From assembly GCA_945860865.1 (NCBI GenBank), contig CAMARW010000006.1, positions 1 through 64,000 on the forward strand: DNA of 64,000 nucleotides, read 5' to 3'. The notes under the pieces were generated by a model. That model saw only the letters and a program-made list of their open reading frames with translations, made no database searches and was not told the origin of the DNA. This document shows positions 1-64,000 of the stretch, piece by piece (within the stretch, counting starts at the first letter, position 1; each line of letters starts with the position of its first letter). Source of the stretch: Chitinophaga pinensis. Lineage in GTDB: Bacteria > Bacteroidota > Bacteroidia > UKL13-3. The translations under genes and the position numbers were made by a program.

Positions 1-123
1 AATAAAGGGAATGATGCATGTTTTGGTTTAAATTGTAAATCTAATTGTTATAATTTTAAGAGAAGCCTAGATTGATTTTCAAAAACCAAAAATTTACATA
101 GATTTGCAGCGCCTTAAAGGCAG

Positions 124-163
124 GGTCTCGTAGTTCAATGGATAGAATAGATGTTTCCTAAAC
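124..163 (+). other. 5' half of interrupted tRNA-Arg(CCU); left attachment site
   Basis: These 40 bases are the 5' half of a tRNA-Arg(CCU): acceptor strand GGTCTCG, D-arm, and anticodon stem and loop TTCCTAA. After 163 the sequence stops matching. The missing 3' half is at 14094-14125, and the two pieces join into a fully paired cloverleaf. The shared core is 22 bases, at 142-163 and 14072-14093, and covers the anticodon arm. I infer that this is attL of the element that ends near 14072. The piece cannot act as a tRNA alone. Confidence 0.8.
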
Positions 164-175
164 TATCCGCAAAAT

Positions 176-250
176 GGTCTCGTAGTTCAATGGACAGAAT
201 AGATGTTTCCTAAACATTTGATACAGGTTCGATTCCTGTCGAGACTACCA
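176..250 (+). tRNA. tRNA-Arg (anticodon CCU), intact
   Basis: This is a complete 75-nt cloverleaf with encoded CCA. The acceptor strands GGTCTCG and CGAGACT pair with one G-U. The D-stem is GTTC/GAAT, the anticodon stem GATGT/ACATT with loop TTCCTAA, and the T-stem ACAGG/CCTGT. Anticodon CCT reads AGG. It lies 12 bp inside the left end of the integrated element and differs from the interrupted host copy at one D-loop base, in the T-stem, and by having CCA instead of CTA. It probably replaces the tRNA that the insertion broke. Confidence 0.93.
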
Positions 251-270
251 CAAAGTCAACGAGTTAGAGC

Positions 271-303
271 AAAAAAGTGAAGGTTAAAATCTTCACTTTT
301 TTT
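271..303 (+). terminator. Intrinsic terminator after tRNA-Arg
   Basis: The inverted repeat AAAAAAGTGAAG (271-282) and CTTCACTTTTTT (291-302) encloses an 8-nt loop and ends in a T run. It sits about 20 nt after the tRNA and fits its terminator. Confidence 0.75.
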
Positions 304-341
304 GTTTTGACCAGTAATGATTTTGGAACCACAAACAATGA

Positions 342-361
342 ACAGGACAAAAACAGGACAA
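342..361 (+). repeat. Paired GGACA repeats, left end of element
   Basis: ACAGGACAAAAACAGGACAA holds two GGACA units spaced 11 bp apart. A copy matching at 19 of 20 positions lies near the other end of the element at 14003-14022, and a related pair is at 13965-13984. Paired helical-phase repeats at both ends next to an integrase gene look like arm-type integrase binding sites. That role is inferred. Confidence 0.6.
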
Positions 362-469
362 TTTTTCCATAACTAATCCGTCTTTTCTAAACTTCCCCCC
401 TTCTTCTTCATATATACTGAATGAAGCGAACCAAAACCCTTCGTTTCACTAAAAAATCATATTCCGTAT

Positions 470-763
470 ATGAAGAAAAGACACATTCAAACAAACTTCA
501 TCAAGTTCATTATTGAGAAGTATTCAAATGACCAAGAACCTCAGACAGACATTGAGGATGATGAAGAAATTCAAATCCAAGAAGAAGAACCTGAAAAACC
601 AATGAAACCTCAGACTAAAAAGACTGATAGGGACCTTGAAGATGAAGACGAGGACCTTGAAGGGACCAACGATGACGACATAATTGATGAACTGGTCCAA
701 GAATACCAAAAAATAAAGAAAGCGTATGAAAATCGTAGGGTACCTAACAGAAGAAAACGATAA
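470..763 (+). CDS. Small highly acidic protein
   Basis: I do not recognise this 97-aa protein. Residues 22-73 are almost all Asp, Glu, Lys and Pro and are probably disordered. The N-terminus (about 1-20) is basic, and the C-terminus is a short helix ending in an Arg/Lys-rich tail. It has no signal peptide or membrane segment. It is the first gene of the mobile-element backbone, and the next gene starts inside it at 726 in another frame, so the two are probably translationally coupled. Codon use (many GAC, ACC and CCT) matches the integrase end of the element, not the restriction-modification cargo. An accessory or DNA-mimic role is possible but unsupported. Confidence 0.55.
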   Translation: MKKRHIQTNFIKFIIEKYSNDQEPQTDIEDDEEIQIQEEEPEKPMKPQTKKTDRDLEDEDEDLEGTNDDDIIDELVQEYQKIKKAYENRRVPNRRKR

Positions 764-974
764 ACTCTATGACTTTAACACCATCAGACAAATTGTTGGG
801 ACCACAAAGTCAAAACTACATAGAGACCTTCACAAACTTGACTGGGTTGAGTTTGTGAAGTACAAAAACCAGTATCTCTACACAGAAAAGACCCTTTTTG
901 AAATAATGGAAAGGCTTCTTTTTGAGAAACTGGATAAAATTGAACGGACCAAAAATGGATTACAAGAAAATTAG
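726..974 (+). CDS. Small protein, possible winged-helix-like DNA-binding fold
   Basis: This is an 82-aa protein overlapping the end of the upstream acidic gene by 38 nt. The order is a short N-terminal strand, a segment resembling a helix-turn-helix (about 17-40, ending KSKLHRDLHKL), a hydrophobic strand with a YLYTE turn (about 48-55), and a C-terminal amphipathic helix. That order would suit a small winged helix, such as an element-encoded excisionase or regulator, but I know no named family for it. It is coupled on both sides: the next gene starts inside it at 955. Confidence 0.5.
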   Translation: MKIVGYLTEENDKLYDFNTIRQIVGTTKSKLHRDLHKLDWVEFVKYKNQYLYTEKTLFEIMERLLFEKLDKIERTKNGLQEN

Positions 975-1104
975 ACAAATTGAAGACAGGATAGCAAAAT
1001 ATAGATTGAAGTTGAGTGATGAAAAGGACAATAAAAAGCGAGAAATTTTAAGATTGAAGATAGGCATTGATGAATTCAGGGTTAAATTGGAAAGATTGAA
1101 GTAA
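955..1104 (+). CDS. Very small Lys/Arg/Glu-rich helical protein
   Basis: This 49-aa reading frame starts at the ATG at 955. An ATG at 922 in the same frame would overlap the upstream gene further; I prefer 955 because it leaves a 20-nt overlap. The product is one long charged helix (DYKKIRQIEDRIAKYRLKLS, then more Lys/Glu/Leu), compatible with a coiled coil. No family is recognised. It is the last of three overlapping small genes on the left arm. It could be a chance frame, but the tight overlap and heptad-like leucines favour a real gene. Confidence 0.4.
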   Translation: MDYKKIRQIEDRIAKYRLKLSDEKDNKKREILRLKIGIDEFRVKLERLK

Positions 1105-1150
1105 AGAACATTATTGACGGCACCTCAAAGCCATTACGGGTTTTCAGTTA

Positions 1151-1217
1151 TGGTCCTCTGTAAAAAGACCACCACACCAAGCAATTAGACCGAGAGTGAA
1201 AACCCTTGGTCTGCTTG
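1151..1217 (+). other. Two tandem hairpins upstream of Rep-like gene (candidate origin)
   Basis: A hairpin with arms TGGTC (1151-1155) and GACCA (1167-1171) is followed by a stronger one: CAAGCA..AGACC (1178-1191) against GGTCTGCTTG (1208-1217). Both are in the 140-nt gene-free stretch just before the candidate HUH nuclease. Rolling-circle origins are often hairpins next to the rep gene, so this is a candidate nick site. No nick motif is proven. Confidence 0.35.
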
Positions 1218-1244
1218 TTTAGTGAAAAGAATTAACCAAAATCA

Positions 1245-1772
1245 ATGAAACCAGCCTATCCAATCAGACCTCACCAACAAAGAATGATTGACGATGTAAA
1301 GAAACTCTCTCCCAAACGACTTTTTTATGTGGTTATACAACAAAACAGAGCCGAGATGAACTTTACCCTACCCGAACTCAAAAAACACCTCCAGTATTCA
1401 ATAAAACGATATGTAAGAGATTTTTTCAGTATAGAGTACCGGACCGGATTGGAAAAAGAACTCATTCAGTATGTTTGTTTCTTTGAAACCACCAAAGAAT
1501 TCAATCAATCCCTCTACCAAGAGAAGGTCCGTGACGGCATTTATGAAGGATTTCATTTTCACTTGTTCATTTCTAGTCGGTCCGGGGAAGTTCATATACC
1601 TCAATTGATACACTACTTGTTTTGGTCCCTGACTTCTCAGGCTTTGAAGTCTAAGGCTCTAAATAAGTTTGATTACAGAAAACTTGATAATGTAGATGAC
1701 CATTTCATTCAATACCATACTAAACAACACCACTATAATGAAATGCCTGAGATGGTAATTAGAAATATTTGA
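1245..1772 (+). CDS. Candidate HUH-type (Rep-like) endonuclease
   Basis: This 175-aa protein has no family I can name with certainty. The arrangement suggests a single-tyrosine HUH nuclease. A strand resembling motif I (LFYVVIQQ, about 26-33) is followed by an H-hydrophobic-H motif (FHFHLFIS, H104 and H106) and then Y157-x-x-K160 (QYHTKQ), which matches motif III of Rep and relaxase-like nucleases that nick DNA through a 5'-phosphotyrosine bond. At 175 aa it would be the nuclease domain only, with no helicase. Two hairpins lie directly upstream. Its place in the element backbone suits a replication or mobilisation role. The alternative is an unrelated protein with a chance HxH. Confidence 0.5.
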   Translation: MKPAYPIRPHQQRMIDDVKKLSPKRLFYVVIQQNRAEMNFTLPELKKHLQYSIKRYVRDFFSIEYRTGLEKELIQYVCFFETTKEFNQSLYQEKVRDGIYEGFHFHLFISSRSGEVHIPQLIHYLFWSLTSQALKSKALNKFDYRKLDNVDDHFIQYHTKQHHYNEMPEMVIRNI

Positions 1773-2450
1773 TTATTTCTTAATAATTCTTTTTTCGGTT
1801 TCATTAAAGTTTTCACGTACTTGTTTTGGCTCAACTTTAATAACCTTGGCAGGGTCAACGACTACCTTTGGTTTTTCTTGATTTTGGTTATTCTTTGACA
1901 TATTTATTTGATTTTTATTTATATCAGCAAACTGAACATAACCTACGCAAAAAGCATAGCATATGATTGAAAATATGATTGACTGAAAGGACCGATAATA
2001 AAATCTCCCTTTGTCCATGAATAGTTTATTATTCCTTTCGATTCCAATTTCTAAATTTTGTAAGTATGAAGTTTTTATATACTCGTTTAAAATTTCTGGG
2101 TTTTCGGTTTCTAAAGTTAATTTATATTGATTTAATAAATCTCTATAGAATTTTGACGGGTCTTCTGAGAATGAAATATAATCAGGTTTCAATAATCTGT
2201 AAGTGTAATACAAAGACCTAATCAACAATACAAAGAAAAAAATGAATACAGCAAGGTATAAATAGTAATAAAAGGTGCACTGAAAATCAAATAGAGCAAT
2301 ACATATAGGAACTATATAAATCGAAATTAAGGAGTAAAACAAAACTAAAACAGATATTTTGTTTTGCGTTTTATTATACCCATTGATAAGGTCCTCTAAA
2401 ACTTTGGTGTTTAAATCTATTTGATAGTCTATATTTAGGAAATCCTTCAC
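1773..2450 (-). CDS. Three-helix membrane protein, unknown family
   Basis: This 225-aa protein has two close N-terminal membrane helices (about 33-55 and 60-82), a cytosolic-looking middle rich in Tyr, Glu and Asn (about 90-145), a third membrane helix (about 153-175), and a Lys/Pro/Asn-rich tail. The family is not recognised. Small proteins with a 2TM unit and a soluble sensor part occur as pore-forming effectors in defence islands, and this one borders methyltransferase and restriction genes, so an effector role is possible but speculative. It is convergent with the Rep-like gene (1 nt apart) and AT-rich like the cargo, suggesting the cargo begins here. Confidence 0.6.
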   Translation of the reverse strand: MKDFLNIDYQIDLNTKVLEDLINGYNKTQNKISVLVLFYSLISIYIVPICIALFDFQCTFYYYLYLAVFIFFFVLLIRSLYYTYRLLKPDYISFSEDPSKFYRDLLNQYKLTLETENPEILNEYIKTSYLQNLEIGIERNNKLFMDKGRFYYRSFQSIIFSIICYAFCVGYVQFADINKNQINMSKNNQNQEKPKVVVDPAKVIKVEPKQVRENFNETEKRIIKK

Positions 2451-2556
2451 TCAACAAAGGTATTTAAATCACCCAAGAAATTGTATTATGTTGATTACTT
2501 GTTGTTAGTAAAACATCAATTTAATTGTACCTAAATATTTGTAGAGTGAGAATTCA

Positions 2557-2564
2557 TACTTTTG
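2557..2564 (+). promoter_or_regulatory. Possible -7 box TACTTTTG
   Basis: TACTTTTG matches the Bacteroidota -7 consensus TAnnTTTG and lies 15 nt before the ATG at 2580. A partial TTTG at 2538-2541 is only 15 nt upstream, closer than normal, so this is tentative. It argues for the ATG at 2580 rather than the TTG at 2562, which lies inside the box. Confidence 0.35.
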
Positions 2565-2579
2565 CTTCTTTATAAAATT

Positions 2580-3359
2580 ATGGACTTATCCAACATTAAA
2601 GTTATTGACAAAGAACTAAACACACTAGTTTGTGATAATGGTAAAGTATTTGAAACTTTCAGGCGGAAGTCTAAAGGGGACCTTAATTATTTTGCTGTAC
2701 TCGCAAACGAGATAACCAACCAATACCTTAATACCAGAGTAACTGACATTGAATTAATCAATGTTTTTTATGAAGGACTTAGAAAACACTTCACTGATGT
2801 AAGAATTGAATTTTTAAGAAAACCAAGAAATTCAAAAGGACTTAAAACTGGATACATTGGTCTTGATATTGCCATTAAATTAAAAGTTGAAATGGTTGAA
2901 ACTGATGAAATTATTTATGCCATTAATTATAGAAAAAGATTAGAGGAATTAATAACTGAATGTGAAACCAAATATGATATATCTATTAGACAGAATAATT
3001 TGGATAACTTGAATTGGAATTACACGGGTTTTTTTGATTTCAACGTAGAATATGTTTGTCTTTCTTACAGACATATGCCTGATTTGGTGGCAAAAGAAAT
3101 CGTTGAACAATTTGAGGATAGATTTCTTGATTTTGATGAAGAATATAGAACAAAAACCAATATAAGTGTATTGAAGAAACCACAAGAAACGTATTATGAA
3201 GTTAGTATTGATTTTCTTCTCAATAACAGACACAACCCTAAAATTTATCAAATATTAGAATATAATATTAATTGGGTTGCCAATTTATTGAAGCTCAAAC
3301 CCGAAGTTATCTGCGGTGTTATTGGTAGAAAAAGCAATATTAAGCTGATGCTTAAATAA
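2580..3359 (+). CDS. Conserved-looking hypothetical protein in defence cargo
   Basis: This 259-aa soluble protein is not recognised. I start it at the ATG at 2580, since the in-frame TTG at 2562 overlaps a likely -7 box. It has mixed alpha/beta character, no membrane segments, no signal peptide, and no nuclease or NTP-binding motif I can see. It is rich in Asn, Lys, Ile and Glu. Two parts look alike in layout: each has an acidic YxVS/YxGL-type strand followed by a long helix (about 85-130 and 170-235). It is monocistronic, about 120 nt before the ParB-methyltransferase gene, within the AT-rich cargo. Confidence 0.55.
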   Translation: MDLSNIKVIDKELNTLVCDNGKVFETFRRKSKGDLNYFAVLANEITNQYLNTRVTDIELINVFYEGLRKHFTDVRIEFLRKPRNSKGLKTGYIGLDIAIKLKVEMVETDEIIYAINYRKRLEELITECETKYDISIRQNNLDNLNWNYTGFFDFNVEYVCLSYRHMPDLVAKEIVEQFEDRFLDFDEEYRTKTNISVLKKPQETYYEVSIDFLLNNRHNPKIYQILEYNINWVANLLKLKPEVICGVIGRKSNIKLMLK

Positions 3360-3484
3360 TCTGATAATTCAGTAACACCAGTAGTTTTGGGTATTTTTGA
3401 AATGTTTTTATTTAAAGATTTATACCCAAAATAAGACTTCCCGTCAAGTGAAAGAAAGTGTTTTTTGCTATTTTTGACCACATT

Positions 3485-5062
3485 ATGGCATATTTCGAAG
3501 AAGAAGAGGAAGATTTACTTCCACCATCGTTAATCAAAATAAAGGTAGCTGATTTGATTCCACATCCAACGGCTATGAAGATTTATGATTACCGAACAAA
3601 AAAGGACATCAAAGTTCTTGCTAAAACAATGCAAAAAATCGGTCAGTTAGAACCTATTGTTATTGATAAGGACAAAAAGATTATTTCCGGTCATAGGCGT
3701 TGGAAAGCTGCAATTCTAAATGATTGGAAGGAATTGGACGCAATCATAATGCGACCTCCAATGAGTAAGTTTAAATCTCAGGAGGAGTTTGATGAATATA
3801 TCACTGTATCCATAGTATATCACAATCAGCAACGAAAGAAAAAGCCAATAGAAATCATAAATGAAGCTGAGGCGATTTTAGGTATTTTGGGTAAAAACCA
3901 AGGCAAACGCCGAGATTTACTGGGTGATGACGTAAACGCTTTTGGTGCAGTTGGAAAAGATAGATTTGAGAAAGCTGCTAATGTTATTGGAGACATTTCG
4001 GCATCTACTTTGAGACGTATCATGGAGGTCGTAGAGTTTGAGAAGAAATCTGAAGCAAATAAGAACATAGGATTGGTTGACCAAATTGTTAAGGGTGAGT
4101 TAGCACCAATGAGGGCTTATCGTTTGATGAATATTCATATTCAAGAGCAAGAAGAAAGAAAACAATCGAAGTCCAAGGTTGCTAAGGTTGCAGTGGTTTC
4201 AGAGCCATTCTCTCTCTACAATAAATCCTCTGATAAGATGACAGAAGTCCAAACTGGATCTGTTCAGGTTGTTTTCACAAGTCCCCCTTATTTTCAGCAA
4301 AGAAACTACGGGAATAGCAGTATTGGTAAGGCAGAATTAGGATTAGAGAAATCGGTAAACGAATTCATTAAGAACCTATCAAAACATTTAAAAGATGTCA
4401 AGAGAGTATTAAATGACAAAGGGTCCTTCTTTCTGAATATTGCAGATACAACTCAAAATGGAGAATGTCTTCAAGTCCCGAACAGATTGGTTTTAAATCT
4501 GTGCGATACCGAAGGTTGGCATTTGGTTAATGAGATTATTTGGCAAAAAACAAGCTCATTACCCAAGCCGGGCAAGAAACTACAAAACTCATATGAAAAA
4601 ATATTCCATTTAGTGAAAGATACGTCTAAGTACTATTATGAAGAATATAAGATTTGGAATGAAACAGAATCGAAATTGGTTAAATCGCCCGGAGGCAGAA
4701 ATCTAAAGGGTGGTAAGGCAAAAGAAGATTTTATGATTTCAAAGGGCTATAGTAAATTCAAAGACTTCCTTACAGAGCAACAAGTTAAAGATATAATATC
4801 AGGACCAAATGCCGCAAGTAGACAAAACTTCTTGAAAAAGATTGATTCTGAAAAAGAACATCCGGCTTTGATGCCTGATTACTTACCCGTCATTCCTATA
4901 TTGACTACATCCAAACCTGGCGATATAGTTCTTGATCCATTTTCCGGTTCTGCCACTACTGGAAGGACCGCAATTTTATTTGATAGAAAATACATAGGTT
5001 ATGAAATTAATAAAGCTAATCACGATTTAGCAGTAACCGATTTAAATATGTTGCTTAAATAA
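3485..5062 (+). CDS. ParB-like domain fused to N4/N6-type DNA methyltransferase
   Basis: This 525-aa protein starts at the ATG at 3485; a GTG at 3458 is in frame but lies before a TATTTTTG box. The N-terminus (about 15-90) is a ParB/sulfiredoxin-fold nuclease-like domain with the GHRRW motif (IISGHRRWKAA). A helical linker follows. The C-terminal half is an amino-methyltransferase with motif IV TSPPY (about 265-269) and, later, motif I DPFSGSATTGRT near residue 490, the order of beta-class enzymes. It would methylate the exocyclic amino group of A or C using SAM; SPPY favours N4-cytosine. No nuclease partner is adjacent and a terminator follows, so it looks like an orphan enzyme of the kind common on phages and mobile elements. 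The specificity is unknown. Confidence 0.85.
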   Translation: MAYFEEEEEDLLPPSLIKIKVADLIPHPTAMKIYDYRTKKDIKVLAKTMQKIGQLEPIVIDKDKKIISGHRRWKAAILNDWKELDAIIMRPPMSKFKSQEEFDEYITVSIVYHNQQRKKKPIEIINEAEAILGILGKNQGKRRDLLGDDVNAFGAVGKDRFEKAANVIGDISASTLRRIMEVVEFEKKSEANKNIGLVDQIVKGELAPMRAYRLMNIHIQEQEERKQSKSKVAKVAVVSEPFSLYNKSSDKMTEVQTGSVQVVFTSPPYFQQRNYGNSSIGKAELGLEKSVNEFIKNLSKHLKDVKRVLNDKGSFFLNIADTTQNGECLQVPNRLVLNLCDTEGWHLVNEIIWQKTSSLPKPGKKLQNSYEKIFHLVKDTSKYYYEEYKIWNETESKLVKSPGGRNLKGGKAKEDFMISKGYSKFKDFLTEQQVKDIISGPNAASRQNFLKKIDSEKEHPALMPDYLPVIPILTTSKPGDIVLDPFSGSATTGRTAILFDRKYIGYEINKANHDLAVTDLNMLLK

Positions 5063-5091
5063 TATCAATCAAATAATCAGGAACTAATTTT

Positions 5092-5136
5092 AAAAACAAA
5101 AGCCACGGATGTACCGGTCCAGTGGCTTTTGTTTTT
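5092..5136 (+). terminator. Strong intrinsic terminator
   Basis: A 15-bp perfect stem is formed by AAAAACAAAAGCCAC (5092-5106) and GTGGCTTTTGTTTTT (5122-5136), with a 15-nt loop and a T run. It separates the ParB-methyltransferase from the restriction-modification operon. Confidence 0.85.
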
Positions 5137-5201
5137 TTCGATTTATTTGGCAAATAGGTGGTTTTGATTGATAATAAAGTCAGAAAATTGCAGGCAAAAG
5201 G

Positions 5202-5253
5202 TTTGAATATTCCGATAATTTGACTATTTTTGTCAAGTTAATACTAGTCAAAT
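5202..5253 (+). promoter_or_regulatory. Promoter and C-box-like operators of the restriction-modification operon
   Basis: TTTG (5202-5205), a 19-nt spacer and TATTTTTG (5225-5232) match the Bacteroidota promoter consensus. Two symmetric elements overlap it: TTGAC-N7-GTCAA (5220-5236) across the -7 box, and an outer pair ATTTGACTA (5218-5226) and TAGTCAAAT (5245-5253) ending in the start codon. GACT/AGTC half-sites are the core of known controller-protein boxes. The C protein encoded next probably binds here and controls its own operon; this is inferred from position and symmetry. Confidence 0.75.
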
Positions 5254-5548
5254 GAATATGCTTGGAACTATTATTCGCGATAATAGAAAATCAAAGGGTC
5301 TATTACTACGACATTTAGCCTCAGAGCTAGACATAGATGTTGCTGTTTTAAGTAAAATAGAACGTGGCGAAAGAATACCTTCAAAGATTCAAATAAAGAA
5401 TATTGCTGAAGCACTTAAAATGGATGAAAATTATCTAAATGAGAGGCTAGTCATAGACAAAATATTAATTGACTTATCTGAGTTTGAGAATCAATTAGAG
5501 ATTATAAATAAGGTCAAAATCGAATTAAATAAAAAAAGTAAAAGGTAA
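5252..5548 (+). CDS. Controller (C) protein of restriction-modification system, XRE family
   Basis: This 98-aa protein has an N-terminal XRE helix-turn-helix: about residues 5-62, with RDNRKSKGLLLRHLASELDI, then VLSKIERGERIPS and a third helix to NYLNERL. A Leu/Ile-rich C-terminal helix (about 65-95) may form the dimer. Small XRE proteins of this size in front of methyltransferase and nuclease genes are C proteins, which delay restriction until the host DNA is methylated. The gene is first in the operon and has C-box-like sites overlapping its promoter. The stop is 3 nt before the first methyltransferase. ATG at 5252 is used; a second in-frame ATG is at 5258. Confidence 0.85.
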   Translation: MNMLGTIIRDNRKSKGLLLRHLASELDIDVAVLSKIERGERIPSKIQIKNIAEALKMDENYLNERLVIDKILIDLSEFENQLEIINKVKIELNKKSKR

Positions 5549-5551
5549 ATA

Positions 5552-6580
5552 ATGAGAACATATTTCTTTTCTAAACCGAATCGTGAAATTGCAGCCGTTG
5601 AGGATAAGCAAAAAAACAAAGATGCTAAACACCGATTAGATGAATTATTTGAGAAGCGTATTGAACTCAAAATTCCTTCATATTATATAGAAAATTGGGA
5701 CAAGGTTGCATTATATGACCCAAGTGGTAATGTAGATAAAGCACTCTCAATTCTAATTGAGCCCGAAAAAGGTGCCTATCATTTAGAAAATAAAATTAAC
5801 GATTTGACTGGTAAGGAGTGGATTAAATTCACATGCAGTTGGTTTATATTTAATGCGTTGAAAGAGGATATAAAGCAAGAGAAAGCTATTGACCCCTCAA
5901 CCGAAGAGCATCCTGCAACCTACTCACCAACTATGATTTCTGAGTTTATCAAGTTTTTTACAAAGGAAGGAGATAGAGTTTTAGACCCATTCGTAGGTAT
6001 TGGTAGCACTTTAGAAGCTTGTAAAAGAACAAACAGAATTGGGTATGGAATTGAACTTAATCCCAAATACTATCAGTTATGTTTGAAAAGGGCACCAGAA
6101 TTTCGAGCAAATATTTTTAATGACTCGTGCCTCAACATTGACAAACTCAACATAGATAAAATTGACTTCTGTATTTCATCACCCCCATACTGGGACATAC
6201 TAAATAGAAGTACTCACAACTTTAAAAACAAGAGAACTGAAAAAGAGCTTGATGTAAATTATTCGGATTCAACGTTAGATTTAGGCAATATTGAGGATTA
6301 TGATTTATTTATGGCTAAACTTAAAGAGTTATACATTAAGCTATATGACAAACTCAATAACAAAGCCTATGTAGTAATTATAATTAAAAACGTCAAAAAG
6401 GGTGGTAGATTATATCCAATCGCATGGGATATTGGTAAAATGCTTTCGGATAAATATGTTCTAAAGGACGAAAAAATATGGATTCAAGATAAGGTAGGAT
6501 TAGCACCATATGGTTACCCCTATTCATGGGCGAGCAATATTTTACATCATTATTGTATCATATTAAGAAAGGAGGAATAA
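5552..6580 (+). CDS. DNA methyltransferase 1 (SPPY type)
   Basis: This 342-aa SAM-dependent amino-methyltransferase has motif I DPFVGIGS at about 145-152, followed by GYGIELNPKYY (motif II region). Motif IV SSPPYW lies at 209-214. SPPY is typical of N4-cytosine methylases but also occurs in some N6-adenine ones. The order is FxG before PPY. A conserved-looking N-terminal region (about 30-140) ends in YSPTMISEFIKFF. It is followed after 1 nt by a second, different methyltransferase. Two methylases in one operon usually mean a non-palindromic target in which each strand needs its own enzyme. Confidence 0.88.
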   Translation: MRTYFFSKPNREIAAVEDKQKNKDAKHRLDELFEKRIELKIPSYYIENWDKVALYDPSGNVDKALSILIEPEKGAYHLENKINDLTGKEWIKFTCSWFIFNALKEDIKQEKAIDPSTEEHPATYSPTMISEFIKFFTKEGDRVLDPFVGIGSTLEACKRTNRIGYGIELNPKYYQLCLKRAPEFRANIFNDSCLNIDKLNIDKIDFCISSPPYWDILNRSTHNFKNKRTEKELDVNYSDSTLDLGNIEDYDLFMAKLKELYIKLYDKLNNKAYVVIIIKNVKKGGRLYPIAWDIGKMLSDKYVLKDEKIWIQDKVGLAPYGYPYSWASNILHHYCIILRKEE

Positions 6581-6581
6581 T

Positions 6582-8150
6582 ATGAAATTAAAATCCAAGC
6601 CAAAATATAAAGTCGACATTTTACAGACCCTTATTGATGAAAAGGCAATCATTTTTGATAAGAGCTATAACAAAGTTTCCAAAATTCATAAATATTGGTC
6701 TAGAAAGCCTTGGTATATAATCAAGGATTATATTTCTAAATACTCCAAATCAAATGATGTTGTCTTGGACCCCTTTTGTGGTAGTGGAATAATAGGCTTG
6801 GAAACCATATTACAAAATAGAGATTTCATTGGATACGACTTAAATCCGTTCGCGGTATTTTTATCAAATCAAACACTGGATTTTGACTTTGATGTTTCAG
6901 AATTTAAAAGAGAAATTGATAAGTTGACATTTGAATTGAAAGATACTATTATGAGTCTCTATAAAGTTTCCGATAATCAATATATATTATACAATATCTT
7001 AGGGCATGGGAATAAAAAGGAATACAATTCTGTCCTTTCAGATTTTAATTTTAAAAACAAATCAAAAGTTAGTTTAGACCTCTCAACTAATATAAAGTAC
7101 ACTATTGATTTTGAATATCCGGACAGACCTTTTCCTAAAAAGTTCCATAAAGATAGATTTTCATACAAGGGTATTGAAAAGGTGTCTGAAATGTTTACGG
7201 AGAGAAACTTAAAGGCCTTATCACTATTGAATGAGTATATCTCTAAAAACAATTCTAAATATAAAAACTATCTACAACTTGCACTTACGAATACGCTATT
7301 ACATGTCAGTAGATTGAAAGGAGAGAACGTAAGACCATTAGGTGTAAATAACTATTGGATACCGGATGATTTTATAGAGGAAAATGTAATTTGGAGATTT
7401 ATTGATAGACTTGAAAATATTGCTATTGCTAAACAGACAATAAAAAAACGGCTTGATGATTCCAAAAGTAAAAGATATGGCACTTATATAATTCATAATA
7501 AATCATCGTTGCCTCTGGCTGAATTACCAGACTCAAGTATTGATTTTATTATTACTGACCCCCCGTATGGAGAGGCCATACAATATAGTGAATTGTCTTT
7601 TATTTGGAATACTTGGCTAAATAAGAACTATTCTATTCAAGATGAAGTTATTATTAATCCTGTTCAAAATAAAGGAATTAGTGAATTTCATGATGCTATT
7701 TCAGAATTCATACAAAACTCATACAGAGTTCTAAAGAGTAATTGCTATTTTACTCTTTGTTTTCATAACAAAGAGGTAAAAATATGGGCTGAAATAATTC
7801 GAAAAATCAGAGATGTAGGTTTTGAACTCGAAGATATTAAGATTTACGATGTTTTTGGTAGTCCTTACAATAAACATTGGTCGAAATTTTCACCAAAATC
7901 AGACTTGTATGTCACTTTCAAAAAATCAGAAAAATGCTATCCTAATCCAATTGAAGAAATTCAATTAATAGACCCGGTTTTATTGGCAGATTCGATAAGA
8001 AAACAACTTATAGAAAATGATAGCTTTGATTTAAACAAGTCATATGACTTGTTTGTCGCGGAAGTTATTGTAAAAATATTTGAAGGATATGGCTGCGACG
8101 ATGTTTTAAAGTTGGATATTAAAAAAATCACCGAATTATTTAAAAACTGA
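6582..8150 (+). CDS. DNA methyltransferase 2 (DPPY type)
   Basis: This 522-aa amino-methyltransferase has a HKYWSRKPW segment before motif I (DPFCGSG, 63-69) and GYDLNPFA (motif II region). A long insertion of about 230 residues, probably target recognition, follows. Motif IV TDPPYGEAIQYSE lies at 325-337. DPPY is usual for N6-adenine methylases. The HKYW..KPW plus DPFCGSG layout recalls a broad group of adenine-specific methylases found in phage-resistance loci. The C-terminal 120 residues have no motif I know. The stop codon overlaps the start of the nuclease gene by one base, so expression is probably coupled. Confidence 0.87.
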   Translation: MKLKSKPKYKVDILQTLIDEKAIIFDKSYNKVSKIHKYWSRKPWYIIKDYISKYSKSNDVVLDPFCGSGIIGLETILQNRDFIGYDLNPFAVFLSNQTLDFDFDVSEFKREIDKLTFELKDTIMSLYKVSDNQYILYNILGHGNKKEYNSVLSDFNFKNKSKVSLDLSTNIKYTIDFEYPDRPFPKKFHKDRFSYKGIEKVSEMFTERNLKALSLLNEYISKNNSKYKNYLQLALTNTLLHVSRLKGENVRPLGVNNYWIPDDFIEENVIWRFIDRLENIAIAKQTIKKRLDDSKSKRYGTYIIHNKSSLPLAELPDSSIDFIITDPPYGEAIQYSELSFIWNTWLNKNYSIQDEVIINPVQNKGISEFHDAISEFIQNSYRVLKSNCYFTLCFHNKEVKIWAEIIRKIRDVGFELEDIKIYDVFGSPYNKHWSKFSPKSDLYVTFKKSEKCYPNPIEEIQLIDPVLLADSIRKQLIENDSFDLNKSYDLFVAEVIVKIFEGYGCDDVLKLDIKKITELFKN

Positions 8151-9238
8151 TGGAAATAGGTTCTACGGAATGCATAAGAATATTAAAGAATAACTTTAAT
8201 TTTAAGTGCGTAGATACAGAATTAGGCGAAGGCATTTTAATGAATGCAAAAGATGCTTTCATCTTTTCCATTGTTACAGGTGCGGGATACTTAGACAATC
8301 CATTATACCAATTCACACCGAAAGGATTGATGAAACTATTTTACAATGCTTTCGATTACAAATTTGTTTCAGGAATTTTTGAACATGCTTCTTTAAAACA
8401 TACTCCATTTATACTTTCTAAAGTAAAGCCATACTTGTTCAACGGAAATAAAGTTATAATTCCAGTTGAATTTGATTCTGAAATATCACTCCAAAAAAAA
8501 TTAAAGGAGTTCTTTGCAAGCATAGATAATCCAACTGAATACTTAATTCTACGGATTGAAAAAAGTAAAAAGGGGAACGGAATGGAGGGTTTCATGGAAT
8601 ATCTGATTGCTGAGTATTTTAAAAAAATGGGTTTCATAGTTGAGAATCAAATTCCATTGGCACATTCAGTTGGATCTCCTGATTTTGGTGGTTATCAACT
8701 AAGTGAAACATTTAATGCATTAAGCAAAAAAAATATACTTTCGGGCCAAGGTTTTCATATAATTGAGTTGAGCCTTCTTAGGTTATTTGATAAAAACATC
8801 TCATCAGAGATACAGCAATTTAATAATAATGCAATTGTTGGAGAAGCAAAAACTAGTACAACAATTATGCAAAAACAGCTTAATAAATATCTGTTTACTG
8901 GGCTTTTTGAGTATGGTGTGGAAATACATCCGAACAAGAAGGTATCTTCATCACCAGAGTTTGGGTTATTCACTATCAATGCTACCAATTTTAAAATTGA
9001 ATTTACACCGCCCAGTATAAAAGCAAACTACAAGGAAGAATACTCTCGTAAGGATTATTTTATTTGGTTGGATAATTATATGAAATTTTATTTGATAGCA
9101 AACTTGAGTAATGATGAGCTGATTGAAATGGTTTTCAAAGAAACATCCCAAAAGAAATTTGGACAAAATGATTTGGTAGACCTCATTAAGAAATTAAACA
9201 CAGAAACAATATTAACCCATTTAGAAACAATATTTTAA
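8150..9238 (+). CDS. Restriction endonuclease, PD-(D/E)XK fold
   Basis: This 362-aa protein has a nuclease core after about residue 140: an E-rich helix (GMEGFMEYLIAEYFKKMGF), then SPD (P177-D178), then GEAK (E232-A-K234). Glu, PD and ExK in this order are the metal-binding and catalytic residues of PD-(D/E)XK enzymes. The 54-residue gap between PD and ExK is longer than usual and holds a helical insertion. The N-terminal 140 residues may recognise DNA. It follows two methylases with a one-base overlap and is the best candidate for the restriction subunit. No specificity can be read from the sequence. Confidence 0.8.
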   Translation: MEIGSTECIRILKNNFNFKCVDTELGEGILMNAKDAFIFSIVTGAGYLDNPLYQFTPKGLMKLFYNAFDYKFVSGIFEHASLKHTPFILSKVKPYLFNGNKVIIPVEFDSEISLQKKLKEFFASIDNPTEYLILRIEKSKKGNGMEGFMEYLIAEYFKKMGFIVENQIPLAHSVGSPDFGGYQLSETFNALSKKNILSGQGFHIIELSLLRLFDKNISSEIQQFNNNAIVGEAKTSTTIMQKQLNKYLFTGLFEYGVEIHPNKKVSSSPEFGLFTINATNFKIEFTPPSIKANYKEEYSRKDYFIWLDNYMKFYLIANLSNDELIEMVFKETSQKKFGQNDLVDLIKKLNTETILTHLETIF

Positions 9239-9239
9239 T

Positions 9240-10214
9240 ATGGCATTATCTAGCGATGAAATAATAAAGCGGGAAATAATTGATGTAGTTGGAATTAGTT
9301 CCACTAATCTAGATTTGAGAATATTTCCTCAAAGTAGCAATGACGACCAAAAGTTGGTTGAAATTGGTGGTTTAACCTTTTCTTTTAATAATGTTAGTTA
9401 TGGGTCTTGCGATGCTGCATGGATTGATAGAAATGGTGATGCTGTTATAGCTTTGGAAGGAACAGATGCACTAAATCGAAAATCTTCAGGGAATGCCCAA
9501 TATCAACGATTTCACCATGCTCTTGGTGCCGTTAAACGTGGACTATTGGGGATTTATTATTTAAAACGAGGAATTGATAAGATTCAAGAAGATTTATATG
9601 GAATGGCATATAACGCAACGCAAAAAGAATCGGGTGTTTATCTAATAATTGATGACCTGAGAGAAGTAAAAGCTCTGGTTGACAATTATGGAACAAGTAA
9701 TTTTGATGAGCTTGTTGATTTTCATTTAGATAGAATGAAGAAAATATTTGAAAGAAAGTTTTCTGAGAAATATGATTCTAGTTGGGTGAAATTTTCCATA
9801 AAGCGGTCAACAATAATTTTAGATAATTCTGTAATAAAATATGCTGGTAGAATGATGCGGAATTTTACAGATGGTTCTCAAAGGGCGGGTCATATTGCTG
9901 TTGGTGAAATGTATCTAACAAAATACTATTTCTACGACTATACATTCAAATATCTCTTTTTGAAGATGACGGCTGATGAAAGAGATTATTTAGACTTACA
10001 TAAAGCTGACGATAAAGAGTGGTATTTATTGAGGCACGAAGAAAATGTTGAGATAAAGACGATTGATGATATTATTAATTTATCACCCGAAGTGCGAAGA
10101 AAATTAATGGCAATAAAAGATGAGCCACTTAAAGGCAATGCTTTAAAAATCTATTCTGACTGCGTTAAAATAGTTGATAAAGGTTTGAGAGATGGTTCTT
10201 TAGAAATAAGCTAG
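9240..10214 (+). CDS. Last gene of restriction-modification operon; possible second restriction subunit
   Basis: I do not recognise this 324-aa protein. It starts 1 nt after the nuclease gene and ends the operon. The region at about residues 55-115 has CDAAWIDRNGDAVIALEGTD, an Asp-strand-Glu arrangement like PD-(D/E)XK enzymes but with Thr where Lys is expected, then SGNAQYQRFHHALGAVKRG, a very conserved-looking helix. No membrane segment or helicase motif is present. With two methylases and one clear nuclease beside it, a second, strand-specific or DNA-recognition subunit as in heterodimeric type II enzymes is the most economical guess. It could instead be an unrelated accessory factor. Confidence 0.55.
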   Translation: MALSSDEIIKREIIDVVGISSTNLDLRIFPQSSNDDQKLVEIGGLTFSFNNVSYGSCDAAWIDRNGDAVIALEGTDALNRKSSGNAQYQRFHHALGAVKRGLLGIYYLKRGIDKIQEDLYGMAYNATQKESGVYLIIDDLREVKALVDNYGTSNFDELVDFHLDRMKKIFERKFSEKYDSSWVKFSIKRSTIILDNSVIKYAGRMMRNFTDGSQRAGHIAVGEMYLTKYYFYDYTFKYLFLKMTADERDYLDLHKADDKEWYLLRHEENVEIKTIDDIINLSPEVRRKLMAIKDEPLKGNALKIYSDCVKIVDKGLRDGSLEIS

Positions 10215-10229
10215 CACACCTATAACTTA

Positions 10230-10272
10230 TACTTCTGACAGAAGTAGGAGTTGATTAGCATTGATAATCAAC
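10230..10272. repeat. Two short dyads after the restriction-modification operon
   Basis: TACTTCTGACAGAAGTA (10230-10246) is a 17-nt odd-centred palindrome. It is followed by the hairpin GTTGATTA (10250-10257) with TAATCAAC (10265-10272). Neither has a T run. They may be protein-binding sites or protect the mRNA end. Confidence 0.4.
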
Positions 10273-10296
10273 AACTTACATAAATGTGGGCAAATA

Positions 10297-10340
10297 AACT
10301 TATACTTTTGTTAAAATAATTCCGAAAGTATAAGTTTTTT
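10297..10340 (+). terminator. Intrinsic terminator before the short recombinase gene
   Basis: Twelve-base arms AACTTATACTTT (10297-10308) and AAAGTATAAGTT (10325-10336) are perfectly complementary and followed by T residues to 10340. This probably ends the restriction-modification operon. A partial copy of the left arm, AACTTATACT, is also at 10224-10233. Confidence 0.7.
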
Positions 10341-10378
10341 CCTTCCTTTTGTATCGTAATTAATAAACGATATAAAAG

Positions 10379-10969
10379 ATGAGCAAGAAAGGTCAAAATA
10401 CAACAACAACTTATATGGACTGGAATGATTTCATTTCAGTCATCACACGACTTGAAAAAGACGAGAACTACAAATTCTGTCTTTTAATCGCAATTGGGGT
10501 TTTTACGGGCCTCAGGATTTCAGATTTACTCTCATTGAAGTATTTGGACCTCCTAAATGGTGAAACTTTCTCTATTAAAGAGAAAAAGACCAACAAACAG
10601 AGAAGTATCAAAATCAACAAGGACCTGAAAGAGATTGTTGAACGAATAGTTAAGAAAACTAAAGTATCAGACTTGAATGAGTTAATCTTCATCAACAAAT
10701 ACGGAACCAAGGCTATTGACAAATCTTATGTCAATGTGGTCCTAAAAGAGATTGTAAAAAAATACCGTATCAAACTTGACGGTAATGTTTCCACCCACAC
10801 ATTCAGAAAAACACTGGGAAGACGAGTAATGGAAGTAAATAACTATTCAAACGAGAGCCTGGTTCTTTTGATGGACCTGTTTGGACATTCCAGTATGAGT
10901 ATTACCAAGAGATACCTTGGTATCAGGGAACAAGAAATTCACGATGTATATGATAGTTTATCTTTATAG
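10379..10969 (+). CDS. Short tyrosine recombinase (catalytic domain only)
   Basis: At 196 aa this holds little more than the catalytic domain of a tyrosine recombinase. The active-site set is complete: R46 (FTGLRISDL), H140-x-x-R143 (THTFRKT), H170 (FGHSSMSITKRY) and nucleophile Y179. The N-terminal arm/core-binding domain of full integrases (usually 100-200 residues more) is missing, but there is no sign of a frameshift upstream. Short forms like this resolve multimers or invert DNA in Bacteroidota elements. The full-length integrase at 12373-13947 is the likelier one for chromosomal insertion. It shares codon habits with the element backbone. Confidence 0.88.
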   Translation: MSKKGQNTTTTYMDWNDFISVITRLEKDENYKFCLLIAIGVFTGLRISDLLSLKYLDLLNGETFSIKEKKTNKQRSIKINKDLKEIVERIVKKTKVSDLNELIFINKYGTKAIDKSYVNVVLKEIVKKYRIKLDGNVSTHTFRKTLGRRVMEVNNYSNESLVLLMDLFGHSSMSITKRYLGIREQEIHDVYDSLSL

Positions 10970-10972
10970 TCT

Positions 10973-11125
10973 ATGAGAGTTACAATTCAACATCAAATGG
11001 AAAAGACATATCACACATTCAAGGTTAAGGACTCCAATAACTTAACCTTGAATGAAGTGAAACACATCTGCGAGAAGATGGGTGTGGTAACTCTGTTTAT
11101 TAATGGTAAAATTTATTCAATATGA
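10973..11125 (+). CDS. Small protein (50 aa) coupled to next gene
   Basis: A 50-codon frame starts 3 nt after the recombinase stop codon. Its TGA overlaps the ATG of the next gene (ATGA at 11122-11125). The product begins MRVTIQHQMEKTYHTFKVKD and ends GVVTLFINGKIYSI, a pattern of strand, helix (LNEVKHICEKMG) and two strands. No family is recognised. The tight spacing on both sides and the same GAC/GTC-rich codon style support a real gene. Confidence 0.55.
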   Translation: MRVTIQHQMEKTYHTFKVKDSNNLTLNEVKHICEKMGVVTLFINGKIYSI

Positions 11126-11412
11126 GTTCAGAGATGAATATATCACAATATCTTATTACTCTTCTCACTGAGAAAGGTATTGATTTGGGTTACAACATCA
11201 AGGTCAAATCTGACAGTGTATTCGGGGACCATATCATTCCAATGATGGTCCTTGTAGAATTCATTGAAAACCTTGACCCAAATTCACAAAAGAAGATAAG
11301 AGAGACTTTGGTCCGGATTGATTTTCAGAATGGAGACATTCTACACTTCTTCAAATTTCTTGCTGAGGGTATGGTTAAGTTGAAGTTTTCAGAAACTTCA
11401 TTCATATCCTAA
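11122..11412 (+). CDS. Hypothetical backbone protein
   Basis: This 96-aa soluble helical protein overlaps the 50-codon gene before it by four bases (ATGA). It begins MSSEMNISQYLITLLTEKGI; the middle (about 35-60) is HIIPMMVLVEFIENLDPNSQ, and the end is a helix HFFKFLAEGMVKLKF. I do not know the family. It is third in a probable operon with the short recombinase, so it may be a recombination cofactor or an element maintenance protein; that is only a guess from position. Confidence 0.5.
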   Translation: MSSEMNISQYLITLLTEKGIDLGYNIKVKSDSVFGDHIIPMMVLVEFIENLDPNSQKKIRETLVRIDFQNGDILHFFKFLAEGMVKLKFSETSFIS

Positions 11413-11453
11413 CCTCAAAAACAACTATGTCAATAATATTGAAATTCAACACA

Positions 11454-11487
11454 TTACAACTTTCTGTCAGGTGAAAGAAGGTTGTAA
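11454..11487 (+). other. Hairpin between two backbone genes
   Basis: TTACAAC (11454-11460) pairs with GTTGTAA (11481-11487), with inner TTTC/GAAA pairing. A short T-rich stretch follows. It may be a weak terminator after the gene ending at 11412. Confidence 0.4.
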
Positions 11488-11544
11488 TCTTTTATACTTA
11501 CTCAAAGTTGTAAGTTTGATTTCTAAATCAATAGGTAAAAAAGA

Positions 11545-11754
11545 ATGAGCTGGTCCAAATCACAGAGAGCTTTTGGTGTTTTCAAAGTTGAAGGAAAATC
11601 AATCAAAATTTATGGAACGCCCAGTAGTTATAGCACTTTGAATGTAGGTGAAGAAATCAATAGGGCTGATTGGAACGGAGATAATCTTCAAGTCTCACTC
11701 AAAAACGGTAAGGTCAGGATTTACAAGCCAAATGGCTCTTATACTTCACTGTAA
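11545..11754 (+). CDS. Small all-beta protein
   Basis: This 69-aa protein has strand-forming segments throughout: AFGVFKVEGKSIKIYGTPSS, ADWNGDNLQVSLKNGKVRIY. The pattern, with Trp and Gly turns, looks like a small SH3-like or OB-like barrel. The family is unknown. Proteins with this W-x-G-D-x-L-x-V-x-L-x-N-G-x-V pattern are widespread on Bacteroidota plasmids and elements as conserved hypotheticals. It stands alone between a hairpin and a convergent gene. Confidence 0.5.
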   Translation: MSWSKSQRAFGVFKVEGKSIKIYGTPSSYSTLNVGEEINRADWNGDNLQVSLKNGKVRIYKPNGSYTSL

Positions 11755-11830
11755 AACTTTCACCTTACATTCTTTTTTCCCAATTCACGATGAATGTCTC
11801 TTTTGTTTTTCGTTCTATCTTTCATTTTGC

Positions 11831-12361
11831 CTATGGCTGAATTGATGAGGTCATACCCGTTACATTAAATGTTCCAGAGTTAAATGTCGAACCAGGAACT
11901 TCTAAAAAATCTTTGTTCATTTTGTCATCACTTTGATAGGTTTGTGCTATTACATAATCACACGCATCTTTAAAATCCTTGTAGAAATCTTCCACTTTGA
12001 AATTAAGTCGACCATTTTGTTCCACAAGATGCCCCATCTCTTGTTTAGAAGAGAGTGTAATTTGGACCTTTGGAGAAACTGCGTGGGCAAGTCCACAACG
12101 AAATGAATTATACATATCATAAGAAGACAAGTATGTTTCATATCTCTTCAAACTTGGAACTGTTTTTATAGCATTCTCAAAGTCTTTTTTGGATCTCCTA
12201 CTAACATTCCAGTCAGATAGATTGGGGTTAATACACTTACCTAAAAATTCTATTCCAATTCCCATTAAAATGAAAGAAATATAAGGATGCGAGATTGATA
12301 ATTCGCCAAATTCTTTGATAAGTACAGTTTGAATAAAGTCTTTCGGTTTAAGTCGTGCCAT
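11831..12361 (-). CDS. Hypothetical protein with HEPN-like RxxxxH motif
   Basis: This 176-aa mostly helical protein contains NSFRCGLAHAVSP at 85-97. R88-x4-H93 fits the Rx4-6H catalytic motif of HEPN-fold RNases, and the motif sits after a long helix as in that fold. The rest matches nothing I can name. The C-terminus (about 150-176) is Ser/Thr/Gly-rich and looks disordered. No obvious MNT-type antitoxin gene is next to it. It lies 11 nt upstream of the integrase gene on the same strand direction. It may be an RNase toxin or defence effector, or a non-catalytic relative. Confidence 0.5.
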   Translation of the reverse strand: MARLKPKDFIQTVLIKEFGELSISHPYISFILMGIGIEFLGKCINPNLSDWNVSRRSKKDFENAIKTVPSLKRYETYLSSYDMYNSFRCGLAHAVSPKVQITLSSKQEMGHLVEQNGRLNFKVEDFYKDFKDACDYVIAQTYQSDDKMNKDFLEVPGSTFNSGTFNVTGMTSSIQP

Positions 12362-12372
12362 AAAATTAAAAT

Positions 12373-13947
12373 TTAGTGTTTTCGATATCTTTTTGAAATC
12401 GTATTATTTAAATAGTCAATTTTCTCAATGTTGAAGCCACCTCTAAGGTAGTTCTCAGTAATCTTAAGACTTGAATGACCCAGAGATTGAGAGATGTCAT
12501 AAAGATTTACATTTTCAAGTCTCAACAAGAGATTTGTGAATGAGTGACGGGAAACATGGGATGTTATTTTTGTCTCAATACCACAAAGTTCCTGAACCTT
12601 TTTCAGATTTCGGTTATATACAATTGTGTGGTGTTTAATAAGTTTATATTGTCTTTCAGTTAACTTCTTGAAATCGTTTTTTGGTCCAATACTTTTGAAG
12701 TCCTCATCAGAAAGTACTGGGAAAATGAAATCAGTTTCTCCTTTCTTTTTTTGTACCTTAATTTCTTCAAAAAGAGTGTTTAAAAACCTGCTTTCAATTT
12801 TATCAATTAGATTTTGTTTCAAGTCAATCATCTGTCTAAGTTGGCTATTGTTGGTGTCAATTGTATAACCCTTGTATTCTATGGTTTCTCCCATATTTTT
12901 AGAAACCTCTTTTGACATTTGATTGATGTACTTACCAACTAAACGGTTATAGATTATTTGAGGATTTTGAAGATGTTCAATCAACTTATCAAGTTTATTC
13001 AAATTGATAGAGTGTAGCTCATTTTCTTCATCACGAAAGGTAATTTCCTCGGTTTTAACAATAGTTTCATATTTGGTTGACCCTTCAATTAATTCAGATA
13101 AAATCAAACCCATATTAGTGTTTATAGGAATACTGATTTCGGTCCCAGTCTTAAACATTGTATATATTAATCTCCCATTAGATAGGTTATTCCAACGAAA
13201 CAAGAATAGGTCCGAAACTCTACAGCCATTTGAAAAGACTTGAAAAAGAAACAGGTCCCTTGTTAATTTTAGGACCTTATTTTCAATTTGGGTACTAAGG
13301 AGTTTATCAACCTCTTCCTCATTTAGAACTGATTTTGATTTCCTATCAACTGTGAATTCAATACTATTAAAAGGGTCCTTAATATAAGTAAAGAAGTCGT
13401 CCTTTTTTGCCTGATTAACAATGGACCTCATCATCTTTAGATAATGAACTACACTGTTATTGGATAGTATTTTCGGGTCATTTTGAGTTAGGAGATAGTT
13501 CTTATATTCTTTTAGAAACAAAGGGGTTATTTCAACAAAGCGAAGGTCTTTTTTATCAATGGTGCTTAAATACTTTTTAAGTTTCTTTAATACGGTATCG
13601 TGTTTAATCTTTGAACCGTGATTAGCCATATTCTTAATACAAACCTCCCAATACCTAACAAATGACAATTTATCACTGGGTAAATTTGAAATTTCATTGT
13701 TAATAGCGCCCAATTCTTCAAGGGCTTTTTCAATGATGTTGTTGAGTGCCTCTGAATTAACAAACTCTTTTACATTTCTGAACCTTTTAGTTTCAGTATT
13801 AAAATACCTCTCCCATTCACTTACAAGTAGTTTTATGCCCAGTGATTTCTTTCGTATTACATTGTTTTCAATGGTCCTGATATAAACAATTCCTGTTCTA
13901 TCCTCAGAAAACTGTTTTTGTAAAATTACATTAATTGATTTTGCCAT
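12373..13947 (-). CDS. int: Integrase, tyrosine recombinase family (full length)
   Basis: This 524-aa protein has an arm-binding region at the N-terminus, a SAM-like core-binding domain (about 90-185: SFVRYWEVCIKNMANHGSKI ... SVVHYLKMMRSIVNQAKK), and a catalytic domain with R243 (FSNGCRVSDLFLF), H464-x-x-R467 (SHVSRHSF), H491 (LGHSSLKITENY) and nucleophile Y500. A helical insertion of nearly 200 residues separates the first Arg from the His box, which is unusual but seen in some Bacteroidota element integrases. It faces inward from the right end, 125 nt from the attachment core, with paired GGACA repeats between. It very likely inserted the element in tRNA-Arg. Confidence 0.93.
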   Translation of the reverse strand: MAKSINVILQKQFSEDRTGIVYIRTIENNVIRKKSLGIKLLVSEWERYFNTETKRFRNVKEFVNSEALNNIIEKALEELGAINNEISNLPSDKLSFVRYWEVCIKNMANHGSKIKHDTVLKKLKKYLSTIDKKDLRFVEITPLFLKEYKNYLLTQNDPKILSNNSVVHYLKMMRSIVNQAKKDDFFTYIKDPFNSIEFTVDRKSKSVLNEEEVDKLLSTQIENKVLKLTRDLFLFQVFSNGCRVSDLFLFRWNNLSNGRLIYTMFKTGTEISIPINTNMGLILSELIEGSTKYETIVKTEEITFRDEENELHSINLNKLDKLIEHLQNPQIIYNRLVGKYINQMSKEVSKNMGETIEYKGYTIDTNNSQLRQMIDLKQNLIDKIESRFLNTLFEEIKVQKKKGETDFIFPVLSDEDFKSIGPKNDFKKLTERQYKLIKHHTIVYNRNLKKVQELCGIETKITSHVSRHSFTNLLLRLENVNLYDISQSLGHSSLKITENYLRGGFNIEKIDYLNNTISKRYRKH

Positions 13948-13964
13948 TGGTGTTATTGAAACTC

Positions 13965-14022
13965 AAGGACAAATATAGGACAAAAAATCAGTATTAAATC
14001 ATACAAGACAAAAACAGGACAA
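13965..14022 (+). repeat. Two paired GGACA repeats, right end of element
   Basis: AAGGACAAATATAGGACAAA (13965-13984) and ACAAGACAAAAACAGGACAA (14003-14022) each hold two GGACA-like units spaced 11 bp. The second pair matches the left-end copy at 342-361 in 19 of 20 positions. Their place between integrase gene and attachment core suits integrase arm sites. Some of these bases lie just upstream of the integrase start, so binding could also repress it. Confidence 0.6.
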
Positions 14023-14071
14023 AATTTAAACAATTGTAAATCTGTATCTTAAATATAAAAAATGATATAGC

Positions 14072-14125
14072 ATAGAATAGATGTTTCCTAAACATTTGAT
14101 AGCAGTTCGATTCTGCTCGAGACTA
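14072..14125 (+). other. 3' half of interrupted tRNA-Arg(CCU); right attachment site
   Basis: The 22-base core at 14072-14093 repeats 142-163. It continues with ATTTGAT, T-arm AGCAG-TTCGATT-CTGCT and acceptor strand CGAGACT plus discriminator A (14125); CTA, not CCA, follows. Joined to 124-163 it rebuilds a 5'-to-3' complete tRNA-Arg(CCU). It is therefore the displaced 3' half of the chromosomal target gene. It is only 16 nt from the next chromosomal gene. Confidence 0.8.
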
Positions 14126-14141
14126 CTAAAACGAAATCATA

Positions 14142-14630
14142 TCAAAAATCTTTTTGGTGATTTCTAACCGGACGAAAGCCGTATATTGAATTAATTTCCT
14201 CGTTTGTTTGTAAAAACTCAATATCACCATTCATAATATCTAGTCTATATACAATCTTTAGATTTTCTTCTGGATCATATCCTGCACCCAAATAATATTT
14301 AGTTTTAAAATCGCCCAAGCTATCACTATGGTTATAAATTAAATGCAACTCTTCAGAGGTGGGTAGCCGCCAATCACCCTTTAATTTTAAGCAAGTGTCT
14401 TCGGCACCTGCATAACTGAAAATACCCAAATCTACTTTCATTATGTCAATATTATCGATGGTATAAAATTGAACTTCTTTGCGGGTGTCTTTCATAACTG
14501 AGGAGGTGTTATTGTTTAAAACCACGCTGGTATCTTTTGAAATATTATTCTGAACATTCTGATTTTGTTCTTGATTATTACAGGAAAACAAAATGAATAA
14601 TGGTAGCAGAAACACAAATAGTAATTTCAT
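14142..14630 (-). CDS. Lipoprotein with DUF1566/Lcl-type C-terminal domain
   Basis: This 162-aa protein has a lipoprotein signal (MKLLFVFLLPLFILFSC, Cys at 17) followed by an Asn/Gln-rich linker. The rest (about 60-158) has the AxxxCxxLxGDWRLPTxxEL signature of the DUF1566/Lcl C-terminal (FISUMP-like) domain and ends GFRPVRNH, the usual end of that domain. Such proteins are surface or periplasmic and of unknown role. It is the first chromosomal gene right of the mobile element, and its 3' end abuts the tRNA remnant, so the element sits directly behind it. Confidence 0.75.
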   Translation of the reverse strand: MKLLFVFLLPLFILFSCNNQEQNQNVQNNISKDTSVVLNNNTSSVMKDTRKEVQFYTIDNIDIMKVDLGIFSYAGAEDTCLKLKGDWRLPTSEELHLIYNHSDSLGDFKTKYYLGAGYDPEENLKIVYRLDIMNGDIEFLQTNEEINSIYGFRPVRNHQKDF

Positions 14631-14931
14631 AAAGTTTGATAATTTTTTTTAAAGTAAATTATTTTTGTTGGTAAATTCAATTAGCCCCAAAGTATTTTTT
14701 AGTTCAAGATTTTTTTCTGTTTGTTTTTACGATATAAATACTAAGAAATAATTTTTATGAAATTTGTAAACTATTCATTTGAAGAGCGATAAGTTTTGTT
14801 ATCAAACTTAGGGTGTAAGCACTTCTTTCAATGGTTGATAGCATGGTGCATGGTATCAATATTTATCAAAACATCATTTATTTAGTCAAACTTAATCACG
14901 ATTCTTTTTTTAAAATCTTAAAACAAAAAAC
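14631..14931. other. AT-rich intergenic region, nothing clear
   Basis: This 301-nt divergent spacer lies between the lipoprotein and the PID-CTERM-like gene. It is strongly AT-rich with T and A runs. I see no open frame with protein character, no clear TTTG/TAnnTTTG pair and no stable hairpin. Confidence 0.5.
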
Positions 14932-15165
14932 ATGAAAATTAGAATAAATCAACTGGTGTTTATCCTGTTTATAATTTTTGTTGTTCCTATATCAGCATTT
15001 GCACAACTAGGTTTTGATGATGATGTTGCTGATACGCCCATTAATGGCGGAACAATTTTATTAACTGTTGCCTCCATAGCTTTTGGAGTAAAAAAGGTGA
15101 TTAACAAATCTTATTTAGAGAAGGTATATCTGCTCGATACTGCACTTACTTCAGTAGTTCAATAA
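14932..15165 (+). CDS. Small exported protein with PID-CTERM-like sorting tail
   Basis: This 77-aa protein has a signal peptide (about 1-24, ending ISAFAQ), a short acidic linker FDDDVADTPINGG, and a hydrophobic segment ILLTVASIAFGVKKVINKS. Acidic D-rich linker, P-I-D/N, hydrophobic helix and basic end are the marks of the PID-CTERM putative sorting signal of Bacteroidota; almost nothing else is present. The usual C-terminus would be near KKVINKS. Here 15 more residues follow, and the gene runs 20 nt into the end of the convergent amylase gene, so the original stop codon may have been lost. A role cannot be given. Confidence 0.6.
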   Translation: MKIRINQLVFILFIIFVVPISAFAQLGFDDDVADTPINGGTILLTVASIAFGVKKVINKSYLEKVYLLDTALTSVVQ

Positions 15166-16999
15166 TGCTAATGCTTTTTGGGGCTAATTCTATTTCTGCC
15201 AGATTTTGAATAGGTTGATCTGAGGCATGGTTGTAGCCGTTTTTATAACCTTTTAGGCGTTCTTCCATCCGGTTGGTATCTAATTTTACTAGACTAGAGC
15301 CACTGTTTACGGCAATCATAAAGCACGTTTGGTCTGTATACCTAAAATAAACATAGGCGTTACCTTCTGGAGTAAATTGCATGAGCTTACCATTTTTAAA
15401 AGCAGCATTATTTTTGCGCAATTGTGCTAGTTTTTTAATGTAATTAAATGCCTCGTTTTCTTGAGCAGTTCTGCCAGTTGGCGTAAATTTATTTAAGGTA
15501 TCGTTTGGCCAAGCACCCGGAAAATCTTGCCTTATTTGTCCATCATTTTTTCTAGGAATGGGATTGGTTAATAAAATCTCTGTTCCATAATAAATACTTG
15601 GTACGCCTCTTAATGTCATTAATAAACCAATGCCCATTTTCCACTTGGCAAAATCTTCCTTTACCTCGGTAAAAAAGCGGTTTAAATCGTGGTTATCTAT
15701 AAAAGTTAAATTAAGGTTCGGATTTTCGTATAATCCATCCTGACAAAGCGTATAATATATTTTGGCCAAACCTTTATCCCATTCAGCCTGTTGGTTCAGG
15801 CCATCCATAATAGACCAAAAGAGGTGAAAATCTTTGGCACTTGTTAAATGACTTGATTTTGGCGACAGTTTATAGCCATTATTTTGGGTGAAATAGGCCA
15901 TATTTAGCACGCTAGACTGTTCCCAAATTTCGCCAGTGGAATAAAAATCTGGGTATTCTGTATGAATATATGCCATACATTTATCCATAAATTCGTAATC
16001 ATTATAGCTATAAGTATCTATTCTAAAAGCGTCGATTCCGGCATAATTAATCCACCATAAATAGCTTTGCATTAAATAAGTAGCTACCCAGGGGTTGCGT
16101 TGGTTTACGTCAGGCATTTGGTTGTCGAACCAACCATCCACCATGCGTTTTTTATCGTAATCGCTGGCATAAGGATCAAGGTGCGTGGTAGCACGGTAAT
16201 TGGTTCGGGTAAATGTTGGCCATTGGTTTACAAAAGAAGCATCTGGCATATCTAGCATCATCCAATGTTTAGAACCAATATGATTGGGTACTAAATCCAT
16301 CATCAATTTCATGCTACGTTTATGAAGTTCGCTGCCTAGTTTTTTATATAAATCGTTGCTACCTAAACGAGGGTCTGTGAGGTAATGATCTGTTAAGGCA
16401 TATCCATGGTAGCTGTAGGCTGGCTGGTTATTTATAAGGGTTGGGTTGAGCCAAAGGCATGATACACCCAAATCTTGCAAGTAATCTAATTTATTAATAA
16501 TGCCTTGTATATCTCCACCATGTCGCCCACCCACAGAATCTCTACTGCACCAAGGTTCGCGCATGGTTTTAATTGCATCATTTTTAGTATCCCCATTGCT
16601 GAACCTATCTGGGAAAGCCAAATAAACAAAGTCGGAAGGATCAATTTGATGGCTTTCTTTTTTAAGTGTTTCTAGTTTATAGGTAATGGTTTTAGTTTTA
16701 CCAGCAGCCTTAAAATTTAGCAAGAGTTGGTTGCCGTGGTAGTTTGCTAGGTTTAAGTATACCAATAAATAATTGGGGTTCTCTAATTTTTTTACCTGGG
16801 TTATTTTTACGCCGGGTGTGGTTAAACTCACTTCAAATTGTGCCGTATTGGTACCATAAATTAGCAGTTGTAGCTCACGTGTTTCAAGGTTGTGCCACCA
16901 GAATTGCGGGTCAATTCTTTTAATTTCTGGCTTTTGGGCCAAAGAAATTTGGCTAAAAAAAGACAAACAAATTAGCAGGAGATGAGCAGGCTTAACCAT
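15146..16999 (-). CDS. Secreted GH13 alpha-amylase/neopullulanase (SusA-like)
   Basis: This 617-aa glycoside hydrolase family 13 enzyme has a signal peptide (1-21) and an N-terminal beta domain of the cyclomaltodextrinase/neopullulanase type (about 25-115), then the TIM barrel. Catalytic residues are D328 (DAFRIDTYS), E357 (STGEIWE) and D438 (FIDNHDLNRF); region I is DLVPNHIG. A C-terminal beta domain ends the protein. It would cut alpha-1,4 (and perhaps alpha-1,6) links in maltodextrins in the periplasm, as SusA does. It is second in an operon after the GH31 gene (5 nt between them), downstream of the divergent Nudix-regulator promoter region. Confidence 0.92.
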   Translation of the reverse strand: MVKPAHLLLICLSFFSQISLAQKPEIKRIDPQFWWHNLETRELQLLIYGTNTAQFEVSLTTPGVKITQVKKLENPNYLLVYLNLANYHGNQLLLNFKAAGKTKTITYKLETLKKESHQIDPSDFVYLAFPDRFSNGDTKNDAIKTMREPWCSRDSVGGRHGGDIQGIINKLDYLQDLGVSCLWLNPTLINNQPAYSYHGYALTDHYLTDPRLGSNDLYKKLGSELHKRSMKLMMDLVPNHIGSKHWMMLDMPDASFVNQWPTFTRTNYRATTHLDPYASDYDKKRMVDGWFDNQMPDVNQRNPWVATYLMQSYLWWINYAGIDAFRIDTYSYNDYEFMDKCMAYIHTEYPDFYSTGEIWEQSSVLNMAYFTQNNGYKLSPKSSHLTSAKDFHLFWSIMDGLNQQAEWDKGLAKIYYTLCQDGLYENPNLNLTFIDNHDLNRFFTEVKEDFAKWKMGIGLLMTLRGVPSIYYGTEILLTNPIPRKNDGQIRQDFPGAWPNDTLNKFTPTGRTAQENEAFNYIKKLAQLRKNNAAFKNGKLMQFTPEGNAYVYFRYTDQTCFMIAVNSGSSLVKLDTNRMEERLKGYKNGYNHASDQPIQNLAEIELAPKSISIIELLK

Positions 17000-17004
17000 G
17001 GCTA

Positions 17005-19455
17005 TTACCAGCTAATATTAAATTTTGAAGGATTGTTTTTGATACAAACTGTTTTTACAGTAGATTTTTTACCATCTATGCTTTTGCCAATTGGATCAAA
17101 CTGAGAAACACCAGGAATTAACTCAATGGTTTCTTGTTTTAGCGCAAGCTCTTTGTTTTCAGATTTAACAGCCTGTTGTGCATCAAAACCATGTAGAATT
17201 AATTTAATATTTTTAAACTTAGAAGCTAAGCTGCCTTCCACATTTGTGAACGCCAATTGTTTATTGGTAGCATCAAATGAAATTTGTCTTTTAAAATATT
17301 TTCCTGATTCATGGGCATAGCCATCGCCAGCATCTTCGTAATAGGTAAACGCATTGTTTGAGTTACCCATATAAACATGCAAATATAAAGTATCATGTGG
17401 CATTTCTTTGGCACTTTGAACCACAGATTGCATGGGGATAATGGCACCACCTTTTACGTATAAAGGAAGTGTTTCCAAAGGTGTTTCAACATACAATTCT
17501 TGGTTGCCAGCATATTTACGTTCTGTATTTAAATCATACCAATCACCGGCAGGTAGGTATACCTTATTAATTTCTTTATTGCTTACAACTGGAGCCACCA
17601 TAATAGATTGGCCAAATAAATATTGATTTTGGTATTTCCAATCATAAATCATTGGGTCGTAAGTATAATTGATGGCTAAACTTCTGGCAACTGGCATACC
17701 ATTTTGGGTAGCCTCATAAAAGCTAGCATATAAGTATGGCATGAGCTTATATCTAAAAGAAATATAATTACGTACAATTTCTTCTACTTTTTCTCCGTAG
17801 CTCCAAGGCTCACTGTCTTTGGCATCAATCATTTTATGACTTCTAAAGAATGGGCAAAAAGCGCCAATTTGCATCCATCTGCTAAATAGTTCTTTGCTAG
17901 CCTCGCCTGCAAATCCGCCTACATCGTAACCTGCATTGGCAACACCGCTTAAGCCAAGGCTGTTTACTAGTCGCACGCCCGCCATCATATGATCATCTTC
18001 TGGGCGGTTATCACCGGTCCAAATAGCCGAATAGCGCTGTATACCGCTATAAGCCGCACGTGTTAGGATAAAAGGTCTTTTGCCCGCCAATAATTTTTTG
18101 GATCCTTCAAAAGTGCTTCTAGCCATTTGCATACCATATACATTGTGCCATTCTCTGTGCGATGTTTTTTTACCATCAAAATCGGCTTCAACTAGATCTG
18201 GGAAACGTTGGCCCCAGGTGGCAGGTTCATTCATATCATTCCAAAAACCATCTATTCCATCATTGATATATCCTTTAAAAGAATTTCCCCACCAATCTCT
18301 GGTTTTAGGGTTGGTAAAATCGGGGAAATAACACCAACCTGGCCAAACTTGGCCGGTATAATTGGTTCCATCCGGATATTTTAGAAATAAATCCTTGGTT
18401 AATCCCTCTTCAAAGGCTTTGTATGTTTTTTCAACTTTTATTCCAGGGTCTACAATTACTACATTCTTGAATCCCATACCCTCTAGTTCGTCGAGCATTT
18501 TTTTAGGTTGCGGGAACCTATTATTATCCCAAGTAAATATTTTATAATTATCCATGTAATGAATATCAAAATAGATTACATCTGCAGGAATTTTCTTTTC
18601 TCTAAACGTTTTGGCCAATGAGATTACCTCTTTGTCTGGGTAATAACTGTATCTACATTGCTGAAAGCCAATACTCCAGAGCGAAGGCATTTCCATTTTG
18701 CCCGTTAAGTCTGTGTATGATTTAATAATGCCTTCTACCGAAGAGTTGGCAATGAGGTAATAATTCATTTCACCTAATTCTGCAGTAAAGCTAGAAAACC
18801 TATTGTTTGAAGCGCCAAAATTAAAATGTGATTTGTGTGTATTATCTAAGAAGATACCGTACACTTTATTGTGATGGATACCTATAAAAAATGGGATGGT
18901 TGCATATAAAGGATCTCCATTACTTGGGTAGGCAAAAAAGTCTGTATTCCAATTAGTATAAGCTTCACCTCGCCTGTTAAGGTTGCCTGTTTTTTCGCCT
19001 AAACCAATGAATCTTTCATCTTCTTGCATTTTTTTATAGGTAGTAACCTCTTCACCAATCCAAGCGGTACCAAAGTCCTTCTCATCCTCATTTAAAATAT
19101 TTCCTGCTTTATCTTTTAGGGTAAATCTTAAGGGATTTTTATTAATCTCTAATGTACAAGAATCTGTTTGAATAAATAACTTGCTCTCTTCTTTTTGCAA
19201 TTTAAAATTTCCTTTATTAGGATTTGCTATTACGGCATAGCTGAAGGTATTAAAGTCTTTTTCTTTGCTAGCTTGAATACGAATTACAGTAGGAGAGTAT
19301 ACCTGAACCTTTACATTTCCATGCGCAGTATTGAGAATAATTCCTTCCTCTATTTCTGTAATAGAAGTAACAGTAGATAAACTTTTGTTTAAGGATTGCC
19401 CTTGCATAGCAAGAGAAAGAAACGTAAAAACAGATAAAAATGTAAATTTTTTCAT
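17005..19455 (-). CDS. GH31 alpha-glucosidase, exported
   Basis: This 816-aa glycoside hydrolase family 31 enzyme has a signal peptide (1-20, ending MQGQ). A beta-sandwich N-domain (to about 250) precedes the barrel. The nucleophile is D407 in GFWNDMNEP, and the acid/base is D482 in WTGDNRPED. C-terminal beta domains and a DUF5110-like region follow. It releases glucose from the non-reducing end of maltooligosaccharides, complementing the GH13 enzyme encoded just downstream. In the Bacteroides sus locus this role belongs to a GH97 enzyme. Its own promoter (19479-19511) lies below a dyad shared with the regulator gene on the other strand. Confidence 0.93.
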   Translation of the reverse strand: MKKFTFLSVFTFLSLAMQGQSLNKSLSTVTSITEIEEGIILNTAHGNVKVQVYSPTVIRIQASKEKDFNTFSYAVIANPNKGNFKLQKEESKLFIQTDSCTLEINKNPLRFTLKDKAGNILNEDEKDFGTAWIGEEVTTYKKMQEDERFIGLGEKTGNLNRRGEAYTNWNTDFFAYPSNGDPLYATIPFFIGIHHNKVYGIFLDNTHKSHFNFGASNNRFSSFTAELGEMNYYLIANSSVEGIIKSYTDLTGKMEMPSLWSIGFQQCRYSYYPDKEVISLAKTFREKKIPADVIYFDIHYMDNYKIFTWDNNRFPQPKKMLDELEGMGFKNVVIVDPGIKVEKTYKAFEEGLTKDLFLKYPDGTNYTGQVWPGWCYFPDFTNPKTRDWWGNSFKGYINDGIDGFWNDMNEPATWGQRFPDLVEADFDGKKTSHREWHNVYGMQMARSTFEGSKKLLAGKRPFILTRAAYSGIQRYSAIWTGDNRPEDDHMMAGVRLVNSLGLSGVANAGYDVGGFAGEASKELFSRWMQIGAFCPFFRSHKMIDAKDSEPWSYGEKVEEIVRNYISFRYKLMPYLYASFYEATQNGMPVARSLAINYTYDPMIYDWKYQNQYLFGQSIMVAPVVSNKEINKVYLPAGDWYDLNTERKYAGNQELYVETPLETLPLYVKGGAIIPMQSVVQSAKEMPHDTLYLHVYMGNSNNAFTYYEDAGDGYAHESGKYFKRQISFDATNKQLAFTNVEGSLASKFKNIKLILHGFDAQQAVKSENKELALKQETIELIPGVSQFDPIGKSIDGKKSTVKTVCIKNNPSKFNISW

Positions 19456-19478
19456 GGTATTAAAATATGAAATTTCTG

Positions 19479-19511
19479 TAAATATATATGGTTTAGGGTT
19501 TGATTTCCAAA
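19479..19511 (-). promoter_or_regulatory. Promoter of the GH31-GH13 operon
   Basis: On the minus strand, TTTG (19508-19511) and TATATTTA (19479-19486) are separated by 21 nt, one base off the TAnnTTTG consensus. The dyad at 19527-19547 starts 15 nt upstream of the -33 box, a position suited to activation. Confidence 0.6.
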
Positions 19512-19526
19512 TAAAAAAACGATATA

Positions 19527-19547
19527 AAAGTGTTTGGAGTACACTTT
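19527..19547. promoter_or_regulatory. Operator dyad AAAGTGT-N7-ACACTTT
   Basis: This is a perfect inverted repeat with 7-bp arms and a 7-bp spacer, midway between the divergent GH31 and Nudix-regulator genes. The same dyad (one end base different) is at 22131-22151 in the next divergent intergenic region of the locus. It lies 8 nt upstream of the -33 box of the regulator and 15 nt upstream of that of GH31. It is the probable binding site of the NrtR-like protein; this is inferred. Confidence 0.75.
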
Positions 19548-19555
19548 ATGTATTT

Positions 19556-19586
19556 TTTGACAAACTCACAGAAAATTATATATTTG
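19556..19586 (+). promoter_or_regulatory. Promoter of the Nudix-like regulator gene
   Basis: TTTG (19556-19559), a 19-nt spacer and TATATTTG (19579-19586) match the Bacteroidota consensus exactly. The ATG is 14 nt after the -7 box, so the leader is very short. This supports the start at 19601. Confidence 0.8.
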
Positions 19587-19600
19587 AAGTGGGCATAATC

Positions 19601-20308
19601 ATGAAAAAAAATACTTTCAGAAATCATATATCAGTAGACTGTGTAATATTTGGATACGACGAGCAGTTTAATAAATTGGAAGTACTTTTAATTGAGCAGA
19701 AGAAGCCAAATTTAATAGGCAACAAATCTTTCTTAGCGCAATTTGCTTTACCTGGAGATTTAGTTAATGATGAAGAGGATTTGAATGATGCTGCTAAACG
19801 TGTACTAGACGAGCTAACAAATGTTTCTGGGCTTAACCTTCGTCAGTCTGGTTGTTTTGGCGATCCAATGCGTGTTAAACAAGCCAAAGATAAAGAGTGG
19901 TTGCATTTGTACCGTCAGGATCCAGATGCCAGGGTAATTACAGTAACCTATTATACTTTGGTAAGAAAAGAAATGATTAGGCCAGTGCCAGGTTCATTTG
20001 CTCAAAATGTGGTTTGGAAAAATGCTAAACGAGTTCCTTCTTTGGCTTTTGATCATAATTTAATTGTGAAGCAAGCCTATACAAATTTGAGGCGTGATTT
20101 TGAAGAAGAAATGTTTGCCAAAGCATTGCTGCCACAAAAGTTTACCCTCAAGAATTTGCAAAATTTATACGAAGTTATTTTCAATACCATTTTAGATAAA
20201 AGAAATTTTATTAAACGGATTAAGAAGGAAGATAACTTAACTGAGTTAAGCGAAAAACAAAAAGGAACGATGTTTAAACCCTCTAAACTATATACTTTTA
20301 AAGCCTAA
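19601..20308 (+). CDS. NrtR-family transcription regulator (Nudix-like domain plus winged helix)
   Basis: This 235-aa protein is read from the ATG at 19601; the frame stays open upstream, but a perfect promoter lies in that stretch. Residues 8-140 are a Nudix-like domain (HISVDCVIFGYDE ... FALPGDLVNDEEDLNDAAKR). The Nudix box is degenerate: RVLDEL stands where REUxEE is needed, so it should bind a ligand without hydrolysing it. The C-terminal part (about 150-235) fits the NrtR winged helix. In Bacteroides a relative, AraR, controls arabinose genes. Here the neighbours point to sensing maltose or starch breakdown products and controlling the locus through the AAAGTGT dyads. Confidence 0.85.
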   Translation: MKKNTFRNHISVDCVIFGYDEQFNKLEVLLIEQKKPNLIGNKSFLAQFALPGDLVNDEEDLNDAAKRVLDELTNVSGLNLRQSGCFGDPMRVKQAKDKEWLHLYRQDPDARVITVTYYTLVRKEMIRPVPGSFAQNVVWKNAKRVPSLAFDHNLIVKQAYTNLRRDFEEEMFAKALLPQKFTLKNLQNLYEVIFNTILDKRNFIKRIKKEDNLTELSEKQKGTMFKPSKLYTFKA

Positions 20309-20325
20309 TTTTTCTAAAGAAAATA

Positions 20326-20362
20326 GCATAAAAAAAGCCCGATTAACGGGCTTTTTTTATGC
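20326..20362. terminator. Bidirectional terminator
   Basis: GCATAAAAAAAGCCCG (20326-20341) pairs perfectly with CGGGCTTTTTTTATGC (20347-20362) around a 5-nt loop. It lies between convergent genes, and T/A runs on both strands let it end both transcripts. Confidence 0.9.
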
Positions 20363-20376
20363 TTGTAAGCAATTAA

Positions 20377-22074
20377 TTATTGAACAATCAATTTCAAAGT
20401 TTTAGCTTCTCCACGGTTGTTTGTAATTTTAACAAAATGAATACCATTTGATAATTCTTTACTGTTAATTACTAAACTATTATCTTCAATTTGGCTGAAA
20501 GTTGCAAGGGTTTTACCCGCAACATCCATAATAATTACATCGTGAGATTTTGCAAAATCATTGAATTCAATGTTTACAATGCTATTGCTTGGGTTAGGAT
20601 ATAATTTTACGTTGCCTATTAAATTGTTTCTATCTACTAAACCAGTAGTAGTAGTATCTGCAAGGGTGCAAGTGTTAAACACGTATGCAAGTTTAACAGG
20701 GTTTGCAGTTGTACGTGTGTGAATACGGTTAAATCCACCAACACCATTTGAAACTACACAAGCACGTTGAGTAGTATCACTGAAACTTTCTTCAGAAGCA
20801 TTAACGGATGAATCTCCGTTTACAAATTTGTAAGCAAATGAACCAGGGCAAATATTTACTGTTGTTGCATAAAAACCTGGTTTACCAGCAACCGGACTTA
20901 AACGGATTGCTCCATTTTGCCAGTTTGGTGTAGTAAAGTTACCCATTACGTATACTCTACCTTGTCCATCAGGAGTTTCGTTGCTAAGGTCTACCATAAA
21001 AGTGATATCAGAAGGAGCTGGCTTAGGAATACAGCCACCTGGGGTGCTAGAGTTAAAACAAGTAAGTCCTAAAGTTTCATTTTTACTTAAAATCCATTTG
21101 CGATTGGCAATACCTTCCCAATTGGTATTTCCATTTTTGTGGAAACGGAATTTAAATTCAAATTCACCAGAATCCATGGTTAGGGTTACATCATAAATGC
21201 TGGTATTTCCAATTTTGTTTAATTTAACACCACTTCCCCAATTGGTAATTTCTGTTCTTCCACCTGCAACAGAAACTGAATCAAATCCACCATCACAGTC
21301 GTTGTTTAACATATCTATCACAAAAGTTGCAGTGAAAGTAGGAATTGGAGCAGTAGGACAAGGAGTACAAGAAGCAAAACATACTTTAGAAGCGCCAGTT
21401 GCATTAACGATAATCTCACGATTTTTATCGTTACCTACACCGCAAGCACTTGGTACACTTTCTGCGCCACCCCAAGAATTACCATTGATAAACTTGTATT
21501 GGTATGAACCTGAATCTAAGTAGGCAATCCACTCATATACTTTGTTATTGTTGAATAAATTTGCCATGCTAGTTGAAGCAGGATTCCAGCCTTGTAGGCT
21601 ACCTGCAATGTGAACGCCATCTGAACCCACAGTTTGTAATTGCATGTCTACCGCAAAACGAACAGCAAATTTACCAGCTGGAGCCGAACCACCAAATAAG
21701 ATAGCAGGGATAACAGATGTGTCATTGGCAATAGAATCAACATAGAACCAACGGTTGTCGTTTTGGCCGCCATTTGTTTGGTAACCTACTTGGTTTATGG
21801 CAGGTACACCTTCGCTTTTATCCCAAATTTTTCCATTAATAAATTTGAAATTAATAGGTTGGTTTGCGGGTGCATCTATGAAAGTAGAATAGATGTTTCC
21901 AGACTCTAAAGTTAATTGGGTTGAACCCGGATTCCAGCCTTGAAAGTTACCAGCAACGTGAACACCACTTGTATCCACTGTTTTGCCCGTCATGTCAACG
22001 GAAATCTTAACTTTTTTGGCATAAACTCCCGAAATCATTACGAGAGCAGCACTAAGTAGTAAAATTTTTTTCAT
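20377..22074 (-). CDS. Secreted starch-binding protein with four CBM-like modules and T9SS tail
   Basis: This 565-aa protein has a signal peptide (1-19) and four similar beta-sandwich modules (about 20-115, 135-235, 250-345, 355-455). Each opens with a VDM-type strand and has a VxVAGxxxxW / NFQGWN or SLQGWNP motif and a YKFINGxxW motif, as in CBM20/CBM48-type starch-binding domains. The C-terminal 75 residues are a T9SS type A sorting domain (KLYPNPSNSIVNIEF ... GIHFVKIT). No catalytic domain is present, so it should bind starch at the cell surface, standing in for SusE/SusF. It is divergent from the amylase-susCD operon and shares its operator region. Confidence 0.85.
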   Translation of the reverse strand: MKKILLLSAALVMISGVYAKKVKISVDMTGKTVDTSGVHVAGNFQGWNPGSTQLTLESGNIYSTFIDAPANQPINFKFINGKIWDKSEGVPAINQVGYQTNGGQNDNRWFYVDSIANDTSVIPAILFGGSAPAGKFAVRFAVDMQLQTVGSDGVHIAGSLQGWNPASTSMANLFNNNKVYEWIAYLDSGSYQYKFINGNSWGGAESVPSACGVGNDKNREIIVNATGASKVCFASCTPCPTAPIPTFTATFVIDMLNNDCDGGFDSVSVAGGRTEITNWGSGVKLNKIGNTSIYDVTLTMDSGEFEFKFRFHKNGNTNWEGIANRKWILSKNETLGLTCFNSSTPGGCIPKPAPSDITFMVDLSNETPDGQGRVYVMGNFTTPNWQNGAIRLSPVAGKPGFYATTVNICPGSFAYKFVNGDSSVNASEESFSDTTQRACVVSNGVGGFNRIHTRTTANPVKLAYVFNTCTLADTTTTGLVDRNNLIGNVKLYPNPSNSIVNIEFNDFAKSHDVIIMDVAGKTLATFSQIEDNSLVINSKELSNGIHFVKITNNRGEAKTLKLIVQ

Positions 22075-22097
22075 GTGTAATTGTAAAATTTGTTGAA

Positions 22098-22127
22098 CGA
22101 AAATAAATAAATTGTTAATAAAACAAA
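22098..22127 (-). promoter_or_regulatory. Promoter of the starch-binding protein gene
   Basis: On the minus strand, TTTG (22124-22127) and TATTTTCG (22098-22105) lie 18 nt apart; seven of eight bases match TAnnTTTG. The AAAGTGT dyad starts 3 nt upstream of the -33 box. I could not find an equally good promoter for the plus-strand amylase gene. Confidence 0.55.
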
Positions 22128-22130
22128 AAA

Positions 22131-22151
22131 AAAGTGTCGGAAATACACTTA
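22131..22151. promoter_or_regulatory. Operator dyad AAAGTGT-N7-ACACTTA
   Basis: This is the second copy of the dyad at 19527-19547: identical arms apart from the last base and the same 7-nt spacer length with a different spacer (CGGAAAT here, TTGGAGT there). It lies between the divergent starch-binding protein and amylase genes. Same arms plus different spacer is what a dimeric regulator's site should look like. Confidence 0.75.
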
Positions 22152-22187
22152 TTTTTTTTTTATTCGCATGAGCATCCGAAAAAAAGC

Positions 22188-24995
22188 ATGAAAATTATTA
22201 AAACAAACGCATTAATCTTATTATTGAGTTTTGGCATATTGAGTGCTTTAAAAGCTCAAGTAGTATCATTAACTCCTGTTTTTCCAACGCAATCTCAAGA
22301 TGTAGTTGTTACTTTTGATGCTACCCAAGGAAACGGGGCATTGGCGGGCCAAAATTTGGTATATGCCCACACAGGAGTAATCACTAACTTAAGCACCTCA
22401 CCCACAGATTGGCGCTATGTTCAGGGAAATTGGGGCACGGATGATTCACGGGTTAGGATGATTTCCTTGGGTAATAATAAATTCCAAATTTCATTTAACA
22501 TTGCTAGTTTTTATGGTGTACCCAGCACTGAGCGTGTGCAGAAACTATCTTTTGTGTTCAGAAATGCTGCTGGTAGTGTCGTAGGAAGAAACACAGATGG
22601 TTCGGATATTTTTGTATCTATAAGTGATGGTAGTTTTCGTTATAATATTATAACTACTCCTTCTGGAAATCCTCAAATTTTATTCTTAAGCGATACTTTG
22701 AAATACATGATTCAAAGTTCTGATCTTGCCAATATTTCATTGGGTATTAACGGTAATATTTTTGCATCAAAAGAATCGGTTCAAACTTTGGATACATTTT
22801 TAACAGGCGCCCAAATTGGATTTGGAAAACATTGGATCAAAACTACTTTAGTAAACAATGGAAAAACCTATGTAGATTCTACAATGGTTTTAGTAAGAAG
22901 TATGTTTAGCTCTAATGTTGGTGTTCCGCCGCTGGGAGTGATAGATGGCATAAATTATTTGAGCGATAGTTCTGTGATACTTCAGTTTGTGGCTCCACAA
23001 AAGAGTTTCGTTTATGTTATTGGCGATTTTAACAATTGGGAATTGCACCCCAATTACGAAATGACCAAAACGCCAGATGGCTCAAGATTTTGGTTAGGTA
23101 TACAGGGCTTGTTTCCTGGGCAAGAGTATGCTTTCCAATATGCGATAGATAAACAGCAACTGCTTGTTGCAGATCCATTTGCAGATAAATTTTTGGATGG
23201 TAACAATGATGCTTTTATTGACCAAGAAACCTATCCCAATTTAAAACCATACCCTCATGGTAAAACCAAGCATTACGTTTCTGTATTGCAAACCGCCCAA
23301 AAACCATACAATTGGCGTGTAACTGATTTTAAAAAACCTGCATCTAATAATTTAATTGTTTATGAATTATTGATCAGAGATTTTGTTGGTAAACATAATT
23401 ATCAAGCCTTAATAGACACCATTGCTTACCTCAAAAGACTTGGCATTAATGCCATTGAACTTATGCCGTTTAATGAATTTGAAGGAAATGAAAGTTGGGG
23501 GTATAACACGGCATTTTATTTTGCACCCGATAAATATTACGGAACAAAAGATAAGCTGAAGGAATTTATTGATGTATGTCATCAAAATGGAATTGCGGTA
23601 ATTATGGATATGGTTTTAAACCATTCATTTGGGCAGAGCAGTATGGTTAGAATGTATTTTAATAACAGCACGGGTAAGCCACAAAATAATCCTTGGTTTA
23701 ATGATGATGCCAAACATCCTTTTAATGTGGGGTACGACTTTAATCATGAAAGTATATTAACCCAAAATTTTGTAGATACCGTTGTAAAATATTGGATTAA
23801 TGAATACAAAATAGACGGCTACAGGTTTGATTTATCTAAAGGGTTTACGCAACGCAATACACCAAACGATGTTTCGGCTTGGGGCGCTTTTGATCAAAGT
23901 AGGATTAATTTATGGAAACGAATTGCTGATAAACTTAAGCCTACCAGTGAAGATTGTTATTTGATATTAGAGCATTTTGCTGATAACAATGAGGAAAAGG
24001 TGCTCTCTGATTATGGTTTTTTATTTTGGGGTAATATTAATCATGCCTTTAGTGAAGCGGCTATGGGTTATGCTTCTGATTTAAGGCCTTCTTTATCGCA
24101 ACATAGAGGGTGGTTAGCACCAAATTTAATTCGATATGCAGAGAGTCATGATGAAGAAAGGTTGATGTATAAAAACTTAAACTTTGGATTTACATCGCCT
24201 GCTTATAATGTGAAAGATACCCTCACTGCATTAGAACGCTGTGAAGCTGCTGCGGTCATATTAGCTGCCATGCCAGGTCCTTATATGATATGGCAATTTG
24301 GAGAATTGGGTTATCCTTACAGTATTAATACTTGCAAAGATGGTACGGTTAATAATAATTGTAGGTTAGACAATAAACCCATCAGGTGGGATTACATGAA
24401 ACAAGCACCGAGAAAAAGATTGTATGATGTTTATGCTGCCATGAATGCTTTAAAAACCAAAAATAAAGTATTTGCAAATGGCAATATTAGTCACAACTTA
24501 ACGGCTGCTGTTAAAACAATTTTACTAACGGATAGCTCACTGAGTGTTTATGCTGCCGCCAATTTTGGAACAACTACTTCGTTACTAATAAGAAGGGTAA
24601 GTGAAGTAGGATGGTGGTATAATTATTTTGAGGGTGATTCGGTTTATTTTAATAATACAACAGATTCGGTTCAATTAAAGCCTGGTAAATACTTGCTTTT
24701 AACAAACAAACGACAAGAAAGGCCAAAAATTCAACCGCTGAGTGGCACCATAGAAATTGCTGATATAATTTCGCTTACAATTTTTCCAAATCCTACTGCA
24801 GGTATTTTGCATATCTCATCGGATGTTTCATTCGATAGTTATGAAATTACAGACCTAATGGGCAGAACCTTAACAAGAGGAAATTCCATTATTGATGGCG
24901 AGATTTCTTTGGGCGATATAGCGCCAGGAGCCTATTACGTATCATTAAATTGGCCAAAGGGGAAACTAACAAAAAAAATAATTTTACATAATTAA
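22188..24995 (+). CDS. Secreted multidomain GH13 amylase/pullulanase-like enzyme with T9SS tail
   Basis: This 935-aa enzyme starts at the ATG at 22188, where a proper signal peptide begins (ending LKAQ); an in-frame GTG at 22134 lies in the operator. Order: two N-terminal beta domains, a CBM48-like domain (about 255-330, VYVIGDFNNWELHP), and a GH13 barrel with region I DMVLNHSF, nucleophile D548 (DGYRFDLSK), acid E595 (LILEHFAD) and third Asp in AESHDEERL. A C-terminal T9SS sorting domain follows (IFPNPTAGILHISS ... GAYYVSL). It should attack starch at the cell surface. It is first of five genes with 2-12 nt gaps, followed by SusC. Confidence 0.9.
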   Translation: MKIIKTNALILLLSFGILSALKAQVVSLTPVFPTQSQDVVVTFDATQGNGALAGQNLVYAHTGVITNLSTSPTDWRYVQGNWGTDDSRVRMISLGNNKFQISFNIASFYGVPSTERVQKLSFVFRNAAGSVVGRNTDGSDIFVSISDGSFRYNIITTPSGNPQILFLSDTLKYMIQSSDLANISLGINGNIFASKESVQTLDTFLTGAQIGFGKHWIKTTLVNNGKTYVDSTMVLVRSMFSSNVGVPPLGVIDGINYLSDSSVILQFVAPQKSFVYVIGDFNNWELHPNYEMTKTPDGSRFWLGIQGLFPGQEYAFQYAIDKQQLLVADPFADKFLDGNNDAFIDQETYPNLKPYPHGKTKHYVSVLQTAQKPYNWRVTDFKKPASNNLIVYELLIRDFVGKHNYQALIDTIAYLKRLGINAIELMPFNEFEGNESWGYNTAFYFAPDKYYGTKDKLKEFIDVCHQNGIAVIMDMVLNHSFGQSSMVRMYFNNSTGKPQNNPWFNDDAKHPFNVGYDFNHESILTQNFVDTVVKYWINEYKIDGYRFDLSKGFTQRNTPNDVSAWGAFDQSRINLWKRIADKLKPTSEDCYLILEHFADNNEEKVLSDYGFLFWGNINHAFSEAAMGYASDLRPSLSQHRGWLAPNLIRYAESHDEERLMYKNLNFGFTSPAYNVKDTLTALERCEAAAVILAAMPGPYMIWQFGELGYPYSINTCKDGTVNNNCRLDNKPIRWDYMKQAPRKRLYDVYAAMNALKTKNKVFANGNISHNLTAAVKTILLTDSSLSVYAAANFGTTTSLLIRRVSEVGWWYNYFEGDSVYFNNTTDSVQLKPGKYLLLTNKRQERPKIQPLSGTIEIADIISLTIFPNPTAGILHISSDVSFDSYEITDLMGRTLTRGNSIIDGEISLGDIAPGAYYVSLNWPKGKLTKKIILHN

Positions 24996-24997
24996 AT

Positions 24998-27900
24998 ATG
25001 AAGACAACTTTACTTACAATTTTCGGTTTTTTTCTAACCTTAAGCGTTCACGCGCAATCAATAAAGGGAAAATTAACTGATAGTAAATCGGAGCCATTAA
25101 TTGGTGCAACAGTATTGGTTGAGGGAACCAAAAGTGGTGCGCAAACTGATTTAAATGGCGAATATGTAATTACTGGATTAAATCCGGGTAAATACCGCTT
25201 GCGTTTTCAATATATTGGAATGAAAAACGTTTTTAAAAATATTGAATTATTGGCGGGCCAAACTTTGGTTTTAAATGTTGCCTTAAAAATAGATGAGAAT
25301 AATTTAGATGAGGCAGTTGTAATAGGCTACGGAACCCAAACTAAAAGAGAAATTACCTCATCCATTGCAAAAATTAGCCAAAAGGAATTAAACGATTTAC
25401 CTGTTCAAAGTTTTGAACAGGCTTTGCAAGGAAAATTAGCCGGAGTTTCAGTAACTCAAGGAAGTGGTTTGGCTGGATCTCCAAGTATCGTGCGTATTAG
25501 GGGCATCTCTTCTATTTCTGCCGGAGGAGATCCTCTGTATGTAATAGATGGTATTCCGATGACCCAAGATTATGGTTCTTTTGGAAACGCAGGAGGTGCC
25601 AATTTTAATCCCTTAGCTACCATTAATCCGAACGACATAGAAAGTATAGAAGTATTAAAAGATGCTGCTGCTACCGCTATTTATGGTTCTAGGGGCGCAA
25701 ACGGAGTTATTTTAATTACCACTAAGCGCGCAGGAAAGGGAAAAACTCGTGTAACCTACACGGCGCAAATGGGTTTCTCAACGCCCTCTGCAAAACCTAA
25801 TTTGGTAAGTAGGGATGAATTGCTCAATTTAATGGAAGAAGCATGGATTAATGATGGAAATACAGGCAAGCCAGACTTTAATAAATTTGGTATTAATAAC
25901 ATGACCTGGGATGAGGCCAGAAATAATAATACAGATTGGTATAATGAGCTCACTCAGGTTGGGGTTAAACAGCAACATGATTTAACCTTTTCTAAAGGAT
26001 GGGACAAACTATCTTTATACTCTAGTTTATCTTACAATAAAAATGAAACTTTCATCAAAGGTAATTCATACGATAAAATCTCCGGCAGAATCAATTTAGA
26101 TTATCAAATTTCAAAAAAATTGAAAATGCAGATGGGAACATCCTTTACCAATGGAGACAATAGAAGGGTATACAGCGGATGGAGCGGTGGATATGGATTG
26201 GTAATGTCTTCTGCTTTGCCATTTTATCCAATAAGAAACCCAGACGGAAGTTATTTTTTATTTAATAATTCTGATGCTGGTTTTAGAACCAATCCGCTTA
26301 TGATGATGGAGCAGTTTAAGTGGGTAACCAACGAACAAAGAACGATTGGAAACATCGCATTTGATTATGATATTACAAATAATTTAAAAGCAAGAGTTCA
26401 GGCAAATTACGACTATCAGCATATATCAGACGATCAGTTTGCACCACAAGAACTTACCAGGGTAACGGGTTCAGATACAACTTCTATTGGCACAAAGAAT
26501 TTCCGCTATACCAATAATTACAACTATTTGGCGCAATTAACCTACCGATATAAAATTAATAAATTAAACAAATTTGATATTGTTGGTGGTTTTGAACGCC
26601 AGCAAGCAATTACCCAAGGATTTAATATAATTGAGCGCAATGCAAGCGGATTTGTTGCTGATGGAAGGAAAACAGACAATAATCTAAAGAACTATATTGT
26701 ACCAAGTGAATGGAAATTTGAGCGATTTTTTGGCAGGATTAATTTTAACAGTAAAGACAAATACTTTTTAAATTTTGCTTTTAGTTATGATGGTTCGTCA
26801 AGATTTGGTGATAACCACAGGTATGGTTTTTTCCCTTCAGTTTCTGGAGGTTGGTTAGTAAATGAAGAGCGGTTTTTGGAGAATTTTAAAAAACTCTCTT
26901 TGCTTAAAGTGCGTGCATCTTATGGTAGGTCTGGGAATTCAGATTTTGACCCAAATGCCCGTTACGGCTTTTTCCAGGCTAATTCGGCTATATCATACAA
27001 TGGAAATCCAACACTTTACCCAACTCAATTGGAAAACCCTAATTTAAGATGGGAAACTTCTTGGACATTTAACACAGGATTGGACTTTGGTTTTTTTAAC
27101 AATAAAATTTCGGGAACCTTAGATTTTTATGATAAACGTACCACAGATGTAATCATGAACCTAAACCTTGACCCATCTGTTGGTTTCGGAAATTATTACG
27201 ACAATGTGGGTGCCATTAGAAATTATGGAGCTGAATTTAGCTTGAGAGCAAATTTGATTAGGAAATCTAATTTTACATGGAGTGTTATGGCCAATATTGC
27301 TCGTAACTTTAATGAGATAACAAGCACTGGCGCCTATACAGAAGAAGCGGTAAGTGGTGGTACAAATGATACTAGGGTAGTAGTAGGTATGCCAGTTGGA
27401 ACGTATTACTTGGTAAGATTTTCACACGTAGACCCAGCAACTGGAAGGCCAGTGTATCTAGATAAGGAAGGCAATCAAACTTCTCAATGGAGTGCTAATA
27501 ATAGGGTGCCAGTTGGTAGCATATTGCCTAAAGCGGTTGGTGGTTTTACAAACAATTTTAAATACAAAAATTGGGATTTAAGCTTATTATTTGTCTATCA
27601 AATTGGGGGTAATATTTATGATGCATCAGCTAAACGCCAATTGGGTGTAATGAGTTTCTGGAATTCTCGTCCTGAGATTGGAGATAGATGGAGAGAGCCG
27701 GGTGATGTAGCTGCATTTCCGCGCTTAACATTAGACCCTTCAACTTATGGTTTGCCAGATTACTGGCAATATAATACCCCAATGTGGTTATATGATGCCA
27801 GCTTTTTAAGATTAAGAAATTTAACGGTTGGGTATAATATACCAGAAAAATGGGCTAAGAAAGCAAAAATGTCTAGCACTCGTGTAGCCATTATTTGCAC

Positions 27901-28063
27901 CAACTTATTTGTATTAACAAACTATCCAGGCTTGGATCCTGAAATTGCGAGAGATGGTGAAGGTAATATCAATACTTCTAGAAATATGCAATCTCAAGGC
28001 ACCTACTACTTAAATGCCCCACAAGAACGTACTTACAATTTTCAAATAATTGCTACCTTCTAA
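24998..28063 (+). CDS. susC: SusC-like TonB-dependent outer-membrane transporter
   Basis: This 1021-aa protein has a signal peptide (1-20), a carboxypeptidase-regulatory-like beta domain (about 22-105), and a plug with the SusC family features (VVIGYGTQTKRE, DPLYVIDGIPM, SIEVLKDAAATAIYGSRGAN). A 22-strand-type barrel extends to the end (NFQIIATF). It imports maltooligosaccharides using TonB energy, with the SusD lid encoded next. It starts 2 nt after the amylase gene. Length is normal for the family. The sugar specificity is inferred from the starch enzymes around it. Confidence 0.95.
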   Translation: MKTTLLTIFGFFLTLSVHAQSIKGKLTDSKSEPLIGATVLVEGTKSGAQTDLNGEYVITGLNPGKYRLRFQYIGMKNVFKNIELLAGQTLVLNVALKIDENNLDEAVVIGYGTQTKREITSSIAKISQKELNDLPVQSFEQALQGKLAGVSVTQGSGLAGSPSIVRIRGISSISAGGDPLYVIDGIPMTQDYGSFGNAGGANFNPLATINPNDIESIEVLKDAAATAIYGSRGANGVILITTKRAGKGKTRVTYTAQMGFSTPSAKPNLVSRDELLNLMEEAWINDGNTGKPDFNKFGINNMTWDEARNNNTDWYNELTQVGVKQQHDLTFSKGWDKLSLYSSLSYNKNETFIKGNSYDKISGRINLDYQISKKLKMQMGTSFTNGDNRRVYSGWSGGYGLVMSSALPFYPIRNPDGSYFLFNNSDAGFRTNPLMMMEQFKWVTNEQRTIGNIAFDYDITNNLKARVQANYDYQHISDDQFAPQELTRVTGSDTTSIGTKNFRYTNNYNYLAQLTYRYKINKLNKFDIVGGFERQQAITQGFNIIERNASGFVADGRKTDNNLKNYIVPSEWKFERFFGRINFNSKDKYFLNFAFSYDGSSRFGDNHRYGFFPSVSGGWLVNEERFLENFKKLSLLKVRASYGRSGNSDFDPNARYGFFQANSAISYNGNPTLYPTQLENPNLRWETSWTFNTGLDFGFFNNKISGTLDFYDKRTTDVIMNLNLDPSVGFGNYYDNVGAIRNYGAEFSLRANLIRKSNFTWSVMANIARNFNEITSTGAYTEEAVSGGTNDTRVVVGMPVGTYYLVRFSHVDPATGRPVYLDKEGNQTSQWSANNRVPVGSILPKAVGGFTNNFKYKNWDLSLLFVYQIGGNIYDASAKRQLGVMSFWNSRPEIGDRWREPGDVAAFPRLTLDPSTYGLPDYWQYNTPMWLYDASFLRLRNLTVGYNIPEKWAKKAKMSSTRVAIICTNLFVLTNYPGLDPEIARDGEGNINTSRNMQSQGTYYLNAPQERTYNFQIIATF

Positions 28064-28073
28064 TTAAATTAAT

Positions 28074-29483
28074 ATGAAAAAATTAATACATAAAATTTTA
28101 TTAGGTACGATTGGTATATTAATCGTTGCCTCTTTTTCTGCTTGTGAAAAAGGACTAGATGTACAGCCAGATCCTTCTTTTGGTTTGGATCCAGCAGAAG
28201 CCATTCAATCTGCCGAAGACATGCAGAAATTATTAAACTCATGTTATGATGCTTGTGCAAACATGATGGGTGGGCAGTTTCAGGTTGTTTCAGATTTATT
28301 GGCAGATGATGTTGCTAGGCCGCTCAATAACGATGGTAACACTACAGCTATTTTTAATAGGAGTGTTGCACAATTTAATGGTACCACAAATTCTGCCTAT
28401 TCTCAGCCATACTTTACTATTTACAGGGTAAATGTGATGGATTTGTATTATGATCAAGTAACTTTCTTAGCTGGCGAAAAAGAGCGTTTGCAAGGTGAAG
28501 CTGCTTTTCTGCGTGCACTCTGTCATTTTGAAACGGTAAAGCTTTGGGCACAACCAGCTGGGTTTACTGCTGATAATAGTCATTTAGGTATTATTGAAAG
28601 AGTAAGGGCAAAAAATGAAGTAGTTTTAAGAACAAGTGTGGCAAGTAATTATGCTTTAATTATCGCAGATCTTCAGAAAGCAATTAGCTTGTTGCCAGAA
28701 AGCAATGGTGTTTATGCCAATAAAAATGCAGCAAAGGCATTACTCGCAAAAGTGTATTTTACTAAGGGAGATTATGCTGCTGCTTTACCATTATTAGGTG
28801 AAGTAATTAGTGCAGGATATACCTTAAGCGATAGCCTAAATAGGTTTAATAGAGCAGATGTACAAACAGAGATAATCTTTGGTTTTGTAACCACTAATTC
28901 TGCTTATGATATCAATGCAAGAGGTGCTGGTTTTAAGGGTGCATACAGAAACGACCTAAATTTACCTACCATAGGTATATCCACTGAATTATACAACTTA
29001 TTATCGGCAGATACCACAGACAAACGAAGGAAGTTTGCAGCTTTAATTAATCCTGGACAGGCCAATGAAATTAAGGTTTCTACTAAATTTAATCTCAATA
29101 ATTTTGCAACACCTTATTTAACTTTAACAGACATGCTTTTAATGCGCGCAGAAATATCCGCCTTACAATCAAATCCTGGTTCAGCCATTTTGGATTTAGG
29201 ACCTATTGTTAAAAGAGCTTATGGTGAAACTAGTGCCAAATATGTTTCACTATCTGGATTAAGCGGTCAAGCCTTAATTGATGAAGTAAGGTTGCAAAGA
29301 AGATTAGAAATGCACCTTGAGGGTGATCGGGTAACTCAATTAAAAAGAATAGGTGCCTTTCATTTAACTTCATCAACCATAAGAAACGCACCATGGAATT
29401 GCCCAGGTATGGTGCTACAATTTCCATCGTCTGCCGGAACGGTTCAAGGCTTTATATTTAATCCCGAGGGAGGATGTAACTAA
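28074..29483 (+). CDS. susD: SusD/RagB-like surface glycan-binding lipoprotein
   Basis: This 469-aa protein has a lipoprotein signal (Cys at 24 in SFSAC). The helical TPR-like scaffold of the SusD family runs through the protein: LNSCYDACANMM early, then ERLQGEAAFLRALCHFETVKLWAQPAG, NKNAAKALLAKVYFTKGDYAAAL, and the C-terminal RLQRRLEMHLEGDRVTQLKRIGAF, the family's (R)xERRxELxxEGxRxxDLxRxG motif. It caps SusC and captures the glycan. It is somewhat shorter than many family members. It follows SusC by 10 nt. Confidence 0.95.
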   Translation: MKKLIHKILLGTIGILIVASFSACEKGLDVQPDPSFGLDPAEAIQSAEDMQKLLNSCYDACANMMGGQFQVVSDLLADDVARPLNNDGNTTAIFNRSVAQFNGTTNSAYSQPYFTIYRVNVMDLYYDQVTFLAGEKERLQGEAAFLRALCHFETVKLWAQPAGFTADNSHLGIIERVRAKNEVVLRTSVASNYALIIADLQKAISLLPESNGVYANKNAAKALLAKVYFTKGDYAAALPLLGEVISAGYTLSDSLNRFNRADVQTEIIFGFVTTNSAYDINARGAGFKGAYRNDLNLPTIGISTELYNLLSADTTDKRRKFAALINPGQANEIKVSTKFNLNNFATPYLTLTDMLLMRAEISALQSNPGSAILDLGPIVKRAYGETSAKYVSLSGLSGQALIDEVRLQRRLEMHLEGDRVTQLKRIGAFHLTSSTIRNAPWNCPGMVLQFPSSAGTVQGFIFNPEGGCN

Positions 29484-29495
29484 TAATAACTAAGT

Positions 29496-30014
29496 ATGAA
29501 AAAAATAAATTTATTTGGATTAATAATCCTATCTGTTGTATTCATAGTTTTTGGCTGTAAAAAGCCCTATGATTATAGTAAAGAAGTGGCCGAACCTATA
29601 TCTTCACCAGAGAAGATAGCCGCGGCTTTAAATGGCAGTTGGAAAATGAACACCGCCATTCAAATTGATGAAAAATCTCTTGTAAAAGAATCGATGAATA
29701 TAGCTGATTTTCTTACTGCAGAATCTGGTCAGGTGCCAAATATTAGTTTCAATACAGTAGATAGCACATTTACAGTTGATACAGCGAGTTTGGTGCTTAA
29801 CCTGTTTGTTTTAAGCAATGGAAAATGGAGTTTTGATGACAATAGATATCCTTCCAAAATCATTTTAAAAGACCTCAACGGAAGTATAGCAAGTGAAGTA
29901 TCCATAGGAAAAAACCTTCTTTCTCCAACACCTCAACTTAATTTTGTGAACGCTGTGAATTGTGGTGCTGAAAAAGCGATGTCGTACAGTATTTCATTCC
30001 TTAAAAATAACTAA
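29496..30014 (+). CDS. Small lipoprotein of the sus-like operon (DUF5004-like)
   Basis: This 172-aa protein has a lipoprotein signal (Cys near 21, IVFGCKKPYDYS). It resembles DUF5004-type lipoproteins: a lipocalin-like LNGSWKMNTAIQIDE start and strands with SNGKWSFDDNRYPSKIIL. It lies 12 nt after susD, in the place where susE-type genes usually are, and is probably a surface-exposed accessory protein. It has no known starch-binding motif. The family assignment is from memory of sequence pattern and is moderate. Confidence 0.65.
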   Translation: MKKINLFGLIILSVVFIVFGCKKPYDYSKEVAEPISSPEKIAAALNGSWKMNTAIQIDEKSLVKESMNIADFLTAESGQVPNISFNTVDSTFTVDTASLVLNLFVLSNGKWSFDDNRYPSKIILKDLNGSIASEVSIGKNLLSPTPQLNFVNAVNCGAEKAMSYSISFLKNN

Positions 30015-30016
30015 TT

Positions 30017-30880
30017 ATGAAAAGTATACTATCAACCTTATTTAGTTTATTTATTTCTTATACAGTATTTGCTCAAGCAGCTTGGGTTGAACCTAAGAAG
30101 CCAGATGTTACCAAACCTGTTCGTATCTATTGCGATATTAGCAAAACTACTGCTGCTACAGCGGATGATATGAAATCTAATACAAGTGGTCCCTATTATA
30201 TTTGGACATGGAAGCCGGTAGAAGCCAGGGTTGATTCATTGGTGAATGGAACTGGTGATAAACCATGGAAGAATAGTAATGACAAGTTAATAATGCAGAA
30301 AGATGAGTCGAAAGGGGCTAATGTTTGGTATTACGAAATGGTTCCTACAGAATTTTATGGCGTTGAGCCTGCTGTAGTGTATGCGCAAGGAATTAGTTTT
30401 TTGGTGAAACCTAAAGATGGCGGTGGTTATGGCGATCCAGATGTTAAAACAGAGGATTTAAACCTTACCATAGATCCACCTTCTGTTGAAAGAGGCATCT
30501 TGTATGCTATCCCAAGAACTCTATTTGGCGATCAAATTAATACCCTTATTTACGATAATCCAAATGAACCTAAGCTAAGTATGCGAAATTTAAATGATGG
30601 TGATGTGTACATGCATTTAGTAGCCACAGCAAAGGATAGCTTAGGTGCAACCATAACGATTGAACCTAATAAATTCTTTAAAGTAACTGATAATGCTAAA
30701 CTCAAGATGACCCGCTTAGCCGATGGTCGTTTTAAAATCACTATGATTCCTAATAAGTTTTTGTCTGTACCTGCAGGATATACCTTATTTGATATAGAAA
30801 TAACCGTTAGAAAGAAAAACTATTCATCTGTTGTTGATCAAACCGATAAGAAAACTAAACTATTATTTGGCTGTCAGTAA
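30017..30880 (+). CDS. Exported beta-sandwich protein of the sus-like operon (DUF4961-like)
   Basis: This 287-aa protein has a signal peptide (1-19, YTVFAQ) and no lipobox. The rest is beta-rich: an opening AAWVEPKKPDVTKPVRIYCD, then YYIWTWKPVEAR and WYYEMVPTEFYGVEPAVVYA, a pattern like the E-set domains that precede amylases and like DUF4961-type proteins of starch loci. It has no catalytic motif or sorting tail. It starts 2 nt after the DUF5004-like gene and is the last gene before a terminator, so it completes the operon. It may help to bind starch or support the SusCD complex; this is inferred. Confidence 0.6.
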   Translation: MKSILSTLFSLFISYTVFAQAAWVEPKKPDVTKPVRIYCDISKTTAATADDMKSNTSGPYYIWTWKPVEARVDSLVNGTGDKPWKNSNDKLIMQKDESKGANVWYYEMVPTEFYGVEPAVVYAQGISFLVKPKDGGGYGDPDVKTEDLNLTIDPPSVERGILYAIPRTLFGDQINTLIYDNPNEPKLSMRNLNDGDVYMHLVATAKDSLGATITIEPNKFFKVTDNAKLKMTRLADGRFKITMIPNKFLSVPAGYTLFDIEITVRKKNYSSVVDQTDKKTKLLFGCQ

Positions 30881-30896
30881 GACTAATCAGTTAAAA

Positions 30897-30937
30897 AAAT
30901 CCCAGCAAGCTCAAAAGTTTGTTGGGATTTTCTTTTT
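30897..30937 (+). terminator. Intrinsic terminator of the sus-like operon
   Basis: AAATCCCAGCAA (30897-30908) pairs with TTGTTGGGATTT (30919-30930) with one G-U, followed by a T-rich tract. It sits right after the last gene of the operon and before a convergent gene. Confidence 0.8.
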
Positions 30938-30947
30938 ATAAGCAGGG

Positions 30948-31613
30948 CTATTTTTGTTCTTCCATTGCCCTGCGTAAAAAGCTTACCAAAGGCGTGCTTA
31001 GCTTAAAGTGAGCCACCAGTGTTTCTATAAAGTTTGTGTTCAGCAAATCTTTGTCGCTAAGCTTATATTCTGCAATAAAACTTTTGTGTTTGAGGTAGCC
31101 AACCATAGGATTGCTGGCCTCATATCCTTTGGGTGGTCTTTGTAGGGTTTCGCCACTTAATTTTCCGAAACTATTTTTAAATGTTTTGTGTTCAACAATG
31201 GCTAAAAATTCATCCGCATTATAGTCTATTTCTTGCCTTATGGCCGCTAGTTTAGGAGGCATGGGCATATATGAACCCCCAGCAACAAAGCTATTGCCCG
31301 GCTCAACATGTAAATAATAGCCGCAAAAATAATCTTTCTTCCCACCCGTATTCAGGCTCAAACCAAAATTAGTTTTATAAGGAGATTTATTCTTGCTGAA
31401 CCTAATATCTCGGTTAATTCTAAAGATACAATGCTTGGGTTCAAGCAGGGATATTTTTTCATCAAATTTACCTACCTCAGTAATGGCTATGGCTGCAAAA
31501 TTGAGCCACTCTTTTCGCAGGCCATCGTATGTTTTTCGGTTATCATCAAACCATTCTTTGCTGTTGTTGGCCGATAATTCTTTTAAGAAAGAAAGTAATA
31601 AGGTAAAGTTCAT
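30948..31613 (-). CDS. DUF2461 family protein
   Basis: This 221-aa protein fits DUF2461 (TIGR02453) over its full length: LSFLKELSANNSKEWFDDNR at the start, then FRINRDIRFSKNKSPYKTNF, GYYLHVEPGNSFVAGGSYMP, and the LxRPPKGY and P..YLKHKSF motifs. It is cytosolic, with no signal or membrane segment. The function of the family is unknown. It is 19 nt downstream of the acetyl-CoA synthetase gene on the same strand and probably cotranscribed. Confidence 0.88.
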   Translation of the reverse strand: MNFTLLLSFLKELSANNSKEWFDDNRKTYDGLRKEWLNFAAIAITEVGKFDEKISLLEPKHCIFRINRDIRFSKNKSPYKTNFGLSLNTGGKKDYFCGYYLHVEPGNSFVAGGSYMPMPPKLAAIRQEIDYNADEFLAIVEHKTFKNSFGKLSGETLQRPPKGYEASNPMVGYLKHKSFIAEYKLSDKDLLNTNFIETLVAHFKLSTPLVSFLRRAMEEQK

Positions 31614-31632
31614 GATTGGTTTAATATAGGTT

Positions 31633-33558
31633 TTATTGCGCGCCTTTAATGATATCCTCTACTACAGCGGGATCTAACAAAGTAGAAATATCTCCAATAT
31701 TGCTGGTTTCTCCCTCTGCAATTTTGCGCAATATTCTCCGCATTATTTTACCACTTCTGGTTTTAGGCAAGCCGCTTACAAATTGAATTTTATCTGGTTT
31801 AGCTATAGCGCCAATAACGCGCGAAACGGTTTGCAAAATATCTTGTTTCGTTAGGTTCTCTTCATGGTGCGAGCCTTCAAAAATAACATAGGCATAAATT
31901 CCCTGCCCTTTAATATCGTGTGGGTAGCCAACCACCGCGCTTTCTACCACGCCGCTGTGCATATTAATTGCATTTTCTACCTCCGCCGTACCAATGCGGT
32001 GACCGCTTACATTCAATACATCATCTACTCTGCCCGTTATGCGGTAGTTTCCTTCCGCATCTCGCAAACAGCCATCACCCGTAAAATATAAATTAGGATA
32101 GGCAGCAAAATAATTGGTTCTGCAACGCTCATGGTCGCCATAGGTTGTACGAATAACCCCCGGCCAAGCTTGTTTAATGCATAAATTACCACTTACGCCA
32201 TTGCCTTCAAGGATGTTTCCATTTTCATCAACAAGCACCGGCAAAACTCCTGGTAAAGGTAAAGTAGCATGCGCTGGTTTTTGCGGGGTAACACCCGCTA
32301 AATTAGATATCATAATACCACCGGTTTCTGTTTGCCACCAAGTATCTACAATGGGGCAATTGCCTTTTCCAATATGCTGGCTGAACCAATGCCACGCCTC
32401 TTCATTGATGGGTTCACCCACAGAACCCAAAATTTTGAGCGAACTTAAATCTTTGTTTTTAACATAATCTAGTCCAAATCCCATTAAGCTTCTAATAGCA
32501 GTAGGCGCTGTGTATAAAATATTTACTTTGTGTTTGTCTACAATTTCCCAGAATCTACCTGCATCTGGCCAAGTTGGAATTCCTTCATACATAAGGGAAG
32601 TTCCGCCTGCACTTAGTGGACCATAAATTATGTAGCTATGGCCAGTTATCCAACCGATATCTGCCGTACAAAAATGAACCTGCCCGGGTTGGTATTGGAA
32701 TACGTTGATAAATGTATAGTTTGCCCAAACCATATACCCAGCAATACTATGCACAACGCCTTTGGGTTTTCCGGTAGAACCAGAGGTGTATAGAATAAAT
32801 AAAGGGTCTTCGGCGTTCATGGGTTCGGCCGGAAAAGAAACAACGCCGTTTTTTTCTATTTGGTGTTCGGCATAATCCATTTCATCCTCCCACCATAAGT
32901 CTCTTCCTTTAAGCATAGCAACAGGCGTTCTGGTGCGGGTATAAACAATTACTTTTTTTACTAATTTATTTCCAATTAGGGCATCATCAATAACGCTTTT
33001 TAATGGAATGTTTTTGCTGCCTCTTTCAGCTCCATCACAAGTTATAATAAATGTTGCTTGGGCATCTTCTAGTCTATCTGCAATGCTTTGGGCAGAGAAG
33101 CCTCCAAATATTACAGAGTGTATGGCGCCAATGCGTGCGCAACCTAAAACGGCATAAGCTAATTCTGGAACCATGCCCATGTAGATGCAAACCCTATCCC
33201 CTTTTTTTACGCCCAGGTTGGTAAGCATTTGGGCCACTTGGCAAACACGTTTATGTAACCTATTGTAGGTAATAATGCGCGTTCTTTCTTCTGGGTTATT
33301 GGGTTCCCAAATAATAGCGGGCTCTTCTCCGTGGGTGGCCAAATGCCTATCAATACAATTTTCAGTAATATTTAATTGTGCACCTGCAAACCACTCTATT
33401 TTAGGTTCAGTAAAATTGTATGATAAAACTTTGTCCCACTTTTTTTGCCAAACAAATTGATTGGCTATTTCTGCCCAGAACGCCTCCGGATTTTCAATAC
33501 TTTTTTTGTATTCCTCGTGGTACTGTTCTAAGGTTTTTATTTGATAAGGATATGGCAT
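31633..33558 (-). CDS. acs: Acetyl-CoA synthetase (AMP-forming)
   Basis: Read from the ATG at 33558 (MPYPYQIKTLEQYH) this gives 641 aa, near the usual 650; the frame stays open 30 codons upstream but that part has no family likeness. It has the N-terminal ACAS domain, the AMP-binding motif YTSGSTGKPKGVVHS, the TWWQTETGG motif, and the C-terminal SGKIMRRILRK whose Lys is the known acetylation site. It makes acetyl-CoA from acetate, ATP and CoA. The enzyme is cytosolic. DUF2461 follows in the same direction. Confidence 0.96.
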   Translation of the reverse strand: MPYPYQIKTLEQYHEEYKKSIENPEAFWAEIANQFVWQKKWDKVLSYNFTEPKIEWFAGAQLNITENCIDRHLATHGEEPAIIWEPNNPEERTRIITYNRLHKRVCQVAQMLTNLGVKKGDRVCIYMGMVPELAYAVLGCARIGAIHSVIFGGFSAQSIADRLEDAQATFIITCDGAERGSKNIPLKSVIDDALIGNKLVKKVIVYTRTRTPVAMLKGRDLWWEDEMDYAEHQIEKNGVVSFPAEPMNAEDPLFILYTSGSTGKPKGVVHSIAGYMVWANYTFINVFQYQPGQVHFCTADIGWITGHSYIIYGPLSAGGTSLMYEGIPTWPDAGRFWEIVDKHKVNILYTAPTAIRSLMGFGLDYVKNKDLSSLKILGSVGEPINEEAWHWFSQHIGKGNCPIVDTWWQTETGGIMISNLAGVTPQKPAHATLPLPGVLPVLVDENGNILEGNGVSGNLCIKQAWPGVIRTTYGDHERCRTNYFAAYPNLYFTGDGCLRDAEGNYRITGRVDDVLNVSGHRIGTAEVENAINMHSGVVESAVVGYPHDIKGQGIYAYVIFEGSHHEENLTKQDILQTVSRVIGAIAKPDKIQFVSGLPKTRSGKIMRRILRKIAEGETSNIGDISTLLDPAVVEDIIKGAQ

Positions 33559-33654
33559 TACTTTTTTAAGAAATTGTATTACGAAAGTAAGGAAGCTGGC
33601 ATGGATAAAAAACTCTTTTCTACAACAACAACTTGCTTTAGGTTGCAAGTGTAA

Positions 33655-33783
33655 ACTAATATTGCGCCAGCTGCAACGGCAAGTGCATTTATATGGTGCA
33701 GTGAACTAATCTCTGGGGTTTATTTCTTAACCGTAAAACAAGGCGATTTCTACAAGGTGCAGAAAATTATCAGCATCAAATAA
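33655..33783 (+). pseudogene. Remnant of a T9SS C-terminal sorting domain
   Basis: A 42-codon open tail with no start of its own ends in a TAA at 33781. It reads ...CSELISGVYFLTVKQGDF then YKVQKIISIK, which is the closing third of a T9SS type A sorting domain (consensus LxxGxYxLxV..G....KxxK). A stop codon lies just upstream at 33652, and no open frame extends back. A strong terminator still follows 20 nt later. I read it as the last piece of a deleted or decayed secreted-protein gene. It fills most of the 327-nt gap between acs and the thioredoxin-like gene. Confidence 0.65.
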
Positions 33784-33802
33784 ATACCCTTGGTTTTTAA
33801 GT

Positions 33803-33837
33803 AAAAGGAGGCTGTCTAACAATGACAGCCTCCTTTT
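33803..33837 (+). terminator. Intrinsic terminator after the T9SS remnant
   Basis: AAAAGGAGGCTGTC (33803-33816) pairs perfectly with GACAGCCTCCTTTT (33824-33837), loop TAACAAT, followed by more T. It now ends nothing but the remnant at 33655-33783. Confidence 0.85.
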
Positions 33838-33885
33838 TTTTGCCTAACAGCAAAGGATGCGCAGAAGAAATTATATTTTTGCCGC

Positions 33886-34494
33886 ATGATAGAAGCAAAA
33901 GCAAATAAATTAAGTAATGTAGACTATAAAGTATATGTTGAAAAGGCGGTAGATTTTGAGTTTTACCTCCGTAAAATGGAAGAAGAGGCGGCACAAAATG
34001 CAACTGAGGGCCTATTAGCTTATGTGCCTATGAATTTACAGCGTGTGACGAGGATTTTGAAAACATATCAACCTTCAGATCAATTTGTAAGTGTTCTGTC
34101 GCAATTAAAAAATCCTATACATTGGTTGGTAATTTCTGAAAATTGGTGTGGTGATGCTGCGCAAATTGTACCAGTAATACAAAAAATAGCTGCTTTATCT
34201 GAGGGTAAAATTAATTTTAAGCTCATTTATAGGGATGCAGATTTGCCGCTTATAGATGCGCATCTAACTGGGTCTAGCAGATCTATCCCTAAATTGATTC
34301 AATTAGATTCAGATTTTAATGAAATTGCTGTTTGGGGTCCGCGCCCATTTGAAGCACAAGAATTGGTTTTGAATGTAAAGAGTAATCCCGCTACTGCTGA
34401 TAAGTATTCTGAGGAACTACACAAATGGTATGCGCAGAATAAGCAGTTATTCATTGAGCGCGATTTAATGGAAGTGATTAAAAGCATAAGATAA
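33886..34494 (+). CDS. Thioredoxin-family protein (single-Cys-like motif)
   Basis: This 202-aa cytosolic protein has a helical N-terminal part (about 1-75) and a thioredoxin fold after it, with ISENWCGDAAQIVPVI (about 84-99) in the active-site place and a cis-Pro segment RSIPKLI. The motif is WCGD-A, with only the first Cys of CxxC, so it is not a standard disulfide reductase. This layout is common in Bacteroidota as thioredoxin-family proteins of unknown role. A TATTTTTG box lies about 10 nt before the ATG; no matching -33 box was found. Confidence 0.8.
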   Translation: MIEAKANKLSNVDYKVYVEKAVDFEFYLRKMEEEAAQNATEGLLAYVPMNLQRVTRILKTYQPSDQFVSVLSQLKNPIHWLVISENWCGDAAQIVPVIQKIAALSEGKINFKLIYRDADLPLIDAHLTGSSRSIPKLIQLDSDFNEIAVWGPRPFEAQELVLNVKSNPATADKYSEELHKWYAQNKQLFIERDLMEVIKSIR

Positions 34495-34522
34495 ACCCAA
34501 AATACTAATTTGGGTTTATCTT
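34488..34522. terminator. Bidirectional terminator
   Basis: AAGATAAACCCAAA (34488-34501) pairs perfectly with TTTGGGTTTATCTT (34509-34522). It begins inside the last codons of the thioredoxin-like gene and serves two convergent genes. Confidence 0.65.
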
Positions 34523-34534
34523 ATGGTTAAATGT

Positions 34535-35413
34535 TTATTCTCCCGGCAACCCAATAAGCGGTGTTTTGCCATCAGTTATGATTGTTTTGGCATTAGGAGA
34601 GGTAGAAAGAGATTTAAATGCATCAATCTGTTTAAATTTAAGAATGGTAGGTGTTAAACTCTTGCTCAACATATCATTTGCTTTGTAATTAGCCTCTGCT
34701 TCAATTAATATCGCATTTGCACGTCCTTGTGCCTCTAACTCTAATATTTGTTTTACACCTTCTGCTGCAATAATTTTCGATTTTTTATCACCCTCTGCCT
34801 GAAGAACTTTTCTTTCGGCTTCTTTTCTTTCTCTATCTTTTAAAAATTCCATACGCTGTGCTTCTTGTTCAGATTGAAGCTTCTCTTCAATGGCCCTTGA
34901 TAAACCTTGCGGCAATGAAATGGATTTTAGTAAAACGGCTTCGATAACAAATCCTTTTGATTCTAAAACTTCCATCATTCGCTCTCTAATTTTATTTTCT
35001 ATTTTTGATCGTTTTGAGCTATGCATGTCTTTGGCATCAAATTCTGAACAAATATCTGCTGAAGCCGACCTAAATACTGGGAGAATGAGAACATTTTGAT
35101 AATTTAATCCAGTATATCTTAGGATATTTTGCACTTCGCTTGTTTTTATTTTATATAAAATAGAAATATCTGATTGCACTGTTAGGCCTTCTTTTGATGG
35201 TAAGCCCACATTAATTTCTAAATTAATGGTGCTAATGGGAATGTAAATTAAACGCGAGATAAAAGGATTATAAACCCTAAAACCGGCATGATAAACTTCC
35301 TTGTTTAGTTTTCCTAAGGTTCTTTTTACGGCTACCTCATCTTGAATAATGGTAGCGCAAGAGCTGAATAAAATTACGCTAGCAATAGCGCTTAATTTAA
35401 AAATTGCATTCAT
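34535..35413 (-). CDS. Prohibitin/SPFH-family lipoprotein
   Basis: This 292-aa protein has a lipoprotein-type signal (FSSC, Cys near 19). An SPFH/band 7 domain (about 25-200) has the prohibitin-like pattern GFRVYNPFISRLIYIPIST ... VQSDISILYKI ... FDAKDMHSSKRSKIENKIRE. A long charged coiled coil follows (about 185-255, EAQRMEFLKDRERKEAERKV, EGDKKSKIIAAEG) as in prohibitins. It probably forms large rings on a membrane; the lipid anchor puts it outside the cytosol. The gene stands alone. Confidence 0.88.
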   Translation of the reverse strand: MNAIFKLSAIASVILFSSCATIIQDEVAVKRTLGKLNKEVYHAGFRVYNPFISRLIYIPISTINLEINVGLPSKEGLTVQSDISILYKIKTSEVQNILRYTGLNYQNVLILPVFRSASADICSEFDAKDMHSSKRSKIENKIRERMMEVLESKGFVIEAVLLKSISLPQGLSRAIEEKLQSEQEAQRMEFLKDRERKEAERKVLQAEGDKKSKIIAAEGVKQILELEAQGRANAILIEAEANYKANDMLSKSLTPTILKFKQIDAFKSLSTSPNAKTIITDGKTPLIGLPGE

Positions 35414-35705
35414 TAAAATAAATTATTATTATAAGTTTAACATATGTGGTCTATGCAATATAATGCTTTAAATATTGAGCTGCAAGTGCTTTTCGAATAA
35501 ACTTTAATGTTTTTTTAATTGAATCTAAAGCTGATTTTGTTTAAAATAAAATATTTAAAAAAACGCTTAAAAACAAAATTGTATTCGGTAAGTTTTTGCC
35601 TTAATTTATGGTATTGTTTTTCAGCTGCTATTTTTTTTCTTTTAAAATTAAGTAAACTTATTTTGTGATGTGTTGTAATACTTAATCAATTCTAAAAATA
35701 ATCAC
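35414..35705. other. AT-rich intergenic region
   Basis: This 292-nt divergent spacer between the SPFH and FAS1 genes is nearly all A and T. I see no open frame with protein character, no repeat and no convincing promoter pair. Confidence 0.5.
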
Positions 35706-36641
35706 ATGAAAAAATTTAATTTATTTGCCATTGCGGTAGTAGCTATTGCAATGCTCTTTACAGCTTGTAAAAAAGAAGATGATAAGGTAGAAACTCCTGC
35801 ACCAGTTGTACCTGTTCAAAAAACAATTGCAGGTATTGCTAGCGCCGACACCTCTTTCTCAATCTTAGTAGCTGCTTTAAACAAAGCTGGTTTAGTTGCT
35901 ACCCTAAATGGCACAGGTAATTTCACTGTTTTTGCTCCAAAAAATGCTGTTTTTAGAAAATATGATATAACTGAAAAGTTTATTAATGATATGACAGATG
36001 CAAAAGAAATTGCTGAGCTAAAAGATTTGTTATTATATCATGTATTAGGTAGCGAAGTAAAAGCAGCTCAATTAACTAATGCTTACGTGCCAACTTTATT
36101 TTTGGTGGGTACAAATGGAGTATCTTTGCAGGTAAATGTTGCACCTGTAAAATTAAATGCTGAGGTAAATGTTACAACAGCAGATGTAGATGCAAGTAAT
36201 GGTGTTATTCACATCATTGATGATTTGCTTTTCCCGCCAACTATTGTAGATATTGCTATTAACAATCCTTTGTTTACTTCTTTAGTAGCTGCAGTTACCA
36301 AAGCTGATTTGGTAGAAACTTTAGATAATGCTAATAATTTAACTGTTTTTGCTCCGGTTAACCAAGCTTTTACAGATATTAATTTTAATTTAGATTCTAC
36401 CAGCAAAGCGGCTTTAACACCAATCTTAACAGCACATGTTTTGGGTGCACAAGTTAGATCTAGTCAAATAACAAACGGACAAAAAGCAACTACTTTAAAC
36501 ACAGCTGTTGAATTAACTTTTAACACTAGTTCAGGCGTAAAATTAAGCGGTGGCAAAACAACTGATGCGTCAGTAGTTGCCGCAGATATTCAAGCTACAA
36601 ACGGTGTTGTACATGTAATTAATAAAGTAATTATTCCTTAG
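35706..36641 (+). CDS. Lipoprotein with two fasciclin (FAS1) domains
   Basis: This 311-aa protein has a lipoprotein signal (LFTAC, Cys near 21) followed by a charged, Pro-rich linker. Two FAS1 domains follow (about 45-178 and 180-310). Each has the H1-type NLTVFAPxNxAF segment, the YH (LLLYHVLG; LTAHVLG) motif and the closing NGVIHIIDDLL / NGVVHVINKVI. FAS1 domains mediate adhesion on cell surfaces. It is monocistronic and has its own terminator. Confidence 0.93.
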   Translation: MKKFNLFAIAVVAIAMLFTACKKEDDKVETPAPVVPVQKTIAGIASADTSFSILVAALNKAGLVATLNGTGNFTVFAPKNAVFRKYDITEKFINDMTDAKEIAELKDLLLYHVLGSEVKAAQLTNAYVPTLFLVGTNGVSLQVNVAPVKLNAEVNVTTADVDASNGVIHIIDDLLFPPTIVDIAINNPLFTSLVAAVTKADLVETLDNANNLTVFAPVNQAFTDINFNLDSTSKAALTPILTAHVLGAQVRSSQITNGQKATTLNTAVELTFNTSSGVKLSGGKTTDASVVAADIQATNGVVHVINKVIIP

Positions 36642-36663
36642 TTAATTGCTTGTTTAAATAATT

Positions 36664-36701
36664 AAAAAGGGCTCAACAAATATTTGTTGAGCCCTTTTTT
36701 T
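36664..36701 (+). terminator. Strong intrinsic terminator after the FAS1 gene
   Basis: AAAAAGGGCTCAACAAA (36664-36680) pairs with TTTGTTGAGCCCTTTTT (36683-36699), ending in T. The stem is long and nearly loopless. Confidence 0.85.
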
Positions 36702-36734
36702 ATAGTTATTGTGAGTAAAAAGTTACCTCAAATT

Positions 36735-37508
36735 TTAGTTGCTTGGTTTATAACCTTCATAAGGTTTAACACTTTTTCTAGATTTGTTAAAAGCTATTGT
36801 GCCACCAACGGCTGCCACTACCGGACTAATTGGCCAAAGAATAACTCCAGCAACCATACCTAATGTGGTACCGCCTAATGTTGGCCAAAAGCTGCCTTTA
36901 ATGTTATCCGTATTGCCTAAATTGTAAACTACCGCCGCATTACTTATTATTGAACCACTTATAGCTCCAATAAATGCACCTACAAATAATCCTTCGTATG
37001 AATAGGTGGTTACAGCATCTCCAATAAATGCACCAGCCACTCCACCTAACAAGGCGCCCAGGTATCCCGCTCCTGCACCTGCAACGATTTGAACGGTTGT
37101 ACGTTGGCTTTTTGGCAATTTTGTACCATAATCTTGTGTGTAAGTTTCTTTGGCTGTGGGTATTTCTGTAATATCTTGTCTAGTTGTTTTCGATGGAGTT
37201 GTTTCAGATATTGGCTCGGTGGCAGTTGGTATGGCTACAATGCGCGACAATAAAATTATCTCTGCAATTTGTTTTAGTTTTAAATTTTTGGTTTCATTTA
37301 AATTAGCCTGCTGGCTATAGGTTAAAATAGAATCGTTGTGGTTCACATAAAATCCGTAATAAAACGAACCCATGGTGCTTTGAATGCGCACTGAATCTCC
37401 CAAGAGGAGTTCAGAAATACGTATATTTTCTTGAGCCTTAGCCGTGAAGATACCTGCCAATGTGATTAGCAAAAACAGGTTTAAAAATTTTACTTTTAAT
37501 TTTTTCAT
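36735..37508 (-). CDS. Exported glycine-zipper-rich protein
   Basis: This 257-aa protein has a signal peptide (1-25, FTAKAQ). A beta-rich part (about 28-90) resembles small SH3-like surface domains (GDSVRIQSTMGSFYYGFYVN). A Thr/Pro-rich linker follows, then long Gly/Ala-rich hydrophobic stretches (IVAGAGAGYLGALLGGVAGA ... GTTLGMVAGVILW) like glycine-zipper membrane segments. It probably sits in the outer membrane or periplasm; the function is unknown. It is divergent from the DUF985 cupin gene. Confidence 0.6.
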   Translation of the reverse strand: MKKLKVKFLNLFLLITLAGIFTAKAQENIRISELLLGDSVRIQSTMGSFYYGFYVNHNDSILTYSQQANLNETKNLKLKQIAEIILLSRIVAIPTATEPISETTPSKTTRQDITEIPTAKETYTQDYGTKLPKSQRTTVQIVAGAGAGYLGALLGGVAGAFIGDAVTTYSYEGLFVGAFIGAISGSIISNAAVVYNLGNTDNIKGSFWPTLGGTTLGMVAGVILWPISPVVAAVGGTIAFNKSRKSVKPYEGYKPSN

Positions 37509-37561
37509 ATCCTATTTCTTAAAATGAATGTATTAAATTGCAATGTAAAATTATAAAAAGT

Positions 37562-38068
37562 ATGTTAGAAAAAAAAGCAGATTATTATATTCAAAAATTG
37601 AATTTAAATACTCATGTAGAAGGAGGCGCATTTAGAGAGACCTATCGCTCTAAATTGAAAATTGAGCAAAGAAATTTACCGCCAGATTTTAAGGGTAATC
37701 GCTACATAAGTACTGCTATTTATTTTTTGCTTAAAACTGAGCAGTTCTCTGCTATGCATAAAATTGCCAGCGATGAACTTTGGCACTTTTATGCAGGTGC
37801 GCCTTTATATATTTATGAATTAAATGCTGCAGGTGAACTGATTACACATATTTTGGGGAATGATTTAGAAGCAGGTCAATCTTTTCAGGTATTAATTCCT
37901 GCAGGTTCATGGTTTGGCTCTAGGTGCCAAACGCCAGGTGCTTTTAGTTTGGCTGGTTGCACGGTTGCGCCTGGTTTCGATTTTGACGATTTTGAACTAG
38001 CTAACAAGCAGTTTATGAAAGATAATTTCCCTGCTCATGCGCAGCTTTGGGATGAAATGTGTATTTAG
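37562..38068 (+). CDS. DUF985 cupin-family protein
   Basis: This 168-aa protein is read from the ATG at 37562; a TTG at 37538 in frame is unlikely. It has the DUF985 (RmlC-like cupin) pattern: LNLNTHVEGGAFRETYRS, STAIYFLLKTEQFSAMHKIASDE, ELWHFYAGAPL, LIPAGSWFGSR and FSLAGCTVAPGFDFDDFELA. It is cytosolic with no other domain. The family is thought to include sugar-epimerase-like proteins, but its reaction is unknown. It is convergent with the ABC exporter gene, 11 nt apart. Confidence 0.9.
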   Translation: MLEKKADYYIQKLNLNTHVEGGAFRETYRSKLKIEQRNLPPDFKGNRYISTAIYFLLKTEQFSAMHKIASDELWHFYAGAPLYIYELNAAGELITHILGNDLEAGQSFQVLIPAGSWFGSRCQTPGAFSLAGCTVAPGFDFDDFELANKQFMKDNFPAHAQLWDEMCI

Positions 38069-38079
38069 TTTAGTAGGTT

Positions 38080-39903
38080 TTAACCTTCTAAAATCTGCTG
38101 CATATCGTGCAATTGTTTGTATAATCCTTGTTGCATAATAAGCTCTTGGTGCGTGCCCGTTTGCACAATATTGCCTTTCTCTAACACTACAATTTTATCT
38201 GCTTTGTGTATGGTGCTTAATCGGTGGGCAATTACAATGGTAGTGCGGTTTTCCATAATATTATTTAAAGCTTCCTGAACCAATCTTTCGCTGGCTGTAT
38301 CTAAGGCACTGGTAGCTTCATCTAAAATTAAAATATCTGGATTTGTATTGATGGCGCGTGCTATACTTAAACGCTGTCTTTGTCCGCCACTAAGCTTATT
38401 GCCTCTGTCTCCAATATTTGTTTGATAGCTTTTTTCTGTTTGCACAATAAACTCGTGAGCATTGGCAACTTTGGCTGCATTTTCTACTTGATCTGCTGCC
38501 AATTGGGTTTTGCCAAAAGCTATGTTATTGTAGATTGTATCGTTAAATAAAATGGATTCTTGAGCTACAATGGCCATTGCACTTCTTAAAGGCAAAATTT
38601 GCAGCTCTTTGATATTGCAGCCATCTATTAAAATTTCTCCTTCTGTGGGGTCGTAAAAACGCGGAATTAAATCGGTAAGGGTAGATTTTCCGCTCCCTGA
38701 TGGTCCAACCAAGGCAACCGTTTGCCCTTTTTCTATCACCAAATTAATGTTTTTTAGCACATATTCATCGGCATATTTAAAGCTAACATTTTTAAATTCT
38801 ATGCGTTGGTTCAGGCCGCTAATGGCTTTGGCTTGGGGCTTTTCTGTTATTATTTCTTCGCTTTTTAATACTTCGTTTACTCTATCTAGTGAGGCCAAGC
38901 CTTTTTGCATATTACTGTAGGCTGTAGAGAATGATTTAGCGGGTGGTAATATTTGTGTGAAAACACCAATAAATAAAATAAATGCCTCTGCGTTTAGTCC
39001 GTTCCCGCTTAAAACAAGTTTACCGCCAAACCATAAAATAAAGGCTAATACCATAACGCTCAAGGTTTCGGATAGGGGTGAGGAAGCATCACTGGTTCGG
39101 TTACTGGCTACATTTATGGCGGTATAAGCTTGGTTTTCTTTGGTAAACCTACGCATAAAAAAAGCTTGTGAGTTAAAAGCTTTTATAATCCGAATACCCA
39201 TTAAGGTTTCTTCGTATAAGGAAACCAAATCGCCAAATTTTGATTGGCCGCGTTGGGCATACTTTTTTAGCATTTTACCAATTTGCCCTATTAGCAGGCC
39301 CATAATGGGTAGCGTTATAAATACGATTATGGTTAATTGCGGACTAATTACAATAAGGGAGGCAAGATAAATTATAAGGGTTAGCGGTTCTTTAAATAGG
39401 GCTTCTAAAGAGCTCATAATGGCAATTTCTATTTGAAGAATATCGCTACTCATTCTGCTAATTAAGTCACCTTTTTTTTCTTCGCTAAAATAAGATAGAG
39501 GCAAAACCAAGATGTGCTTGAACAGAGATTCTCTGAGATCACTTACCACATTGTTGCGCAGCGAAACCATGAAGAAAAGGGCCAAATAACGAAATAAATT
39601 TTTGAGGAAAATAGTGGCAATGAGTAGGCCGCATATAAAGATTAGGGCAGATTCTGCTCCATCTGTTCGGATAATTTCTGATAAATGGAAATTAAGCAAA
39701 CCGCTTAAACTCTCGGCGCTAAATTCAAATGCTGGTTTTACAGTAACCAACGCTGTTTTACCAAAAAGTAAACCTAAAAAAGGAAAGATAAGTGCGATTG
39801 AAAAAAGGCTAAAAACAATAGAAAATATGTTAAAGAACACATTGAGTGCAGCTAAACCTTTATAGGGTAAAGTATATCGTAAGAATTTAAAGTAACCTTT
39901 CAT
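38080..39903 (-). CDS. ABC exporter, fused permease and ATPase (MsbA-like)
   Basis: This 607-aa protein is read from the second ATG (MKGYFKFLRYTLPYKG); an ATG four codons earlier is also possible. A six-helix exporter domain (about 15-330) is followed by an ATPase with Walker A GPSGSGKST, Q-loop VAQESILF, signature LSGGQRQRLSIARA, Walker B ILILDEATSALD and H-loop IAHRLST. It works as a homodimer in the inner membrane and may flip lipid A precursors or other lipids, but its cargo cannot be told. It is third in a probable operon after two amidohydrolase-like genes. Confidence 0.93.
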   Translation of the reverse strand: MKGYFKFLRYTLPYKGLAALNVFFNIFSIVFSLFSIALIFPFLGLLFGKTALVTVKPAFEFSAESLSGLLNFHLSEIIRTDGAESALIFICGLLIATIFLKNLFRYLALFFMVSLRNNVVSDLRESLFKHILVLPLSYFSEEKKGDLISRMSSDILQIEIAIMSSLEALFKEPLTLIIYLASLIVISPQLTIIVFITLPIMGLLIGQIGKMLKKYAQRGQSKFGDLVSLYEETLMGIRIIKAFNSQAFFMRRFTKENQAYTAINVASNRTSDASSPLSETLSVMVLAFILWFGGKLVLSGNGLNAEAFILFIGVFTQILPPAKSFSTAYSNMQKGLASLDRVNEVLKSEEIITEKPQAKAISGLNQRIEFKNVSFKYADEYVLKNINLVIEKGQTVALVGPSGSGKSTLTDLIPRFYDPTEGEILIDGCNIKELQILPLRSAMAIVAQESILFNDTIYNNIAFGKTQLAADQVENAAKVANAHEFIVQTEKSYQTNIGDRGNKLSGGQRQRLSIARAINTNPDILILDEATSALDTASERLVQEALNNIMENRTTIVIAHRLSTIHKADKIVVLEKGNIVQTGTHQELIMQQGLYKQLHDMQQILEG

Positions 39904-39942
39904 AACTATGGGCAAATATCTACATAAATCATTAATTGCTGC

Positions 39943-41187
39943 CTATTTTTTCAGATATTTATTCAGGTACTTTTCTGCTAACTTAACTTGTTCGTTGTTT
40001 AAATCAATTTCTTCACCCGCTATAAATGCCTTCCACAGTTTACTTGTTTTCATGTTTAGAAGATCGCCTTCTGCTATTAAAATAGAGGCTTTTTTGTTTA
40101 CCTCTAAACTGCCAATTTCTTTATCAATGCCCATTAATTGTGCAGGCACCAAGGTAATTGATTGCAGCGCTTCTTCTCTACTTAATCCATATGCCGAGGC
40201 TGTTCCGGCTATGTAGGCTAAGTTCCTAGATTCCCAGCTGCCTTCCAAAGAAATGGCTACTTTTATTCCGGCCCGAACCAATTGATAAGGCGTAACATAG
40301 GGCTGGTCTATGGCTTCTGCGTTGCGCATGGGTAATCTGTGAATATTGCTCAACACTACGGGAATTTGATTGGTCTTTAAAAAGTCAATGAGCAAGTAAG
40401 CATCAGAAGCACCAACCAAAACCAACTTTATGGCTGGATAATGCTGCTTAAAAAAGCCAACCGCACGCACTATACTTTGGGCCTCTTGGGCATGTATATA
40501 AAGGTTTCCTTTGCCATTTAAAAGGTCTTTCATGGCAGCAAAGCGGGCATTAAAAATAGGCTTATTTTGCTGCTGATACTGTTGAGCATTGGCAAAAAAC
40601 GTTTCTATTTCCAAAATGGCTTCGCGCAATATTTCTTCGTGCTTTGGGTTGTTTGGCGAAACTTGCGGCCAATTTAAATGTATGCCATCGTCTTTTACCA
40701 CAGTAGCATCTTCCCAGTTCCAAGCTTTGGTTTTTAATAAACTACTGCTACCACTAATTACGCCTCCTTGTGGCACTGCTTGGGTGTACAAAACACCGTT
40801 ATAAATAGCAGTGGGCAATATTTTAGAATCGGTATGGAAAGCAATTTGCGAGCGCACATTTGGGTTAAATTCGCCTTGTTCTTGGTAATCTTTGGTGGCC
40901 CTCACAGCATCAATTTCATTGAGCCCCATGATATTATTCATGGCAATTAACCCAGGATAAATATGCTTACCGCTTGCATCCAAAACTTTTGCGTTTTTAT
41001 ACAAATTTTTTAGGCTCGTTCCTACTTCTAAAAGGCGGTCTTTTTCTATTACTAAAACGCCGTTTTCTATTACTTGGCCATTACCAACATGAATGGTAGC
41101 GCCACTTATAATGGTAGTTTGTGCTGCACAAATTCCACTCAGTAAAAGGCTAACTACACAACTTTTTATAATTATTAAATACTTCAT
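39943..41187 (-). CDS. Exported amidohydrolase-like protein, metal site degenerate
   Basis: This 414-aa protein has a signal peptide (1-22, GICAAQ). The fold follows the imidazolonepropionase-type amidohydrolases: beta domain TIISGATIHVGNGQVIENGV, ASGKHIYPGLIAMNN, then the barrel and the C-terminal GTASAYGLSREEALQSITLV ... KASILIAEGDLL. Where active members have PGLIDxHxH it reads PGLIAMNNIMG, so the metal-binding HxH is missing. It is probably not a normal hydrolase and may be a partner subunit of the 990-aa protein encoded 23 nt upstream. Both are in the periplasm. Confidence 0.82.
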   Translation of the reverse strand: MKYLIIIKSCVVSLLLSGICAAQTTIISGATIHVGNGQVIENGVLVIEKDRLLEVGTSLKNLYKNAKVLDASGKHIYPGLIAMNNIMGLNEIDAVRATKDYQEQGEFNPNVRSQIAFHTDSKILPTAIYNGVLYTQAVPQGGVISGSSSLLKTKAWNWEDATVVKDDGIHLNWPQVSPNNPKHEEILREAILEIETFFANAQQYQQQNKPIFNARFAAMKDLLNGKGNLYIHAQEAQSIVRAVGFFKQHYPAIKLVLVGASDAYLLIDFLKTNQIPVVLSNIHRLPMRNAEAIDQPYVTPYQLVRAGIKVAISLEGSWESRNLAYIAGTASAYGLSREEALQSITLVPAQLMGIDKEIGSLEVNKKASILIAEGDLLNMKTSKLWKAFIAGEEIDLNNEQVKLAEKYLNKYLKK

Positions 41188-41210
41188 TTTATTTTTATTC
41201 TGGGTAAATT

Positions 41211-44183
41211 TTATTCAAAATCTTCACAATGATAATCGGGGTCTAATTCAGAAATTTTGAGCTCTGTTTTTTCTCCATTTTGCTTGGCCTCCAGCATTTT
41301 TTGTATCAACCTACTGCGTTCTTTTTGAAGGGCATTTCTCCATTCTTTATCCTGCTCTCTGTCAAAATAAATGGTTCCATCTACCAAGGTATAAAGTGCT
41401 TTGGCATCTATGCTTAATGGGTTATCAGACCATAAAACAAGATCGGCATCTTTGCCTACTTTTATGCTGCCTGTTTGTTGGTCTATATGCAGCATTTTAG
41501 CAGGGTTAAGGGTAACCATTTTCCAAGCATCCATTTCACTAATCCCTGCGTATTTTATTATTTTAGCCGCTTCTTGGTTTAGGCGCCTGCCCATTTCTGC
41601 ATCATCGCTATTAATGGCTGTAACAACGCCCATTTGGTTTAAAATTCCAGCATTTTGCGGTATAGCATCTATAACTTCAAATTTATATGCCCACCAATCT
41701 GCAAAGGTAGAAGCACTGGCTCCATGCTTTTTCATTTTATCTGCTACCTTATAACCTTCCAAAATATGGGTAAAGGTATTTACTACAAAGCCCATACTAT
41801 CTGCCACATGCATCAACATGTTTATCTCACTTTGCACGTAACTATGGCAGCTAATAAATCGTTTTTTATTTAATATCTCTAGCATGGTTTCCATTTCTAA
41901 ATCTTTGCGCGTTAGCTTAGGATTTTCTTTTTGGGCAGCTTCATAAGCGCGTGCTCTTATAAAAGCGTCGTAGTATACCTGCTCAACACCCATGCGGGTT
42001 TGCGGAAATCTGCCGGTTTCTGTTCCCCAATTGCTTTGTTTTACATTTTCGCCCAAAGCAAACTTTATAAAACCTGCTGCATTCGCAATTTTCATATCTT
42101 CTGGTGCTTTTCCCCAGCGTAGTTTAATAATACTGCTTTGTCCGCCAATGGGGTTACAAGAGCCATGCAATTGCTGGCAAGCTACAACGCCTCCGCTCAA
42201 CTGCCTGTAGATATTAATATCATCACAATTTACTACATCGCCAATGCGCACCTCTGAGGTATTGTTTTGCGTACACTCGTTTAAACCCCTATATATGGCA
42301 ATGTGCGAGTGCTCGTCTATAATGCCATTGGTTAAAAATTTCCCTTTGGCATCAATTACCCTGGCGTTTGGTAGGTTTACATTTTTGCCAATGGCCACAA
42401 TTTTACCTTTACTTACTGCCACATCTGTTTCTGTTAAAATGCTATCTGCTTCGTTGGTCCAAACGGTAGCACCTTTAAACACCAAATTTTCTGCTTGAGG
42501 CAATTGCTCGTTGCCATACTCACAGAAGGGGTATATTACTTTTCCAATATTGGGTTGTGGCTTGCTTTCTTTTTTGCTTTTTTGTGTTTGAACCGAATCA
42601 AATAATAATACAAAAGGCTCTGACTCTTCTTGGCTAATCCACATTTTTCCATGAAGGGCTTTAATTTGCTGGGTTTGGCTATCTATTTCATGAATCCAAG
42701 CATTCACCTGCACAGGCGATTTACTCTCTTTGTTCTTTGTAAAGCTAAATAAAAATAAGCCTTCTTGCTCGCTAATTTGAACTTTAAGGGTATCTTTTCC
42801 TCTTAAAACACCACTGTATTTTCCTTCTTTTTCGGTAATACTTAGCCAAGTGTTTGGTAAGCTTTTAAAGCTATAATTTCCTGTTAATTTATAAGAAGGT
42901 TCTGGCTCTATTACGTGGGTTTCGCCTAATATATAATGATTTAAAATATGGGTTTCGGGTTCAAAAATTGGTCCGTTACAAACAAAAAAGTTTGCCAACA
43001 TACCTTTTTCTAAACTTCCTATTTGTTTGTGCATATTCATCCAAGCAGCTGGGGTTGTTGTTAAAGCAGCTAGTGCTTGGTCTGCACTTAACCCGTGTAA
43101 AACGGCTTTTTGCAAGTTCTGCCAAAACACTTTCGCATCGGAACAGCCTTGCGTTGTAAGGGCAAACGGAATATTATTTTTACTTATTTGTGCTGCATTT
43201 GCTGGGGCCATTTCCCAATGTTTTAAATCGGCTAAATTTACTTTTATGGCATCTAAAGGATTGCCTACTTCGTATGGTTTAGGGAAATTTAAAGGAACAA
43301 TAAGTCGCATGCCAGTGGATTTAATTTCTGGTATACGTTGGTATTCGTCGCCATTGCCTTTTATAATATAACTAAGCTTAAATTCTTGTGCAATTTTTGC
43401 GGCACGTAACACAGCCAATTTGTTCTCTGCCTCAAAAATAGTAGGCAAATTTTTGTAGGTATTTAGGTGTTCAAAATTAATGAGGTATTCATATTTTTGC
43501 TGAGTATACCAAGATGCATCTAGGTATGTTTGCCTAATAAGTGCAATAACGCCCATCATAGAGCCTGGGTAAGGCTGTTTGCTGCTGCCTTTGTTAAAGC
43601 TCATTTGGGTGGCGGCATTTGCTTTCACAATCATTTTTTGCTCGTGGGCTTGGCCAGTTAAAACCAGGGCAGCAGTTCCTCTAAAGATTCCATCAGGCAC
43701 TGCAGTTAAGCAGGCTCCAAAACCGCTTGCAAGCAAAAGTTTGCTTTTTTTATCATCTACTTTAAAAACATTAGCAGCTTCTTGATAGCTCTTTACAGCA
43801 TCATTCCAGGCATAAGCTCCTTTCTTATTGTTTTCATACAATTGGGTTCTGCCGTTTTGGTTCAAGCCAGATGGCTCTATACCGTAATCGCTAAATAAAT
43901 CTATGAAGGAGGCATAAATATATTTGCCCGATGCGTTTATTATTTTGGCTTCTTTAGGGATAATAATGCCTACGCCAACAGATTCAATTTTGCCATCCTT
44001 AACAACGATACTGGCATTTTGAAGCAGCTCGCCAGGTTTGGTTTGTATGTTAACTTGGGTTAAGGCAAAATAATTGGGCAATGGATTGGCCGGACCATTA
44101 TTGGGGAAGCTACTCTGTGCAAAAATGTTTTGCGTTATAAAAGGTAGCCAAAGAAAAACACTTAATTTTAAAATCTTATTCAT
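41211..44183 (-). CDS. Large exported protein with two amidohydrolase domains
   Basis: This 990-aa protein has a signal peptide (1-22, QNIFAQ) and two amidohydrolase-like halves joined by a beta-rich region. In the first half (about 30-410) the HxH site is lost (YIYASFIDLFSDYGIEP), though the NIPFALTTQG and LTTTPAAWMNMHKQIGSLEK parts remain. The second half (about 560-960) keeps NGIIDEHSHIAIYRG, SCHSYVQSEI, NTFTHILEGYK and INSDDAEMGRRLN, a full metal site. So only the C-terminal half should hydrolyse. Peptides or cyclic amides are likely substrates; none is proven. The 414-aa paralogue and an ABC exporter follow. Confidence 0.85.
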   Translation of the reverse strand: MNKILKLSVFLWLPFITQNIFAQSSFPNNGPANPLPNYFALTQVNIQTKPGELLQNASIVVKDGKIESVGVGIIIPKEAKIINASGKYIYASFIDLFSDYGIEPSGLNQNGRTQLYENNKKGAYAWNDAVKSYQEAANVFKVDDKKSKLLLASGFGACLTAVPDGIFRGTAALVLTGQAHEQKMIVKANAATQMSFNKGSSKQPYPGSMMGVIALIRQTYLDASWYTQQKYEYLINFEHLNTYKNLPTIFEAENKLAVLRAAKIAQEFKLSYIIKGNGDEYQRIPEIKSTGMRLIVPLNFPKPYEVGNPLDAIKVNLADLKHWEMAPANAAQISKNNIPFALTTQGCSDAKVFWQNLQKAVLHGLSADQALAALTTTPAAWMNMHKQIGSLEKGMLANFFVCNGPIFEPETHILNHYILGETHVIEPEPSYKLTGNYSFKSLPNTWLSITEKEGKYSGVLRGKDTLKVQISEQEGLFLFSFTKNKESKSPVQVNAWIHEIDSQTQQIKALHGKMWISQEESEPFVLLFDSVQTQKSKKESKPQPNIGKVIYPFCEYGNEQLPQAENLVFKGATVWTNEADSILTETDVAVSKGKIVAIGKNVNLPNARVIDAKGKFLTNGIIDEHSHIAIYRGLNECTQNNTSEVRIGDVVNCDDINIYRQLSGGVVACQQLHGSCNPIGGQSSIIKLRWGKAPEDMKIANAAGFIKFALGENVKQSNWGTETGRFPQTRMGVEQVYYDAFIRARAYEAAQKENPKLTRKDLEMETMLEILNKKRFISCHSYVQSEINMLMHVADSMGFVVNTFTHILEGYKVADKMKKHGASASTFADWWAYKFEVIDAIPQNAGILNQMGVVTAINSDDAEMGRRLNQEAAKIIKYAGISEMDAWKMVTLNPAKMLHIDQQTGSIKVGKDADLVLWSDNPLSIDAKALYTLVDGTIYFDREQDKEWRNALQKERSRLIQKMLEAKQNGEKTELKISELDPDYHCEDFE

Positions 44184-44248
44184 GCATTAAAATTTACGCT
44201 TGTTTAAAGTTGCGGCAATGTAGCAGAAAAATTCCTGATTTTAAATTG

Positions 44249-44256
44249 TATATTTG
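44249..44256 (+). promoter_or_regulatory. Likely -7 box TATATTTG before rhomboid gene
   Basis: This is an exact match to TAnnTTTG, 11 nt before the ATG at 44268. No TTTG at the right distance upstream was found. The same octamer precedes the regulator gene (19579) and the gene at 54741. Confidence 0.45.
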
Positions 44257-44267
44257 GAGCTCAAAAA

Positions 44268-45143
44268 ATGAATTTATTAAAAGAAATAAAATTTAAGTTC
44301 AAACAGGGTAACGCAGTTGTGCAAATTATTCTCGTAAACGTTTTGGTTTACCTCTCATTTGCATTACTTGGTTTATTTTTTTTCTTATTTAACCAAACGT
44401 CTGTTTTAGCTACATTTATGAAATGGCTTATGCTTCCGGCGGCTTTTTCAAATTTTATTTGGCAACCTTGGAGTATTTTTACTTACATGTTTTTGCATGA
44501 AGGGTTCTTTCATTTACTTTTTAATATGCTTTGGCTATATTGGTTGGGTAATTTGTTTCAACAATATTTGGGCAATGTAAAAACATTTCAAGCCTATGTT
44601 TTAGGGGGTATTTTTGGCGGGTTAATTTATATGTTAGCCTATAATATTTTTCCTGCTTTTACTAATCAAGTTCCTATATCTTTTGCTTTAGGCGCCTCTG
44701 CGGGGGTATTGTCTATAGTTGTTGCTTCTGCAACCTTACTGCCAGAATATAGTATTCAGTTATTAATTATTGGTCAAGTTAGGCTCAAATACATCGCCTT
44801 GTTTTCTGTAATTCTAGATTTAATTAGCATTCCAAATGGCAATGCTGGCGGGCATATAGCGCATGTGGGTGGGGCGGCTTTTGGTTATTTATTTATCAAA
44901 TTAATATATAGCCAGAGTGCTATTCCCAATTTTTTAGATAAGGTTTTTGGGGGTGTTGGAAATTGGTTCAAACCAAGCTCAACACTTAAAGTACACCATA
45001 AAAGTAAAGGAACTGCAAATTTTAACAATACCAAGCCAAATCAACAAGAAATTGATGCCATTCTTGATAAAATATCAAAAAATGGATATGAGAGCCTATC
45101 TCCAAAAGAAAAGGAAATTTTGTTTAAAGCGAGTAAAGGATAA
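44268..45143 (+). CDS. Rhomboid-family intramembrane serine protease
   Basis: This 291-aa inner-membrane protein has six predicted helices. The catalytic Ser is in ALGASAGVLSIV (GxSxG), and the catalytic His in GGHIAHVGGAAFGY. The first periplasmic loop has the usual PWSIFTYMFLHEGFFHLLFN ... MLWLYWLGN. A cytosolic C-terminal tail of about 70 residues ends KNGYESLSPKEKEILFKAS, the DUF6576-like tail common in Bacteroidota rhomboids. It cleaves membrane proteins within the bilayer; the substrates are unknown. It is 6 nt before an EEP-family gene, probably an operon. Confidence 0.93.
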   Translation: MNLLKEIKFKFKQGNAVVQIILVNVLVYLSFALLGLFFFLFNQTSVLATFMKWLMLPAAFSNFIWQPWSIFTYMFLHEGFFHLLFNMLWLYWLGNLFQQYLGNVKTFQAYVLGGIFGGLIYMLAYNIFPAFTNQVPISFALGASAGVLSIVVASATLLPEYSIQLLIIGQVRLKYIALFSVILDLISIPNGNAGGHIAHVGGAAFGYLFIKLIYSQSAIPNFLDKVFGGVGNWFKPSSTLKVHHKSKGTANFNNTKPNQQEIDAILDKISKNGYESLSPKEKEILFKASKG

Positions 45144-45149
45144 GTTGAA

Positions 45150-46235
45150 GTGAAATTGTTAAAATATGTATATATCACAATAAGCATTTGTTCAGCTTTA
45201 GGACTATTATGTAGTCTAATTTCCCCCTATTTTAGTCCAGCAGATTTTTGGCCAGTAGCCTTTCTTGGTTTGGCTTTTCCAATTATTTTTATTGGCAATG
45301 TTATGTTGCTATTTTGTTGGGTTGTACTTAAAAAGAAGTTCTGGATTATACAAGCCGTTATATTGGCTTTGGCATTGCTAAAAACACCTGCTTTTTTGCA
45401 AGTTAATGCTAAGGCTTTGCCAATACCTAAACCTGCAAAAACACTAAACGTTGTTAGTTTTAACACCCATTTTATGGGAGCTTTTGATTTTGCTGGTGAC
45501 GATTCGGCATATTTTTTTAAAATGCTCGATAAGTTAAATCCTGATATCATTTGCCTGCAAGAATTTGTTAATTTGGGTGGAAACTATGAGAAACCTATGT
45601 TTAAAAGATTTTTTAACCAGTATAAATTTTTCAATAATGTAAATGCAGATGCTTTAAGCACTAATTTTCCTATGGGTTTTGGGGTTTGTATTTTTACGCG
45701 TTTCCCTATCGTTAACAAAGGGTTTCTTGAACTTGAAAACCAGAATAGTAATTTAACTGTATTTGCTGATATTGTAGTAGGTAGTGATACAATTAGGGTG
45801 GTAAATACGCACTTAAAATCTATTGTTTTTGATAAGCAAGATTATAAAACCATTGAAACAATTAAAGAGGTAGATGAAACAAAACCTGGAGCTATGAGGC
45901 GTATTTTGGCTAAGTTAAAATATGCCTTTAAATCGCGTGCTAAGCAAGCAGATAAAATTCGTGAGCGTTTGCAAAGTACCAACCATAAGGTAATACTTTG
46001 TGGCGATTTTAATGACCCTCCTACTAGTTACTCTTACCTAACAATAAAAGGCAATATGAAAGATGCTTTTAGAGAATCTGGCAAAGGTTTGAGCAGAACT
46101 TATATTGGTAAAATGCCCTCATTTAGGATAGATTATATTTTACACGATAATTCGTGGAAGAGCTATAATTATGAGACTAATACGCTTAATTTTAGCGACC
46201 ATAAAATGGTAAGTTGTACCATCGCTTTGCCCTAA
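45150..46235 (+). CDS. Endonuclease/exonuclease/phosphatase-family protein with membrane N-terminus
   Basis: This 361-aa protein starts with GTG at 45150; no ATG fits. Two or three membrane helices (about 5-85) precede an EEP domain with VVSFNTHF, CLQEF, NTHLKS, LCGDFNDPP and the closing NFSDHKMV, all expected catalytic parts. EEP enzymes cut phosphodiesters in nucleic acids or lipids; the membrane anchor means the active domain may face outside. It is likely cotranscribed with the rhomboid gene. Its last bases overlap the convergent methylase gene by 4 nt. Confidence 0.88.
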   Translation: MKLLKYVYITISICSALGLLCSLISPYFSPADFWPVAFLGLAFPIIFIGNVMLLFCWVVLKKKFWIIQAVILALALLKTPAFLQVNAKALPIPKPAKTLNVVSFNTHFMGAFDFAGDDSAYFFKMLDKLNPDIICLQEFVNLGGNYEKPMFKRFFNQYKFFNNVNADALSTNFPMGFGVCIFTRFPIVNKGFLELENQNSNLTVFADIVVGSDTIRVVNTHLKSIVFDKQDYKTIETIKEVDETKPGAMRRILAKLKYAFKSRAKQADKIRERLQSTNHKVILCGDFNDPPTSYSYLTIKGNMKDAFRESGKGLSRTYIGKMPSFRIDYILHDNSWKSYNYETNTLNFSDHKMVSCTIALP

Positions 46236-46942
46236 TTGCCTATCACAAATACGCAAGGAATTTTATGCAATTCGGGTAAGTTTTTTTTCCATTGCGCCAA
46301 AGTTTTGGTTCGAACCCAACCTTTTTCTGAACTAATATTACAAGCAATACATAGTTTGTTTTGTGCATTACATTGCGCAATTAGCTCGGTTAATAACTGG
46401 TTATTTCGGTATGGGGTTTCCATAAAAATTTGTGTAATGCCGCGGTGCGCCATGGCTTCAATCTCTTTTATGCGCTTAATTTTTGGGTTTTTATCTATGG
46501 GCAAATATCCCGAAAAAGCAAATTGTTGTCCGTTAAAACCACTTCCCATAAGCGCCATAATCATACTAGAACCACCGGGCAAAGGAATTACCTCTATGTT
46601 TTTGGTTTGAGCCAATGCCACTAAGGCAGAACCAGGATCTGCTACGCAAGGTAAACCGGCATCACTTATAATTCCAACATCATTATTTTCTAATGCTTGT
46701 AGTAATTTTGGAACTTCCAAGGCGGTAGTATGCTCGTTGAGTAAAAAAATATTTAATTCGCTTTGGGCATGTTGCAAGTTTAATCTTTTGATGAGCGCAC
46801 GTGCTTGTTTCTCATTTTCAACCACAAAGTTTTTTACATGATGCACTAATCTGCGCACCATTTCTGCTATAAAATCATCCGAATTATCGGCACTTAAGAA
46901 GTTGGGAATGAGGTATAATTTACCATACTTTGGTTCAGACAT
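46232..46942 (-). CDS. SAM-dependent methyltransferase, RsmI/tetrapyrrole-methylase family
   Basis: This 236-aa cytosolic protein has the family's tandem fold: KLYLIPNFLSADNS, then GIISDAGLPCVADPGSALVA, PLPGGSSMIMALMGSGFNGQ, FSGYLP and FMETPYRNNQLL. RsmI methylates the 2'-O of C1402 in 16S rRNA. This shorter form, lacking RsmI's C-terminal domain, is a frequent second relative in Bacteroidota and its target may differ. It has no operon partner on this strand. Confidence 0.85.
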   Translation of the reverse strand: MSEPKYGKLYLIPNFLSADNSDDFIAEMVRRLVHHVKNFVVENEKQARALIKRLNLQHAQSELNIFLLNEHTTALEVPKLLQALENNDVGIISDAGLPCVADPGSALVALAQTKNIEVIPLPGGSSMIMALMGSGFNGQQFAFSGYLPIDKNPKIKRIKEIEAMAHRGITQIFMETPYRNNQLLTELIAQCNAQNKLCIACNISSEKGWVRTKTLAQWKKNLPELHKIPCVFVIGN

Positions 46943-47039
46943 AAGTTAATTATTTGATTACTTGGTTGTTAAAACAATAAAAATAAGTGTTGATTTTTGA
47001 ATTTTACACGCTTATTTTCGCCGTTCTTAAAATATTACA

Positions 47040-49157
47040 ATGGCAATATTAACAAAAATAAGAAACAGATCAGGATTAGCAATTGGCGTGGTAGGAATAG
47101 CGCTGGGTTTATTTGTAGTTTCGGATGCGCTGAATTCATTTGGTGGAGGCGGTGGTGCTCAATCTAGTAATGTGGGCGAAATTGATGGTGAAAGCATTGG
47201 CGTAAAACAATTTGACGACAAACTTCAGTTTAATTTAGACAATTATCAGAAGCGTACCCAAACAGAAAGTTTGGATGAGGCAACGCGTACGCAATTGCGT
47301 GACCAAACATGGAATCAAATGTTAAACGATTACATGATGGCTAAAGAATACAGTCAGCTTGGCTTAGAAGTGAGTGAAGAAGAACTAGCTGATATGATTT
47401 ATGGCAACAACATTCACCCACAAATTCGTCAGTCTTTTACAGACCCTAACTCGCCAACAGGCTTTGATGTAAATACGGTAAAGCGTTATTTAAAGAACGT
47501 AACCGAAGGAACTGATGAAGCTGTGAAAGCGCAGTGGAGAGAATTTGAAGATTATTTAATCACAGAAACCTTGCAGCGTAAATATGCCAACTTATTAAAG
47601 CGTGGTGTTTATACAACTTCTTTAGAGGCTAAAAATTTATATACTGCTAGAACACAGTCTAAAGATTTAAATTTAGTTGCCTTGGCTTACTCAACCCTTG
47701 CAGATTCTAGCATTGTTGTAGAAGATAGTGAGCTAAAATCTTATTTTAAAAAGAACGTTGACAAATACAAGGAGCGTGAGAATTCTCGCAAATTGGAATT
47801 TGTTGTGTGGGATTTTGCTCCAACAACAGAAGATAGCATGGAAGTGCAACGTTGGGCTTTTGATCAAGTGGCTCAATTTGCAGCTGCCGAAAATGATACA
47901 GTCTATGTAGATATTAACAGTGATGTTAAATTTGATGCCACGGCAAAAAGAAGAAGCGACTTCCCAGAATCGGTTCAAAGCCGCTTATTCCGCGATTCTG
48001 CAGGAACTGTTATTGGCCCTATATTTGAAAATGGAAAATATACCTTGTACAAAATTGCAGGTACTTCTTCAGATTCTGTTTTTAGTATGCGTGCTAGCCA
48101 TATATTAATTAGGGTAGAAGGCGCTACAGATGTGGATACAGCCACTGCACAAAAGAAGGCTAATGATATCTTAGCCCGTGTGCGTAAAGGGGAAGATTTT
48201 GGCAAATTAGCCGCTGAGTTTGGTTCAGATGGAACCAAAGATAGAGGTGGAGATTTGGGTTGGTTTACAGAAGGTGCTATGGTACCTGCTTTTAATGATG
48301 CTGTTAAGAATGGTAAAAAAGGCGACCAATTTGTGTTAAAAACCCAGTTCGGTATTCACGTTATTAAAATTACAGAAGATAAGAGTAAAAAATTGGTGTG
48401 CGCAGGTGTGTTAGAGCGCTCTGTTGGTGCCAGCGAAAAAACTAGTTCTGTTGCTTACAATGATGCCAGTCAGTTTGCTGCTGGTAGCAGAAGTGCTGCA
48501 GATTTCAATAAAAATATGGAAGAAAAAGGTTTAACTAAGCGCATTGCAGAGTTTGTGCGCGAAACCGATAATTTCTTGCCAGGTTACAATGATGCCCGTG
48601 AAGCTACTCGCTGGGCCTACAATGCTAAAGTGGGTGATGTAAGTGAGGTTATGACAGTTAGTAACGATAAATATGTTATTGCTACTTTAACTTTAATTCG
48701 CGAAAAGGGTAAAGCCAATTTTGATGCAGCTATAGAGCGCGTAAAGGTTGATTTTATTAAAGATAAAAAGGCAGAGCAATTGCAAGAAAAATTGAAAACT
48801 GCCATGGAAGGCGCAAACTCTATTGAGGCGTTGAGTACAAAAATAAACCAAGCTGTTACGCCTGTTGGTGGTTTAACCTTTGATAATGCCAGTATCCCTT
48901 ATGTGGGTGTTGACAATCTTTTTGGAGGTACCGTAGCTGGAACTTCAGCACTTAATAAGTTAATGGGCCCAGTAAAAGGGGATGTGGCAGTTTATGCCTA
49001 CCAAATTAACAAAGTTACTCCTGCTCCAGCTATCACAGATTATAGCATGCAAAAAAATGAAATATCTAACGCGCTTCAACAGCGCATAGAATATGGTTAT
49101 TTTGAGATTTTAAAAGAAATGAAAAACGTAAAAGATAATCGTTTCTTATATTATTAA
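47040..49157 (+). CDS. ppiD: Peptidyl-prolyl cis-trans isomerase PpiD/SurA-like
   Basis: This 705-aa protein has one N-terminal membrane helix (about 12-32) with the chain facing the periplasm. A SurA_N/PpiD-like helical domain (about 45-200) is followed by a parvulin domain (about 345-445: RASHILIRVEGATD ... FGKLAAEFGSDGTKDRGGDL) and a C-terminal helical region. It helps to fold outer-membrane and exported proteins. Length fits PpiD of Bacteroidota. An alpha/beta-hydrolase gene follows after 1 nt. Confidence 0.92.
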   Translation: MAILTKIRNRSGLAIGVVGIALGLFVVSDALNSFGGGGGAQSSNVGEIDGESIGVKQFDDKLQFNLDNYQKRTQTESLDEATRTQLRDQTWNQMLNDYMMAKEYSQLGLEVSEEELADMIYGNNIHPQIRQSFTDPNSPTGFDVNTVKRYLKNVTEGTDEAVKAQWREFEDYLITETLQRKYANLLKRGVYTTSLEAKNLYTARTQSKDLNLVALAYSTLADSSIVVEDSELKSYFKKNVDKYKERENSRKLEFVVWDFAPTTEDSMEVQRWAFDQVAQFAAAENDTVYVDINSDVKFDATAKRRSDFPESVQSRLFRDSAGTVIGPIFENGKYTLYKIAGTSSDSVFSMRASHILIRVEGATDVDTATAQKKANDILARVRKGEDFGKLAAEFGSDGTKDRGGDLGWFTEGAMVPAFNDAVKNGKKGDQFVLKTQFGIHVIKITEDKSKKLVCAGVLERSVGASEKTSSVAYNDASQFAAGSRSAADFNKNMEEKGLTKRIAEFVRETDNFLPGYNDAREATRWAYNAKVGDVSEVMTVSNDKYVIATLTLIREKGKANFDAAIERVKVDFIKDKKAEQLQEKLKTAMEGANSIEALSTKINQAVTPVGGLTFDNASIPYVGVDNLFGGTVAGTSALNKLMGPVKGDVAVYAYQINKVTPAPAITDYSMQKNEISNALQQRIEYGYFEILKEMKNVKDNRFLYY

Positions 49158-49158
49158 T

Positions 49159-49938
49159 ATGTTGCATTACCTCACAGAGGGTGCCGGAGATATTAATCTG
49201 GTGCTGCTTCATGGTTACTGCGAAAACAATACCTGCTTCAACGAGCAGGTATTGTTTTTTAAAGACCATTGTAAAGTAATAACCATAGACTTGCCTGGCT
49301 TTGGCAAAAGCAAGGCCATAACTGGCATTAGTATAGATGGCATGGCCCAAGAGGTAAAAAAAGTATTAGATGGGCTGAACCTAACCCATTGCGTGTTGAT
49401 GGGCCACAGCATGGGTGGTTATGTTGCTTTTGCCTTTGCAGAATTGTTTCCAAACTTTTTACGCGGACTTGGACTTATTCATTCTACTGCAGTAGCCGAT
49501 ACCGATGAACGTAAGTTAAAGCGCAATCAGGTAATAGAATTTATTACCAAGCATGGCAAAGAGCCGTTTTTAGAAACATTCATTCCTGCTTTGTTTAAAG
49601 AGCCAGCCTCTAAAGAACATACTCAAGTTGCCGTAAAAGAAGCCTTAGTAAGCAGTACCGAAGGCATCATAGAAGCAGCCAAAGCCATGCGCGACAGGCC
49701 AGATAGAACTCATATATTAAGCAAGCTTACCATCCCGGTGTTTTTTGCCGTAGGTAAATACGATAGCCTCATTCCAGAACAAGCCATGTTTGAGCAAGCC
49801 GCTTCCTGCCAAATAGCGCATATCGGCTATTTAAGCAACTCTGCCCACATGGGAATGGTGGAAGAAGCCGCTTTGTTGAATGAGAAAATGTTGGTTTTTT
49901 TGATGGATTTTTGCCTTTCACCAAAAAAAATTGCTTGA
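49159..49938 (+). CDS. Alpha/beta hydrolase
   Basis: This 259-aa cytosolic protein has the alpha/beta-hydrolase fold: oxyanion segment LLHGYCENN, nucleophile elbow GHSMGGY (Ser about 85), an Asp region (FAVGKYDSLIPE) and a catalytic His near the end (SAHMGMVEE). It resembles small esterases and carboxylic ester hydrolases; the substrate is unknown. It starts 1 nt after ppiD, so both are likely read from one message. Confidence 0.93.
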   Translation: MLHYLTEGAGDINLVLLHGYCENNTCFNEQVLFFKDHCKVITIDLPGFGKSKAITGISIDGMAQEVKKVLDGLNLTHCVLMGHSMGGYVAFAFAELFPNFLRGLGLIHSTAVADTDERKLKRNQVIEFITKHGKEPFLETFIPALFKEPASKEHTQVAVKEALVSSTEGIIEAAKAMRDRPDRTHILSKLTIPVFFAVGKYDSLIPEQAMFEQAASCQIAHIGYLSNSAHMGMVEEAALLNEKMLVFLMDFCLSPKKIA

Positions 49939-49985
49939 AACCGCTTTAATTCTTGTAAATTAGCGTTAACCAAACTTTGTTAGAT

Positions 49986-52673
49986 ATGAAAAGATTTGCC
50001 TTAATACTGTTGCTTGTTTTTTTCATTCACCGCTCTTTTTCACAATCCATTAAAATTAATGTGCCCGAAACTGATGGCGAGATTAAAGCTATGGTTACCA
50101 CTGGAGACACTTTAATTTTTGGAGGCTTTTTTAGTCGGGTTTATACTCCAGAAAATAGTAGCGCCTATTTTGGAATTCTTAATAGCAAATCAGGAGTCTT
50201 ATTACCAAATATAGCCCGGCCTAATAATCGTGTAGATTACATTTTACCCGATGGTAGTGGAGGCTATTTTATTTGTGGCATTTTTACAAAGGTTGGAGAC
50301 TCAATAAGGCATGGAATAGCACATATAGATTCAAATGGGGCTGTAAGCTCAGGACTATCTTCTATTAAATTTGAAACTAATTCAAATAACGGCTTTAATG
50401 GAATGAGGTTGATGGGCGATACATTATTTGTATATGGTAAGTTTACTCGCGTAAATAATGTTCTTCAAAAGTATATTGTGGCTATTAATGTTTCCTCTAA
50501 TAGCACAATTCACTGGAATCCTGATCCTAATGAAATTGTTACGGCTGTTGAAATTGTTGGAAATGAGGTTTTCTTGGCTGGAAAATTTAATAAAATTGGC
50601 TCAGTTACTAGGAATTTGCTTGCATCTGTAAATTTGAACGATACCGGAAGTGTTACAAGTTGGAATCCTAATTGCACAGGAGGCATTCCTTATGTTTTAA
50701 AGAGTGATGGGAGGAAGTTATTTGTTGGAGGAAGTTTTACCTCCTTTGGAGGAATAACCAGAAGATGTTTAGCCTCTTTTAATTTGTTGGATTCAAATAA
50801 ACTCACTAGTTGGAACCCAGATGCTAATGGAGAAATAGTTTCAGGTGTGTATTGCATTGATTTTGAAAAAAATAACGTAAGCAATAAAATCTATGTAGGG
50901 GGCAATTTTAAAGGAGTTGGAGGCTATTTACGCAACAATATAGCCTGTTTAGATTCAAACGGAATTGCAACTTCTTGGAATCCTAATTCGAACAGAGAAA
51001 TTATAACAATCAATTTATTTGAAAACCAAATTTATGTATTGGGAGGATTTTCAACTATTGGTGGAAAAAATATAAGTAAACTTGCAATAATAGATAAAGA
51101 TAATGCCTCTGCTTTAAATTTTGTTTTACCTTATTTCCCAGAAACAGTAGGCAATCCTATTTCAACAATTTATGTTGGGGCTAATGGTATTTATATAGGA
51201 GGTAAGTTTGAAAAAATGGGAGGTAAAGTATATTCTGGAATAGCAGCGTATAATTTTACTACTGAAAAATTAATTGAAAATTGGATTCCAGATAAAATTT
51301 ATGCGCAAGCGGGAGGTATTGCCATTGCTGGTGATAAGGTAGTTGTTGCTGGAGGCAGGGTTGATCAATTAAATTTAGCAACAGGAAAACGAATCCCAAT
51401 CCCTAATGGTGGTATATTTAGTGCTAATCCTGGTGAAGTTAAAGGCCTTATAATTAAGGATGATATTGCTTATATATATGGAAGCTTTGAAAAAAATCTT
51501 GGATTAGGTAAAGTTATTAAATATTTATGTGCTGTAAATTTAAAAAGTGGATTTCTTCATCCCTTTAATATTGAAATTGTTGGCTCATCTGTTAATTCTG
51601 CTCAACTTGTTGGAAATGAATTATACTTTGGTGGTATGTTTATTGGGGTAAATGGAATGGTACGAAACAACCTTGCTAGTATTAATATTTTAGACCAAAC
51701 AGTTACCACATGGAATCCAAATATCAAAGGTTCTGTTAATAGTCTGTGTGTTGTAGATAGCAATATATTTATTGGTGGAAACTTTGATAAGGTAAGCGAT
51801 CAATCAAGAAAAAATATAGCACTTTTAAAAAGATTTGGCAATGGAGAATTACTTCCTTGGAATCCGGTATGTGAGGGCACTGTTTCATGCATTTACAATA
51901 CAAATAAATCAATCTTAATTTCCGGTAATTTTAATTCAATAGGCGGAAAACCAAGAAATGGAATTGCCATTCTGAATACCGATTTTGATTCTGCAATAGT
52001 TAATCCGTTTTTTTCATCTCAGCTAGATTATAGGTCAAATAATGTAAATACAGTATTAATGAAAAATAATATTGTTTATGCAGGTGGTACTTTTGCTTAT
52101 AATAGAGCTTATCTAGCAGGCATTAATGTTAACGATACTCTTGGCAAGCTTACTCTTGATAAAAACATAGTAGAATCCAATTATAAAGGGGATACTTCCT
52201 ACATACAAGTTTTTTCTGATACGAATTGGACTGTAACTAATTTTATTGATTCTTGGCTTTCTGTTTTACCAGACTCGGGCTTTGGAAATGCTAAACTAAC
52301 TATTGTAACAGCACCCAATATGAATCAAATTAATAGAGATGCTTTAGTTGAGGTTTCTACTGGAAGCATTACTAAATCAGTACTTATTGCACAAAAAACT
52401 TTTCCTACCGCACTAAATTCAGTACTCAATAAAGACAAGCAAATAAATATCTATCCAAATCCTACAACAGGAATTATAACTATTGATTTTGATTCGGATG
52501 CGAGTCAAAAGACGATTGAAGTATTCGACTTACTAGGAAATTTGATTGCTGAAATGGAAACCACCGAAAATAAATATTCTTTTAATTTTTCACCTAATCA
52601 AAAGGGAATTTACATAATCAAAGTAAAAATTAAAGACCAAAACTTTGTTCGCAAAATAATAATAGAAAACTAG
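49986..52673 (+). CDS. Secreted repeat protein with BACON domain and T9SS tail
   Basis: This 895-aa protein starts at the ATG at 49986 (signal peptide to SFSQ); a TTG at 49977 is less likely. Most of the protein is made of about a dozen beta-propeller-like repeats with the recurring pattern YVGGxFxxxGGxxRxxIAxLN ... TSWNPN, like delta-60 type repeats. A BACON domain follows (about 745-805, SDTNWTVTNF ... VSTGSITKSVLIAQ), and then a T9SS sorting domain (INIYPNPTTGIITIDF ... GIYIIKVKI). It is probably exported to the cell surface; the ligand is unknown. Confidence 0.87.
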   Translation: MKRFALILLLVFFIHRSFSQSIKINVPETDGEIKAMVTTGDTLIFGGFFSRVYTPENSSAYFGILNSKSGVLLPNIARPNNRVDYILPDGSGGYFICGIFTKVGDSIRHGIAHIDSNGAVSSGLSSIKFETNSNNGFNGMRLMGDTLFVYGKFTRVNNVLQKYIVAINVSSNSTIHWNPDPNEIVTAVEIVGNEVFLAGKFNKIGSVTRNLLASVNLNDTGSVTSWNPNCTGGIPYVLKSDGRKLFVGGSFTSFGGITRRCLASFNLLDSNKLTSWNPDANGEIVSGVYCIDFEKNNVSNKIYVGGNFKGVGGYLRNNIACLDSNGIATSWNPNSNREIITINLFENQIYVLGGFSTIGGKNISKLAIIDKDNASALNFVLPYFPETVGNPISTIYVGANGIYIGGKFEKMGGKVYSGIAAYNFTTEKLIENWIPDKIYAQAGGIAIAGDKVVVAGGRVDQLNLATGKRIPIPNGGIFSANPGEVKGLIIKDDIAYIYGSFEKNLGLGKVIKYLCAVNLKSGFLHPFNIEIVGSSVNSAQLVGNELYFGGMFIGVNGMVRNNLASINILDQTVTTWNPNIKGSVNSLCVVDSNIFIGGNFDKVSDQSRKNIALLKRFGNGELLPWNPVCEGTVSCIYNTNKSILISGNFNSIGGKPRNGIAILNTDFDSAIVNPFFSSQLDYRSNNVNTVLMKNNIVYAGGTFAYNRAYLAGINVNDTLGKLTLDKNIVESNYKGDTSYIQVFSDTNWTVTNFIDSWLSVLPDSGFGNAKLTIVTAPNMNQINRDALVEVSTGSITKSVLIAQKTFPTALNSVLNKDKQINIYPNPTTGIITIDFDSDASQKTIEVFDLLGNLIAEMETTENKYSFNFSPNQKGIYIIKVKIKDQNFVRKIIIEN

Positions 52674-52697
52674 ACTTTAATCTTTGGTCCTTCGTGC

Positions 52698-54668
52698 TTA
52701 GAATTTAGAATTTCTATTCCCAATCTCTCTAATAGATTTCATTACAATCAATAAATCTTTTTCTACCGAGTAATCTTTGGCATATAAAAAGTTGAGTTTT
52801 TGTATGGTTACTGGGTTGTGACTTTTACTGCGTTGCGCATCTGTTGTGCTTACCACGCCCGTTTTAATTTTGGGTAACAGTTTTATGTTATCTGCATGGG
52901 CATAACCAACCCAAGTTTTTTGTCCGGCCAATACCTCAAAAATATTAGGCAGAAAGTTCTTAGGATTTCTAATAAACGGAAATAAAATAGGCGAAAGTAA
53001 TATTAGCAAAATGCTGGCAATTACATCAAATACGCGTTTTTTCTGCTGTTCAAAGGCTTTGGCCAATTGCAGGTTTATCTCTATGGTATAAAAATCTCCA
53101 GGCGTATTTTTGTTGTTGCTGCCAATAATAAACAAGCTCTCTTCGGGCACAATTTTATACAATATATCCTGGTGACTATTACTTCCCATCCACTCAATTA
53201 TTTGAGAGGCTGCTAAGTCTTTACTACAAAAAATAATTTCCTCTACACCAAAAAATTCTACCAATTCTTTTAATTCATTAACTTCACCTAAATAATGGTT
53301 ATCGTCTTTATTGGGTTCAACCGAAACATAACCCAAATAGTCACTTTTAGATTTAGATTTTATGAGCAGGTCTTGCACCCTTTCAACCTCCAATTTGTTG
53401 CCCACAATAATCGTTTTTAGGTGGCTACCCATGGTTAAACTCCAGCGTTTGTATTTGGCATAATACAAGAGCACACGAATTAAGAAAGCGCCAACTACAG
53501 CTGCAAATGCACCCAATACAATAATGGCTCTAGAAAAACGATAATCTTCATCAATAAACGCATAAAAAACCGCAATAGCTAAGGTGCCAAAAGCAATGCC
53601 TTTAGCTACACTTAAAAATGTTTTTCGTTTGTTATAAGAGCCTGCTAAAAGTAAACCTGTTAACCAAAGCAGCGTATACACTAAGCTATTGGTATACACA
53701 ATATGTATGGGGTAGGCTAAAGGGGTATCGTACTTTAGGTTCGACCAAAAACCAACCAGTAATGCCAAGGAAGAAAATATAACCGAAAAATCTAGGATTG
53801 GAATAAACACTTTAGAGGCAAACCTACTTACAATAGCGGCAAATGCTCTCAAGTAGATAGCTATGTGTATAAGTGCACTGAAGTTTCTGGCGTGTTTTTT
53901 AGAGTAATGTTTTTGGGCAAAAATGACCATGGCACGGTAAAAGGTAAATACAAAATTTACACTCGTTTTTTTGGTGCTTTCGCCCTTGTAATGAATAATT
54001 GTAGTATGCGGGTAGTAATAGTTTTTAAAGCCTGCTTTGTTTATGCAATAGCTCAAATCTATATCTTCGCCGTACATAAAATAATCTTCATCTAGCAGTC
54101 CAATTTCTTTTAAAACATCGTGCCTTATCATCATAAAAGCACCTGCCAAAACATCTACTTCATGTATTTCCTCTTTATCTAAAAACCCCAAATGATATTT
54201 GCCAAACTTTTTAGATTTTGGGAACAGGGCAGCTAAGCCGCTTAATTTATAAAATGCTACTTCTGGGGTAGGTAAACCTCTTTTAGATTCGGGTAAAAAC
54301 TTGCCCGAACCATCAATCATTTTTACGCCAACGGCTCCCGCATCTGGGGTGCTATCCATAAACTGAATGAGTTTACTAAAGCAGTCTTCCTCAATTACCG
54401 TATCTGGATTTAGCAATAAAACATACTTTCCTTTTGCAGCTCTAATGGCCTGGTTATTGGCTTTGGCAAAGCCAACATTGTCTTTATTTTCTATGATTTT
54501 TACTTCCGGAAACAGCTTGCGCACCATATCGCAGCTGCCGTCTAATGAGTGGTTATCCACCACAAAAACTTCCGCTTGCAAGTTTACACAAGCCCTTCTT
54601 ACGGCATGTAAGGCCTGCTCTAAGAAATACTTAACATTGTAGTTTACAATTACGACCGAAAGTTGCAT
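52698..54668 (-). CDS. GT2 glycosyltransferase fused to degenerate sugar-phosphate transferase
   Basis: This 656-aa protein has an N-terminal GT2 domain (about 1-260) of rhamnosyltransferase type (VVIVNYNVKYFLEQAL, FVVDNHSLDGS, NPDTVIEEDC, YGEDIDLSYC). Four or five membrane helices follow (about 265-420), then a CoA_binding_3-like Rossmann domain (TIIVGNKLEVERVQDLL) and KKRVFDVIASILLILLSPIL, the opening helix of WbaP/PglC-type transferases. The catalytic part after this helix is very short, with none of the usual conserved acidic/Lys residues visible. So the GT2 half should act on cell-surface glycans, while the other half looks like an inactive relic or membrane scaffold. Confidence 0.85.
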   Translation of the reverse strand: MQLSVVIVNYNVKYFLEQALHAVRRACVNLQAEVFVVDNHSLDGSCDMVRKLFPEVKIIENKDNVGFAKANNQAIRAAKGKYVLLLNPDTVIEEDCFSKLIQFMDSTPDAGAVGVKMIDGSGKFLPESKRGLPTPEVAFYKLSGLAALFPKSKKFGKYHLGFLDKEEIHEVDVLAGAFMMIRHDVLKEIGLLDEDYFMYGEDIDLSYCINKAGFKNYYYPHTTIIHYKGESTKKTSVNFVFTFYRAMVIFAQKHYSKKHARNFSALIHIAIYLRAFAAIVSRFASKVFIPILDFSVIFSSLALLVGFWSNLKYDTPLAYPIHIVYTNSLVYTLLWLTGLLLAGSYNKRKTFLSVAKGIAFGTLAIAVFYAFIDEDYRFSRAIIVLGAFAAVVGAFLIRVLLYYAKYKRWSLTMGSHLKTIIVGNKLEVERVQDLLIKSKSKSDYLGYVSVEPNKDDNHYLGEVNELKELVEFFGVEEIIFCSKDLAASQIIEWMGSNSHQDILYKIVPEESLFIIGSNNKNTPGDFYTIEINLQLAKAFEQQKKRVFDVIASILLILLSPILFPFIRNPKNFLPNIFEVLAGQKTWVGYAHADNIKLLPKIKTGVVSTTDAQRSKSHNPVTIQKLNFLYAKDYSVEKDLLIVMKSIREIGNRNSKF

Positions 54669-54727
54669 ATCTTTAAGGGAACGAATATAAGTGATTAAAA
54701 ATTGTTTTCATCCCGTTTTTAAGTTTG

Positions 54728-54735
54728 TATATTTG
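54728..54735 (+). promoter_or_regulatory. Likely -7 box TATATTTG
   Basis: This is an exact TAnnTTTG match ending 5 nt before the ATG at 54741. A partial -33 box (TTG at 54702-54704) is 23 nt upstream. If real, the message is almost leaderless. Confidence 0.4.
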
Positions 54736-54740
54736 GTTCA

Positions 54741-55862
54741 ATGAAAGTAAAGCTCCTTTTCTGGTTCGGTTTGAACCTAATTCTTTTGGTTCAAACGAAG
54801 GCTCAATTGCCCAATGAGGTTTTATCTGATTCTACCGATTGGGTTCAGCCCATAAATAAACCTTTTAACTTTAGCCTAAATAATACCAATTACATGCGTA
54901 ATACCGAGTATTTTAACCGCATAGAAGAAGGCAGAACTTTGTTTGGCTACCAATTGCATCCCCGCATTTCGTACCGCGCACACCCGGCCATAAAGTTAGA
55001 AACGGGTGTTTGGCTCCGACATGATTTTGGTGGAAATAATCCGTTTACCACCGCTTTACCCACCTTCTCTTTGCGGGCTAAAGGCAACTATTCAGAACTT
55101 ATTTTTGGTACACTCGATGGCGCTTTAAGTCATGCCTTGCTTGAACCTATGCTCGATATAAACGCCGTAATTACCCAACGCATAGAAAATGGGTTTCAGT
55201 TTAAGTTTAAGCGCGGTGCTTTAAAAGCCGATAATTGGATTAATTGGCAAAATTATATTGAGCCGGGTGCTTATGATAAAGAGCGTTTTACGGCTGGTAT
55301 AAATTGGAATTTGCGCCTGTTCGAAAATGCCCAAGCGCGCTTAGAAGGCTATTACATGGCAACTGTTTTTCACCAAGGTGGACAAATAGATTTGGATACT
55401 TTGCAGCCTTTTTTGATGATGGTAAATGATGCGGTTGGGGTAAAATACCAGCGTAAATTGAGTCAAGATGTGCATTGGTTTGTGGATGCCAATGTGCTCA
55501 GATATATTGAAACAAGCGATAGTAAATTATATCCAGAAAAGCAGGGCTTGGGCTATTATGCAAACTTGGGTTTTGCCAATAAGGGCTTTCATATTATGAT
55601 GAGTTACTGGCAAGGTAATCATTTTATTTCGCCCGGTGGCACGCAAATTTACCAAAGTAGGAGCAGCATAGATGCCGCCAATTATGAGCGCAATAGGCAA
55701 TTACTCTTTATCCGATTTATCTATAACAAAGCCCTGTATCAATCGCCTGTAATGGCATCGGCTCGTTTTGAACCTATTTATGATTTAAATAATGGAGTTT
55801 TCGATTTTAGCTTTAGTTTGTACTTGAGTTACCGCGTTAGTTATGGGTTTGGAAAGAGATAA
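54741..55862 (+). CDS. Predicted outer-membrane beta-barrel protein
   Basis: This 373-aa protein has a signal peptide (1-21, QTKAQ). The rest shows alternating hydrophobic residues typical of beta-barrel strands, with aromatic belts (LEGYYMATVFHQGG, SYWQGNHFIS, FSLYLSYRVSYGFGKR) and a C-terminal strand near the end. No named family is recognised. It stands between the glycosyltransferase and the carotenoid genes, so its place suggests no clear pathway. Confidence 0.7.
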   Translation: MKVKLLFWFGLNLILLVQTKAQLPNEVLSDSTDWVQPINKPFNFSLNNTNYMRNTEYFNRIEEGRTLFGYQLHPRISYRAHPAIKLETGVWLRHDFGGNNPFTTALPTFSLRAKGNYSELIFGTLDGALSHALLEPMLDINAVITQRIENGFQFKFKRGALKADNWINWQNYIEPGAYDKERFTAGINWNLRLFENAQARLEGYYMATVFHQGGQIDLDTLQPFLMMVNDAVGVKYQRKLSQDVHWFVDANVLRYIETSDSKLYPEKQGLGYYANLGFANKGFHIMMSYWQGNHFISPGGTQIYQSRSSIDAANYERNRQLLFIRFIYNKALYQSPVMASARFEPIYDLNNGVFDFSFSLYLSYRVSYGFGKR

Positions 55863-55891
55863 TTAGCTTAAACCACAAAAATTCATTAGCC

Positions 55892-57355
55892 TTATCCCAC
55901 CATTTCTGCTACAATCTTACCGCTGTTTAAACAAAGTGGAATACCACCACCGGGATGTACGCTGCCGCCACAAAAGTATAAGCCTTTAATTTGGCTGCTG
56001 TAGTTGGCATGACGTAAAAATGCGGCGTATCTATTGTTGCTGGCATTGCCGTACAAGGAGCCGCTAAAACTCGATGTTTTGCTTTCAATTAAGCGTGGAT
56101 CAAGTATAGACTCATTGGCTATTAAAGGCGCAATTTCGGTTCCTAGTAGCCTGCTTAATTTTTGTAAAACAGCTTCGCGCGCCTTGGCAATCCATTGGTC
56201 CCAATCCTGGCCCGTATTAGGCGGCACATTAATCATCACAAACCAATTTTCATGTCCTGCAGGCGCATCGTCTGTCTTGTATTTACTGCTTATGTTAAGG
56301 TAAATGGTTGGGTCGGCATAAAACTGCTTTGTTTTAAAAATATGCGAAAACTCTTCTTCATAATTGGCACTAAAAAAGATGTTGTGTAAGTCGAGTTCTT
56401 TAAAGGTTTTTTGTATGCCCCAATAAAAAATAATGGCAGAAGAAGATTTTTCCTGAACCAATAAATTTTCGGGTGGCGCCACATCTGGTAAGAGTTTGCG
56501 GTAAGTTGGGTTAATATCCATATTAGAGATTACGTGCGAAAAGGAGTAGCTTGCTTTTTCCGTTTCTATGCCGCTTACCACTTTATTGTGATGCAAAATG
56601 CGACTAACTTTCTCGTTAAAATGGAAGTTTACACCCAGTTTTTTAGCAGCTTTTACCAAGCTATCCGTAATTTGATGCATGCCATTTTTTGGAAAATACG
56701 TACCTATCCCCATTTCCAAATGTGGTATCATATTTAGCAAAGCCGGCGCTGCATAAGGGTTAGAGCCGTTGTAGGTAGCGTATCTATTAAAAAATTGCAC
56801 CAAATGCGGCTCTTGTAAATCTCTGCTATTTTGGGCATGCATGGTTTCAAATAAATTTAAGTGCGGAACGGCCGCCAAACCTTTAAGCGTTTTTTTCTGA
56901 AAATAAGTGCCCCATTTATGCAAACTCGATTCAACAAATAAGGGCGCAGTATTTTCGTATTTATATTTGGCTTTATCTAAGTAGTTTTCTAAAACTTTTG
57001 GTTCAACCCTTAATTTATTTTTAATTTCTTGAATAAATTTTGCTCTATCAGCCCAAGCAATAATGCGTGTGCCGTCTTCATAAAAATAATGGCAGCCCTG
57101 CTCCAATTTAATATATGGAAAATCGCTTTCGGGTATTTGGGCCAATTGCAATAAATCGAGTACCAATTGGGGCAAGGTAAATAAAGACGGACCCGCATCA
57201 AACCTATATTTGCCTTGGGTAAACTCGCTCAATTTACCCCCAGCATATGCATTGGCTTCAAAGATACTTACCTGGTTGCCCTTTGCAGCCAAACGTATAG
57301 CTACAGCTAAGCCAGCCATGCCTGAACCAATAACGGCTATTGTGTTTTTGCTCAT
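55892..57355 (-). CDS. crtD: Carotenoid desaturase of the CrtI/CrtD family
   Basis: This 487-aa FAD-dependent enzyme has an N-terminal dinucleotide motif (VIGSGMAGLAVAIRLAAKG ... FEANAYAGG) followed by FDAGPSLFTLP, and a C-terminal motif YFCGGSVHPGGGIPL typical of carotenoid desaturases. The GPSLFTLP segment is closest to CrtD-type 1-hydroxycarotenoid 3,4-desaturases, as opposed to GPSWYWMP of the phytoene desaturase encoded 2.5 kb away. It is divergent from the TonB receptor-crtI-crtB-idi group. The symbol is a likely call, not proven. Confidence 0.8.
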   Translation of the reverse strand: MSKNTIAVIGSGMAGLAVAIRLAAKGNQVSIFEANAYAGGKLSEFTQGKYRFDAGPSLFTLPQLVLDLLQLAQIPESDFPYIKLEQGCHYFYEDGTRIIAWADRAKFIQEIKNKLRVEPKVLENYLDKAKYKYENTAPLFVESSLHKWGTYFQKKTLKGLAAVPHLNLFETMHAQNSRDLQEPHLVQFFNRYATYNGSNPYAAPALLNMIPHLEMGIGTYFPKNGMHQITDSLVKAAKKLGVNFHFNEKVSRILHHNKVVSGIETEKASYSFSHVISNMDINPTYRKLLPDVAPPENLLVQEKSSSAIIFYWGIQKTFKELDLHNIFFSANYEEEFSHIFKTKQFYADPTIYLNISSKYKTDDAPAGHENWFVMINVPPNTGQDWDQWIAKAREAVLQKLSRLLGTEIAPLIANESILDPRLIESKTSSFSGSLYGNASNNRYAAFLRHANYSSQIKGLYFCGGSVHPGGGIPLCLNSGKIVAEMVG

Positions 57356-57423
57356 CTTATTTTTTTAGCAATTGTAAAACTTTATTTGTAATCAATCCTT
57401 TTTTAAACATAAACCCGTAAAAT

Positions 57424-59847
57424 ATGTTCTCCAAAGTTATTCAATTTTTAAGCTTAATAGGGCTTAGTTTTTTTAGTGTTTATTCTTTATCAGCTCAAAA
57501 TACTGGCAGTATTAGCGGAAAGGTACAAGATAAAAATACCCAAGAATTGCTCATTGGCGCTTCGGTTTTTTTAGAAGGAACCAATCTTGGAGCCCTTACC
57601 GATGCCGATGGTAGGTTTTCGTTAAAGGGCATTCCTCCAAAATCGTATAACCTCAAAATTCAATACGTAGGTTATGTTACCAAAACGGTTTTTAATATTG
57701 TAGTTACTACAGGAAATATTCAAACGTTTAATATTGATTTAGAACCAGAATCTAAAAGTTTAAACGAAGTAGTGGTAAAAACCAAAACCAAAAATTTTGG
57801 CAAAAAAACCGAAACGCCTTTGTCTATTCAAAATCTAACTGCCGAGGAAATAAAAAGTAATCCAGGTGGAAACTTTGATATCTCTCGGGTTATTCAAGCT
57901 TTGCCTGGCGTAGGAGGAAACACCGGTGGGGCATCCTTTAGAAACGATATCATTATTCGTGGGGGTGCGCCAAATGAAAACGTATTCTACCTAGATGGAA
58001 TCGAAATTCCGGTTATCAATCACTTCTCTACCCAGGGTAGTTCGGGCGGACCACAAGGGATACTAAATGTGAGTTTTATTCAAGATGTTACCTTGGCTAG
58101 CAGTAGTTTTAGCGCTGGAGTAGATAATGCCCTGAGTTCTGTATTTACCTTTAAACAAAAAGAAGGAAACAAAGAGCGTTTGCAAGGTAATTTGCGTTTA
58201 AGTGCCTCCGAATTTGCCCTTACATTTGATGGTCCACTCACTAAAAATACCACCTTTTTAGCCTCTGCCCGCCGCAGTTATCTGCAGTTTTTGTTTATGG
58301 CAATTGATTTACCTATCCGCCCAAATTATTGGGATTTTCAATTTAAAACCACTACTAAAATTAATGATAAAACTACTTTAACCACATTAGGTGTAGGTGC
58401 CATAGACGAATTTAGCTTTGCCATTCCTGAAGAATCTTCCCCAGAAAAGGAATATATTCTGAGAAATAGTCCAAACATTAACCAATGGAACTATACCGTT
58501 GGCGCTATTGTAAAGCGTAGAATTAGCAATGGCGTTATGAATATTTCTGCTAGTAGAAATATGTTCAACAACCGCCTAGACCGCTGGAGAGAAGGCAAAA
58601 CAAACAACGAAGAATTTAGGGCTTTTAAGTTGAACTCGCAAGAAATAGAAAACAAATTTAGAATGGATGTAAGCAAATATATTGGCACATGGAAATACGC
58701 CTATGGCGGAATGTTCCAATATGTTAAATACAATAATTATACTTTCAATAAAATTAGTGTTCAGCCCTTAATAAGTTTTGAATATGCCTCTGCCATAGAG
58801 TTTTTTAAAGGCGGATTATTTGGCGAAGTAAGCAACCGTTTTTTAGATGGCAGGCTGAACCTAAACTTGGGTTTGCGCAGCGATGTAAATACGTTTACCA
58901 ATACCGGTTTAAATCCGCTTAGAACCCTATCCCCGAGAGTTTCTGCTAGCTATGCCCTAACAGATAAATGGTCGTTAAACGGAACCATAGGCAGGTACTA
59001 CAAAACACCTATTTATACCTTGTTAGGATTTAGAGACAATGCGGGTAATTTTGTAAACAAAAACAACGAATACATTGGCACAGACCATTACGTGGCGGGT
59101 ATAGAATATTTGCCTGCTGCTGCCACACGCATAACATTCGAAACCTTTTACAAGAACTATTTTAACTATCCTATTTCGCTAACTAATGATGGCATTTCTT
59201 TGGCCAACCAAGGTGCAGATTTTAACGTGTTAGGAAACGAAGCGGTAGTATCAAGCGGTAGCGGTCGCTCTTACGGATTTGAGGTATTTTTTCAACAAAA
59301 GTTAACCAAAAATTTATTTGCTACTTTATCGTACACTTGGTTTATGAGCGAGTTTAGCGGTGCCAATAATGTATTGATACCAAGCGCCTGGGATACCCGT
59401 CATTTGTTATCTGCCATCTTTGGTTATAAGTTTAAAAAGGGTTGGGAAGTGGGCTTAAAATACCGCTATGCAGGTGGCTCGCCTTATACACCTTATGATA
59501 TGGAAGCTTCACGCGCCAGTTACCTAACCACAGGTTCTGGAAAATTAGATTTTACTCAACTAAATTCTCGCAGATTAACTTCATTCCAACAATTCGATAT
59601 TCGCATCGATAAAAAAATTAACCTAAAACGCACCACGCTCGATATTTTTATTGATGTTACCAATGCAGGCTTATATACTTCGCAAGGTGTTCCAAATTAC
59701 ACATTTGAGCGCACCGCCGATAATGCAGATTGGAAATCTACCGATGGCAATCCAGTTAATCCCAATGGTTCTAACGCCACGCCACTATTATTAGAAAATA
59801 TAAATAACACAGTTATACCTACCTTTGGATTTATTTTAGAATTTTAA
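57424..59847 (+). CDS. TonB-dependent receptor
   Basis: This 807-aa outer-membrane protein has a signal peptide (1-24, LSAQ), a carboxypeptidase-regulatory-like domain (about 27-110), a TonB plug (about 125-235) and a barrel to the end (VIPTFGFILEF). It lacks the SusC insert, so it is a smaller importer type, perhaps for siderophores, peptides or other ligands. Its stop overlaps the crtI start by one base (TAATG), so the receptor is the first gene of a carotenoid operon, which is unusual. Its ligand is unknown. Confidence 0.9.
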   Translation: MFSKVIQFLSLIGLSFFSVYSLSAQNTGSISGKVQDKNTQELLIGASVFLEGTNLGALTDADGRFSLKGIPPKSYNLKIQYVGYVTKTVFNIVVTTGNIQTFNIDLEPESKSLNEVVVKTKTKNFGKKTETPLSIQNLTAEEIKSNPGGNFDISRVIQALPGVGGNTGGASFRNDIIIRGGAPNENVFYLDGIEIPVINHFSTQGSSGGPQGILNVSFIQDVTLASSSFSAGVDNALSSVFTFKQKEGNKERLQGNLRLSASEFALTFDGPLTKNTTFLASARRSYLQFLFMAIDLPIRPNYWDFQFKTTTKINDKTTLTTLGVGAIDEFSFAIPEESSPEKEYILRNSPNINQWNYTVGAIVKRRISNGVMNISASRNMFNNRLDRWREGKTNNEEFRAFKLNSQEIENKFRMDVSKYIGTWKYAYGGMFQYVKYNNYTFNKISVQPLISFEYASAIEFFKGGLFGEVSNRFLDGRLNLNLGLRSDVNTFTNTGLNPLRTLSPRVSASYALTDKWSLNGTIGRYYKTPIYTLLGFRDNAGNFVNKNNEYIGTDHYVAGIEYLPAAATRITFETFYKNYFNYPISLTNDGISLANQGADFNVLGNEAVVSSGSGRSYGFEVFFQQKLTKNLFATLSYTWFMSEFSGANNVLIPSAWDTRHLLSAIFGYKFKKGWEVGLKYRYAGGSPYTPYDMEASRASYLTTGSGKLDFTQLNSRRLTSFQQFDIRIDKKINLKRTTLDIFIDVTNAGLYTSQGVPNYTFERTADNADWKSTDGNPVNPNGSNATPLLLENINNTVIPTFGFILEF

Positions 59848-61334
59848 TGATGAACGCAAAGAAAAAGGCTATAGTTATTGGTTCAGGTGTAGCAGGATTA
59901 TCTGCTGCTGCCTATTTGGCTAAGGGAAATTATGAGGTTACTATCTTAGAAAAAAATGATAGTCCGGGTGGCCGTGCGAGGCAATTTAAAGCAGATGGAT
60001 TTACCTTTGATATGGGCCCAAGTTGGTATTGGATGCCCGATGTATTTGAAAAATTCTACCAAGATTTTGGCTTCACCACCAGCGATTTTTACGAGCTTAT
60101 TCGGCTTGATCCAAGTTACAGGGTAATAGCTAAAAATGGCGAAGCCGTTGAGATTCCAGCTAACATGCACGAGCTAGAAGCCCTGTTCGAAAAATTTGAA
60201 CCAGGTTCTGCCCAGCGTTTAAGAAAGTTTTTAAAAGAAGCAGCCTATAAATACGAAGTGGGTATAAATGATTTGGTGTATAAACCTAGCTTAAGTTTAT
60301 TAGAGTTTGCCGATTTACGCCTCTTAAAAGGCTTACTTAAAATGGATGTGCTAAGCAATATGCGCAAACATATAAGTAGTGTAGTTAGTCACCCTTTTCT
60401 GCAAGAGCTTATGGAGTTTCCTGTATTATTTTTGGGCGCACTTCCAGAGAATACGCCTGCACTCTACAGTTTAATGAATCATGCAGATTTTACACTAGGC
60501 ACTTGGTATCCGCAAGGGGGTATGTTTAATATTATAGAGGCGTTTTTAAAGGTAGCTCAGAAACAAGGTGCCCAGTTATGTTTGAACCAAGAAGTTGTTA
60601 AAATTATAAGTGAGAATGGCATAGCCAAAGGTGTGCAAACGCATACAGATTATTTTGAAGCAGATGTAGTAATTGGTGCCGCCGATTACCACCATTTAGA
60701 TCAAAAAGTTTTAGAACCTGCGCAAAGAAATTACACTGCGCAATATTGGGATAAGCGCAAATTAGCACCTTCTTGTTTATTGTACTACGTTGGATTAAAC
60801 AAACGTTTAAAAAATGCGGTACATCATACTTTGTTTTTTGATACCGATTTTGGCCTACATGCACAAGAGATTTATACCCAGCCCAAGTGGCCAAGTAATC
60901 CGCTTTTTTATGCTTCTGTGCCTTCTGTAACAGACCCATCTGTGGCGCCAGCTGGTTGCGAAAACCTGTTTTTACTTATTCCCATTGCGCCAGGTATAAC
61001 CGGCGATACGGAGGATATTAGAGAAGCTTATTTTGAAAAAATTATAAAAAGGCTAGAACAACAATTAGGAGAATCCATTTTGCCTCATGTGGTTTACAAA
61101 AGAAGCTACAGCGTAAGCGATTTTAAGAACGATTATCATGCCTTCAAAGGAAATGCTTATGGTTTAGCCAATACATTGGATCAAACTGCTATTTTAAAGC
61201 CTAGCCTAAAAAGCAAGAAAATTAAAAACTTGTATTTTGCTGGACAATTAACCGTTCCTGGTCCGGGTGTGCCGCCAAGTATCATTAGCGGGAAAGTAGC
61301 TGCCACCCAAATTTTTAAGGAAATGGGGAATTGA
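59847..61334 (+). CDS. crtI: Phytoene desaturase
   Basis: This 495-aa FAD enzyme has VIGSGVAGLSAAAYLAKG and LEKNDSPGGRARQF at the N-terminus and FDMGPSWYWMPDVF, the hallmark of bacterial CrtI, followed by the C-terminal LYFAGQLTVPGPGVPPS motif. It converts phytoene to lycopene by repeated desaturation. It overlaps the TonB-receptor stop by one base; a second ATG is 3 nt later. crtB follows after 104 nt. Confidence 0.93.
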   Translation: MMNAKKKAIVIGSGVAGLSAAAYLAKGNYEVTILEKNDSPGGRARQFKADGFTFDMGPSWYWMPDVFEKFYQDFGFTTSDFYELIRLDPSYRVIAKNGEAVEIPANMHELEALFEKFEPGSAQRLRKFLKEAAYKYEVGINDLVYKPSLSLLEFADLRLLKGLLKMDVLSNMRKHISSVVSHPFLQELMEFPVLFLGALPENTPALYSLMNHADFTLGTWYPQGGMFNIIEAFLKVAQKQGAQLCLNQEVVKIISENGIAKGVQTHTDYFEADVVIGAADYHHLDQKVLEPAQRNYTAQYWDKRKLAPSCLLYYVGLNKRLKNAVHHTLFFDTDFGLHAQEIYTQPKWPSNPLFYASVPSVTDPSVAPAGCENLFLLIPIAPGITGDTEDIREAYFEKIIKRLEQQLGESILPHVVYKRSYSVSDFKNDYHAFKGNAYGLANTLDQTAILKPSLKSKKIKNLYFAGQLTVPGPGVPPSIISGKVAATQIFKEMGN

Positions 61335-61438
61335 ATTTTGGCTGTAATTTTGTTTTTTATGTAAAATTTAAAACAAAAAGCGTAAAAATTTAATTACTAT
61401 AACTTAGTATAAATAATAAAATATTACCTTCCCATTTT

Positions 61439-62275
61439 ATGAAGACAATATTCGACAAAATTTCGGTTCGAAACAGTAAGATGGTTACCAAAGCATACAG
61501 TACCTCTTTTTCATTAGGTATTCGTTTTTTGGCAACCCGTTTCCAGAATCCTATTTATGCCGTTTATGGTTTTGTGCGCTTGGCAGATGAGATTGTAGAT
61601 TCTTTTCATGGCTACCCAAAAGCAGAGATGCTAGCCGAGTTTAAAGAAGAAACGTTTAAAGCCATTGAGAGGGGAATAAGCACCAATCCTATCTTAAATA
61701 GCTTTCAGGATGTTGTAAATAGCTACCAAATAGACCACGAGAATATCCGCACTTTCTTAAAAAGTATGGAAATGGATTTGGCAGATCAAACCTATAATCA
61801 GCAAGCTTACGAAGAATATATTTTAGGTTCTGCTGAGGTGGTTGGCTTAATGTGTTTACGCATATTTGCAGAAGGAAATGATAGCATGTACCAGAGCCTA
61901 AAACCTGCTGCCATGAAATTAGGTTCAGCTTTTCAAAAGATAAATTTTTTAAGAGATTTTAAAGCAGATAATGAAGGCTTAGGGCGTTTGTATTTTCCGC
62001 AATTGCAAAATCAATCCTTTAATGAACAAACCAAACGCGAAATTGAAATAGATGTATTAAAAGATTTTGAAGCAGGTTACGAGGGTATAAAAATGCTTCC
62101 CAAAGATGCTCGTTTTGGAGTTTACGTGGCCTATATTTATTATTCTCGTTTGTTAAATAAAATTGTTACTTTACCACCACAAGCCATTTTAGAAGAGCGT
62201 GTGCGCATCAGCGATAATCAAAAATACGCCTTGTTTTTTGGTTCTTACCTGCGCCATAGTTTCAACATGTTATAA
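61439..62275 (+). CDS. crtB: Phytoene synthase
   Basis: This 278-aa squalene/phytoene synthase-family enzyme has KAYSTSFSLGIRFL, first Asp-rich motif RLADEIVD, and second motif region FQKINFLRDFKADNEGLGR LYFP (split here), all expected. It joins two geranylgeranyl diphosphates to phytoene, which CrtI then desaturates. The gap to crtI is 104 nt, so it may also have its own promoter; none was certain. A small gene follows after 2 nt. Confidence 0.94.
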   Translation: MKTIFDKISVRNSKMVTKAYSTSFSLGIRFLATRFQNPIYAVYGFVRLADEIVDSFHGYPKAEMLAEFKEETFKAIERGISTNPILNSFQDVVNSYQIDHENIRTFLKSMEMDLADQTYNQQAYEEYILGSAEVVGLMCLRIFAEGNDSMYQSLKPAAMKLGSAFQKINFLRDFKADNEGLGRLYFPQLQNQSFNEQTKREIEIDVLKDFEAGYEGIKMLPKDARFGVYVAYIYYSRLLNKIVTLPPQAILEERVRISDNQKYALFFGSYLRHSFNML

Positions 62276-62277
62276 AT

Positions 62278-62769
62278 ATGTTTGCCTCTTTTTACCTTAT
62301 TTTACTCTTAAATTTTACACAAACCGCCCCTTCAGATTTGAGGCAAATGAGAGATAAATATCACCAAGCCATTTACAAAGAGGTGCTAGCCAAAGAATTA
62401 ATTGCGCAACTAAAGCAAAAACCTACTCTTACTGCTATAGAAAAGGCATATTTAGGAGCTACGCAAATGCTTATGGCCCAATACGCTTTTTTGCCCAACC
62501 AAAAGTTATCTTGGTTTAGCAGTGGCAAAAGCAATTTAGAGGAGGCCATTAGGGTTGAACCTAAAAATGCAGAAAGTATTTATTTGAGGTATAGTATTCA
62601 ACTCAATGTTCCTTCTTTTTTGGGATATAGCCAAAATATTGTTGCCGATAAAGCTTTTTTATTGCAGGAAATTAAGAAAATAAAAGACAAAAATTTACAA
62701 GATAGAATAAAGTTATTCCTGCAAAAAGAAGCCTCTTTAACCGAGCAAGAAAGGTTGCTTTTGCCATGA
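62278..62769 (+). CDS. Small exported or membrane-anchored TPR-like protein
   Basis: This 163-aa protein begins with a short hydrophobic stretch (MFASFYLILLLNFTQTA), which could be a signal or anchor. The rest is helical and repeat-like (EKAYLGATQMLMAQYAF, KSNLEEAIRVEPKNAESIYL), with a TPR-like pattern. The family is unknown, but a small gene in this place next to crtB is also seen in other Bacteroidota carotenoid clusters as far as I recall. It overlaps idi by 4 nt, so it is in the carotenoid operon. Confidence 0.65.
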   Translation: MFASFYLILLLNFTQTAPSDLRQMRDKYHQAIYKEVLAKELIAQLKQKPTLTAIEKAYLGATQMLMAQYAFLPNQKLSWFSSGKSNLEEAIRVEPKNAESIYLRYSIQLNVPSFLGYSQNIVADKAFLLQEIKKIKDKNLQDRIKLFLQKEASLTEQERLLLP

Positions 62770-63275
62770 TACAAGAAATGGTTATTTTGGTAAATGAGCA
62801 CGATAAAGAAATTGGACTCATGGAAAAGCAAGAAGCCCATATAAAGGGGTTGTTACACCGCGCTTTTTCGGTAATGGTTTTTAACGGTAAGGGCGAAATG
62901 CTCTTGCAGCAAAGAGCGCTTAGCAAATACCATTCGGGTGGCTTGTGGACAAACACTTGTTGCTCTCATCCGCGCCAAGGCGAAACTACTGAGCAAGCAG
63001 CCCACCGCCGTTTACAAGAAGAAATGGGTTTTGATTGTGAGCTAAAACTGCACCAAACCTTTATTTACAAAGCACCATTTGAAAATGGATTAACCGAACA
63101 CGAGCTTGATCATGTTTTTGTGGGAATCTACAACCAAAATCCGCACATTAACCTCGATGAAGTAAACGATTTTCATTGGATAAGCCTCCCCGATTTAGAC
63201 CTACAACTTCGAGATGAGCCCGAAAAATTTACCGTTTGGTTCAAAATGATTATGGAAAATTACGTTCGTTTGTAG
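62766..63275 (+). CDS. idi: Isopentenyl-diphosphate delta-isomerase, type I
   Basis: This 169-aa Nudix-fold enzyme has LLHRAFSVMVFNGKGEMLLQ, the catalytic Cys region TNTCCSHPRQGE, the Nudix-like segment HRRLQEEMGFDCEL, and the Glu region TEHELDHVFVG. It interconverts IPP and DMAPP, feeding crtB. It overlaps the preceding small gene by 4 nt. Its TAG stop lies within the first of two REP-like palindromes, so the last codons are part of the repeat. Confidence 0.95.
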   Translation: MIQEMVILVNEHDKEIGLMEKQEAHIKGLLHRAFSVMVFNGKGEMLLQQRALSKYHSGGLWTNTCCSHPRQGETTEQAAHRRLQEEMGFDCELKLHQTFIYKAPFENGLTEHELDHVFVGIYNQNPHINLDEVNDFHWISLPDLDLQLRDEPEKFTVWFKMIMENYVRL

Positions 63276-63302
63276 GGGCGGAATATTTTCCGCCCCTACA
63301 AA
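63269..63302. repeat. REP-like palindrome overlapping the idi stop codon
   Basis: TTTGTAGGGGCGGAA (63269-63283) and its complement TTCCGCCCCTACAAA (63288-63302) flank TATT. The left arm includes GTAG, the tetranucleotide typical of REP elements moved by RAYT transposases, and it holds the stop codon of idi. Confidence 0.7.
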
Positions 63303-63312
63303 TGAACCCACC

Positions 63313-63373
63313 AACCAAATGTAGCGACCCACGGCCGTGGGTCGCTACATTTGGTTTATCCTACATTTGGTTT
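63313..63373. repeat. 44-bp perfect palindrome plus partial repeat
   Basis: The palindrome at 63313-63356 has the core GTAGCGACCCACGG next to its complement CCGTGGGTCGCTAC with no loop and AACCAAAT/ATTTGGTT ends. CTACATTTGGTTT at 63345-63357 recurs directly at 63361-63373, like a shortened copy. GTAG again opens the arm. It may form a cruciform or act as a terminator for idi. Confidence 0.75.
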
Positions 63374-63413
63374 CTAATTTTTTCTTTGCCCATTTTTTCG
63401 CATATTTGCAGGT

Positions 63414-63785
63414 ATGAGCGTAAGGCAAGAGAAATTTTCGGGGTTAATACAGCAGCATTTGGCAGATATTTTTATGCGCCAGCCCGAATTTGTGAACAAA
63501 GAATTTGTTACCATTAGCAAGGTGGAGGTTTCGCCAGATTTAGGTTATGCCAAGATTTACTTAAGCATGATTAAGGTTAAAGACCGCAATTTCCTTATTA
63601 ACTTAATTGTATTGCAAACTCCGCAAATTAGAAAACACCTAGCCACTAAAATAAGAAACCAAGCGCGTATTGTTCCCGAGCTTAACTTTTTAATAGATGA
63701 TAGCCTCGATTACGTATTTAAAATAGACGAACTAATGAAGCGCGTGAACGAAGAAGATGAGCGCAAACGCAACGAAAATAAATAA
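63414..63785 (+). CDS. rbfA: Ribosome-binding factor A
   Basis: This 123-aa protein matches RbfA: VRQEKFSGLIQQHLADIF, VTISKVEVSPDLGYAKIYLS and the KH-like end PELNFLIDDSLDYVFKIDEL. It helps to mature the 30S ribosomal subunit (16S rRNA 5' end). It is 17 nt before a methyltransferase gene on the same strand. Confidence 0.94.
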   Translation: MSVRQEKFSGLIQQHLADIFMRQPEFVNKEFVTISKVEVSPDLGYAKIYLSMIKVKDRNFLINLIVLQTPQIRKHLATKIRNQARIVPELNFLIDDSLDYVFKIDELMKRVNEEDERKRNENK

Positions 63786-63802
63786 TACTCAGCAAGCATA
63801 CC

Positions 63803-64000
63803 ATGAATTACGATCCAATAAAAAAAGACTTAGGCATTGTTTTTAACCAAAGCACCTTTTTAAGAAAGATTTTTTACTCTTTACTCGATTTGTTGCTCCT
63901 ACGCACATGGCATGTGCACAGAGAACTAAAATTGTGGCTCAAAAGCAATAGCAGCGCCCAAATTCTAGATGCAGGCTCAGGCTTTGGTCAGTACAGTTTT
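63803..64000 (+). CDS. Class I SAM methyltransferase, 5' part only
   Basis: The 66 codons visible start at the ATG at 63803 and run out of the window. The product begins MNYDPIKKDLGIVFNQSTFL and reaches ILDAGSGFGQYSF, which is motif I of class I SAM-dependent methyltransferases. The N-terminal 45 residues before it are helical. The target cannot be told. It is likely in an operon with rbfA. Confidence 0.8.
   Translation, partial: MNYDPIKKDLGIVFNQSTFLRKIFYSLLDLLLLRTWHVHRELKLWLKSNSSAQILDAGSGFGQYSF

Follow-up and report, generated by a model that had tools for sequence, protein, structure and literature searches.

The 64,000-nucleotide stretch of DNA analysed here, to which we refer as the window, carries a starch utilization locus whose genes diverge from two intergenic regions. 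On its left side, a GH13 cyclomaltodextrinase-type enzyme of 617 aa (15146..16999, minus strand; Pfam Alpha-amylase and Cyc-maltodext_N/C) is encoded downstream of, and in one operon with, a GH31 alpha-glucosidase of 816 aa (17005..19455, minus strand; Pfam Glyco_hydro_31, 401 bits). Divergent from these runs the gene of P0001, an NrtR/AraR-like regulator of 235 aa (19601..20308, plus strand), next to that of a secreted starch-binding protein of 565 aa (20377..22074, minus strand), which matches CBM20/CBM48/AMPK1_CBM and is weakly SusE/F-like. The second divergence leads into the gene of a secreted GH13 alpha-amylase of 935 aa (22188..24995, plus strand), which opens a susC-susD operon (22188-30880) comprising, on the same strand, a SusC-like TonB-dependent transporter (24998..28063), a SusD-like starch-binding lipoprotein (28074..29483) and two accessory outer-surface proteins (29496..30880; DUF5004-like with 172 aa and DUF4961-like with 287 aa, under the Pfam cut-off). 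No other regulator gene was observed within the starch locus. Close to its left edge lies the gene of a tyrosine recombinase of the phage integrase family (524 aa, 12373-13947).

Two dyads between divergent genes

Each of the two divergent regions holds one operator-type dyad. Dyad 1 (19527..19547), with the sequence AAAGTGT-TTGGAGT-ACACTTT, separates the GH31 gene, its predicted target, from the regulator gene; dyad 2 (22131..22151), with the sequence AAAGTGT-CGGAAAT-ACACTTA, separates the starch-binding gene, likewise a predicted target, from the amylase-susC-susD operon. An initial annotation had described the pair as AAAGTGT-N7-ACACTTw, with the same arms and different spacers, and as unique within the window; both sites are where it placed them, and no further copy with zero or one mismatch exists across the 64 kb.

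Could such a pair have arisen by chance or through local duplication, with no regulatory role at all? The small number of copies would be compatible with this, as AGTGT-N7-ACACT occurs only twice in the entire genome (2.59 Mb, 13 contigs), at just these two places. The reversed control pattern, however, is absent from the same genome, and its density across 64 genomes of the family (6 hits in about 195 Mb) yields an expectation of 0.002 exact dyads per 64 kb and a probability of about 2e-6 for two or more, on which grounds a chance origin was rejected. Chance and duplication are further opposed by the different spacers of the two dyads, by flanks that diverge while the arms stay conserved, and by the unlinked copies that relatives carry at amylase genes, so that we regard this explanation as very improbable. 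The four closest one-mismatch places outside the window all fall within genes, and no additional regulon member was found in this genome. At up to three mismatches, the window contains 33 matches where 34.5 are expected; as the loose pattern is thus not enriched, only the exact pair carries meaning.

A regulator related to AraR

What kind of protein is encoded beside dyad 1? In agreement with the Nudix-like, NrtR-type regulator that had been proposed, the frame at 19601..20308 matches the NrtR winged helix (PF21906, NrtR_WHD; 69.3 bits against a cut-off of 27) and a Nudix-like domain (PF00293; 26.6 bits against 21.1), whose catalytic Nudix box is degenerate, reading RVLDEL where REUXEE is expected. 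It is the sole NrtR_WHD protein found in the genome. Its closest match in the PDB is AraR of Bacteroides thetaiotaomicron (BtAraR, BT0354; PDB 5BS6/5DD4/5DDG/5DEQ), which combines the same two domains, and this sequence similarity can be taken to settle the fold of P0001. The overall relationship is nevertheless distant (phmmer 2e-26), the score against the AraR_C Pfam model remaining under its cut-off (22.3 versus 23.8 bits).

In the crystal of BtAraR with DNA, the operator used was GCAAAAGTGTTACTTTTACACCCATGC, of the form AAAGTGT-N7-ACAC, in which K179, R180, N181 and K184 read GTGT (PMC4666351 Table 2). All four residues, together with D178, are present in P0001 (DKRNFIK, within the helix DKRNFIKR), and the dyads have the same operator form. 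Members of the NrtR family bind palindromes of about 21 bp before their targets, and at the predicted targets of P0001 there is a conserved dyad of 21 bp. Of the residues that contact arabinose in AraR, R86 and H131 are retained, whereas R34 is replaced by Q; moreover, P0001 is linked to starch, maltose and glucose genes where AraR is linked to arabinose genes, and it has an insertion of about 15 aa in the Nudix domain that AraR lacks. Based on helix and operator, P0001 very likely binds both dyads. Given this match in helix and operator to AraR, whose complex with DNA has been solved, binding and ligand are directly testable.

P0001 was also compared with other known regulators. NrtR of Shewanella oneidensis and its relatives shares the two domains and the impaired Nudix box, but has the helix GKSF in place of KRNF and controls NAD genes; P0001 scores only 69.5 bits against a cut-off of 400 for the NCBIfam equivalog NF050029, which argues against an NAD-type NrtR. 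Starch loci of Bacteroidetes are usually attributed to SusR. In B. thetaiotaomicron, SusR is a membrane protein that senses maltose in the periplasm and activates from direct repeats set apart by a long spacer (PMC3878776). While P0001 would share with SusR the control of a starch utilization locus, its site is palindromic, and the protein starts within the Nudix-like domain and displays, by inspection, neither a signal nor a membrane segment. Starch control appears to be assigned here to a soluble cytoplasmic regulator, which may act in place of SusR, as the initial annotation had predicted. NrtR-type sugar regulators have so far been described for arabinose (AraR, shown) and xylose (XylR, predicted), and XylR of B. 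thetaiotaomicron (BT0791), compared by description only, belongs to the same NrtR branch in Bacteroidetes in a xylose context (PMC4666351, PMC3878776); among the orthologue loci that we examined, no xylose locus was recognised.

Conservation and co-occurrence of regulator and dyad

The initial annotation had named the lack of the dyad before orthologous operons as a result that would speak against its proposal, but the dyad is kept in nearly all starch loci of the family. Regulator identity among these loci is 65-97%. Both dyads are kept in L044-L051 and L054; L069 and L055 retain dyad 2, and in L055 one arm of dyad 1 is altered. When ten regions between the starch-binding gene and the amylase or susC gene are aligned (alignment A1), AAGTGT and TACACTT are invariant at a mean column identity of 58%; in eight regions between the GH31 and the regulator gene (alignment A2), AGTGT and ACAC account for 9 of the 18 invariant columns. 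In L052 and L053 the regulator faces a maltose operon, and the nearby dyad is changed to TTAATGT-N7-ACATTTA or TTAATGT-N7-ACAATTA. Away from the starch locus, three genomes (L077, L078, L084) have a dyad in front of a second amylase gene, and two (L051, L054) have one between a GluP-type glucose/galactose transporter plus kinase and a GH13 gene.

The distribution of regulator and dyad across genomes points in the same direction. Within the family, 12 of the 13 genomes that encode an orthologue have the dyad, compared with 8 of the 51 that do not (p=4e-7); across 395 sampled Bacteroidia, the corresponding figures are 48 of 51 and 97 of 344 (Fisher 3e-20), where an orthologue counts as absent if it falls under the search threshold of 1e-42, and where the relatedness of the sampled genomes makes both p-values overstate independence. 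The 51 orthologue-bearing genomes of the class contain 157 dyads against 11 matches to the control pattern.

The dyads in genomes without an orthologue could be taken to mean that they serve another, unlinked regulator, with the neighbouring Nudix-like gene as a mere passenger. In the family, such dyads lie mostly within open frames and represent background. In the class, all eight dyad-rich, orthologue-free genomes tested carry other NrtR_WHD proteins, 10 of the 11 with a similar helix, mostly DKRNFRKK, so that the pairing of helix and operator appears to be general in the sugar branch. Taken with the co-occurrence across the class, the AraR co-crystal type of the operator and the lack of a second NrtR_WHD protein in the genome of P0001, this makes an unlinked regulator very unlikely. 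Specificity is further argued for by the paralogous NrtR genes of the family, beside which no GTGT-N7-ACAC occurs in the loci of 16-19 kb that were examined. The notion that the two dyads define a starch regulon of an NrtR-type regulator, as originally put forward, is therefore supported by helix identity with AraR, operator match, conservation and co-occurrence, with binding as the predicted link.

Two further observations concern other NrtR-type proteins. The paralogue loci L056-L063 (e.g. L060:8875-9600, L062:8186-8914) encode NrtR-type regulators, several with the helix DKSNF, near other glycan genes, including a GH17-fused transporter beside the regulator in L059; these paralogues may control their own glycan loci via a different operator. 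A single genome, G175, has 44 matches to the dyad pattern and none to the control, and carries another NrtR_WHD protein; these matches may belong to a dispersed repeat or, alternatively, to a regulon of very large size.

Probable mode of control and reach of the proposed regulon

Does P0001 repress or activate? At three of the four promoters in the window, a dyad lies upstream of a putative -33 box TTTG: that of the regulator gene (19556..19559, plus strand) is 8 nt from dyad 1, with a putative -7 box TATATTTG at 19579..19586 (plus strand); that of the GH31 gene (19508..19511, minus strand) is 15 nt from dyad 1, with a weaker -7 box TATATTTA at 19486-19479 (minus strand); and that of the starch-binding gene (22124..22127, minus strand) is 3 nt from dyad 2, with a -7-like TATTTTCG at 22105-22098 (minus strand). 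The earlier description of dyads 3-15 nt upstream of TTTG is accurate for these three, but not for the amylase-susC-susD operon, where the 36 nt from dyad 2 to the start codon contain neither TTTG nor TAnnTTTG.

The same protein at the same sites could therefore be envisaged as an activator, or as a dual regulator, that sits just ahead of the -33 boxes in the divergent regions and recruits RNA polymerase in the presence of a starch-derived sugar. Besides the spacing of 3-15 nt, this would agree with the recurrence of the distance between dyad and -33 box of the regulator promoter in several orthologues, with the long stem (0.92) of the window's family in the regulator tree, and with the location of the -7 box, which in regulator promoters of this family follows the dyad by 23-32 nt (8 cases against 1.09 expected), in sharp contrast to offsets of 3-7 nt in the class, and so places the dyad upstream of -33, where a repressor would not classically be expected. 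In relatives across the class, an exact TAnnTTTG lies 0-11 nt past the dyad in 11 cases against 0.48 expected; here the dyad lies over the promoter core, in the position of a repressor. Activation is further opposed by the 36 nt before the amylase-susC start codon, into which a complete downstream promoter does not fit, by the dyads at the family's GluP, GH13 and second amylase genes, which are 20-30 nt from the start codon, and by the release of known AraR and NrtR proteins by their ligands. To our knowledge, every characterised relative of NrtR and AraR is a repressor. Activation, which the initial annotation had read from the position of the dyads, is consequently not established and seems to us rather unlikely; repression with release by a sugar, as in AraR, is favoured.

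Directly adjoining dyad 2, towards the amylase and susC genes, a T-tract and then TCGCAT (22152..22169, plus strand) recur in loci L045-L051, L054, L055 and L069, with columns T79-T84, T90, G92, C93 and A94 of alignment A1 invariant; the spacer of dyad 2 is also conserved, being usually AGGAAAT or CGGAAAT. This goes past what the regulator is expected to need and may reflect a promoter of unusual type or an additional control element; the T-tract and TCGCAT are possibly part of the amylase/susC promoter.

Our analysis thus suggests a scenario, with a probability of roughly 0.7, in which an AraR-related NrtR regulator of the sugar branch, whose clade extends more widely into Bacteroidia, represses the locus until a starch sugar in the cytoplasm releases it from DNA. 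A dimer of P0001 would occupy AAAGTGT-N7-ACACTT at both dyads and, in its apo form, keep down four transcripts: the regulator gene, the GH31-GH13 operon, the starch-binding gene and the amylase-susC-susD operon. Binding of the sugar would rotate the winged helices and so free the DNA, as arabinose does with AraR. Sites, conservation, co-occurrence, helix identity and regulon content were computed, while binding, repression and ligand are inferred. As ligand, glucose is our best guess, which rests on the sugar kinase gene, the neighbour most regularly found with the regulator, on the company of GluP and GH65, and on the precedent of AraR; maltose or a sugar phosphate could serve as well. In the genome of the window itself, no GH65 relative was detected, and the closest homologue of the kinase (38%) is without a dyad.

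How far does this system reach? Orthologues occur in 51 of the 395 sampled Bacteroidia genomes, 46 of them outside the family at 39-53% identity. In a maximum-likelihood tree, a branch with support 87/93 sets them apart, and they bear the insertion, with the motif FGDPxRVxxxKDxEWLxxxRxDPxAR, which AraR, NrtR and the paralogues of the family lack. Their neighbourhoods hold genes for a BadF-type sugar kinase (so named by inspection and homology among loci, with only a weak NagK match), beta-phosphoglucomutase, GH65 maltose phosphorylase, GH13/GH31 enzymes, an MFS sugar transporter and susC-susD, as well as gap, pfkA and zwf-pgl-edd-eda, many of them preceded by the dyad. In five genomes, unlinked dyads lie before or beside pgi, transketolase (tkt), pfkA, and genes for a bifunctional phosphoglucose isomerase and monomeric isocitrate dehydrogenase, and one gene away from those for pyruvate kinase and methylglyoxal synthase, although some dyads of the class are within genes and sites seen in a single genome are weak evidence. 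Taken together, this has the appearance of a glucose/alpha-glucan regulon shared across the class, and the same clade would elsewhere in Bacteroidia also govern maltose phosphorolysis, the sugar kinase, glycolysis and the Entner-Doudoroff pathway. More tentatively, and in our view less likely than not, the insertion clade could sense cytoplasmic glucose or a close product throughout the class and keep the uptake of starch and maltose in step with glycolysis and Entner-Doudoroff metabolism, the operator having moved upstream of -33 at several promoters of the family, where repression was possibly turned into activation. With its class-wide targets (maltose phosphorylase, kinase, gap, pfkA, pgi, zwf-pgl-edd-eda, tkt), the regulon as such would make the protein a candidate central glucose regulator in many Bacteroidia. 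A search of the open literature, with subscription papers and RegPrecise outside its scope, found no description of a starch/glucose clade of NrtR, the relevant matches being papers on AraR and XylR; to this extent the clade appears to be new, NrtR-type sugar regulators themselves being known.

Individual genomes of the class provide additional detail. One of them (G345, loci L147-L158) has 15 dyads, including sites directly before the genes for glucose-6-phosphate isomerase and monomeric isocitrate dehydrogenase. In two loci (L124:9175-10499 and L126:2304-3602), NrtR-like frames occur in tandem, a short one of 183-187 aa lying upstream of the full-length regulator, and adjoin a dyad with one outer arm altered.
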